Assembly: GCF_003605755.1 (NCBI RefSeq)
Contig: NZ_RAHJ01000007.1
Location: forward strand, 1 to 40,159
From: Tsuneonella suprasediminis
GTDB taxonomy: Bacteria > Pseudomonadota > Alphaproteobacteria > Sphingomonadales > Sphingomonadaceae
Direction: 5' to 3'
DNA length: 40,159 nucleotides
Of this stretch, positions 1 to 40,159 are shown piece after piece. The notes below the pieces were generated by a model, which saw only the letters and a program-made list of their open reading frames with translations, ran no database searches and was not told where the DNA came from. Both the position numbers and the translations under genes were made by a program. Position 1 is the first letter of the stretch. The number at the start of each line of letters is the position of its first letter.

Positions 1-54
1 TGTCAACGGCGGCGTAAAAGTCGTCCATTGGGCGGAGCAAAACCAGGCCACTTG

Positions 55-115
55 ATCCGGGTGTTGGCGAGCGCCGGGAGGGCGTAGCCCGAGCGGGGGT
101 CGCCAACACCCGGAT
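55..115 (-). terminator. Large hairpin at the left end of IS21
   Basis: A perfect 16-bp inverted repeat, ATCCGGGTGTTGGCGA at 55-70 and its complement at 100-115, is separated by 29 nt. It begins just after the istB stop. It could terminate transcription of istAB or insulate the element from outside read-through. There is no clear U tract, so the terminator role is an inference. Confidence 0.45.
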
Positions 116-126
116 TGCCGTTTCTG

Positions 127-894
127 TCAGGGGTTGGGACGTGCTTTGCGTGCCTGGCTCTGGGCCAGGCGATAGCTCTCGCCGTTCATCTCGAGGATGC
201 TGACGTGGTGGGTGAGCCGGTCGAGGAGCGCGCCTGTCAGGCGCTCGGAACCGAACGTCTCGGTCCATTCGTCGAACGGCAGGTTGCTGGTGATCAGCGT
301 CGAGCCGCGTTCGTAGCGCTGTGAGATCAGCTCGAACAGCAGTTCCGCGCCGGTTTTGGAGAGGGGCACGAACCCCAGCTCATCGATGATGAGAAGCTTA
401 TAGCCGGTCATCTGCTTGTGTAAGCGCAGTAGGCGGCGTTCGTCGCGTGCCTCCATCATCTCGCTGACCAGCGCGGAAGCAGTGATGAACCCGACCGTCA
501 GGCCCTTCTGGCAGGCCGCCAGGCCAAGACCGATCGCGACATGGGTCTTGCCGGTCCCCGACGGGCCAAGGGCGATGACGTTCTCGCGACGGGTAATCCA
601 GTCACAACGCGCCAGTTCGAGCACCTGCATCTTGTTGAGCTTCGGAATGGCGGCAAAGTCGAAGCTGTCGAGGCTCTTGGCGGCCGGGAACCGCGCGGCC
701 TTGATCCGGCGCTCGACCATCCGGCGTTCCCGGTCGATCAGTTCCAGTTCGACAAGCCGAGCAAGGTAGCGGACATGATCTACGCCCTCTGCTGCGCATT
801 GCCGGGCCAGCTTGTCATGCTCGCGCAGGAAGGTTGGCAGCTTGAGCGTCTTGAGGTGGCTGGCGAGCAGCAGTTCGGGAGCTTGGCTGCTCAT
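127..894 (-). CDS. istB: IS21 transposition helper ATPase IstB
   Basis: This 256-aa AAA+ ATPase assists the IstA transposase in target selection and strand transfer. It shows Walker A (GPSGTGKTH), Walker B (LLIIDELGF) and the family's C-terminal ITSNLPF and RLTHHV motifs. I chose the ATG at 894 (protein starts MSSQAPELLL) because it overlaps the istA stop in an ATGA arrangement, which is typical of IS21. The frame is open further upstream, but only inside istA. Length is normal for the family (about 250 aa). Confidence 0.93.
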   Translation of the reverse strand: MSSQAPELLLASHLKTLKLPTFLREHDKLARQCAAEGVDHVRYLARLVELELIDRERRMVERRIKAARFPAAKSLDSFDFAAIPKLNKMQVLELARCDWITRRENVIALGPSGTGKTHVAIGLGLAACQKGLTVGFITASALVSEMMEARDERRLLRLHKQMTGYKLLIIDELGFVPLSKTGAELLFELISQRYERGSTLITSNLPFDEWTETFGSERLTGALLDRLTHHVSILEMNGESYRLAQSQARKARPNP

Positions 895-2381
895 GCCGCT
901 GCTCCGCCGGTCAACAGCCGCATGTACGAGCGCGCCGATGTTGTCTCCACTCTGGCCCTGGGCAGGTAGGGATAGATCGCCATGTCCAGTCGGGGCGGGC
1001 GGCGCTCCACCCGGCATAACAGGAGATGCTTCACCGCATCGAAGCCGATCGCGCCCATATCAAGGGCCTGCTTCACCGCGCCATGCAGATCGGCCAGAGC
1101 GAAGCTCTCCAGCAGGCGCAGTACCTGCACATATTCGCGCCGGCCATGCTTGCCCATGCGCGTCTCCATCAGCCGGCGCAGCGTTGTAAATACCTCGGGC
1201 AGGTCCCAGCCCTGCAATGGTGCGGCCTGATCGAGGGCATTGATCTTCTGTTCGATCAGGGGAAGGTAATGGATCGGATCGAAGATCACATCCTCGCGCT
1301 CGTAGCTGCGCACATGGCGGGCAATGATCTCGCCCCGGCAACCGATCACCACCTCGTCGACATAGCCCCTGATCCACACCTCCTGGTGGCCGAAGCGCAC
1401 CGGCACCGAGTAATCGTTGGTCCGGTAACGCACCAGCGCCTGCGATGAGACCTGGCCGCTGGTCTGGTCACAGGCCTCGAAGGGGGAAGCCGGCAGTTCC
1501 TGCATCGCCGCCAGATCGCGCCGCAGCCTCTCGCCAATCGTCTCACTCTCGCCCCGCAGCCGGTCGTTCTGCCGTTTGCGGCATTGCTCCTCGAGCCACA
1601 GGTTGAACGCCTCCCATGTCGGGAACCGGGGGATCGGCACCATGAAGTTGCGCCGGCAATAGCCGACAAGGCCTTCAACGCCGCCCTTATCGTTACCCTT
1701 GCCGGGGCGGCCGTAACGATCACGGATCAGGTAGTGCGACAGGAAGGCGCTGAACAGCCTCGCGCGCAGCCGCGTCCCGTCAGGCAGGATCTTCGAGACC
1801 AGGCAGCGGTCGTTGTCGTAGACGATCGACAGCGGCACCGCGCCGAAGAACGCAAAGGCGTGGACATGGCCGTCCATCCAGGCCTCGGCAACGGCAGCCG
1901 GATAGGCGCGTACGTAGCAGGCGTCGCTGTGCGGCAGATCGAGCACGAAGAAGTGCGCCTTCTGCTCCACCCCGCCGATCTCGACCAGAGCTTCTCCAAA
2001 ATCTGCCTGCCCATGGCCGGGTGCGTGTGCCAGCGGCACGAACATCTCCCGGCTGCGCTGATCCCGATCCCGGATGTAATCCTTGATGATCGTGTAGCCT
2101 CCGGTGAAGCCATGCTCTTCGCGAAGGCGATCGAACACACGCTTCGCCGTATGGCGCTGCTTGCGCGGGACCGACCGGTCCCCATCCAGCCAGCCGTCGA
2201 TGATCGGTATGAACGCTTCCAGCTTCGGTCGCCGCACCGGGGCGCTGCGACGGTAACCGGGCGGCTCGGAATACGACAGCATCTTGCGGACCGTGTCGCG
2301 CGATATGTTGAAATGCTTCGCTGCCGCCCGGGCGCTCATGCCGCCCGCGCAGGCAAGACGAACCTTCAGGTAAAGTTCCAC
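891..2381 (-). CDS. istA: IS21 transposase IstA
   Basis: A 496-aa DDE transposase. An N-terminal helix-turn-helix (SARAAAKHFNISRDTVRKML, about residues 17-36) is followed by an integrase core. The catalytic acidic residues are visible as D in GQADFGE, D in VYDNDR and E in NDKGGVEGLVGY, and a C-terminal beta domain follows. It is full length for the family. The start at 2381 lies about 50 bp inside the right inverted repeat, so transcription begins in the IS end. It is translationally coupled to istB. Confidence 0.93.
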   Translation of the reverse strand: MELYLKVRLACAGGMSARAAAKHFNISRDTVRKMLSYSEPPGYRRSAPVRRPKLEAFIPIIDGWLDGDRSVPRKQRHTAKRVFDRLREEHGFTGGYTIIKDYIRDRDQRSREMFVPLAHAPGHGQADFGEALVEIGGVEQKAHFFVLDLPHSDACYVRAYPAAVAEAWMDGHVHAFAFFGAVPLSIVYDNDRCLVSKILPDGTRLRARLFSAFLSHYLIRDRYGRPGKGNDKGGVEGLVGYCRRNFMVPIPRFPTWEAFNLWLEEQCRKRQNDRLRGESETIGERLRRDLAAMQELPASPFEACDQTSGQVSSQALVRYRTNDYSVPVRFGHQEVWIRGYVDEVVIGCRGEIIARHVRSYEREDVIFDPIHYLPLIEQKINALDQAAPLQGWDLPEVFTTLRRLMETRMGKHGRREYVQVLRLLESFALADLHGAVKQALDMGAIGFDAVKHLLLCRVERRPPRLDMAIYPYLPRARVETTSARSYMRLLTGGAAA

Positions 2382-2533
2382 GGTGTAAATCCCTCATCCC
2401 TCCTCGCCAGCATCGCGAAAAGGGAAAAAGTGGACGACTTTTACGCCGCCCGCAGCAGCACTTCGCCGCCGCTACCGTGGTCTAATTTTGCACCGCCGTT
2501 CTCAGACATCACCGGATGATCGACCCGCTCCTC

Positions 2534-2593
2534 CTACCGGGGAGCGATGTCCTGACCCTGGCTTTTCCAGGGAATGAGATCGCGAATTGCCAT
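2534..2593 (-). pseudogene. 5' remnant of an Hsp20 gene
   Basis: A strong Shine-Dalgarno (AGGAGGA) precedes an ATG at 2593 and a 19-residue peptide, MAIRDLIPWKSQGQDIAPR, ending in TAG. The opening resembles that of sHsps such as the intact gene at 8677-9177 (MMKIKDLVPW). No alpha-crystallin domain follows; the frame reaches unrelated sequence and then the IS21 right end. I read it as the stub of a fifth small heat-shock gene that followed the Hsp20 at 2696-3172 in one operon and was destroyed by rearrangement. The short peptide may still be translated. Confidence 0.6.
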
Positions 2594-2695
2594 CTCGACA
2601 TTCCTCCTGTTTTCCGACTGGTTCAGGCAAGCTCCGTCAAGCGGGGCAGGTGCGGTGGCACCCACCCCGCCGAGGATTTGCCCGATGATTTGGAA

Positions 2696-3172
2696 TTAGG
2701 CCGCCTTGTCTTCGGGCAGCTGCGGCGTGTCGTCATTGACATGCTCGCGGCTTCCGATGGCGATTTTGCGCCGCTTGAGCGATTCCGGGACGATCCGCTG
2801 GAGCGAAATCGTCAACATGCCGTGCTCGTAATCCGCATCGCGCACTTCGACATAATCGGCCAGCTGGAACCGGCGCTCGAACGCGCGGGCAGCGATACCG
2901 CGGTGAACGAATTCAACACCGTCTTCGTCCTTCTCGATCTTCTGACCGGAGATGACGAGCTGGTTCTGCTGTGAAGTGATGTCGATTTCGTCCGGACGGA
3001 AGCCGGCAACCGCCAGAGTGATCCGGTAGCTGTCCTCGCCGGTACGAACGATGTCGAAGGGTGGGTAGCCATCCTGCGTCTCGGCGCGGAAGCTGTTCTC
3101 GAGCGCATCGAAGAGCCGATCGAAACCGACCGTCGAGCGGCGATAGGGGGTCAAATCAAATGCAGTTCTCAT
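2696..3172 (-). CDS. Small heat-shock protein, IbpA-like Hsp20
   Basis: A 158-aa ATP-independent holdase that binds unfolding proteins and hands them to DnaK/ClpB. The N-terminal segment (MRTAFDLTPYRRSTVGFDRLFD) is IbpA/HspA-like. The alpha-crystallin domain runs from about residue 36 to 125 and contains the EHGMLTISL strand, where family members usually have an NGVL-type motif. The ATG at 3172 is chosen over an upstream ATG at 3205 because AAGGAGG lies 8 nt before it and because the leader forms a ROSE-like hairpin covering that site (3175-3201). It differs from the three sHsps at 8677-10017, so the island carries two sHsp classes. Confidence 0.9.
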   Translation of the reverse strand: MRTAFDLTPYRRSTVGFDRLFDALENSFRAETQDGYPPFDIVRTGEDSYRITLAVAGFRPDEIDITSQQNQLVISGQKIEKDEDGVEFVHRGIAARAFERRFQLADYVEVRDADYEHGMLTISLQRIVPESLKRRKIAIGSREHVNDDTPQLPEDKAA

Positions 3173-3174
3173 TT

Positions 3175-3201
3175 CCAAATCCTCCTTGTTGAGCAATCTG
3201 G
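3175..3201 (-). promoter_or_regulatory. ROSE-like RNA thermometer covering the Hsp20 RBS
   Basis: In the minus-strand leader, UUGCU (3192-3196) faces AGGAG of the Shine-Dalgarno across a short CAACA loop. This gives U-A, C-G, a G-G opposition, U-A and U-G, the signature core of ROSE elements. An outer stem CCAGA/UUUGG (3197-3201 with 3175-3179) extends it. ROSE elements control rhizobial and enterobacterial sHsp genes by melting at heat-shock temperature. The pairing is seen in the sequence; temperature control is inferred. The full element may reach farther upstream. Confidence 0.6.
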
Positions 3202-3597
3202 GCATGAGAGGCGCCGGGAACCAAGAGCCGACGCCCTCTGTCCAACCGGCATACCAATGAATTTCGTCGTAGGGGCTGCAACATGTCTTGCCATCTGGTT
3301 GTCCTACCTTTGAAAAGTGTCAGGAGAATTCTTGAGGTCCCCGCTGACGTTGAATGTACACATAATCAGAGCGCATTGAGCGGTAGCTTGAGGTAGCGTA
3401 TTCCATTTGACGTGATGGCGTGGACGCGTGAAGCGATCTGCAGTACCCATTTTTGCGTACATTGATTCGCAAAACACGATTGGGGAATGCTTTTCATGCA
3501 AGCGAGAGCCCTGGAAGCATTCCCCCGCCGGTTGCTCCTTGCAGGCGATCGCGCCAGACAACAGCGTGCACAACACCTCATCGCAGGATAAGAGCGC
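3202..3597. other. Divergent intergenic region with an 11-bp inverted repeat
   Basis: About 400 bp lie between the divergently read Hsp20 gene and the HPF-sigma gene, with no convincing gene. A perfect inverted repeat, GGGGAATGCTT at 3482-3492 and AAGCATTCCCC at 3515-3525, lies about 70 bp before the plus-strand start. It could be an operator or an RNA hairpin. I found no clean heat-shock sigma or EcfG promoter on either strand. Confidence 0.45.
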
Positions 3598-4656
3598 ATG
3601 GCAATCTTCATCAGCCTGTCAGTCACAGACAAAACTACATCGAAACAGGATGCGGCAACCGTGCGCACGGCGTTGCTGGAGGAAGCTGTCGGGGCTCTTC
3701 AACCAATTTTCGGTGCACGCGGAGCATCTGCTACCCGTATTCAGGCTGTTCTTGGTCGCTCGCCGGACAAAGATGCGACATTCAGCCTGTCGGTGCATTT
3801 GCATTTGCCGGGCCAGAGGATCGTGGCCGTTCACAGTAAGGGAGACGATCTGCGTTCATTGGCCAGGGACGTCATCGACAAGCTAACATCTGCTACTCGC
3901 AGGCATTTGGAAAGACTGGCCCATGGTACCGAATTCGCCCGCAAAAGGCGGCGCGAGCGTCTCTACGAGATCACGACCGGGGCCGATCAGCGTCCTGAAA
4001 GGGAGCGCAGCCTGGTAAAGGCGAGACTGGCCGAAATCCGGCCCAAGTTGGAAACAGCTTCCAGGCGCGAATTGGCCTATCTGCGTGCCGTGAGCAAACT
4101 TCCAACCGGCTATCCCGAAGTCGCCGATATCGTTGACGAAGCCATCATGCGCGTCATTGCGAGCGATCATGGGGTCGTGGATGCCGGGGAATTACAGATT
4201 GCCGCCTTGCGCGAACTCTTCGCGGTGATCGACGCGGAAATCGCCGCTCAGCAGATTTCGATGTCGGCTATACCGCTAGACAGCGAAGTGCCTCAAGATG
4301 CAGAAGATGAAGCGGAGGCTATGGTCGAAGAGGAATTTTACGAATTCTATCAGCCCGACGACCATGTCACTTTGGCCGATGTCCTGCCAGTTGAGCTCTC
4401 GCAGACCAAAGTCGCGCTCGATGAGGTGCACGTTGCAGGCGTGGTCGCGGCTCTGCGCGACCTGCCGAATCTCTGGCGCAGGGTGTTCGTCTTGCGCCAG
4501 CAAGATCTCTTCGCACCGAAGCAGGTTTCGGAAGTGGTCGACCGCGCGCTCGATGAGATTGAAGATATTTTCGAAAAGGTATCCGCCTTTCTGGATGCGC
4601 GCCTCGCCGAGTGGGGTGCCGACTCGTGGGAAGAAATTTTCCGAAGCAAAGGTTGA
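3598..4656 (+). CDS. Ribosome-hibernation (HPF/RaiA-like) domain fused to a sigma-70-like region
   Basis: A 352-aa protein with two parts. Residues 1 to about 105 have the beta-alpha-beta-beta-beta-alpha pattern of HPF/RaiA: VRTALLEEAVGAL helix, ATFSLSVHLHLPG strand, then GDDLRSLARDVIDKLTSATR helix. HPF binds the 30S decoding region and silences ribosomes in stress. The rest has a charged linker, a helical REL-AYLRAVSKLPTGYPEVADIVDEA segment, an acidic stretch (about 230-255), and a C-terminal segment, ALRDLPNLWRRVFVLRQQDLF followed by a helix, that resembles sigma-70 region 4. It lacks the canonical long HPF C-terminal dimerisation domain. Only a weak RBS (AGGATAAG) precedes the ATG. It heads the plus-strand cluster with cls and kefB. 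The domain reading is by eye; the sigma part may not bind promoters. Confidence 0.6.
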   Translation: MAIFISLSVTDKTTSKQDAATVRTALLEEAVGALQPIFGARGASATRIQAVLGRSPDKDATFSLSVHLHLPGQRIVAVHSKGDDLRSLARDVIDKLTSATRRHLERLAHGTEFARKRRRERLYEITTGADQRPERERSLVKARLAEIRPKLETASRRELAYLRAVSKLPTGYPEVADIVDEAIMRVIASDHGVVDAGELQIAALRELFAVIDAEIAAQQISMSAIPLDSEVPQDAEDEAEAMVEEEFYEFYQPDDHVTLADVLPVELSQTKVALDEVHVAGVVAALRDLPNLWRRVFVLRQQDLFAPKQVSEVVDRALDEIEDIFEKVSAFLDARLAEWGADSWEEIFRSKG

Positions 4657-4691
4657 CGCTGCTGCCGTCAGGCACCGATGCGCACCGGGGT

Positions 4692-6128
4692 ATGAACATT
4701 CCTGAAACTACGTCGTTTAGCTGGATGATATTTTCAATCGCGGTGATCGCTGCGATTGCCACGGCCAGCCACGCGATCATCCACAAGCGCGACCCGCGAT
4801 CGGCGACCATCTGGCTGCTAGCGGTTGCTCTTGTCCCTCTAGGCGGCTCACTTTGCTACCTTTTATTTGGGATAAATCGGGTTAACCGCAAAGCAATGCG
4901 GCTACGCGCGGCGCGCCCAGCGAAAAGCGAACTTTCCAATCTAGGTTCGGCGGGCAGGGATTTGCCGCCTCATCTGGCCAGTCTTGCGCGTCTCGGGGGA
5001 ACCGTGTCAGGCAAAGAACTGTTGCCCGGAAATCGTTGCACCCCCCTTTTTGGGGGCACAGAGGCCTACCCGCAAATGCTTCAGGCGATTTGCGAAGCGA
5101 AGCATTCTATCGCCCTTGCCTCATACATTTTCGAGGGCAAGGGGATCGGGGCGCTTTTTGTCGATACCCTCGCGCAAGCGCGGTCGCGCGGAGTGAGCGT
5201 CAAGGTCCTGATCGATGATGCTTATGCCAGGTTATCCAACTCGGACGCCTTCGGAGCGTTGCGGCTTCACGGTATTGATGTCGCCCTTTTCAATCCCCCT
5301 GTGATACCGGCACGTCTGCACGGGTTGCATCTGCGCAACCATCGCAAACTGCTCATCGTTGACGGGTACCGGGGCTTTACCGGCGGCATGAACATCCATA
5401 GGCCCTATTGGTGTCCCAAGGCCCCGGAAAGCGCTTTCCGCGATCTGCACCTTGAGGTTTCGGGTCCGGTCGTCGGGCAAATGCGGGAGACCTTCGAGCG
5501 GGACTGGTACGACAGCAAGGAAGTAGAGCTGGACGAAGGCTTCTGGGCTGGCAAATCTGGCAGTCCGATCACCGACGGAGTTAGCCTTGCGCGCGGGGTA
5601 GAATCCGGGCCTGACGAAACGCTGGACCGGATGCGATGGATTTTTATAGGCGCAATCAATGCCGCTCAGAAAAAGATTTCCATTCGCACCCCTTATCTCC
5701 TGCCTGATCAGCCTACTATTGCCGCGCTGGGCGCAGCCGCTTTGCGAGGGGTTCGGGTCGAGATTGTGGTCCCGCAAAACAGCGACCATCTGTTCGTGCA
5801 ATGGGCATCTAAGGCGCATTACTGGCAGATAATCGAACACGGTGTCTGCATTTATGAGCGCCCCGGCCCGTTCGATCATGGCAAGCTGATGATAATTGAC
5901 GATGCCTGGGTGTGTGTCGGCTCCGCCAACTGGGATGCGCGTAGCCTGCGCCTGAACTTCGAATTCAACCTGGAAATTTACGATCGCAGGCTGGCACTGG
6001 AGCTTGGTGACGATTTCGCCCGAATCAGGTCTGCGTCGAAGAAAGTGAGGCCGACCGACCTGTCTGACATGCCGTATTTCGTGAAACTGCGAAATGGCTT
6101 TGCGCGGCTGTTTTCGCCGATCCTTTGA
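4692..6128 (+). CDS. Cardiolipin synthase-type phospholipase D protein
   Basis: A 478-aa membrane-anchored PLD-superfamily enzyme. Two N-terminal membrane segments (about residues 8-30 and 37-58, ending LLFG) precede two HKD motifs: HRKLLIVD near residue 217 followed by GGMN, and HGKLMIID near residue 396 followed by GSANWDARS. This layout matches ClsA, which condenses two phosphatidylglycerols to cardiolipin at the inner membrane. The ATG at 4692 lies 35 nt after the upstream stop; an earlier in-frame ATG (4611) would overlap the HPF-sigma gene and add a non-membrane tail. Altered cardiolipin content fits a heat and envelope stress role. Confidence 0.85.
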   Translation: MNIPETTSFSWMIFSIAVIAAIATASHAIIHKRDPRSATIWLLAVALVPLGGSLCYLLFGINRVNRKAMRLRAARPAKSELSNLGSAGRDLPPHLASLARLGGTVSGKELLPGNRCTPLFGGTEAYPQMLQAICEAKHSIALASYIFEGKGIGALFVDTLAQARSRGVSVKVLIDDAYARLSNSDAFGALRLHGIDVALFNPPVIPARLHGLHLRNHRKLLIVDGYRGFTGGMNIHRPYWCPKAPESAFRDLHLEVSGPVVGQMRETFERDWYDSKEVELDEGFWAGKSGSPITDGVSLARGVESGPDETLDRMRWIFIGAINAAQKKISIRTPYLLPDQPTIAALGAAALRGVRVEIVVPQNSDHLFVQWASKAHYWQIIEHGVCIYERPGPFDHGKLMIIDDAWVCVGSANWDARSLRLNFEFNLEIYDRRLALELGDDFARIRSASKKVRPTDLSDMPYFVKLRNGFARLFSPIL

Positions 6129-6146
6129 AACTGACGGAACGCGATA

Positions 6147-7844
6147 ATGGAAGAACTCTTTTTCTCTGTGTTCATTCTCTTTGTTTCCATCCTGGTGGCC
6201 GGCTTGCTGTTTCATCTCATGAAGGCTCCAACGATCCTGGGCTATATTGCTGTCGGTATTCTTCTGGGGTCCTCAGTCACCGGATTGTTTCCCGATGGTC
6301 CGGCGCTGGACTTCATGGCCGAGGCAGGCATTATCCTCCTGCTGTTCATGGTAGGCTTGGAATTTTCGCTTACCGAATTCTGGAGCGACAAGGGCAAAAT
6401 ACTGAAGGCTGGCGCGCTGCAGGGGTTTCTTGTGGGGCTGCCCGTGGGAAGCCTCGTTTGGTGCCTGGGGTGGGGAATCGCGCCCGCGATCTTGCTGGGC
6501 GCATCGGTCGCAATGTCCTCGACCGCATTGTCGGCAAAGCAGTTGGCAGACCAGGGGGAATTGACCACCCGGCACGGGCGTGTGGCCATTTCGGTGCTGG
6601 TCTTTCAAGACTTGGCGGCCATTCCACTACTTGCCATGCTCGCGATCTGGCAGTCTGGTGGACAGCCCGGTCTGGTCGAGATATCGCTCGAAGTCCTCAA
6701 GGTCCTGGCAATCTTCACCGTCGCGCTGGCTTTGGCGAGGCCTGTGCTCCACTGGCTGCTGATGGCAATCTATCGGCGCGGCAATTCCGAGCTGCTGGTC
6801 CTTGCCGCTCTCGCGATTATTGCCATGGCAGCGGAATCCGCCCATCTCGCCGGAGCTTCCGCTGCTCTGGGTGCATTCCTGGCGGGACTTATTTTGGGTG
6901 AAAGCGATGTCCGGCACCGGATCGAGGAAGACTTGCGGCCTTTTCGGGACGTTTTCGCTAGTATTTTCTTCGTCTCGATCGGCTTGCAGCTGGACCTGAG
7001 CCAGCTTGGGAGCAGTCCGCTGGCGGTCCTTGCCTGGCTATTGGTTCTCCTTCCTGCAAAAGCATCGCTGAATTTTATCGCACTGAAGATATCCGGATCC
7101 TCTGCGCGTGATGCGCTGCAGACGGCTGTAATTCTGGCGCATGGTGGGGAATTCGGACTTTTGCTCCTTTCCGGAGCTCTTACCGCTTCGCTGATATCGA
7201 CCGAATTGGGCCAGCCACTGCTGCTAGCGCTTGTCGTTTCGATGGGCCTTGGGCCAATTCTTTTCCGATCTTCGGAAACCATCGCGCGGAACCTCTGCGG
7301 CGGGAAATCCAGAATGACCAATCTACCGCAAACCGAGGAGGTGGAAGTCGCTCGCGAAGTCAGGGCTTGCATCAATCACATCGTTTTCTGCGGCGCGGAC
7401 AACCTTGCGCGATCAGCGGCGAGAGCGGTGAGACTGGCAGAACTCGACTTTGTGATGATCGAACCAGATTTGAGACTTTATTTGACCGCGCGCGAAGAAG
7501 GGCTGCCAGTCATTCTCGGCGACCCGGGTCGCACCGCTACGCTCGAGGCGGCGCGCGCAAACGTCGCGGCGGCAATCGTAATAACGAAACCGTCTTCGCA
7601 AAGGCAAAACCGGATTGTGGACTGGTTTCTCGAAGGAAACGCTCACGGGAAAATCGTCTTGCTCGGCACATCTCAGGATAGGGATGAGACGATGCACACC
7701 GACCAACGGATCCTGCAGTTAGACCCGGAGCTATATCTGGGAATGGATTTGGCACGTCTGGTACTGTCGGCTGTCGATCTTCCTAAAAATGAGATCGAGA
7801 AAATTTCCTGCACCTTGACTTCCGATGCTGCAGACCATGCTTGA
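6147..7844 (+). CDS. kefB: KefB-type monovalent cation:proton antiporter with RCK domain
   Basis: A 565-aa CPA2-family antiporter, starting 18 nt after the cls stop. About 12-13 membrane segments (residues 5-385) carry the family's LFMVGLEFSL and VFQDLAAIPLL motifs and the HGGEFGLLL segment. The cytoplasmic RCK/TrkA-N domain starts near residue 409. Its nucleotide-binding loop reads VFCGADNLARSAAR rather than the usual GxGxxG-type glycine motif, so NAD(H) binding may be lost. kefB is a hallmark member of the tLST and is thought to protect the cytoplasm against oxidants and electrophiles by K+ efflux with acidification. Confidence 0.88.
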   Translation: MEELFFSVFILFVSILVAGLLFHLMKAPTILGYIAVGILLGSSVTGLFPDGPALDFMAEAGIILLLFMVGLEFSLTEFWSDKGKILKAGALQGFLVGLPVGSLVWCLGWGIAPAILLGASVAMSSTALSAKQLADQGELTTRHGRVAISVLVFQDLAAIPLLAMLAIWQSGGQPGLVEISLEVLKVLAIFTVALALARPVLHWLLMAIYRRGNSELLVLAALAIIAMAAESAHLAGASAALGAFLAGLILGESDVRHRIEEDLRPFRDVFASIFFVSIGLQLDLSQLGSSPLAVLAWLLVLLPAKASLNFIALKISGSSARDALQTAVILAHGGEFGLLLLSGALTASLISTELGQPLLLALVVSMGLGPILFRSSETIARNLCGGKSRMTNLPQTEEVEVAREVRACINHIVFCGADNLARSAARAVRLAELDFVMIEPDLRLYLTAREEGLPVILGDPGRTATLEAARANVAAAIVITKPSSQRQNRIVDWFLEGNAHGKIVLLGTSQDRDETMHTDQRILQLDPELYLGMDLARLVLSAVDLPKNEIEKISCTLTSDAADHA

Positions 7845-7896
7845 TGTCTGCCCTGCGCGCGAATTTACAATGAGCGGCAAGGCCTTATCTGTCGTT

Positions 7897-8538
7897 TCAG
7901 TCGTCGGCTAGCCATGGATCGGGCTGTACGTTTGCAAGCGGGAGGTCGCTCAATTCCTTGCGTAATGTGATGGTATGAGCATGGACATTATGCGCACCAT
8001 TGCGCCTCATGATGTTGATTGCGCGTTGCTCCTCATCCGCGTTATCCACCCTGACAAAAACTGCAATGCCGCCGCGATTTATATCATGCTCGATTGCATC
8101 GGCATCATCCCGCGTCAGCAAATTCTTGCGAACAAGCTTGGCCAACATCGCTCCTATTCCGCCGCCAGCAGTACATGCCGCAAGTGCAAGCGGAATTGCA
8201 CCTCCTGAAGCTATGATGGGTACTCCGGCTGCTAAGGCACCCGTCGCAATCAAGGTTCCAAAAACGGTTCCGGTGACCGTGGCATGTTCATCCCTGGTCG
8301 TTAGGCGCCGCCTCGGAGTCTCGGGGTTATCGACGACCGCGCCCGGATCGGGATAGGTCAGGCCGAGTTTTTCGATGACCGTATTCCAATCGGCCATGAG
8401 GGATATGTCATTGCGGTCCACCCCTGCGGCAACCAGTTGTGTTGCCATTTCTTCAAGAGCGTTGTGATTGTAAACAATTCCAACCACTTCCCGGATTTCA
8501 ACCGTGTCGACTGTTTGATCATCCTCCCGATCGGACAT
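7897..8538 (-). CDS. Putative stress membrane protein with glycine-rich hydrophobic core
   Basis: A 213-aa protein not assigned to a named enzyme. A soluble N-terminal domain (VVGIVYNHNALEEMATQLVA, then SLMAD) resembles general-stress 17M/YflT-type ferredoxin-like folds. A Gly/Ala-rich hydrophobic stretch (about residues 92-136: GTVFGTLIATGALAAG, then CTAGGGIGAMLAKLV) looks like a glycine zipper. A second ferredoxin-like segment follows (GGIAVFVRVDNADEEQRAINIM, with AHNVHAHTI). The gene converges on kefB across about 50 bp and lies downstream of the three-gene sHsp operon. Function is unknown; membrane or lipid interaction is inferred from composition. Confidence 0.65.
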   Translation of the reverse strand: MSDREDDQTVDTVEIREVVGIVYNHNALEEMATQLVAAGVDRNDISLMADWNTVIEKLGLTYPDPGAVVDNPETPRRRLTTRDEHATVTGTVFGTLIATGALAAGVPIIASGGAIPLALAACTAGGGIGAMLAKLVRKNLLTRDDADAIEHDINRGGIAVFVRVDNADEEQRAINIMRRNGAHNVHAHTITLRKELSDLPLANVQPDPWLADD

Positions 8539-8676
8539 ATTCTGCGTGCTTTCTCATCGTTGGAAGCGCAAAAGCAAGTCTTTCACGCAAATCATATTAC
8601 GAGACCAGATTTGAAGCGCTTGTGCTTAGCCGGTGGTCGGTATTTCCGGGCGGTCTGGGCCCGCCCCGACAAGGGG

Positions 8677-9177
8677 TTATGCCTTGTTGACCGAAATCTT
8701 CTTCATCGAGGATCGCGCTTCGGCCGACTGCGGTATCGAAACGGTCAACACGCCGTTTTTCAGATCGGCCTTGGCGTCATCGGTGTCGAGACCCGGGGGC
8801 AGGGGAATGGCGCGATAGATTTGCCCGTAGGCCCGCTCGGAGAGGAAGTATCCTTGCTTTTCCTCCTGCCGCTCGACCTTCTTTTCTCCTTTCACCACCA
8901 GCATGTCGCCCGAAATTGAAAGATCGATGTCAGCCAAATCCATGCCGGGCAACTCGATCGAAATTTCGACTGCATCGCCTGCCTGGACTACATCCGATTT
9001 GGCTTCATTATCCTGCCACGGCAAATCGAGGTTGCCGATCTTCTCGACAAACTTATCGACAAGCGCGTTGATGTCACGTTTGAGAGAGTGATGCGCTTCT
9101 TCCTGCTCAGCATTCGATACGGGCTGGCGCGGGTTCTCCGAGCGCGTCCATGGCACAAGATCCTTGATCTTCATCAT
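8677..9177 (-). CDS. Small heat-shock protein Hsp20 (third gene of sHsp operon)
   Basis: A 166-aa holdase with a long N-terminal arm (MMKIKDLVPWTRSENPR, then a helical acidic stretch to about residue 60). The alpha-crystallin domain follows: EISIELPGMDLADIDLSI, LVVKGEKK, then RAYGQIYRAIPLPPG and KNGVLTVSIP, which are classical Hsp20 signatures. AAGGAGGAACG precedes tandem ATGs. It follows the next sHsp gene by 12 nt, so the three are co-transcribed on the minus strand. It is related to the broken stub at 2534-2593. Confidence 0.92.
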   Translation of the reverse strand: MMKIKDLVPWTRSENPRQPVSNAEQEEAHHSLKRDINALVDKFVEKIGNLDLPWQDNEAKSDVVQAGDAVEISIELPGMDLADIDLSISGDMLVVKGEKKVERQEEKQGYFLSERAYGQIYRAIPLPPGLDTDDAKADLKNGVLTVSIPQSAEARSSMKKISVNKA

Positions 9178-9189
9178 CGTTCCTCCTTC

Positions 9190-9582
9190 TTATCCTGCCT
9201 TCACCGAAATCTTCCGGGGCGCCAGTTTCTCAGAGCGATGAAGGCGTAAGGTAAGTACGCCGTCGCGCATCGACGCATCGGTTTTATCGGGATCGAAATC
9301 TTTCGAGACCTGGAAAGAGCGCTCATAAGCCGTTGAAACAAATTCGATGTGCTGCAATTCGCCCTCTTGGGGCATCGAAACCGAAGGCCTTGCCGCGACT
9401 GTCAATACGCCGTTCGCAAGCTCGATGTCCAGATCGTCTGAGCTGCATCCGGGCAGTTCGATGAGGAGAATTGCTCCGTCAGAGGTTTCGACGATGTCGG
9501 TCAAGGGCATCTGGACTGGCTGTGCTTGCTCCGCCTGCTGCGCCAATTTCTCATTGGTTGTCGTTTCCATGTCGTTACTCAT
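9190..9582 (-). CDS. Small heat-shock protein Hsp20 (second gene of sHsp operon)
   Basis: A 130-aa compact sHsp. A short Gln/Ala-rich N-terminus (NEKLAQQAEQAQPVQ) leads straight into an alpha-crystallin domain: LLIELPGCSSDDLDIEL, NGVLTVAARP, then TAYERSFQVSKDFD and RDGVLTLRLHR. The C-terminal KISVKAG resembles the I-x-I/V tail that bridges dimers in sHsp oligomers. The very short N-terminal arm suggests it may act as a partner in mixed oligomers with its neighbours. It lies 9 nt after the upstream sHsp and 12 nt before the next. Confidence 0.9.
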   Translation of the reverse strand: MSNDMETTTNEKLAQQAEQAQPVQMPLTDIVETSDGAILLIELPGCSSDDLDIELANGVLTVAARPSVSMPQEGELQHIEFVSTAYERSFQVSKDFDPDKTDASMRDGVLTLRLHRSEKLAPRKISVKAG

Positions 9583-9591
9583 GTTCAGTTC

Positions 9592-10017
9592 CTAACCTGC
9601 CTTGATCGCGATCTTGCGCGGCTTGTCGGCGTCGGACAGGCCAGCAGCGATAAAAAGGATGCCGTTCGAATAGCGCGCTTCGACGTTTTCCGGATCGATC
9701 CGGAAAGGCAGCGTCACGGCTCGAGTGAACTGGCCGTAACTCCTTTCACGCCTCATCCAACGCGCATCATTGCCGCAATCGGGCTGTGCGCGTTCGCCTG
9801 AAATCGAAAGCAAATTCTCCTTGACGGTGATGTCGACCTTTTGGGGATTAATGCCAGGCATTTCGGCGACGATTGCCGCACCTTGCCCGGTCCGCCAGAT
9901 GTTCAGCTTGGGAAAGGCGGCGGCACTACTTACCCTTGCGGTTGGCAATCCCGACAACCCCTTTCTCAATATTTCGAAAGGATCGGCCCTATAGATTCTT
10001 GCTGGATAAACCATCAT
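9592..10017 (-). CDS. Small heat-shock protein Hsp20 (first gene of sHsp operon)
   Basis: A 141-aa sHsp. The core shows VAEMPGINPQKVDITV, LLSISGERA, RSYGQFTRAVTLPF and SNGILFIAAG, with a KIAIKAG tail carrying the I-x-I motif. The start is one of tandem ATGs (10017 or 10014) after AGAGGAG; an upstream in-frame ATG (10035) precedes that RBS. The leader can fold UUGUCC against GGAGAA with a G-G mismatch, weakly like a thermometer. Its former upstream partner is the yfdX pseudogene, whose stop is 24 bp away, so the ancestral order was yfdX-hsp20-hsp20-hsp20. Confidence 0.88.
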   Translation of the reverse strand: MMVYPARIYRADPFEILRKGLSGLPTARVSSAAAFPKLNIWRTGQGAAIVAEMPGINPQKVDITVKENLLSISGERAQPDCGNDARWMRRERSYGQFTRAVTLPFRIDPENVEARYSNGILFIAAGLSDADKPRKIAIKAG

Positions 10018-10041
10018 TCTTCTCCTCTTGGACAACGACTG

Positions 10042-10595
10042 TCAGCGCGAACGCGTCTGTCTGGTAGATGCTCCGCGTACCTGGCGGAGGAGTTCTGCAA
10101 ATTCGCGTTCTGCTTTGCCGCCAGCAATGGTTGCCAATTCGATCGTGCGAATCTGGTTTCAAAACCGCGCCCTGTGGCGGGCGACAGTACCCTAAAACCG
10201 CCGCGCGCTGAAGAGACATGCGAGATGCCTCCAGTGCGATAGCCAGAGCGGCGCGACCCTCGTCGGACTTGCGCGCTTTCGCTGCCAGTTCTTCCGCAGC
10301 GCGAGTGGGACCACGGCATTGATCACCGGATACGGAAAGACCGTCTCGGTGACAACGACAGTACTCAAGGTTTGCTCTAGATCGGTCTTTGCTTCATCGA
10401 GCTGACCCGCTTCGATCAGCGCGGCTGCCCGCCTGATCGCGGTCGGATAAGTCGCCATAGGCAGATTTCCCATCCGGACTGCGGTCTGGTCAGCGAAATT
10501 GGAGAGCAGAGTGCGGGCAGTCTGCGTGTCTCCGTCAATCAAGGCCAGCGTCGCACTTCGCTGTGCTGCACGCAGGCTGTCAACATCCGCGATCA
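10042..10595 (-). pseudogene. yfdX-family gene, 5'-truncated and frameshifted
   Basis: The minus strand encodes a YfdX-like stretch (DVDSLRAAQRSA, then GNLPMATYPTAIRRAAALIE and LSTVVVTETVFPYP). It aligns by eye with the intact YfdX at 22416-23333 (SNLPLGTYPDAIKRAAALLD, LSTIVVTETIIPLP). The 5' part is replaced by an IS5-family fragment. After VINAVVP the coding frame shifts (near 10315) to RAAEELAAKARKSDEGRAAL and LQRAAVLGY. Beyond about 10190 it shifts again to IELATIAGGKAEREFAELL, ending at the TGA 10042-10044. At least two shifts plus loss of the start show it is dead. Confidence 0.85.
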
Positions 10596-10999
10596 GGGCA
10601 ATCTCGTTCACGCCGTGATCCATGCCGCCGACATCCAGGACCGCGATGGCGCGCCGTTGGTACTCGCCGAAATCATCAAACGCTTCCCCTGGCTGCGCCA
10701 TGTGTTCGCCGATGGCGGCTATGCCGGGGACAAGTTCAAGCAAGCCCTGCGCCGCTTCGGCAAGTGGACCATCGAAATCATCAAGAGGTCCGATGCGGTG
10801 AAATGCTTCGAGGTGCTCCCGCGGCGCTGGGTGGTTGAGCGAACGCTCGCATGGCTGAACAGGAACCGACGCCTCGCCAAGGACTTCGAGCAGACCATCG
10901 CCTCCGCAACCGCATGGATCTTCATCGCCTCGATCCAGATCTTTACCCGCCGCAGCGCAAGATCATGAAATCTCAACCGATAATTTCGAATCAGACACT
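10596..10999 (+). mobile_element. 3' fragment of an IS5-family (IS427-like) transposase gene
   Basis: The plus strand encodes the C-terminal third of an IS5-family transposase: HAADIQDRDGAPLVLAE, FADGGYAGDKF, then VVERTLAWLNRNRRLAKDFE and a final RRSARS at 10968. The DGGYAG motif carries the second catalytic Asp region and the R-x7-E signature is present (E of VERT). The N-terminal two thirds are absent. The left junction cuts yfdX near 10595. The right end probably lies near 10999, where Crp/Fnr coding begins. It cannot move by itself. Confidence 0.8.
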
Positions 11000-11561
11000 G
11001 AGTGGATGGGCACTCCGGTATCGCCTGACAACCTGCGGCGAGCGACAGATTGTCGAAGTCCTGCTTCCTGGGAACATAATCGGATTGCAAAGCTTACTGC
11101 TCGGACTGCAAAACGAAGGCGTTTCCAGCCTGACCCGCGTTTCGCTGTGTGTTCTTGGCGGTGTCGCAGTCGGCGAACTCTTCGCCCACCAGCCAGGTCT
11201 CGCACGAGGTCTGGTCAATTCCCTTTTGCAGGATCAAAATCGCGCCGATCGCCAGATGACGCTCGATGCGAAGACCTCCTCGGCAAGCCGCCTTGATCAT
11301 TTTTTGCTGGAAATATTTGATCGGGCTGGCGCACTGGGTGGGCAGAACCAGCGGTGGTGTCACTTCCCTCTTCAACGCGGCGACCTCTCCGATAATCTCG
11401 GGATTTCGCCTACGCATGTCAGTAGGTCGACAAGTGAACTGAGCAAACTCGGCTTGGCAACAATACCGGGAAACACGCTGGAGATCATAGACCGGCAAGC
11501 CTTAGTGCGGTTTTCCGGCTACCAGAGAAAGCACGCGGAGGTTGAGCGACTGCTTCTGTGA
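10965..11561 (+). pseudogene. Crp/Fnr-family regulator, N-terminally truncated
   Basis: The 198-codon frame begins inside the IS5 end (MKSQPIISNQT is IS sequence) and then enters a Crp/Fnr protein: SGWALRYRLTTCGERQIVEVLLPGNIIGLQS is the later half of the cyclic-nucleotide-binding barrel. The dimer helix and the winged helix-turn-helix (LSDNLGISPTHVSRSTSELSKLGL) follow. The first 40-50 residues of the barrel are missing. The ORF is open from an ATG at 10965, so a chimera could be made, but a folded sensor domain is unlikely. It may once have regulated the neighbouring dps or sHsp genes. Confidence 0.75.
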
Positions 11562-11789
11562 CTGCGAAAGCATCGGACCTCCTCATCCATCGCCAATCTG
11601 AAATCGGCGAGTCGGCTTGCTGGAGGAGAAATTATATTGCCATCATCCCCGCTGTCCCTGATATATCTCAGTGCGGCTTGCATATGAGTGAGGCTAACAG
11701 GAAAACCAGACCCGGATCTTGAGCAGGGGTCGGCCAGGGTCGTCAAGTGGGTGATGTGCCGGTCGGGACAACCGAGGCTCAAGGTCTTT

Positions 11790-11813
11790 GGAACGGCCAT
11801 TCGGGCGCTCGTC
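11790..11813 (+). promoter_or_regulatory. Possible EcfG-type general stress promoter before dps
   Basis: GGAAC at 11790-11794 is followed after 15 nt by CGTC (11810-11813), about 25 bp before the dps start. The alphaproteobacterial EcfG consensus is GGAAC-N16/17-CGTT, so spacing is one short and the -10 has one mismatch. Dps genes are common EcfG targets, which supports the reading only weakly. Confidence 0.25.
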
Positions 11814-11838
11814 CAAACGAGCTGGTGAGGGTGAAGTA

Positions 11839-12324
11839 ATGTCAATGAGGTATGTTATGGATTCCAATCTCGATGATCCCAAAAGGATTGTGGTCGTTGA
11901 TGGCCTGAAAAAATTTCTGGCAGATACTTACACGCTATATCTTACAACCCACAATTTTCACTGGAACGTGACGGGTCCACACTTTAATAGTTTGCATCAA
12001 ATGTTTATGGTGCAGTATAATGAACTTTGGCTTGCAGTGGATCTGATTGCCGAGAGGCTCCTTACTCTCGGTTCTTTCGCCCCCGGTTCGTATAAACAGT
12101 TTGCGCAACTGACATCATTGCCGGATGTGCCCGATTCACCACCTGAAGCGATGGAAATGGTGTCCCTGCTAATGAAAGGCAATCAGTTGGCGGCCCGCAC
12201 TGCGAGATGCGTTGTTCCTGATGCCGAGGAAATCGGGGATCAGGCGACTTCAGATCTGCTGGTCTCACGAATTGCGGTCCATGAAAAGGTTGCATGGATG
12301 CTGCGAGCAACTTTGGCGGGTTGA
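11839..12324 (+). CDS. dps: Dps-family DNA-protection ferritin
   Basis: A 161-aa ferritin-like protein that oxidises Fe(II) with H2O2, stores iron and condenses DNA as a dodecamer. The ferroxidase residues are visible in THNFHWNVTGPHF (H near residue 38) and in LWLAVDLIAERLLTLG (D and E). The ATG at 11839 follows AGGGTGAAG; an ATG two codons later is also possible. Base composition is clearly more AT-rich than its neighbours (for example around 11980-12010). The gene sits between two truncated IS5-family elements and two Crp/Fnr fragments. Both facts suggest separate acquisition. Confidence 0.9.
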   Translation: MSMRYVMDSNLDDPKRIVVVDGLKKFLADTYTLYLTTHNFHWNVTGPHFNSLHQMFMVQYNELWLAVDLIAERLLTLGSFAPGSYKQFAQLTSLPDVPDSPPEAMEMVSLLMKGNQLAARTARCVVPDAEEIGDQATSDLLVSRIAVHEKVAWMLRATLAG

Positions 12325-12412
12325 TCTGGGCAATTACATCTGCGCTCACCGGGCTTGCCGGCTGCGCCACGATAAGGCCGAAGAGACTCAGGCAATTCGA
12401 TCGGGCTGTTTC

Positions 12413-12590
12413 TTAGGTCGAGTAGATCTGCGCAGCAAGCATTTCGAGTTTGTCGAGTTCTAAGAAAGTAATTTGCTTTCCATCGACCAAAATCATGCCT
12501 TCGCCCTGCAGGAACGTCAGCGTACGGGTAACCGTTTCACTCGTGAGACCAAGATGGGCACCTCCAAAGACCCCTCGCAAATCCAGACCT
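12413..12590 (-). pseudogene. C-terminal fragment of a second Crp/Fnr-family regulator
   Basis: On the minus strand an open frame without a start encodes HLGLTSETVTRTLTFLQGEG, MILVDGKQITFLELDKLEML and AAQIYST before TAA at 12413-12415. This is the recognition helix and wing of an FNR/FixK-type helix-turn-helix. Its upstream side is lost at the IS5-family fragment that begins near 12595. The LTSETVTR recognition helix differs from that of the fragment at 10965-11561, so these were two different regulators. Confidence 0.7.
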
Positions 12591-12624
12591 AATCTGATTC
12601 ACTCTTGCCTGAAGGGATCGGGCG

Positions 12625-13002
12625 ATGCGGCAGGCGGGATTGTTCGGGTTATCGGAGCATCTGAAGCGGCTTTCGGCGCATGGCGATCCGCTTGAAGTGC
12701 TGGCGAGGGTTGTCGATTTCGAGGCGTTCCGGCCGGTGCTGGACGTGTCGCTGGCCTATTCGGACGGGGCGAAGGGCGGGCGGCCGCCCTACGATCCGGT
12801 GACGATGCTCAAGGTGCTGGTGCTGGCGGCGCAAAACAACGTGGCCGACGGGCGTATGGAGTATCTGATCCGCGACCGGCTGAGCTGGCTACGCTTTTTG
12901 GGCTTCGACCTCGGCGCGCCGACGCCCGACGCCAACACCATCCGGCTGTTCCGCGAACGGCTGACCCAGGCCGGCGCCTTGGACATGCTGTTCGCCGACT
13001 TT
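12625..13002 (+). mobile_element. 5' fragment of an IS5-family transposase
   Basis: The start of a DUF772/IS5-type transposase is present: MRQAGLFGLSEHLKRL, GGRPPYDPVTMLKVLVLAAQ, VADGRMEYLIRDRLSWLRFL and TPDANTIRLFRERL. Coding stops making sense after MLFADFE near 13002, where IS110 sequence takes over; the catalytic DDE residues are lost. The frame happens to stay open past the junction, but that continuation is out of frame with the IS110 protein. The upstream boundary near 12595 truncates the Crp/Fnr fragment. Confidence 0.8.
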
Positions 13003-13837
13003 GAGCCCGTGGATCGCGCTGGGCTTGCGCGAGTTGGGCGTTGCCATCGTCTGCATCGACGCGCGTCAGGCGCATCAGAGCTTGAAGGCGATGAAGGCCA
13101 ACAAGACCGATCTGCACGATGCGGCCGGGCTTGCTCAGCTGGCGCGTACCGGCTTCTACAAGGACGTGCATGTCAAGTCGCCGGCCGCGCACGGAGTGCG
13201 TTCGGTCATCACCGCCCGCGGCCATCTGGTCGAAGCACGCGTCCGGCTCGACAACACGATCCGCGGCCTCTGCGCCACCTTCGGGATCAGGCTCGGCGCG
13301 GGCCAGGGCGAGCGATTCCTCGCGCGAATGCGAGTGGCTGCTTCTGTCCCCGGCCTCTGCGAAGCGGTGGCGTCGCTCCTTCGGGCCCGCGAGCGCCTCG
13401 TGGAGGAGATCGGGCAGATGGATCGCCAGCTCAAAGCGATCAGCCTGGCTTCTCCGGCCAGCCAGGCCCTGATGAGCATCCCTGGCGTGGGTGTGCAGAC
13501 CTCCGCTGCGTTCGCCGCCGCTGTTGATGATGCCAGCCGGTTCAAGCGATCGCGAACGGCTGGCGCGTACTTTGGCCTGGTTCCACGCCGACACCGATCG
13601 GGAGAGCTCGACTGGACAGGACGCATTACCAAACAAGGCGACGGGACGGTCCGCAAGCTCCTCTACGAAGCGGCCAACTCGATCTTGACGCGCACACGCC
13701 AGAGCTTTGCGCTGAAAAGCTGGGCGCTCAAGATCGCAAAGCGGCGCGGGCTGCGAAAGGCCCGAGTTGCGCTAGCCCGCCGCCTCGCTGTCATCATGCA
13801 CGCCATGCTGCGTGACGGGACCTTGTTCGAGGCCTGA
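13001..13837 (+). pseudogene. IS110-family transposase, N-terminally truncated
   Basis: A 278-codon frame starting at a TTG. It encodes the later part of the RuvC-like DEDD domain (CIDARQAHQSLKAMKANKTD, LHDAAGLAQLARTG), the coiled-coil linker and the Tnp domain (LMSIPGVGVQTSAAFAAAV, RTAGAYFGLVPRRHRSGE, KLLYEAANSILTRTR). The ANS serine is the expected catalytic Ser of the Tnp domain. About 60-70 N-terminal residues carrying the first D and the E are missing, so the protein should be inactive. It joins directly to an IS5 fragment at 13002, showing a deletion through two elements. Confidence 0.85.
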
Positions 13838-14241
13838 GTTGAGGTAGTATCCCGATGCCAGTGGTGATGCTCTCGAGCTGACCCGATGGCGGTGTCCCGC
13901 GAGGGAACGCAGGGACGGACGATCTGCGAAGGTCGACAGATGGGCCACCAAGCCCGCTTCGAGTCAATGCAACGTCCGGCCTTGTGAGACCCGATAAAGC
14001 ACCACCGATCCTCGCATCGGCGAGTGCGGATAGATCCTTGAAACCCTCAAGGGACAACCGCCAAGCGACCGCAAATTACAGATATGGACCCTAGTGTGCG
14101 ACATGTCACTTTCAATCTTAGTGCAGGAGATTCTGGTATCGATCATGTCTTCGCTATCAGCTCGCCGTTATAGCGCGGTCCGTCTCCAGGCATCTTCGCT
14201 TGGCCACTGGTTCCGCGCCGAAAGAGGCTGGTCATGTCACG
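13838..14241. other. Non-coding stretch after the IS110 fragment
   Basis: About 400 bp without a convincing gene lie between the IS110 stop and the grpE stop. The first 250 bp probably belong to the IS110 element, whose 3' flank is long and contains short inverted repeats (for example around 14011-14038). IS110-family elements encode a bridge RNA in a non-coding end, so a relic could lie here. The grpE terminator should also be in this region, but I could not pick a clear one. Confidence 0.4.
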
Positions 14242-14778
14242 TCAGGAAGCATCCACTTCTCGTGAAACAATGACTCTCGCGGCGCGAACCAGTCTGGGCC
14301 CAATCATGTAACCTGACTGCGCGACGCTCACGATCTGGCCTGTATTGGATCCCGGAGTCGGCACGGTGCCGATAATTTCATGCACGTGGGGATCAGGATC
14401 TTCGCCAATCGAAGGACGCAGTATTTTTACCCCGGCCTTGAGCAAGGCATCGTTGATTGCTCGCCGCGTCGCCTCCAGCCCCTTGATCAACGATGGCTCG
14501 ATCTCGTGTGAACCCGCCAAGGCCTCCAAGGCAAGGTCGAGATTGTCGAGCGCTGGTGCGAGTTCGGATAGCAGTTGCGCCATCCCGGCCTGTCGACCTT
14601 CGGTTCCCGCTTTTTCTGCGCGCTTTCGCGCATTCTCAGCTTCCGCCAGTGCACGAAGCAATCGATCCTGTAACGCGTCCCCTTCTTCCGGTTCCGGCAG
14701 GACCTCCGACTCCACGCTTTTACCAACTGCCGAGGGCGATCCGTCCTCGTTCTCGCCATTCTTTGCATTGTCCGACAC
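14242..14778 (-). CDS. grpE: GrpE nucleotide-exchange factor
   Basis: A 178-aa co-chaperone that releases ADP from DnaK. An acidic disordered N-terminus leads into the long dimer helix (about residues 30-85: LLRALAEAENARKRAEKA, LSELAPALDNLDLALEAL). The C-terminal beta domain follows with KILRPSIGEDPDPHVHEIIG and SAQSGYMIGPRLVRAARVIVS, the GrpE signature. The start is a GTG at 14778, 17 nt after the dnaK stop. Placing grpE last in a dnaJ-dnaK-grpE order is unlike the usual chromosomal arrangement and marks this as an accessory copy. Confidence 0.93.
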   Translation of the reverse strand: MSDNAKNGENEDGSPSAVGKSVESEVLPEPEEGDALQDRLLRALAEAENARKRAEKAGTEGRQAGMAQLLSELAPALDNLDLALEALAGSHEIEPSLIKGLEATRRAINDALLKAGVKILRPSIGEDPDPHVHEIIGTVPTPGSNTGQIVSVAQSGYMIGPRLVRAARVIVSREVDAS

Positions 14779-14795
14779 GGCCTGTACCCCCGTAC

Positions 14796-16727
14796 TTAGT
14801 CTTTCTTGTCGTCATCGACCTCGGAGAATTCGGCGTCGACGACTTCTTCATCATCCGAAGCTTCCGAACCGGCAGCTCTACCGGCATCGGCAGAGCCGGC
14901 GGCAGAGGCCTGCTCCTTCTCGTAGATCTGCTGACCCATCTTCATGGCAGCGTCGGTGAGGGCCTGAGCCTTCGCGTTGATCGCATCGTGATCGTCGCCT
15001 TCAAGCGCCGTCTTGGTTTCGGCGATCGCAGCTTCGACGGCTGCCTTGGTGTCGGCATCAATCTTGTCGCCATGCTCTTCGAGCTGCTTTTCGGTCGCAT
15101 GGACCAGGCTGTCGGCCTGGTTGCGAGCCTCGGCGGCTTCACGCCGCTTCTTGTCTTCCTCGGCGAACTTCTCGGCATCACGCACCATCTGGTCGATGTC
15201 GGCTTCGCTGAGACCGCCCGATGCCTGGATACGGATCTGCTGTTCCTTGCCGGTGCCCTTGTCCTTGGCCGAAACGTTGACGATGCCGTTGGCGTCAATG
15301 TCGAAAGTGACTTCGATCTGCGGCACGCCGCGCGGCGCTGGCGGGATGCCGACGAGATCGAACTGGCCGAGCAGCTTGTTGTCCGCCGCCATTTCACGCT
15401 CACCCTGGAACACGCGGATGGTCACGGCTTGCTGGTTGTCATCCGCGGTGGAGTAGGTCTGGGTTTTCTTGGTCGGGATCGTGGTGTTGCGATCGATCAT
15501 GCGGGTGAATACGCCGCCCAGCGTCTCGATACCGAGCGACAGCGGGGTCACGTCGAGCAGGAGAACATCCTCGACGTCGCCCTGCAAGACACCCGCCTGG
15601 ATGGCGGCACCCATGGCGACAACCTCGTCGGGGTTAACGCCAGTGTGCGGCTTCTTGCCAAAGAAATCCTCGACCACTTCGCGTACCTTGGGCATTCTCG
15701 TCATGCCGCCTACCAGGATCACTTCGTCTATCGCCCCTTTGTCGATCCCAGCGTCAGCCATGGCCTTCTTGCAGGGTTCGAGCGTCCGCTTGATCAGGCC
15801 GTCAACCAGTTTTTCGAGGTCGGAGCGGGTGACTGTCTGGACCAGGTGCAGCGGCGTCGTGGTGCCGCCTTCCATGCGCGCAGTAATAAAGGGAAGGTTG
15901 ATCTCGGTCTGTGCTGCGCTTGACAGCTCTATTTTGGCCTTTTCCGCCGCTTCCTTGAGGCGCTGCAGGGCGAGCTTGTCGGTTCTGAGGTCCATATTTT
16001 CCTTCTTCTTGAAGGAATCGGCGAGATATTCCACCACCGCGCTGTCGAAGTCTTCGCCGCCGAGGAAGGTATCGCCATTGGTCGACTTCACCTCGAATAC
16101 GCCATCACCGATTTCGAGGATCGATACGTCAAACGTACCGCCGCCGAGGTCGTAAACAGCAATAGTCTTGCCTTCGTCCTTATCGAGTCCATAGGCGAGC
16201 GCCGCAGCAGTCGGCTCGTTAATAATGCGCTCGACTTCGAGACCGGCGATTTTGCCGGCATCCTTGGTCGCCTGGCGCTGGGCATCATTGAAGTAGGCCG
16301 GGACTGTTATTACCGCCTTCTCGACTTTGTCCCCTAGGTACTCTTCGGCGGTTTCCTTCATCTTTTGCAGGATGAAAGCGGAAACCTGGGAAGGGCTGTA
16401 CTTCTCGCCGCCCGCTTCAACCCATGCATCGCCGTTGGGCCCCTCGACAATCTTGTATGGAACAAGCTCCATGTCTTTCTTGGTGGTCGGATCGTCAAAC
16501 CGCCGACCGATCAGGCGCTTGATCGCGAACAAGGTGTTATCCGGGTTGGTCACGGCCTGGCGTTTGGCGGGCTGGCCGATCAGGCGTTCGCCATCCTTGG
16601 TGAAGGCGACGATAGACGGCGTGGTGCGCGCACCTTCCGAATTCTCGATCACTTTGGGCTTGCCACCTTCCATAACGGCAACGCAGCTGTTGGTTGTTCC
16701 GAGGTCGATACCGATAACTTTAGCCAT
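14796..16727 (-). CDS. dnaK: DnaK (Hsp70) chaperone
   Basis: A 643-aa Hsp70. The ATPase domain opens with [18 protein letters not shown] and carries the [17 protein letters not shown] and [17 protein letters not shown] motifs and [13 protein letters not shown]. The substrate-binding domain starts near residue 385 ([20 protein letters not shown]), and the C-terminal lid ends in an acidic [14 protein letters not shown] tail, as in functional DnaKs. TGGAGCTCC precedes the ATG. It is probably a second copy next to the host's housekeeping dnaK. With ClpB, CbpA-type DnaJ and GrpE from the same operon it forms a complete disaggregation machine. Confidence 0.96.
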
Positions 16728-16787
16728 GGTTTGGAGCTCCAGAAAACAATAGATTAAGATGTGTTCAGGCTTGGGTTCGCCGTCCCC

Positions 16788-17549
16788 CTAACGCAGAAGG
16801 ATCACGTCAGCGCTCTGGCTGGATCGGCTGGCGGAATGGTCGTATGCGCGCGGCAGCCACAAGACTGCGCGGACCCCACGGGGTGATCGAGGCACCAAGC
16901 TTATGCTGCCTCCAGACTTCTGTGCGAAGCGCTGTGCATGAGTAAGTCCGAGCCCAAGGCGATGATCAGCGCCCCAATTCGAATAGAACGGCTCGAAAGC
17001 CAGCGCGATCGTATCGCGTCTGAGCCCAGGGCCATTGTCGGCAACTTCAATTTCAATCCGCTCGGGGAGAGCGTCAATTGCCGGGCGGTTCCTCAAGCGC
17101 AAAGATACTTTCCCACCATTTCCTCCGGCAGCCAGGAATGCATTTTCAAGCAGGGCCGATAAGGCGCTGGCGAAAGAGGCAGGGGCAACCCGAACCGGCC
17201 ACAAACCTGTTTCAAGTATCTTTTCAAACTCCACTTCCACTGGAATCCCTGACTGGATCTGGTCCATCAAATGCTTGATCAATTCTGGCACATCGACCAA
17301 TTCCTGAAGCGGCGAATTAGCAGCTGGAACAGACAATTTGCTTACTAATCTGGCCGAATTGAGGAGCGCCATACGCATCTTGCGACGAAGCTTGATCGCC
17401 TCCTGCTCATCGGCGAATTCCAACGTTTCAAGGCCCGCAGCCAGCACGGCAAGCATGCTTGTCAGGTCTTCCGTCGATGGCAGAGGGGTCACTGACGACG
17501 TTCCTGCTGGCATCATGTCCCGAAAGCTACTTTGGAATTGACGCTTCAT
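16788..17549 (-). CDS. Histidine-kinase-like ATPase without an obvious phospho-acceptor domain
   Basis: A 253-aa soluble GHKL ATPase. The C-terminal half has all the nucleotide-binding boxes: N box (SALLENAFLAAG), G1 (EVADNGPGL), F box (FEPFYSNW) and G2 (HRLGLGLTHAQRFAQKSGG). The N-terminal half is helical (EDLTSMLAVLAAGLETLEFADEQ) and resembles a DHp-like dimer, but I see no H-E/D-x-x-N/T motif and no sensor or membrane segment. GGAGG precedes the ATG. It sits between dnaJ and dnaK in the chaperone operon with no response regulator nearby. It could be a HisKA-degenerate kinase, a histidine-phosphotransferase relative like ChpT, or an anti-sigma-type switch. Confidence 0.75.
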   Translation of the reverse strand: MKRQFQSSFRDMMPAGTSSVTPLPSTEDLTSMLAVLAAGLETLEFADEQEAIKLRRKMRMALLNSARLVSKLSVPAANSPLQELVDVPELIKHLMDQIQSGIPVEVEFEKILETGLWPVRVAPASFASALSALLENAFLAAGGNGGKVSLRLRNRPAIDALPERIEIEVADNGPGLRRDTIALAFEPFYSNWGADHRLGLGLTHAQRFAQKSGGSISLVPRSPRGVRAVLWLPRAYDHSASRSSQSADVILLR

Positions 17550-17654
17550 GACCGGCCTCCTGTGCCAAAATGTACCTCTAGTCGCTTCTCAGGCAAATCC
17601 ACTGATCCAGATCAGGCGTTTCGGATCAGCCTTGCCTGTCCCAATGTGATCGCA

Positions 17655-18587
17655 TTAGACACCCAGCTTCGAGCGGGGATTGTATTCATTCTTTTCTCGC
17701 CATTCCTTGGCCCACGCTTCCAGGCTTTTATCGTTCTGCGGAAGGTCGACCATCAACCGCACCAGTTGATTGCCGCGCCCACCTTGGCGACGGGCCATTC
17801 CTTTACCCTTGATGCGCAGAACTCTGCCCGAGGTGGATCCCTTCGGCACTGTTAGCATGATCGGACCATCGATCGTGGGTACGCGCACCTTTGCGCCGAG
17901 TACGGCCTCGTCCCACCGGATTGGCAGGTCGAGGCGAATGTCGTCCTCATCCTGTCGGAAGAAAGGGTGGAGCGTGACGGTCAGTTCAAGAATCGCGTCA
18001 CCGCGCCCTCCCGGTCCGGGCCGCCCTTTGCCCGCAACGCGCAGGCGATCTCCACTCTGGGTTCCCGGAGGGATCTTGACCTCGAGTTGCTCGCCGCCAT
18101 CGAGGTTGATTGCGAATGGTTTTGCAGTGGCGATATTTTCGAACGGGACATTTACCGCATAGAGCACATCGCTTCCTCGCGGGCGATATTCGCGCCCGCC
18201 AGCCCCGCGACCCCGCCCAAAGAGATCGGCGAAGATGTCCCCCAATTCCTCCGAATCGCCAGAGAAATGAAAGGATGTCGCTCCATCCTGCGCCGATCGA
18301 AACGGTCCTCCGCCCGAGAACGGCCCATGGCCCTGGAAATCTTCGAAACCGTAAGGTGCGCGCGGGTTGCCGTGCTCGTCGATCTCGCCGCGGTCGTATC
18401 GCGCGCGTTGCTCGGCATCGCTCAAAAGATCATATGCTTGGGTGACTTCCGCGAACCGGGTCGCCGCGTCGGGCTTGTCCTTGTTGCGATCGGGATGAAG
18501 CTCTTTGGCGAGTTTGCGATAGGCTTTCTTGATCGCAGACTGATCTGCTGTGCGCGATACGCCGAGTATCGTATAAGGATCTGCCAT
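17655..18587 (-). CDS. CbpA-type DnaJ co-chaperone
   Basis: A 310-aa class-B J protein. The J domain (residues 2-70) has the HPD motif in AKELHPDRNKDKPD. A Gly/Phe-rich linker (GHGPFSGGGPF) follows, then two beta-sandwich substrate domains with VKIPPGTQSGDRLRVAGKG and VPKGSTSGRVLRIKGKGMA. No CxxCxGxG zinc fingers are present, so it is CbpA-like rather than DnaJ-like. It delivers clients to DnaK and stimulates its ATPase. It follows trxC by 43 bp; a 105-bp gap separates it from the HATPase gene. Confidence 0.93.
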   Translation of the reverse strand: MADPYTILGVSRTADQSAIKKAYRKLAKELHPDRNKDKPDAATRFAEVTQAYDLLSDAEQRARYDRGEIDEHGNPRAPYGFEDFQGHGPFSGGGPFRSAQDGATSFHFSGDSEELGDIFADLFGRGRGAGGREYRPRGSDVLYAVNVPFENIATAKPFAINLDGGEQLEVKIPPGTQSGDRLRVAGKGRPGPGGRGDAILELTVTLHPFFRQDEDDIRLDLPIRWDEAVLGAKVRVPTIDGPIMLTVPKGSTSGRVLRIKGKGMARRQGGRGNQLVRLMVDLPQNDKSLEAWAKEWREKNEYNPRSKLGV

Positions 18588-18630
18588 TAACTAAATCACC
18601 TGAAATTGGGATGCAGGGCGGAAATGCGGG

Positions 18631-19071
18631 TCAGCCAATATGTGCCTCCACCCATTGGCGAAGCGCGGAGGGGGGTAAGGCACCGGATCGTTGATCGACC
18701 AGCCGTCCATTCTTGAATATTAACAAGGCGGGGACGCCCTGCACGCCGTACCGGGCGGCAAGTTCGGGAGCCTTGTCGATATCGACCTTTGCGAACCTGG
18801 CGCGCGGTTCGATTGCAATCGTGACCTGGGCAAATGATGGAGCCATGGCGCGGCAGGGACCGCACCACGTCGCCCAGAAATCCACAACGACAGGTATGTC
18901 GGATCGTGTGATATGGCGATCGAACCTCTGGCCCAGCAGGTCGACGGGCGAACCATTGAACAGCGCCTTGTGGCATTTGCCGCATTTTGCGGCCTGGGCT
19001 GGCCGATCAGGCGGGATAGCGTTGACCGCATCACAATGTGGGCAAACTACCTTGATATTGTCGGCTTCCAT
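18631..19071 (-). CDS. trxC: Thioredoxin 2-type protein with N-terminal zinc ribbon
   Basis: A 146-aa TrxC-like disulfide reductase. Two CxxC pairs near the N-terminus (CPHC at 10-13, CGKC at about 30-33) should bind zinc. The thioredoxin fold follows with the WCGPC active site in VVVDFWATWCGPCRAMAPSF and the cis-proline loop GVQGVPALLIF. The zinc site gives TrxC a redox-sensing link in E. coli. A thioredoxin gene is a standard member of tLST islands. It starts 38 bp after clpB and precedes dnaJ in the minus-strand operon. Confidence 0.93.
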   Translation of the reverse strand: MEADNIKVVCPHCDAVNAIPPDRPAQAAKCGKCHKALFNGSPVDLLGQRFDRHITRSDIPVVVDFWATWCGPCRAMAPSFAQVTIAIEPRARFAKVDIDKAPELAARYGVQGVPALLIFKNGRLVDQRSGALPPSALRQWVEAHIG

Positions 19072-19109
19072 TCGCCGCCCTTCCCTTGCTTGTCGTGCGC
19101 TCGCGCTGC

Positions 19110-21698
<2,589 letters not shown>

Positions 21699-22022
21699 CG
21701 CAAAGGGTCTCCAAGCGTAATTACGATCTCAAATGGGACGTTGAGCAGGCACTAGCAGGAAATCGAATTCCCGTCTGCTCACATATCAACCCGCAACGAC
21801 GCCAGCCTCTAAATAGAGCCATCCTCTAAATAGAAAAGCCATTCTCGTCCTGACATAAATCAGTGGGTGGGCCGATCTGCTTCCTATGGTACGCTCGTAT
21901 CGCCAGATGACTGTCGAGTCGGCGAGGATAGCGGAAATGGCATTGAAATGCGGCTCTCGCGAGTTTACGAACGGAGGCGCAGTCAGCGATTTCACCCGTT
22001 CGAAACTTTGATGGAGGTGGTG
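21699..22022. other. Divergent promoter region with a 12-bp direct repeat
   Basis: About 320 bp separate clpB from the divergent DUF5335 gene and should hold both operons' promoters. CCTCTAAATAGA occurs twice in direct orientation at 21806-21817 and 21823-21834, a 17-bp period, in an AT-rich patch. It could bind a shared regulator. The frame from 21867 is open into the DUF5335 gene but has no RBS and unlikely composition, so I leave it out. No clean -35/-10 pair was found. Confidence 0.4.
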
Positions 22023-22361
22023 ATGGAGCAAATTGCCAAAAACGAGTGGGCAGAACTGTGCGATCGCATTAGCAAGCGGTTGAATGGCCTGCGCGCCGAA
22101 ATCGAGGTCCAGTCGCTGGATTTGGGCGATCAGATCGAGGCCGAATTTCTTCCTATCCTCGGTATCACCTATGATCACAAAGACGATGTCGTGGTCATCG
22201 CCCTTGAGGGGCTTGCTCACCTGATCCCGCACCCGGTCGATATCCAGACCAAAGGCTACGGTGATAATATCGAGGCAGTCCTTATTGTGGACAAGGAAGG
22301 TGTGCGGCATCTCGCATCATTCCGGGAGCCGCTTAAGTTGCCACCCCCTCCTGCGGAGTAA
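22023..22361 (+). CDS. DUF5335-like protein
   Basis: A 112-aa protein with the pattern of DUF5335 proteins: EQIAKNEWAELCDRISKRL helix, VQSLDLGDQIEAEFLPILGI, an acidic loop, VVVIALEGLAHLIPHPVDI and a final strand pair ending SFREPL. These small beta proteins have no established function and occur in stress or mobile clusters. The ATG at 22023 is chosen because GGAGGTGGTG lies just before it; an ATG 12 nt upstream is alternative. It opens the plus-strand operon with yfdX, hdeD, mscS and psiE. Confidence 0.7.
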   Translation: MEQIAKNEWAELCDRISKRLNGLRAEIEVQSLDLGDQIEAEFLPILGITYDHKDDVVVIALEGLAHLIPHPVDIQTKGYGDNIEAVLIVDKEGVRHLASFREPLKLPPPPAE

Positions 22362-22415
22362 GCTTCACTTCCAGAAGCCGACTTGTGGTCCAACCATCAA
22401 AGAAGGAGTTCCGCC

Positions 22416-23333
22416 ATGACATTCAGAAATCTTGCCCATGGCGTTGCCGCCATCGCATTGCTTGCGGCTACGGCCTGTTCCGATAATGCCGAGGAGGCGG
22501 CGGGCGGACAGGAAGCTTCGGCTAGCGCAACCGATACGGATCAGGCTGCGGGCGGCGCCACGGCCGAGGATCAGGTGCAACTCGGAACTCTGCTGAAGGA
22601 AGCGGTATCCGCTCTCGATGAAACGCAGGCGGCTATCAGCGCCATTGACGCGGGCAATAATCAAGAGGCGATCGACGCTCTGGCCAGGGCCACGGGCAAA
22701 CTTGAGATCATCCTGACGCGCGAACCCAACCTGGCACTTGCTCCGGTGGCCAATTCGGTCATCGAACATGATGTTCTTGCAACGCCAGGCGATGTCAAGG
22801 CGCTCTCCGACCGGATCGAGGATCTGACTGATGAGGGACGTTTGCAGGAAGCGAGGCGGCTTATGGAAGGCCTCGCAAGCGAGATGGTTATCAGGACCAG
22901 CAACCTTCCGCTGGGTACCTATCCTGATGCCATCAAACGCGCGGCCGCACTGCTGGACGAACAGAAGCCTCAGGAGGCCAAGCTCGTCTTGCTAAACGCC
23001 CTGAGCACCATTGTCGTGACCGAAACCATAATTCCGTTGCCGATCGTCCGTGCCGAGACAAGCGTCGAGGCCGCGCGCGTCGTTGCGGCAAAAAAGGACC
23101 GCACGAAAGAAGACAACCAGGCAATTGCTGCGGAACTGCAAAAGGCCCGTGAGCAAATCGAGATGGCGCAAGCGCTCGGTTATGCGACCAAGAAGGATCT
23201 TGACGATCTGCAGGACGCGATCAAAGAACTTGAGCGAGAGACTGGCGAAGGTAACGCCGCAGATCGCTTCTTCGAACGCATCAAGGGGCTTTTCGGCAAG
23301 GCCCGTGAAGCAGTACAGCCGAAAAAGAATTGA
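22416..23333 (+). CDS. yfdX: YfdX-family periplasmic lipoprotein
   Basis: A 305-aa exported protein. A signal peptide (RNLAHGVAAIALLAATACSD) ends in a likely lipobox ATAC, so it is probably a lipoprotein. A Gly/Ala/Glu-rich linker follows, then the helical YfdX domain: EAVSALDETQAAISAIDAGN, LPLGTYPDAIKRAAALLDE, LSTIVVTETIIPLPIV, and a coiled-coil tail (about 230-285). YfdX is a tLST hallmark, linked to acid and heat tolerance with chaperone-like behaviour in enterobacteria. AAGGAG precedes the ATG at 22416. A dead paralogue lies at 10042-10595. Confidence 0.9.
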   Translation: MTFRNLAHGVAAIALLAATACSDNAEEAAGGQEASASATDTDQAAGGATAEDQVQLGTLLKEAVSALDETQAAISAIDAGNNQEAIDALARATGKLEIILTREPNLALAPVANSVIEHDVLATPGDVKALSDRIEDLTDEGRLQEARRLMEGLASEMVIRTSNLPLGTYPDAIKRAAALLDEQKPQEAKLVLLNALSTIVVTETIIPLPIVRAETSVEAARVVAAKKDRTKEDNQAIAAELQKAREQIEMAQALGYATKKDLDDLQDAIKELERETGEGNAADRFFERIKGLFGKAREAVQPKKN

Positions 23334-23428
23334 GAGCTATACTCTGGTGGTGCGTTCCAATGAACGCCGCGCACCGTCAGGAATCTTGTTTTCGCTGAAT
23401 TCCGATCTCAACGTATGGGGCTACCGAT

Positions 23429-24049
23429 ATGGCAACACTGGCACATAAAATCCCTTTCCCGGTCTGTAGTCTAGCAGGAAACTGGTGGGCATTTGTTTTG
23501 CGCGGTGTGCTTGCCCTGATCCTTGCGGTGCTCGCGGTGCTGATGCCTGCCAGCGCCTTGCTCGGGCTGACAATCATCTTCGGTGCCTTCTCGATGATAG
23601 ACGGAATATTCTCGCTTATCGCGGCTTTTCGTAACATCCGCGCGGGTGAGAAGTGGGGTTGGCTGGCATTCAACGGCGTGGTCGGCATCGGTGCTGGTAT
23701 TGTCGTGCTGATAGCTCCGATGATGGCCAGTTTCGCGCTTTCGCTGTTCCTTTGGTGGATGATCGCATTCTGGTCGTCCGCCTCGGGCATCGCCCAGATC
23801 GTTACCGCCATTCGGCTGCGCAAGGAAATCAAGGGCGAGTTTTGGCTTGGGCTAGGGGGTCTGTTGTCCCTTGCGCTGGCCGGCTTCGTAATCTGGATGC
23901 TCCTGACTGCTCCCGTCGAGACATTCCTCGCCTTGGGCTGGGTTCTCGCGTTCTACGCCGCGATGTTCGGAACTGTCATGCTGCTCCTTGGCTTTCGCTT
24001 GCGGCGCGCATCGAAGGGGGATGATGCACGGACGCAGTCGGCGAGCTAG
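23429..24049 (+). CDS. hdeD: HdeD-family membrane protein
   Basis: A 206-aa inner-membrane protein with six predicted membrane segments in three pairs (for example WWAFVLRGVLALILAVLAVL, LGLTIIFGAFSMIDGIFSLI, GWLAFNGVVGIGAGIVVLIA), matching the three DUF308 repeats of HdeD. The NWWAFVLRGV opening is typical. HdeD contributes to acid resistance at high cell density in E. coli and is a core tLST gene. It sits 95 bp after yfdX in the same direction. Confidence 0.93.
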   Translation: MATLAHKIPFPVCSLAGNWWAFVLRGVLALILAVLAVLMPASALLGLTIIFGAFSMIDGIFSLIAAFRNIRAGEKWGWLAFNGVVGIGAGIVVLIAPMMASFALSLFLWWMIAFWSSASGIAQIVTAIRLRKEIKGEFWLGLGGLLSLALAGFVIWMLLTAPVETFLALGWVLAFYAAMFGTVMLLLGFRLRRASKGDDARTQSAS

Positions 24050-24176
24050 GTGGCTTTGCCGCATCATGAAGCGGTTTCTGGCATCAGGATCAATCACATG
24101 AGCCAATCCCGAAGTCTCGTCTCGGCGGAGCACTAGATTTGGAGCGGGTTGGCAAGCATCTGACGGCAAGGGGGCG

Positions 24177-24779
24177 ATGGAGGTAAAAAGGCCGCGCATT
24201 CGTGAGATCGTATGGCTCGCTGGCATCCTTGCCGCATTGGTCTTTGGATATGCGCTCTACCATGAGCTCTATGTCGGCGCGTCCAGATTTCCGTTCGCGC
24301 AGGAAACTATCCTTGTCTTCCTTGGCGCTGTCGCGACGATCTTTCTCACCGCGATGCTGCTCAACCGCCAGACCGAACTCGAACTCAGCAAAGAGGCCCG
24401 CGTCCATCTGTTCGACCAGAAGAACTCGGTTTACATGGCGGCGATCGAAAAGGTCGCAGAAATCGCCGCAAAACGCGACCCCGACCCGGATCTTATCGAT
24501 GAATTGCGGGTGATTGGGCACAAGTTGGCAGTGATCGCCAGCCCCGAGGTGATCAAGTCCTTCCAGTCGGTGCTCGACAGGCTGTTGCGCGGACTGAACG
24601 ACGGAAACCTGACCAACGCCGACGCAGAAGAGGTTATGCATGCCGTCGCCGAACTGACACTCGGAATGCGATCCGACATGCTTGACGAGATCGGGAGCGC
24701 CAAGAATGACACCGCACAGGAACTGATCCGCCGCAACTCTCGGCAGATGGAACGGCTCGATGATCTGGACGAAGCGTAA
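24177..24779 (+). CDS. Two-TM protein of unknown function
   Basis: A 200-aa protein I do not recognise by family. Two membrane helices near the N-terminus (IVWLAGILAALVFGYALYH and ETILVFLGAVATIFLTAML) enclose a short outside loop. A long cytoplasmic helical region follows (residues 68-200) with the conserved-looking stretches HLFDQKNSVYMAAIEKVAEI, LRVIGHKLAVIASPEVI and TAQELIRRNSRQMERLDDL. It is similar in layout to small hypothetical membrane proteins seen beside hdeD in stress islands. A role as a membrane-anchored assembly or sensor factor is only inferred from context. Confidence 0.6.
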   Translation: MEVKRPRIREIVWLAGILAALVFGYALYHELYVGASRFPFAQETILVFLGAVATIFLTAMLLNRQTELELSKEARVHLFDQKNSVYMAAIEKVAEIAAKRDPDPDLIDELRVIGHKLAVIASPEVIKSFQSVLDRLLRGLNDGNLTNADAEEVMHAVAELTLGMRSDMLDEIGSAKNDTAQELIRRNSRQMERLDDLDEA

Positions 24780-24813
24780 CGGGCAGCAACGATAAAGCGT
24801 AAAGGACCTGAAC

Positions 24814-25356
24814 ATGCACAGAGACCATAATCGTCCGCCGCGCCTATCGAAGCAGCCCGGCACGAATACTATCTCCGCCGAAATTCCAGTGGCAAAGATC
24901 TATCAGGAACCGCGCTCCACGCTTCAGGGCGGGCACCGCCCGCGACCGTGGTTCCTTGAGTTCGAGGCGAGAAGATCACTGGGCCGCGACGCATTCACGG
25001 GCTTGATCACCAATGATGATCCATATCGCCATATCCGTGTTCAGTTTCCTGACCGGGACAGCGCTATCGGCTTTGCCGAAAGGCAGGGTTGGAATTACAG
25101 GGTCAGCCAAACCTCCACGTTGCACCACGTTGGCCCGAAAGTCGACGAGCTTTATCGTGGTTCAGACGCCCCTGGAAACTGGTCGATACGATGGTCAGGC
25201 GAGGGGAAACAGATTTCCCGGAACCGGCTGTATCGAGGCGCGGAAGCCGGCGAGCGGGCCGAGCGCCAAAAGGAGTTCGACCCTGTAGATGAAGCGCTGC
25301 TCGAAAGCTTTCCAGCCTCCGATCCGCCGGCATTTACGGGCTCAACAATTGGCTAG
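24814..25356 (+). CDS. NDUFS4-domain protein with an FPASDPP tail
   Basis: A 180-aa soluble protein. Residues 25 to about 97 resemble the ETC complex I subunit NDUFS4/AQDQ fold: AKIYQEPRSTLQGG, PWFLEFEARRSLGRD, HIRVQFPDRDSAIGFAERQG and WNYRV. In alphaproteobacteria NDUFS4 is a small accessory subunit of complex I. The C-terminus carries FDPVDEALLESFPASDPPAF, a motif shared by many small uncharacterised stress proteins. A middle segment (about 100-150) is unassigned. Accessory NDUFS4-like genes outside the nuo operon may adapt respiration under stress. The FPASDPP extension is unusual on this domain. Confidence 0.7.
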   Translation: MHRDHNRPPRLSKQPGTNTISAEIPVAKIYQEPRSTLQGGHRPRPWFLEFEARRSLGRDAFTGLITNDDPYRHIRVQFPDRDSAIGFAERQGWNYRVSQTSTLHHVGPKVDELYRGSDAPGNWSIRWSGEGKQISRNRLYRGAEAGERAERQKEFDPVDEALLESFPASDPPAFTGSTIG

Positions 25357-25368
25357 GCCAAAAGGTCG

Positions 25369-26319
25369 ATGCAGTCGAAAATAAGCGAGTATCAGGTGTC
25401 AAATGTAATCGACGAATTCGAATTGCAAGCTCTCTCCGTTTCCTCATCCCTGCTTGAAGACGCAGTGCGGATCGTGTTGGTGGTGTGTCTCGCTTCGTTG
25501 GCGGCAGCTCTGCTTTCGCGCCTGATGCGGCGCATAGAACAGAAGATGACAAGCAAACGAAGTGATCCAGATCCTTTAAGGAGGGTTGCAACTGCATGCA
25601 GGGCTGGTCTGATATTCGGGCGCATCGTGATATGGTCAGTTGCCGGGGTGACCTTGCTCTCGATCATGGGCGTATCCATAGCGCCTTTGCTGACTGCTGC
25701 GGGAGTGGCCGGAATTGCAGCAGGTTTTGCCGCGCAGAGCCTGGTGAAAGACTATTTTTCCGGATTTATCATTCTGCTTGAAGGGCAGCTGCGCGTCGAT
25801 GACATAGTCGAGATCGGTGGCCATATCGGCGTGGTAGAAGAAATTACGCTGCGAAGCATTCGCCTGCGCGATTACGATGGCAACGTGATCTTCGTGCCAT
25901 GCGGGAACATTACCAATGTCGTGAACATGACCATGGAATATTCCAGGTCGGTGATCGATGTCGGTATCGCCTATCGCGAAAAGACAGACGAGGCGTTGGG
26001 CATTATGCACAGCGTTGCCTCGCAGATGGCTAAGGATCGCGCCTTTGCAGACCGCATAATTGATGAGCCCGAAGTTATCGGTGTGGAAGCGCTCGGTGAC
26101 AGTGCCGTCATATTGCGACTGCGCCTGAAGGTGACGCCAGGAGCACAATGGGAAGTGCGCAGGGAGTTCTTCCGCAGGATCAAGCAGGCATTCGACGAGA
26201 CTGGCATCAACATACCATTCCCGCACCTTACCCTGTATCCGGGGCTCCCGAAAGATGGCCCTGCCCCTCCGCTGAACATCCGGCTTAGACAAACCGAGGC
26301 TGCGGTGAAGAATGCTTGA
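25369..26319 (+). CDS. MscS-family mechanosensitive channel
   Basis: A 316-aa small-conductance mechanosensitive channel. Three membrane helices are followed by the signature pore helix and its kink (GVAGIAAGFAAQSLVKDYFSGFI), and then the beta domain (LRVDDIVEIGGHIGVVEEI, TLRSIRLRDYDGNVIFVPCG, ITNVVNM) and alpha-beta cage domain. It opens under membrane tension to release solutes on hypo-osmotic shock. It starts 12 nt after the NDUFS4-domain gene, and psiE follows closely, so the three are one transcript. Confidence 0.93.
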   Translation: MQSKISEYQVSNVIDEFELQALSVSSSLLEDAVRIVLVVCLASLAAALLSRLMRRIEQKMTSKRSDPDPLRRVATACRAGLIFGRIVIWSVAGVTLLSIMGVSIAPLLTAAGVAGIAAGFAAQSLVKDYFSGFIILLEGQLRVDDIVEIGGHIGVVEEITLRSIRLRDYDGNVIFVPCGNITNVVNMTMEYSRSVIDVGIAYREKTDEALGIMHSVASQMAKDRAFADRIIDEPEVIGVEALGDSAVILRLRLKVTPGAQWEVRREFFRRIKQAFDETGINIPFPHLTLYPGLPKDGPAPPLNIRLRQTEAAVKNA

Positions 26320-26342
26320 AAGACGACCGCAAGGATAAACCA

Positions 26343-26828
26343 ATGCTCGCGAATTTTCTGAGATTGCGCAAAATGACACGTGCAGAATGGTCTGCGATGT
26401 CCCTTTACGAGAAATTCGAGGACGCGATTGTCATCGTTCTCAGCGGAATAATCGCAATCGTCGTGATTGCGGCGGTTTGGTCATTGCTGCGCGAAGTTGT
26501 CACAAGCCTTGTCTTGGGCGCTCTCGATCCGCTCGATTTTGCCACTTTCCAGACTGTCTTCGGAATGATTTTTACTGTTGTGATTGCGCTTGAGTTCAAG
26601 CGTTCATTGCTCGTAGCTGCCGATAGGGGATTCGGTGTCCTGCAGGTGCGAACGATTATCCTGATTGCGCTGCTGGCAATTGTGCGCAAGTTCATCATTC
26701 TCAATCTGGCAGACACGAGCGCCGCGAAGGTCGCCGCGCTTTCGGGGGCTGTGCTGGCACTTGGTGCGGTATTCTGGCTCGTTCGCGATCAGGATCGGCA
26801 GGAGCGGCTTGAGCAAGTACAGGAATAG
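26343..26828 (+). CDS. psiE: PsiE-family membrane protein
   Basis: A 161-aa protein with four predicted membrane helices. It opens MLANFLRLRKMTRAEWSAMS and shows LYEKFEDAIVIVLSGIIAIV, FQTVFGMIFTVVIALEFKRS and RTIILIALLAIVRKFIILNL, matching the phosphate-starvation-inducible PsiE family. The family function is unknown, but psiE is a usual tLST member. The ATG at 26343 follows AAGGATAA; an in-frame TTG at 26316 would overlap the mscS stop and is less likely. Confidence 0.88.
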   Translation: MLANFLRLRKMTRAEWSAMSLYEKFEDAIVIVLSGIIAIVVIAAVWSLLREVVTSLVLGALDPLDFATFQTVFGMIFTVVIALEFKRSLLVAADRGFGVLQVRTIILIALLAIVRKFIILNLADTSAAKVAALSGAVLALGAVFWLVRDQDRQERLEQVQE

Positions 26829-26924
26829 GACTGGTCTAAAGCCGTAGCAAGCGCGGTTACAGACAGAAAAAGACAGGCACACCCGTGCGAGCGCGCCTGT
26901 CCGGCTTCCAGGAGAAATGCTGCC

Positions 26925-27776
26925 TTAGAAGTTCATCGCCGGCACGGGAGCAGGAGATGCGTCTTCCTTCGGCAGTTCAGCGACCAGTGCCTCGGTGGTG
27001 ATCAGCAGCGAGGCGACCGAAGCCGCATCCTGCAGCGCTGTGCGCACCACCTTCGCCGGATCGATGACACCCGACTTCACCAGGTCTTCATATTCGCCGG
27101 TCGCGGCGTTGAAACCATGGTTGTAGTCGTCGCCTTCGAGCAGCTTGCCGACGATATAGGCACCGTCTTCACCTGCGTTCTCGGCAATCTGGCGAGCCGG
27201 GGCACGCAGGGCGCGACGAACGATATCGATACCGGACTGCTGGTCGTCATTGGTAGCCTTGAGGCCTTCGAGCGACTTGAGCGACCGGAGCAAGGCGATG
27301 CCGCCGCCCGGCAGAATGCCTTCCTCGACCGCCGCACGGGTTGCATGCAGCGCGTCGTCGACGCGGTCCTTGCGCTCCTTGACCTCGACTTCGGTCGCAC
27401 CGCCAACGCGAATAACGGCAACGCCGCCAGCCAGCTTGGCTACGCGCTCCTGCAGTTTTTCGCGGTCGTAGTCGCTGGTCGTGGTCTCGATTTGGGCGCG
27501 AATCTGGCTGACCCGGGCGTCGATGTCGGCCTTGTTGCCGGCACCATCGACGATGGTCGTGTTGTCCTTGTCGATAATGACCTTCTTCGCCCGGCCGAGC
27601 ATGCCGATCGTGACATTTTCCAGCTTGGTGCCGAGTTCCTCGCTGACCACGTTGCCGGCGGTGAGGATGGCAATATCCTCCAGCATGGCCTTGCGGCGAT
27701 CGCCGAAGCCGGGTGCCTTGACCGCCGCGACCTTGAGGCCGCCACGAAGCTTGTTCACCACCAGGGTGGTCAGGGC
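26925..27776 (-). pseudogene. groEL, 3' half only
   Basis: This is the C-terminal half of the GroEL chaperonin from about residue 265: [38 protein letters not shown], the intermediate domain, AALHATR-type helix, [15 protein letters not shown] and the equatorial [20 protein letters not shown]. The frame is intact to PAPVPAMNF and lacks the usual GGM tail. Coding homology stops abruptly at the GCC near 27776; the ATP-binding DGTTT half and groES are absent. A later in-frame ATG/GTG could yield a fragment, but no working chaperonin. It is the torn right end of the stress island. Confidence 0.88.
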
Positions 27777-27863
27777 TGTCCGTCGTCAGAACATTCGGCA
27801 CAACTCGCGGCGTAGATTAGCGGAGTGCGTGACCGGCCCCCACTGAGTGGTCCGCGTTGTTTG

Positions 27864-28712
27864 TTAGTGTAAAACTGCCTCCGGCGCCATGGCTGGCCGC
27901 AGGTGAAGCGTAGTGGAACCGGAGGGCGGCCATGGCGGCGTTACCGTTTCCGGAGCCGGAGGTCGATAGCCCAACGAACTGTGCGGCCTGACGGTGTTGT
28001 AGTGTCTGCGCCAGGCCTCGATCAGGATCCGAGCTTCGGCCAGGGTGTAGAAGATCTCGCCGTTCAAGAGCTCGTCACGCATCGAGCCGTTGAAGCTCTC
28101 GCAGTAGCCATTCTCCCAAGGGCTGCCAGGCGTGATGTAGAGCGTCTTCACGCCGATCTTCGCCAGCCACTGCTGGACAGCGTTGGCGATAAATTCCGGA
28201 CCATTGTCTGACCGTATGTGCGCCGGCGGCCCCCGTGTGACGAACAACTCAGCCAGTGTTGCCAGAACGTCCTCGCTTCGCAGCCGTCGCGCGACGGGTA
28301 AGGCGAGGCATTCGCGGCTGGCCTCATCGATGATCGTCAGGATGCGGAACTTGCGTCCATCGTGCGTGCGTCCTTCAACGAAGTCGTAGGACCACACGTG
28401 CCCCGGATACTCCGGCCGTAGGCGGATACATGATCCGTCGTTGAGCCAGAGCCTTCCACGCTTCGGTTGCTTCTGCGGCACCTTGAGCCCCTCGCGGCGC
28501 CAGATGCGCTCCACCCGCTTGCGGTTCACATGCCATCCCGCATCGCGCAGCAAGGCCGTCACCCGGCGATAACCATAGCGACCATACTGCCGGGCCAGGG
28601 CAATGATATCCTCGGTGAGTGCGGCTTCGTCATCTGCCCCGCGCGGCGCCTTGCGCTGTGTCGATCGATGTTGCCCGAGCACATGGCACACCCGCCGCTC
28701 GGACACCGGCAT
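27864..28712 (-). CDS. IS3-family transposase OrfB
   Basis: A DDE integrase-core transposase: HTH_21-like YGRYGYRRVTALLRDAGW, D in VWSYDFVEGRTHDGRKF, D in HIRSDNGPEFIA and E in PWENGYCESFNGSMRDELLN, followed by HYNTVRPHSSLGYRPP. The 282-aa frame from the ATG at 28712 is not the full product: the same frame continues upstream (GKLLSPARRRRCIDHIRGL) into the end of orfA. A -1 frameshift at GGGGAAAC near 28770 would make the OrfAB fusion that transposes. Confidence 0.9.
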   Translation of the reverse strand: MPVSERRVCHVLGQHRSTQRKAPRGADDEAALTEDIIALARQYGRYGYRRVTALLRDAGWHVNRKRVERIWRREGLKVPQKQPKRGRLWLNDGSCIRLRPEYPGHVWSYDFVEGRTHDGRKFRILTIIDEASRECLALPVARRLRSEDVLATLAELFVTRGPPAHIRSDNGPEFIANAVQQWLAKIGVKTLYITPGSPWENGYCESFNGSMRDELLNGEIFYTLAEARILIEAWRRHYNTVRPHSSLGYRPPAPETVTPPWPPSGSTTLHLRPAMAPEAVLH

Positions 28713-28756
28713 CAGTCCCCGGATATGATCGATACAGCGCCGTCGGCGCGCAGGGC

Positions 28757-29032
28757 TCAGAAGTTTCCCCTGGAAGCTTCCTGCAGGATCAGCTTGTCGA
28801 GTGTCAGGTCCGACACCGCCCGACGCAGCCGGGCGTTCTCCTTCTCCAGCTCTTTCATGCGCCGAGCCTGATCCATCTTCAGGCCGCCATATTCCTTGCG
28901 CCAGCGGTAGTAGCTTTGTTCGGTGACGCCGATCCGCCGGCAGGCATCTGCCACCGTCCCGCCCTGTGCCAGCACGATCTCGGCTTCACGCAGCTTGCCG
29001 ATAATCTCCTCCGGCTTGTGCTTCCTCGCCAT
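28757..29032 (-). CDS. IS3-family OrfA (DNA-binding subunit)
   Basis: A 91-aa protein with an N-terminal helix-turn-helix (HKPEEIIGKLREAEIVLAQG, VADACRRIGVTEQSYYRWRK) and a leucine-zipper-like helix (MKELEKENARLRRAVSDLTL). It binds the IS ends and, through -1 frameshifting near its 3' end, also supplies the N-terminus of OrfAB. An RBS-like AAGGAGGAATGGA precedes the ATG at 29032. Confidence 0.9.
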   Translation of the reverse strand: MARKHKPEEIIGKLREAEIVLAQGGTVADACRRIGVTEQSYYRWRKEYGGLKMDQARRMKELEKENARLRRAVSDLTLDKLILQEASRGNF

Positions 29033-29088
29033 TCCATTCCTCCTTCGTGGCCAATTCTAAAATAGAAATTGGGCCACTCAGAAGGGGG

Positions 29089-29211
29089 CAGATCAGATGC
29101 AAGCGGTAAATCGGGGTGTGTTGGCACGTAGTCGGATGCTGTCATCTGTCCGGCCTCGATGAGCAGCGCCATAGCTGCGGGCCAGTATGGGAGTTCGCGG
29201 ACCGGATCCAT
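29089..29211 (-). pseudogene. Truncated frame of unknown function between two IS elements
   Basis: An ATG at 29211 opens a frame encoding MDPVRELPYWPAAMALLIEA, GQMTASDYVPTHPDLPLASD that runs into the IS3 right end and ends inside it. The opening LPYWPAAM recalls starts of small phage or element helix-turn-helix proteins, but the match is weak. The stretch up to 29337 otherwise holds only the presumed non-coding end of the IS110-family element. Confidence 0.3.
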
Positions 29212-29337
29212 TTCAGCTTTGCGCGCTTGGCTAGCGCTCTGCCGTTCTCTGGTTCTTCCAGCCCCGTCTCGCCGACTGTTGTGCCATACCCTCCTTCGAC
29301 CGCCTACGTCCCCGACGCCTCTGGCTGCCGCCTCGGC

Positions 29338-30372
29338 TTACGCCGCGACCGCCGCCGGAGCTCTGTAATCTTCCTTCTTGGTGAGCAGCGCCCAGACCAT
29401 GCGCGCCATCTTATTAGCGAGTGCGACCGAGACGAGCATGCGCGGTTTGCGCGCAAGCATTCGCTCCAGCCACGAGCCTGCCGGTGCACCGAACCGACAG
29501 GCCTGCCGCACCATTGAGCTGCCGCCGATGATCAGCAACCGCCGGATCGTCCGCTCGCCTATCTTCGATATGCTGTCGAGCCGTTGCTTGCCGCCGGTCG
29601 AGTGCTGGCGCGGCGCATGGCCGAGCCATGCGGCAAAGTCCCGCCCTTTGCGGAACGTCTCGATCGGCGGGGCCAGCGCGATGATGGCGGTGGCGGCGAC
29701 CGGGCCGATACCGGGGATGGTCATCAGCCGCCGGACCGCCTCGTCCTCCTTCGCCCGCCGCGCGATCTCACGGTCGAGCACGGCGACCTGCTCACCGAGT
29801 TCGGCGAGGAGATCGATCATCAGCTTGAACATCGGCCGCGCCGCCTCCGGCAACGTCGAGGCCATCTCCTCATCCTCGAGGAGGTCTGCGAGCATCGTCA
29901 TGTGCGCCGTCCCGCGCGGCGCCACCCAGCCAAACTCCGCCAAATGACCTCGGATCGCATTGATGAGCTGGGTGCGCTGACGCACCACCAGATCGCGTGT
30001 GCGGAACACGAGCCCGGCAGCCTGTTGCTCCTCGCTCTTTACCGCAACGAAGCGCATGCCGGGGCGCTGCGCCGCCTCGCAGATCGCCTCCGCGTCGATC
30101 GCATCGTTCTTGTTGCGCTTCACGAACGGCTTCACATAGGCCGGCGGGATCAGCCGCACCTCATGCCCCATCGCCTGAAGCTCGCGTGCCCAGTGATGGG
30201 CCCCGCCGCACGCCTCGAGCGCAACAACACATGGGGCCTGACCGGCGAAGAAGTCGAGCAGCTTGCTTCCCGTCAGCTTGCGACTGAACACCATCGCACC
30301 GCGCTCATCGGCGCCATGCGCGTGGAAAACGTTCTTGGCGATATCCAGACCGATTGTGATAACTTCCGACAC
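29338..30372 (-). CDS. IS110-family transposase (complete)
   Basis: A 344-aa DEDD recombinase. The RuvC-like domain shows D in TIGLDIAKNVFHAHG, E in CVVALEACGGAHHWAREL and the paired D in KNDAIDAEAICEAAQ. The C-terminal Tnp domain has RLMTIPGIGPVAATAIIAL, FAAWLGHAPRQHSTGGKQ and the catalytic Ser in LLIIGGSSMVRQA. The GTG at 30372 follows GAGGGAGG; an upstream in-frame ATG (30417) lies before that RBS. IS110 elements integrate without target duplication, guided by a bridge RNA from a non-coding end. The flanks here (29212-29337 and 30373-30543) are the places to look; a hairpin GGTGTTTCAACACC lies at 30389-30402. Element ends were not resolved. Confidence 0.92.
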   Translation of the reverse strand: MSEVITIGLDIAKNVFHAHGADERGAMVFSRKLTGSKLLDFFAGQAPCVVALEACGGAHHWARELQAMGHEVRLIPPAYVKPFVKRNKNDAIDAEAICEAAQRPGMRFVAVKSEEQQAAGLVFRTRDLVVRQRTQLINAIRGHLAEFGWVAPRGTAHMTMLADLLEDEEMASTLPEAARPMFKLMIDLLAELGEQVAVLDREIARRAKEDEAVRRLMTIPGIGPVAATAIIALAPPIETFRKGRDFAAWLGHAPRQHSTGGKQRLDSISKIGERTIRRLLIIGGSSMVRQACRFGAPAGSWLERMLARKPRMLVSVALANKMARMVWALLTKKEDYRAPAAVAA

Positions 30373-30543
30373 GGACGCCTCCCTCAGTGGTGTTTCAACA
30401 CCTCCACTTTGGCACATAGATGCCGCCGGGGGGCGTCTACCCCATCAGCTTTCGGGTCACAGCGCAAACATCGCCAACGACCGAGATTGGGGCGCAAAGC
30501 TGCCGGAAACACCGCAGCAGAACACGCGCGTTGGATCTTCACT

Positions 30544-31263
30544 CTACGCAGAATCCACCACTCGAAACACCGCCCCTGTACCAGCCTCTCGAACCAGATC
30601 GACACCCATTCCGTCCCAGTGGTAGTCGAGGTGACGTCCCTGAGTGGGGTCGGATGCACAATCCGGGTAGAACAAGCCGACACATTCACCACCCGGATGC
30701 CGGATGCTCGGATAGACAAGACCTTCGGCCCCGCCCCCTTTAAGCTCAACAGCGAGGGCTTGCGATGCAGCATAGTTGTCGGGATCAAGTGCGGGATCGC
30801 CTGTCGCAAGGTTCCTGAGATCGTGAGGATCGGCGCTTACCGAAAGGATGATCTCACGGAACTGCGAGGTCCAACCTGGCGCTTCGGAAGTGCGAGCCAT
30901 GAAGCGGGCATGATGATGGATTGTCTCGAACAGCGCAGTTTCGAATGCATCCCCCGCGTATAGGACGCCGTAGGTCCCATCAGTGAAGCGACTTGGTCGG
31001 TCAGTGCTGACATGCGTGAACGGGGCCATCAGATAGGATGCGCCGTTGCCCCCTACCCGGCGCTCAGCAGGTACCAGATCGAGATTGCCGATCGTCGCCA
31101 TAATGCGGGGATTGGTTTTTTGCTCGGCGGAGATCAGCAGCGGCCAATCTGCAGGGTCTGCGATGTCTTCGAACAGGTCAATCGGTGGAAAGGCACTGCG
31201 GATAATCCGTACAGCACCTTTCCACTCGACCTGGGCAACCGGAATCGCCTTGGGATCAATCAC
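30544..31263 (-). CDS. RES-domain toxin
   Basis: A 239-aa RES-family toxin. RES toxins degrade NAD+ (MbcT/ParT type). The RES core is visible as the R-x8-FTDGTYGVLYAGD segment (about 92-110), the ETALFETIHHH helix and later YAASQALAVELKGGGAEGLV, PSIRHPGGECVGLFYP, which supply the conserved R, E and S residues of the name. It starts with GTG at 31263, overlapping the antitoxin stop (GTGA), so the two are translationally coupled. The longer form (over 200 aa) matches the Xre-linked type. Confidence 0.9.
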   Translation of the reverse strand: MIDPKAIPVAQVEWKGAVRIIRSAFPPIDLFEDIADPADWPLLISAEQKTNPRIMATIGNLDLVPAERRVGGNGASYLMAPFTHVSTDRPSRFTDGTYGVLYAGDAFETALFETIHHHARFMARTSEAPGWTSQFREIILSVSADPHDLRNLATGDPALDPDNYAASQALAVELKGGGAEGLVYPSIRHPGGECVGLFYPDCASDPTQGRHLDYHWDGMGVDLVREAGTGAVFRVVDSA

Positions 31264-31673
31264 CAGGCACCACGTTCGGCATCAAGATAGCGACGCACCC
31301 GCATGATATCGGTCAGCTCGCCGCCAAGCATGACGTCGAGCGCACTCGCTCCGGCAAAGGCGGCGTTACCTGCCTTAATCCAGGCGTAGCCACGTTGGGC
31401 TTCGGAAAAGATGATCCTCAGCGCCTTGTGGATACCCATCAGGTTGGAGAGCCGCGCCGCACCATCGCGCGAGACACGGCCCGGCCCCTCAGCTTTCCAC
31501 CGCCGGAAGGAGCGAACCGGCATGTCGAGCAAAGTCGCTGCCTGCTCGTCTGTGAGTTCCCATTTGCCGAACAGGTTCAGCACGGCGCGAAACATCGCCG
31601 ATGCTTCCTCCTGAGTTATAGGATCGGGTCGGAAGGCGTGGGGGACGGTATCAACGGGTTGCAGTGCCAACAT
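31260..31673 (-). CDS. Xre/MbcA/ParS-type antitoxin
   Basis: A 137-aa antitoxin with an N-terminal Xre-like DNA-binding domain (FGKWELTDEQAATLLDMPVR, SFRRWKAEGPG) and the C-terminal DUF2384 toxin-binding domain (LSNLMGIHKALRIIFSEAQR, GYAWIKAGNAAFAGASALDV, MLGGELTDIMRVRRYLDAE). GGAGA lies 6 nt before the ATG at 31673; another ATG at 31679 is too close to it. The frame is open farther upstream but through the end of the helicase gene. Such antitoxins repress their own promoter; a palindrome lies 37 bp upstream. Confidence 0.9.
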   Translation of the reverse strand: MLALQPVDTVPHAFRPDPITQEEASAMFRAVLNLFGKWELTDEQAATLLDMPVRSFRRWKAEGPGRVSRDGAARLSNLMGIHKALRIIFSEAQRGYAWIKAGNAAFAGASALDVMLGGELTDIMRVRRYLDAERGAW

Positions 31674-31709
31674 GAGCATTCTCCATATGGCATCATATAG
31701 CACTTTGAA

Positions 31710-31721
31710 TGCCAATTGGCA
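31710..31721. promoter_or_regulatory. Palindromic operator before the toxin-antitoxin pair
   Basis: TGCCAATTGGCA is a perfect 12-bp palindrome, 37 bp upstream of the antitoxin start and inside the 60-bp gap after the helicase stop. A second small palindrome, CCATATGG at 31683-31690, lies closer to the start. They are candidate sites for Xre-type autorepression. Confidence 0.5.
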
Positions 31722-31734
31722 AGGTGATGATTTC

Positions 31735-34700
31735 TCATCCCACAAGTCGCGCCAAGACCGCCACTGCGCTCGTCGTCGGAACAAAAAGCCGCGTCTGATA
31801 GCGTATGATCTCGGTGAAGCACCCATGTGCCTTGTACCAGTCGAGGCGCGACGCCGACCAACCAGCCAGTTCGAGCCGCTGCGCGCCATTGACGAGGCTA
31901 CGCTTGAGCGTAAGCGCTTCGCGGCTTTTAATTTGCATCGGCCGCCCGGTCCCGAGCACCGCATCGACGATTTGCTCTGCCGAGAAGGCATGTTCGTCTT
32001 CGAGCCCTAGCGCCAGGCATAGTTCGGGCACGCAATGGAGCGGAACCTCCCGGCCTAACAGCGAGCGTCCGTCTCGCGCCGAAATCCGGCTGACGCGAAC
32101 ATAGTCGGAAGGGAGTTTGTCCCACACCGGAAGCAGCAGGCCCGTTGCAAGATGCAGTCGCTCGCGCTTGTGATTTGATGCGGCGTCATCGACCTCCACC
32201 TGCCACAGGCGGCGAAATTCGGTTGGATCCACCGTTTCCCAGCTGCTCTCCGCGAGTTGATCGGCAGTAATGTGTCCGTGCTTTAAGGGACAAACTAGCT
32301 CGAAGCGGGCCACACGCATACCTTCGTCGGTGAGCAGACTTCGCGCCGGGACAAGCAGCCCGATCCGGCCTGAGCGCGCATTACGCAGGAACTGCTGACG
32401 CGAACCTGAAAAGCCGTAGAGCTCCTCGAGCCGTTCGAGACGCAAAGGCTTGAGCGCGCGGGCAATCTCGAGTTCCAGGAGATGCGTAGTCGCACCCGAC
32501 AGCGCATCGGTGCGCAGTAGCGTATCGGTCAGCACCTCGAAATGCTCGACCGCAATGGTCTCGACCCCAATGTCGAGCGTACCCGCCTGGCGCGCTGCAT
32601 CGATCCGCGCTTCGACGAGGCCGAGAAACTCGTCAAATATGCCGTTTTGCAGAGCAATCGGCAACGCGAGGATGCGATTGAGCCAGCGCTGGATTGTTGG
32701 CAGGTCATCGACCATCCCGCCGTCGGACCCTTCTACCCTGAGCCCGCTCAATTCCTCAAACCGAGAAAGCGTAACGGCTTCCAGCTTGCCTGCGAACAAC
32801 AGGCTGAACCAGCGATGAAGCGCCTCCTTGGCGTAGGCGCTCTCGAGATTGTCGGCAGGATCGAAGAGGTTCTGCCCACCCGTCTGGCGCTGCCCGCGGG
32901 TTAGCGCGCCGAGGCTGTCTAGCCGACGTGCAATGGTCGATATAAACCGACGTTCGCCACGCACATCGGTTGTCACCGGGCGGAACAGAGGGGCAGATGC
33001 CTGATTGGTGCGGTTGGTACGGCCAAGGCCCTGAATTGCGGCATCGGCCCGCCAGCCCGGCTCAAGCAGGAAATGGACCCGGCGCATCTGGTTCTTTGCC
33101 GCAAGGTCGGCATGATAACTGCGGCCGGTGCCACCGGCATCGGAGAAAACGAGAATTCGCTTGGTTCCGTCCATAAAATCTCGCGTCTCGGCGACATTGG
33201 CGCGCGGAGAGCGCGACTGGAGCACCTGGCACCCATCGCGTCCGACGATCAGGCGGCGGGTACGGCCGGTGACTTCGGCGACCTGATCGACACCGAACCG
33301 TTCGATGATCGCATCGAGCGCCGTCGCGATCGGCGGCAAGGCACAGAGCTGCTCGATCATGCTATCGCGCGCGGCAAGCGCCGAACGACAGAGAACAGGG
33401 GCACCGTTCTCATCACTCATCGGTTCGGACCGGGCATTGCCATTCTCGTCCGTAAACACGGCCATCAACCGAACCGGGAAGCTTTTGGTGAGGTAATCGA
33501 CCACGTATTCGCGGGGGGAGAGATCGATTTCGAGTGCTTCGCGTTCCGCATCTGAGAGATCAGCGAGGCGGCGGTTGAGCATGGCTTCGGCTGTCGAGAC
33601 GAGTTGCACGACAACCGCGTTGCCGTCCGCAAGTGCCGTGTCGATCGCGGGCAGTAGGCTCGGCAGCTTCATCGATAGAAGGAGCTGCGCGAAAAAGCGC
33701 TGCTTGGTGCCTTCAAAAACCGAAAGCGCCGCCGATTTGGCACCTGAATTGAGTGTCTCGCCACTGTCAGTGTCGACGATCCGCGTTGCCTCGAGAGCTT
33801 CGCGCAGGTTGGCATGAATGATTGCCCAGGCGTCTGCATAGGCGTCATAAACCGCTACCTGGTCGGGGGTCAGGCAATGCTCGAGAATCTCGTACTCAAC
33901 TCCGGCGAATGAAAGTGCCCTCGCCGCGTACAGCCCCAGTGACTTCAGATCGCGCGCGACCAGTTCCATTGCAGCGATACCGCCATCGCGGATATCTGCG
34001 ACGAAGGCTTCGCGATTGGCAAAAGCCGTCTCGGGACCCCAGAGGCCAAGACGGGTGGCATAGGCGAGATTATTGACGTCGGATGCCCCGGTCGCCGAAG
34101 CGTAGAGCACGCGGGCGCGCGGCAGCAGATTCTGGATGCGAACACCGGCAATGCCCTGCTCCGATCCCTTGACCTTACCACGTGAGCCCTCCCCGCCTGC
34201 GGCGTTGGCCATCGCATGGGCTTCGTCGAAGACGATGAGCCCGTCGAAGTCCTCCCCTGCCCATTCGAGAATCTGATCGAGCCGGGTCGCGTCGCTTCGA
34301 CCCGAACGCAGTGTCGGATAAGTCACGAAGAGTATGCCCTCGCACATCCCGATCGGGACACCGAGCTTCCATTGGCCAAGGGGCTGGACGTCGATGGGAA
34401 GGCCGCCGAGCGCGCTCCAGTCGCGGCGGGCATCTTCGAGCAGAGCTTCGTTCTTGGAAATCCAGATGTGGCGTCGTTCGCCCCTCACCCATCGGTCGAG
34501 GATAACGGAAGCGACTTGCCGGCCTTTGCCTGCACCAGTTCCGTCACCAAGAAAGTAGCCCATGCGGTAAGCACGCCCCTCGGCGCTCGCCTTCAAGGCG
34601 CAGCCCTTGTCGTCGGGCTCGAACCGGCCGGGCAGGTCGCGAGCATGCGCGCTTGCGGCATAGATCAGGGTCTCGGCCTGCGCAGCGGATAAGACGCCTC

Positions 34701-35967
34701 CAGCAATGATGCTCGAAGGAAGCTGAGGCACCACTTCGGGCACGGGTGCGGTTATCGAACCCATTGCGACGGACTCGACCAGCGGGGTCGGGTGGGAGAC
34801 CGCATCTGCAATTGAGATCCGGCTCGGTCGGTAAGGCAAATAATGCCCAACCTGGCTTTCGATCGGCGCAGGTACTTCGAGCGGAGAAAATTCAAGCGGC
34901 AGGATCGACGGCGCCGCAGCGGCTGGATGGCCCCTTAGCGGAACCGGCTTCGTTCTGTTCGCAACCAGTCGAAGCGGCAAGGCTGGCTTGATGCCGATGC
35001 TGGGCTCGGCGGGCACGCTTACCCGGTCAGGCAGCATATCGATCAGCAGATTTAGCTCGGCAAAGTTTGCCGGCTGGGCGATGATCGGGCTGGTACCACC
35101 ATCAGCCTTGTCGAGTACCAGGAGCCGGGTTGAGATTGAGGTGCCCTGCTTGACGAAACCGCGCTCGATCGTTGCGTTGAGGCGCAACGAGAAGGGACCG
35201 GCGATCCCGGCAAGGAATTTCGGAAGCTCGAACCACTCGGGCATCACGGCGACCAGGCGGCCACCGGGCAGAAGGCGCTTCCAGGCAGAACGCAAGTGCC
35301 GATCGCCAGTGCGGCTATCGTGGCCCCTCTCGACACTGTGTGAATAGGGCGGGTTCATCAGCACCACGCTCGGACCCAAGTCGGGCGTGAGAAGTTCGTC
35401 GATCAGTTCCCCGTCAAATCCGGTGACTGTCGCTTCCGGAAACATGGCGCCCAGACATTCGCGACGCAGCGGCGATATCTCGTTAAGGGCAAGACGCGCA
35501 TCTGCTTTTGCCGCCCATACGCCCAGCATCCCGGTCCCGGCCGATGGCTCGAGAACCAGTTCATTGGCAGAAATCGCGCATGCCTTTGCAGCCATCCAGG
35601 CCAGACGGGGCGGCGTTGCGAATTGTTGCCACTCGATCTGCTCGTCGCTCCGGTTGGACTGGGTCGGGACCAGACATTCAAGGCGCGTGAAAGCCTCATC
35701 GGCAAAGCTGGATGACATTGCAGGTGAGAATTCAGTTGCCTGCGCCAGGAACAACACCTGCGCCAATTCAAGTGCTGCATGGGCATCGCGTACGGACCAG
35801 CGTCCTTCGGCGTCGCTACCGCCGAAGTGATCGGCCATTGTTGCATTCACAGTGAGCCGTGAAATTGCTTGATCTGCAGCGAGCCGCGCGGCCAGCGCCC
35901 TCGCCGCTGCCAACACTTGCGGCTCGGCGGGATCGGAGAATGCGAAAGCGGTATTTGCGTGTAACAT
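31735..35967 (-). CDS. Methyltransferase-helicase of the strawberry-notch/DarB type
   Basis: A 1410-aa fusion. Residues about 110-290 are an N6-adenine-type SAM methyltransferase (LVLEPSAGTGMLGVWAAKA motif I, MNPPYSHS catalytic motif near 205). After a Pro-rich linker (about 330-420) comes an SF2 helicase core with Walker A GDGTGAGKGR near 473 and DEAH (IVFDEAHAM) near 580, then the strawberry-notch-type C-terminal helicase part (AIQGLGRTNRTNQ, arginine-finger region) and a tail unique to bacterial members. Phage P1 DarB has the same organisation and protects incoming DNA from type I restriction. AGGAGG precedes the ATG. It lies between the Toprim gene and the toxin-antitoxin pair, as in other alphaproteobacterial integrative elements. 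Confidence 0.85.
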   Translation of the reverse strand: MLHANTAFAFSDPAEPQVLAAARALAARLAADQAISRLTVNATMADHFGGSDAEGRWSVRDAHAALELAQVLFLAQATEFSPAMSSSFADEAFTRLECLVPTQSNRSDEQIEWQQFATPPRLAWMAAKACAISANELVLEPSAGTGMLGVWAAKADARLALNEISPLRRECLGAMFPEATVTGFDGELIDELLTPDLGPSVVLMNPPYSHSVERGHDSRTGDRHLRSAWKRLLPGGRLVAVMPEWFELPKFLAGIAGPFSLRLNATIERGFVKQGTSISTRLLVLDKADGGTSPIIAQPANFAELNLLIDMLPDRVSVPAEPSIGIKPALPLRLVANRTKPVPLRGHPAAAAPSILPLEFSPLEVPAPIESQVGHYLPYRPSRISIADAVSHPTPLVESVAMGSITAPVPEVVPQLPSSIIAGGVLSAAQAETLIYAASAHARDLPGRFEPDDKGCALKASAEGRAYRMGYFLGDGTGAGKGRQVASVILDRWVRGERRHIWISKNEALLEDARRDWSALGGLPIDVQPLGQWKLGVPIGMCEGILFVTYPTLRSGRSDATRLDQILEWAGEDFDGLIVFDEAHAMANAAGGEGSRGKVKGSEQGIAGVRIQNLLPRARVLYASATGASDVNNLAYATRLGLWGPETAFANREAFVADIRDGGIAAMELVARDLKSLGLYAARALSFAGVEYEILEHCLTPDQVAVYDAYADAWAIIHANLREALEATRIVDTDSGETLNSGAKSAALSVFEGTKQRFFAQLLLSMKLPSLLPAIDTALADGNAVVVQLVSTAEAMLNRRLADLSDAEREALEIDLSPREYVVDYLTKSFPVRLMAVFTDENGNARSEPMSDENGAPVLCRSALAARDSMIEQLCALPPIATALDAIIERFGVDQVAEVTGRTRRLIVGRDGCQVLQSRSPRANVAETRDFMDGTKRILVFSDAGGTGRSYHADLAAKNQMRRVHFLLEPGWRADAAIQGLGRTNRTNQASAPLFRPVTTDVRGERRFISTIARRLDSLGALTRGQRQTGGQNLFDPADNLESAYAKEALHRWFSLLFAGKLEAVTLSRFEELSGLRVEGSDGGMVDDLPTIQRWLNRILALPIALQNGIFDEFLGLVEARIDAARQAGTLDIGVETIAVEHFEVLTDTLLRTDALSGATTHLLELEIARALKPLRLERLEELYGFSGSRQQFLRNARSGRIGLLVPARSLLTDEGMRVARFELVCPLKHGHITADQLAESSWETVDPTEFRRLWQVEVDDAASNHKRERLHLATGLLLPVWDKLPSDYVRVSRISARDGRSLLGREVPLHCVPELCLALGLEDEHAFSAEQIVDAVLGTGRPMQIKSREALTLKRSLVNGAQRLELAGWSASRLDWYKAHGCFTEIIRYQTRLFVPTTSAVAVLARLVG

Positions 35968-36070
35968 GAGAGACCTCCTGAAGAGGCCCTGGGTTTGTCC
36001 GGGTGTCCGTTCGGATGGATCCGCCCGGGGGCCTCACAAGGCCCCAAGCCCGCTTTCCTCTCACCGACAT

Positions 36071-37045
36071 TCAGACCGCAGCTCGGACTGAGCGCATGAG
36101 CACATCATTCCAGTCGTCGCCGGTTAGCTCCGGACGCTTGGTGACAATCAGCCGCCCTTCGCAAGCATAAGCCTTTCGCGCACGCTCTTCAGCAAGGCGG
36201 CCGCCCGCATCATTATCGACAAAGAGAAACAGCTGCCGCACCGATTCCGGGATTGTGGCCAGGCCGAAGCGTTCGTTTCCCAGCGTCGCCCAGCAGGGAA
36301 CATTGAACATTTGCATCGCTGAGAGGGCCGTTTCGTTTCCTTCTGCGAGGCCAAGGCGTCCACCATCGGGGTACGCGAGACGCACCGCGCCAGAGCCGGA
36401 ACTGCCTAACGCACGCCTAGGCTGATCGAAAGAAGCCAAGCTGGTTTTGTCGAGGTCGAGGAAGGAGCGATGCAGCGCCAGAATTCCGGCATCATTACGC
36501 ACGGCCGCCACCATCGCGGGTAGAAACCGGACAGCACCCTTTGGCCCCAGCGGCATATGCGGGTGGAAACGCAGCTCCGGCGAAGAAATCGTGATGCCTC
36601 TGGACACGAGGTACTTCTCGGCGGGGCTGCCAGCGATGGTCGACGCCTCACGCCAGAGCCTCAGCGCATTGCGATTGGCGACTTCCTCGCGCGGTTCGGC
36701 CACGATCGGACCACTCGTGCCATCGAACAGGTCCGCAATTCGTATTCCGAGCCCGGCCATGGCGTCTATCACCGCCTCGTTCGTGCAGCCGGCAAAGCAA
36801 TGAACAAGAATTGCGCGCTTTCCGAGTGTGATGCTTAGCGAAGGAGTGCGGTCGTCGTGGGCCGGGCAGCAGCACATTCCGCGCGAGCGCGACCAGGCAC
36901 CGCCCAGCTGCTCGACTATCTTGCGCGCGCGGTTTTCCAGTTGCAGACCTTGGAATTGGGATGATCGGTGTTGGTGCATGGGGGCATCTCCATCGTAACG
37001 TGCCTCCACCCGCGCAGCCTCCGCTCTGCGTCGCTGACGTTTCAT
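36071..37045 (-). CDS. CHC2 zinc-finger and Toprim-domain protein
   Basis: A 324-aa primase-like protein. A CHC2-type zinc ribbon ([15 protein letters not shown], then HCFAGC) precedes a DUF7146-like middle region ([33 protein letters not shown]) and a C-terminal Toprim domain with the acidic residues in [16 protein letters not shown] and [13 protein letters not shown]. Such proteins usually sit beside large helicases in plasmids and integrative elements and are thought to prime or process element DNA. The ATG at 37045 has TAGGA before it; the ATG at 36979 (MHQHRSSQF), with GGAGA, is an alternative. It is divergent from the lytic transglycosylase. Confidence 0.85.
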
Positions 37046-37106
37046 TTTCCTACATCCGATGTTCTATATATGTTCTTTCCCGATTCGACCACCAAAGGAT
37101 TCGGGA

Positions 37107-37766
37107 ATGAGACTGAAATGGGCAGTAGCCGCAGCGGTAACGGTAGGATTTGGGCTCGCGCTCCCCGCTCACGCGCAGGAACTTGAGCCCACTCAGATGA
37201 CCGTTGCCTCGGAGTTGACGACCGATGGCTTCCGCGTTGCAGAAGGGACTGATGGCTTCCTTCTCGTCGAACATGGCATTTGGAGAAAGCCTCCAACGGC
37301 CTCGTCCGAGCCGCCGGCTACCGATGCGGGTCGAACCTATCTGCCCTATCGATATCCAAAGCCCCAAGACAGCGCGCCATCGGGCTTTCGTCGGGCAAGC
37401 TACCTTCCTCATGTTTACGCTGCTGAGGCTCAATACTCGCTACCAAGCGGCCTTCTCGACGCTCTTGTATGGACGGAATCACGATATAATCCGATGGCCA
37501 TCAGCAAGGCCGGGGCCGCAGGCTTGGGGCAATTGATGCCAGGGACAGCGCGGGACCTTGGCGTTTCAAATCGCTTCGATCCCAAGGCGAACATCTTGGG
37601 TGCGGCCCGATACCTACGCCAGATGCTGGACAAGTTCGGGGTGGTTCATCTGGCCCTCGCTGCCTACAACGCAGGTCCAGGAGCCGTCGAGCGCGCAGGC
37701 GGTATTCCTCGCAATGGCGAGACGCCGGCCTATGTGCGCGAAGTGCTGCGCCATTGGCGTTTTTGA
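37107..37766 (+). CDS. VirB1-like lytic transglycosylase
   Basis: A 219-aa exported peptidoglycan-cleaving enzyme. A signal peptide ([22 protein letters not shown]) ends at AHA. The SLT domain lies in the last 110 residues: catalytic Glu in [17 protein letters not shown], then [18 protein letters not shown] and [20 protein letters not shown]. Lytic transglycosylases of this size open the wall for conjugation channels, although no type IV secretion genes are in view. AAAGGA precedes the ATG at 37107, and an earlier ATG at 37059 would add 16 residues before the signal. Confidence 0.9.
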
Positions 37767-37778
37767 AAGGGGGAGGTT

Positions 37779-37988
37779 GTGAGCGCGGGTCGAATACGCG
37801 TATCGGGGACATTAAGCCGTGGCAGGCGCGGAATGATCCTGACTACTGCTGCTGACGATGTCTGGATTATCGAAGGCGATGATGTCGGTGAGGACTTCAT
37901 CGGATATACAGTGACCGTTGACGGCGTTGTCGCGGGCATGGATCGGATACGCGCCGACTGGCTTGGGGTGGAGAGTCATTCTTCCTGA
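37779..37988 (+). CDS. Small DUF5818-like protein
   Basis: A 69-aa protein with a beta-rich pattern: GRIRVSGTLSRGRRGMILTT, DDVWIIEGDDVGEDFIGYTV, TVDGVVAGMDRIRADWLG. It resembles short DUF5818-type proteins of sphingomonads. A GTG start at 37779 follows GGGGGAGG and lies 12 nt after the transglycosylase stop, so the two are coupled. Its 3' end overlaps the tail of the convergent integrase by 13 bp. Function is unknown. Confidence 0.6.
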   Translation: MSAGRIRVSGTLSRGRRGMILTTAADDVWIIEGDDVGEDFIGYTVTVDGVVAGMDRIRADWLGVESHSS

Positions 37989-39250
37989 CTGTCCTGCGGC
38001 GGATACTTCGCGACGAGCAGTAGAACCTCCCTGCCCCACAGCGCGAGAGCTTCGCGTTTTTCATTCGTGTACTGATGCCGATGATAGACCCCGGCGACAC
38101 CAGCCATTGCCGAGCCGGACTGATGATTGAGAACGGCCTCTGAAACGACCAGCGGTATTCCAATCCTCTGCAGTCCGGTCGCCACCGTCCGGCGAATGTC
38201 ATGCATGGTAAAATGAGCGGCTTCATAGCCGAGTTTCTCGTCCACGCTTGCCCTTATCCGCTTCCAGGCCTTTGACAGCCCACTGACACTGTTTGTGCTG
38301 GTGACCTTGGATGCCAGTAGAATTTGGGATTGCCTGTGAGCGTCTTCAGGCGCGATCCCGGCGGCCGCGAAGATGTCGGTGACGACCTCGAGGGCCTGTG
38401 CGGATAAAGGCACCACATTTGCCTTGCCGTTTTTCGCTCTATCTCCTGGTACAGTCCAAACTTTCCCCTTGAAGTCGAATTCGTCGCAAGTGGCGTCGAG
38501 CACCTCTCCCCGGCGCTGGGCCGTGAGAATCAACATCTGCACAAGATGACCAAACGGATAGCCATCCTCGACGGCGGCTTGCCACAGTGCAGCGACCTCT
38601 CGATCGCTGAGCACCCGGTCGCGAGGCTCGCTCCTTTTTGGGCGCCAGGCGTCCCGGCACGGATTGGCTGGCAAATGTTCAAGTCTGGTGAGCGCCCATG
38701 AGTAGAACGTCGAAAGGTGCCGATAAACGATGCGAGCCATCGTCAGGGTTTCCTTGCCCCGCTCAAATGCGATCTTCTCTACGAAGCCGCTGACGTCGCT
38801 TCGGGTGATCGAATCGGCGAGGCGGTCGCCTAGCTCAGGTTCGATGTACTTGCGGAAAACCCGGTCGAACTCATTCGCGCTCCGCTTTTTGCCAACGATC
38901 TGTTGAGCCAGATATGTCTCGTATAGCTCGGCGACGGTGCCGACACCCTTCGATCCCTTCTTCTTTGCTCCCGGCTTTCTGGCGATGCTTTTGCCTTGCT
39001 CAACGTCGACGAGCAGGTCCCGCGCCTTCCGACGGGCGTGTGCAAGAGTGAAATTCGGGCCATGCCGCCCGATAGTCACGTTCAACCATTTACCTTGAAC
39101 GCGCTTACGCAAGATATACGTTTTGGTGCCGCTCGCTCCCATTCGGAGCCGCAGACCGGTCACGATGCCATCAGCGACCTCAATTTGCCCGCTTGCAGGC
39201 GCTTTCAAACCTGCGATCCGAGCATCCGTCAAACCAACTTTGTTCGCCAT
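37976..39250 (-). CDS. Tyrosine integrase of the P4 type (DUF4102)
   Basis: A 424-aa site-specific recombinase. The N-terminal DUF4102 arm-binding domain (LTDARIAGLKAPASGQIEV, GLRLRMGASGTKTYILRKR, TLAHARRKARDLLVDVEQG) is followed by a SAM-like core-binding domain and the catalytic domain: first Arg in LTAQRRGEVLDATCDEFDF, HDIRRTVATGLQRIG and the Tyr in GVYHRHQYTNEK. It reads away from the tRNA-like attachment site 95 bp upstream, the usual order for an integrase of an island in a tRNA gene. It should integrate and excise the module to its left. Confidence 0.93.
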   Translation of the reverse strand: MANKVGLTDARIAGLKAPASGQIEVADGIVTGLRLRMGASGTKTYILRKRVQGKWLNVTIGRHGPNFTLAHARRKARDLLVDVEQGKSIARKPGAKKKGSKGVGTVAELYETYLAQQIVGKKRSANEFDRVFRKYIEPELGDRLADSITRSDVSGFVEKIAFERGKETLTMARIVYRHLSTFYSWALTRLEHLPANPCRDAWRPKRSEPRDRVLSDREVAALWQAAVEDGYPFGHLVQMLILTAQRRGEVLDATCDEFDFKGKVWTVPGDRAKNGKANVVPLSAQALEVVTDIFAAAGIAPEDAHRQSQILLASKVTSTNSVSGLSKAWKRIRASVDEKLGYEAAHFTMHDIRRTVATGLQRIGIPLVVSEAVLNHQSGSAMAGVAGVYHRHQYTNEKREALALWGREVLLLVAKYPPQDSQEE

Positions 39251-39344
39251 ATGTCCCTGCTACCTTAGGTAGCTTTTTATAGTGGATACTGGCGAACATT
39301 TCAAGAACAATGCGGACTATGAATCGCGGATTTCAGCCATTTTT

Positions 39345-39426
39345 GGACGCATGCGGAAGCGCAAGGACCCTCTGATTTCAGCTCTTAATCAGCGGGTCCT
39401 AGGTTCGAGCCCTAGTGCGTCCACCA
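39345..39426 (+). other. tRNA-Lys(CTT)-derived attachment site
   Basis: From 39382 to 39426 the sequence equals the 3' half of a tRNA-Lys(CTT): anticodon loop CTCTTAA, 3' anticodon stem TCAGC, T arm CTAGGTTCGAGCCCTAG and TGCGTCCACCA. The 5' half is not a normal tRNA: there is no D arm of usual form. GGACGCA at 39345-39351 could pair with TGCGTCC. The segment 39365-39399 forms GGACCC-T-CTGATT facing AATCAG-C-GGGTCC, an extended palindrome around the anticodon loop. Integrases of this type cross over in anticodon stem-loops, so I read it as an att site (attL or attR) rather than a working tRNA. Confidence 0.65.
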
Positions 39427-39581
39427 TTTTTCTTCCTTGACAATCAAGAGTTTACGTCGAGGCCGGCGACAAGCTTGAGCCGCGGGCGGCTCTCACTGTG
39501 ACCATTTTTGTGACCTGAGCTTTCCAGCTTTTCCGGGCAGTTAGACTTTTTCGTGTCTGTGACCGGATTAATCAGCGGGTC
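39385..39581 (+). repeat. 14-bp direct repeat of the att core
   Basis: TTAATCAGCGGGTC occurs at 39385-39398 inside the tRNA-like site and again at 39568-39581 inside the 3' end of the second integrase gene. The match covers the anticodon stem region used as crossover core. It may be a chance sequence, a secondary att core, or the scar of an earlier recombination. Confidence 0.5.
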
Positions 39582-40159
39582 TGTGCCCGGTACAATCAGC
39601 TGGTCGGCATAAGGCTGGAGATGCTTCACCGACATGTGCGCATAACGCCGCACCATCGATTCCGATTTCCATCCCCCCAGTTCCTGAAGCACCCAGGTGG
39701 GCACGTCATTCTGCCGGAGCCAGGTCGCCCAGGTGTGCCGCAGATCGTGCCAGCGAAAATCCTCGATCCCGCAGGCCTTCAATGCCGCACGCCAGGTCCG
39801 CGTATTCGCATTGGCAAGGCGCTTGCCCCGAAATGTGAACACATGAACCGGATGCTTGCCCTTCTGCCGCCGTAATACGCCAAGAGCCGCCTCGTTCAGG
39901 GGCACGCCGAGCGCCTCCCCGTTCTTGGTCTCGCCATATCCGATCGTGACGATGCGCCGGGTCATATCGACCTGATCCCATCGCAGATGGAGTATGTTGC
40001 CCTGACGCAGGCCGGTCGACAATGCGAACAGCACCACCTCGCGCTGGTGTTCAGGAAGCCGACCCATGAGCTCGGCGGCCTGATCGTGGGTGAGAAACCG
40101 CACCCTGACCCGGCCACTGCGCGCATAGGTCTTGAACGCCGGCACATGCGCGATCCATT
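39444..40159 (-). CDS. Second tyrosine integrase, 5' end outside the window
   Basis: The C-terminal catalytic domain of a phage-type tyrosine recombinase. It has the first Arg in ALSTGLRQGNILHLRWDQVD, RWHDLRHTWATWLRQNDVP, ELGGWKSESMVRRYAHMSVK with the Tyr in RYAH, and a polar tail. The frame stays open to the window edge, so the core-binding domain and start lie beyond 40159; a GTG at 40145 is internal. It is unlike the P4-type integrase at 37976-39250 and ends 17 bp from the tRNA-like site. It therefore belongs to a second element placed in tandem at the same target. Confidence 0.9.
   Translation of the reverse strand, partial: WIAHVPAFKTYARSGRVRVRFLTHDQAAELMGRLPEHQREVVLFALSTGLRQGNILHLRWDQVDMTRRIVTIGYGETKNGEALGVPLNEAALGVLRRQKGKHPVHVFTFRGKRLANANTRTWRAALKACGIEDFRWHDLRHTWATWLRQNDVPTWVLQELGGWKSESMVRRYAHMSVKHLQPYADQLIVPGTDPLINPVTDTKKSNCPEKLESSGHKNGHSESRPRLKLVAGLDVNS

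Follow-up and report, generated by a model that had tools for sequence, protein, structure and literature searches.

An open reading frame within a stress island of Tsuneonella suprasediminis joins an N-terminal HPF/RaiA domain to a C-terminal module of ECF sigma origin, in which both region 2 and region 4 are represented, and computation shows that this combination persists across relatives from several bacterial groups. The gene was analyzed within a stretch of 40,159 nucleotides (contig NZ_RAHJ01000007.1), which we call the window, and it runs from an ATG at position 3598 to a stop codon that ends at 4656, the limits also taken by a sequence-only reading of this DNA that had proposed a ribosome-hibernation fold followed by a sigma-70-like C-terminus (Table 1). 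We tentatively regard the product as a stress-island hibernation protein, that is, a candidate ribosome-bound and promoter-blind sigma mimic whose predicted partner is the RNA polymerase core (or an anti-sigma factor), an identity to which we attach slightly less than even credence. Both HPF fusions (HibA) and sigma mimics (PhyR) are already known. Among the literature matches listed, which are partial texts and take in few subscription journals, none describes HPF/RaiA and a sigma factor in one protein.

Table 1. Positions of the fusion gene, the parts of its product, the adjoining genes, and the relatives that lack the HPF domain (window positions unless a locus is named)
Feature	Positions	Strand	Basis or remark
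HPF-sigma-like fusion gene	3598..4656	+	352 aa; ORF list, family searches; relative of tLST orf11
HPF/RaiA (S30AE) fold, residues 4-108	3607..3921	+	AlphaFold, Foldseek, hhalign 98%, charge
Degenerate sigma region 2-like helices, residues 134-222	3997..4263	+	AlphaFold helices; TIGR02937 in relatives
EFYQPDD linker motif, residues 249-255	4342..4362	+	Family conservation; low pLDDT at 224-271
Sigma region 4-like helices, residues 271-338	4408..4611	+	AlphaFold, Foldseek, hhalign 99.1%, charge comparison
Hsp20 gene	2696..3205	-	Divergent from fusion gene
Cardiolipin synthase-like gene (cls)	4692..6128	+	Next gene; ATG start inferred, start given by ORF tool is GTG at 4611
KefB/KefC-like cation:proton antiporter gene	6147..7844	+	ORF list, profile matches
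Sigma-only relative, locus L126	1619-2248		No HPF domain
Sigma-only relative, locus L127	4689-5297	-	No HPF domain
Sigma-only relative, locus L004	1345-2076		No HPF domain

Two Domains in One Protein

On its own, the window protein stays below threshold in profile searches, so the fusion claim could not be settled from that one sequence. It matches the Pfam S30AE model (PF02482) over residues 28-107 with an E value of 0.0014 and 19.8 bits, under the cut-off of 23.7; no Pfam sigma model reaches an E value of 1 against it, and NCBIfam sigma models match its C-terminal part at 0.02-0.03. A sequence search of the PDB with the same protein returned one unrelated match (E 0.09). Relatives are more informative. 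When ten of them were scanned singly, five passed the Pfam cut-offs for both S30AE and sigma-70 region 4 (L082, L066, L048, L074, and L003), one (L043) passed that for S30AE alone, and four passed neither; L004, without the N-terminal domain, matches Sigma70_r2 below the cut-off, as does L126. The family alignment holds 46 members (43 full-length proteins and three sigma-only relatives), and at E ≤ 0.01 the region 4 model PF08281 matches 32 of these and PF02482 matches 29. Among the NCBIfam matches listed (the best 25 of 94), the models for PhyR, sigma70-ECF, and yfiA account for 31, 27, and 11 members, respectively. The sigma70-ECF model TIGR02937, which covers regions 2 to 4, matches near full length and above its curated cut-off in three of five members (L082, L066, and L003), falls below the cut-off in L048, and has no match in L018. 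Neither the S30AE_C domain found at the C-terminus of long HPF nor a receiver domain occurs among the 13 Pfam families that match the 46 members at E ≤ 0.01.

Comparing the two halves separately, profile against profile, gives 98.0% (E 1.9e-13) for the N-terminal part against 31 HPFs and 99.3% (E 1.4e-20) for the C-terminal part against 29 sigma factors; the crossed controls give 0.3% each. The HPFs were gathered with Pfam's profile. The profile of the family itself served to fetch the sigma factors, and their 99.3% is therefore a favored value, of which TIGR02937 is independent; this set is taken as mostly ECF by size and sequence, with L121 and L123 read as non-ECF. Aligned alone to the sigma factors with hhalign, the region 4-like part scores 99.1% and the region 2-like part a weak 54%, and for the window protein itself the grouping of region 2 with region 4 in a single unit comes from two sources, the structure and the family profile.

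In its AlphaFold model (mean pLDDT 80.7), the window protein has a beta-alpha-beta-beta-beta-alpha arrangement at residues 4-108, which is the strand order of HPF, and then helices at 110-222 and 271-338, with a low-confidence stretch (224-271) between a four-helix region 2-like part and a four-helix region 4. With this model, the only two Foldseek matches in the PDB at E ≤ 0.001 are chloroplast and Listeria HPF/pY proteins (5e-4 and 6e-4). The HPF/pY targets include 5x8r_y, 8uu7_w, and 2rql, with a TMt of 0.81 to 8uu7_w, and from an E value of 0.0012 onward the same model retrieves ECF sigma chains such as SigH, SigW, RpoE with NepR, and sigma E. A second AlphaFold model, built for the member L082 from a Calditrichota MAG, gives 40 matches at E ≤ 0.001 that belong to the same HPF and sigma classes. 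Because both models were built on family alignments, they are independent neither of the family nor of each other. A chance resemblance to HPF and sigma was ruled out by the crossed controls together with the two models. Both the HPF/RaiA N-terminus and the sigma region 4 at the C-terminus that the sequence-only reading had proposed are thus borne out by fold and profile; it had overlooked that a degenerate region 2 of sigma is present, that the linker is conserved, and that the gene lies in a tLST setting.

The HPF Domain

The second helix of the HPF fold continues into a basic extension, and residues 85-126, which span both, have a net charge of +6 in the window protein and a mean of +7.3 in 43 members. 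A comparable stretch carries +4.9 in 25 of the 31 HPFs, where it measures 30 aa and so differs in length from the family's. The alignment also shows the family helix to be without some of the basic residues of canonical HPFs. We read the basic helix as probably kept in part and extended, a reading that predicts binding to the 30S subunit. The N-terminal fold and part of this helix are what the fusion protein has in common with HPF/RaiA/YfiA; where long HPF has its S30AE_C domain, the fusion protein has the sigma-like module instead.

Such an exchange could mean that the protein is a hibernation factor of the ribosome only, its sigma-derived helices forming a C-terminal module that bridges subunits or dimerizes ribosomes in the manner of the long HPF C-terminal domain or the CBS module of HibA. 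As described in the available part of its report (PMC13324472), HibA of archaea combines an HPF with a CBS module that interacts with the large subunit, so an HPF fusion touching the other subunit does exist, and the degenerate state of the sigma part would suit this role. HibA is like the fusion protein in joining an HPF to a second functional module, and the two differ in that module, which is CBS with a large-subunit contact in the one (same partial source) and sigma-like in the other. Nevertheless, the ECF fold is retained over both regions, and the HPF-less relatives L126, L127, and L004 have the same linker core, E-W-(Y/F)-Q-P, which makes a factor confined to the ribosome quite unlikely in our estimation.

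The Sigma-like Module

ECF sigma factors such as SigW, SigH, RpoE, and AlgU have the fold of regions 2 and 4 in common with the fusion protein, which departs from them in its extra HPF domain, its conserved EFYQPDD linker, and its acidic recognition helix. In a sigma factor, the basic recognition helix of region 4 reads the −35 element. Over 17 compared columns, this helix has a mean net charge of −1.95 (range −5 to 0) in 42 of the 43 full-length members, one having been dropped for gaps, versus +2.69 (range −1 to 4) in the 29 sigma factors; with a maximum of 0 among the 42, the family is without the basic −35 recognition helix by which an ECF sigma factor would be told. The window protein's own helix is acidic, and the three sigma-only relatives have a smaller shift (mean −0.67). 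A column occupied by R or H in 22 of the 29 sigma factors is I or W in 36 of the 46 family members and K or R in none. Region 2.2 keeps only in part the motif by which sigma binds core, with D-x-x-D where sigma has D-x-x-Q. Most simply read, the recognition helix data mean that the family has retained the sigma fold and probably lost promoter reading. The earlier term sigma-70-like, in other words, holds for the fold and apparently not for the surface that reads promoters.

A promoter-reading sigma factor is not dismissed by this charge test and is lowered by it to a rival explanation. The protein would then be a true ECF sigma factor under the control of its HPF domain, either held from RNA polymerase by idle ribosomes or released by stress so that the island is transcribed. 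The sequence retains region 2 as well as region 4, the TIGR02937 cut-off is passed in three of five members, and public records give some members the names "sigma-70 family RNA polymerase sigma factor" or FliA (one E. coli record has "RNA polymerase sigma factor"). Against this stand the acidic helix and the lost R/H column, as well as the lack of a promoter-like site of the EcfG or sigma-70 type, the two types scanned, near the gene: the window contains three EcfG-type promoters, none near the fusion gene, where 1.06 are expected (9 of 100 shuffles reach three), and a scan for sigma-70-type promoters over 3150-4720 found none. We consider a true sigma factor distinctly improbable. The charge data suggest that the database names mislead on function, and the HPF half is named in none of the relatives' records among the matches listed.

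PhyR mimics a sigma factor without reading promoters (cf. the available portion of PMC5830050), and at the level of sequence the helix with which region 4 would read DNA appears to have turned acidic in the family, as it has in that protein. A fetch with PF22233 gave 15 matches, of which 11 were used and four left out; recognition helix charges are −7, −3, −1, and −3 in the four PhyR proteins and +2 to +5 in the seven other sigma proteins. PhyR thus has in common with the family its sigma-like regions, the acidic helix, and a profile match, and it carries a receiver domain where the fusion protein carries HPF. If the likeness extended to function, the module would act as a decoy that binds an anti-sigma factor (of the NepR type in alphaproteobacteria and of another type elsewhere) and frees a stress sigma factor, and the HPF domain would tie this switch to ribosome occupancy. 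The helix charge, the NCBIfam PhyR model, which matches 31 of the 46 at E ≤ 0.01, and the presence of PhyR in the host are in keeping with a decoy, whereas the missing receiver domain and the occurrence of members in enterobacteria, Acinetobacter, and Calditrichota MAGs are not. NepR is not known from those hosts, so a single partner of this kind would not serve all of them, and we find the decoy rather unlikely.

The linker around EFYQPDD (residues 223-270) is acidic, with a net charge of −15. E249 and Q252 are present in all 46 members, the sigma-only relatives included, and P253 and D254 in 45. The linker that leads from region 2 to region 4 of an ECF sigma factor threads the polymerase cleft in the holoenzyme, from which we infer that EFYQPDD would be placed there. 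Median pairwise dN/dS, taken over 150-157 pairs of close relatives with a whole-gene dS of 0.15 to 1.2 (pairs that need not include the window protein), is low throughout, at 0.26 for HPF, 0.22 for region 2, 0.29 for the linker, and 0.44 for region 4, which makes the region 4-like part the least constrained portion; certain single pairs exceed 1.

Proposed Function

In the reading that we prefer, a ribosome-bound sigma mimic, the HPF domain would occupy the mRNA/tRNA channel of the 30S subunit under heat or oxidative stress and halt translation, and the sigma-like module would fill a sigma-binding site without recognizing promoters. The site would most likely be on the RNA polymerase core, at the β′ clamp and β flap; the gene is found in alpha-, beta-, and gammaproteobacterial islands, so the partner is most likely universally conserved, which the polymerase core is. 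The protein might then park both machines, or tether one to the other, until recovery. Weighing against this reading are the dispensability of orf11 in published E. coli tests, the broken copies in LHR2 and L052, the incomplete region 2.2 motif and weak alignment of region 2, the looser constraint on region 4, the basic residues lost from the HPF helix, and the smaller charge shift of the sigma-only relatives. The sequence-only reading had envisaged a coupling of translation arrest to transcription, and of that proposal contact with two machines stays the most economical idea; with a recognition helix as acidic as PhyR's, the coupling would go by sigma mimicry instead of by directing transcription.

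A more specific version, possible but doubtful in our judgment, is a mobile dual hibernation factor in one protein, with a plug for the 30S subunit and a promoter-blind sigma on the polymerase core, EFYQPDD near the active cleft, and both machines parked or held together under lethal heat or chlorine. If that were true, every host newly reached by tLST would receive a stop-and-store switch along with the island. For E. coli, the idea that transcription and translation hibernate at the same time is an established one, with separate proteins (Rsd; RMF and HPF) bringing it about according to the available part of PMC6904343; the mechanism proposed here, if it holds, would link ribosome hibernation to transcription in a single protein.

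Relationship to orf11 and Distribution

The window protein is a 34%-identical relative of the tLST/LHR protein orf11, homologous over most of its length by alignment, and the two genes also have their type of neighborhood in common. As far as the sources are available, the orf11 protein is described as hypothetical or as less than 30% identical to known proteins (PMC7685784, PMC5383660, PMC8290217), and the present analysis gives it a candidate identity. The counterpart in TLPQC of Pseudomonas aeruginosa clone C is ORF10, judged by its position between HdeD and thioredoxin. Single deletions in E. coli MG1655 with the island showed heat or chlorine resistance to depend on 7 of 13 genes, orf11 not being one of them (PMC8407380); these tests scored survival and not recovery or ribosome state, and the single deletions put into competition were those of sHsp20, hdeD, and kefB and not of orf11. 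Deletion of orf11 is reported to have left lipid oxidation unchanged. The excerpted text of PMC5383660 has orf11 of LHR2 interrupted by orfC and orfD, and that of PMC7010813 reports the proteomic detection of 11 LHR proteins, including one unnamed hypothetical protein, which may be orf11 or orf1.

By tblastn, relatives occur on 295 of 72,556 plasmid records, all at less than 60% identity and mainly in Klebsiella, Enterobacter, Acinetobacter, and Escherichia. In two plasmid records that were inspected, the relative lies between hdeD-GI and trx-GI and is labeled hypothetical protein. Among 5426 complete E. coli genomes, 152 have orf11. From the genome collection, a profile built on five members retrieved 123 relatives, and the 80 best were retained; a profile of the middle part matches 5 of the phylum's 398 genomes at E ≤ 1e-8, one of them being the genome of the window. 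A search of viral contigs with a single protein as query found no relatives. One relative, at L052, is split into two pieces. The host genome has two separate HPF genes and PhyR, so the fusion protein is an addition to these.

The sigma-only relatives may represent a stage before the fusion or after its loss. One of them, L127, adjoins Hsp20, Cls-, DegP-, KefB-, and HdeD-like genes. An identical protein is found in six loci (L011, L012, L013, L014, L015, and L037), on contigs labeled Pseudomonas, Pantoea, Desulfovibrio MAG, and Spirochaetia MAG, an identity that reflects either very recent transfer or MAG contamination.

Stress-Island Context

Neighboring genes were compared by blastp with reference proteins drawn from the window and from two plasmids for the best 80 of the 123 relatives, and 74 of these 80 loci have at least one tLST-type neighbor (HdeD in 61, ClpK in 60, and KefB in 52), one of the 74, L074, being counted solely through a hypothetical gene that it has in common with the window. 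The six loci without such a neighbor are L048, L049, L051, L054, L066, and L082, some of which lie on short contigs. In L066 and L082, both from Calditrichota MAGs, the genes around the fusion are, as we read them, ordinary chromosomal ones, and the fusion is therefore not confined to the island. The order fusion, Cls, KefB seen in the window recurs in L009, L010, L044, and L046.

The tLST-type genes of the window are four for Hsp20 and others for Cls, KefB, YfdX, MscS, and PsiE, with an HdeD-like gene that carries DUF308 repeats, and the window thus holds a homologue of orf11 within an island of the Hsp20/ClpK/YfdX/HdeD/KefB kind, as expected of tLST/LHR cargo. Where tLST usually has its ClpK set, the window has genes for ClpB, DnaK, GrpE, DnaJ, and a Dps-like protein, and we regard the island as tLST-like and unusual in make-up. 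The ClpB was identified by TIGR03346 (1395.5 versus a cut-off of 1232.1), and a ClpK identity for it was rejected (780.7 versus 1900). Genes for GrpE, DnaK, a HATPase-domain protein, a DnaJ-type protein, and this ClpB occupy the minus strand at 14242-21698, and the Dps-like gene, of ferritin-like type, is also in the island.

Several smaller features accompany these genes. A partial YfdX-like ORF at 10192-10743, with its best stretch at profile positions 58-148, is likely a remnant, a fuller YfdX gene being present at 22383-23333. GroEL models match the ORF at 26925-27761 only from about position 261, and a transposase ORF with integrase core domains adjoins it at 27864-28712; this looks like a groEL cut by insertion. 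Pfam identifies a RES-domain toxin paired with an Xre/MbcA-type antitoxin at 30544-31991. Transposase genes of the IS21 (IstB) and IS110 types are found at 127-2381 and 29338-30417, and ORFs for a strawberry-notch-type helicase of 1410 aa, a Toprim-domain protein, a lytic transglycosylase, and a tyrosine integrase form a mobile-element backbone at 31735-39250.
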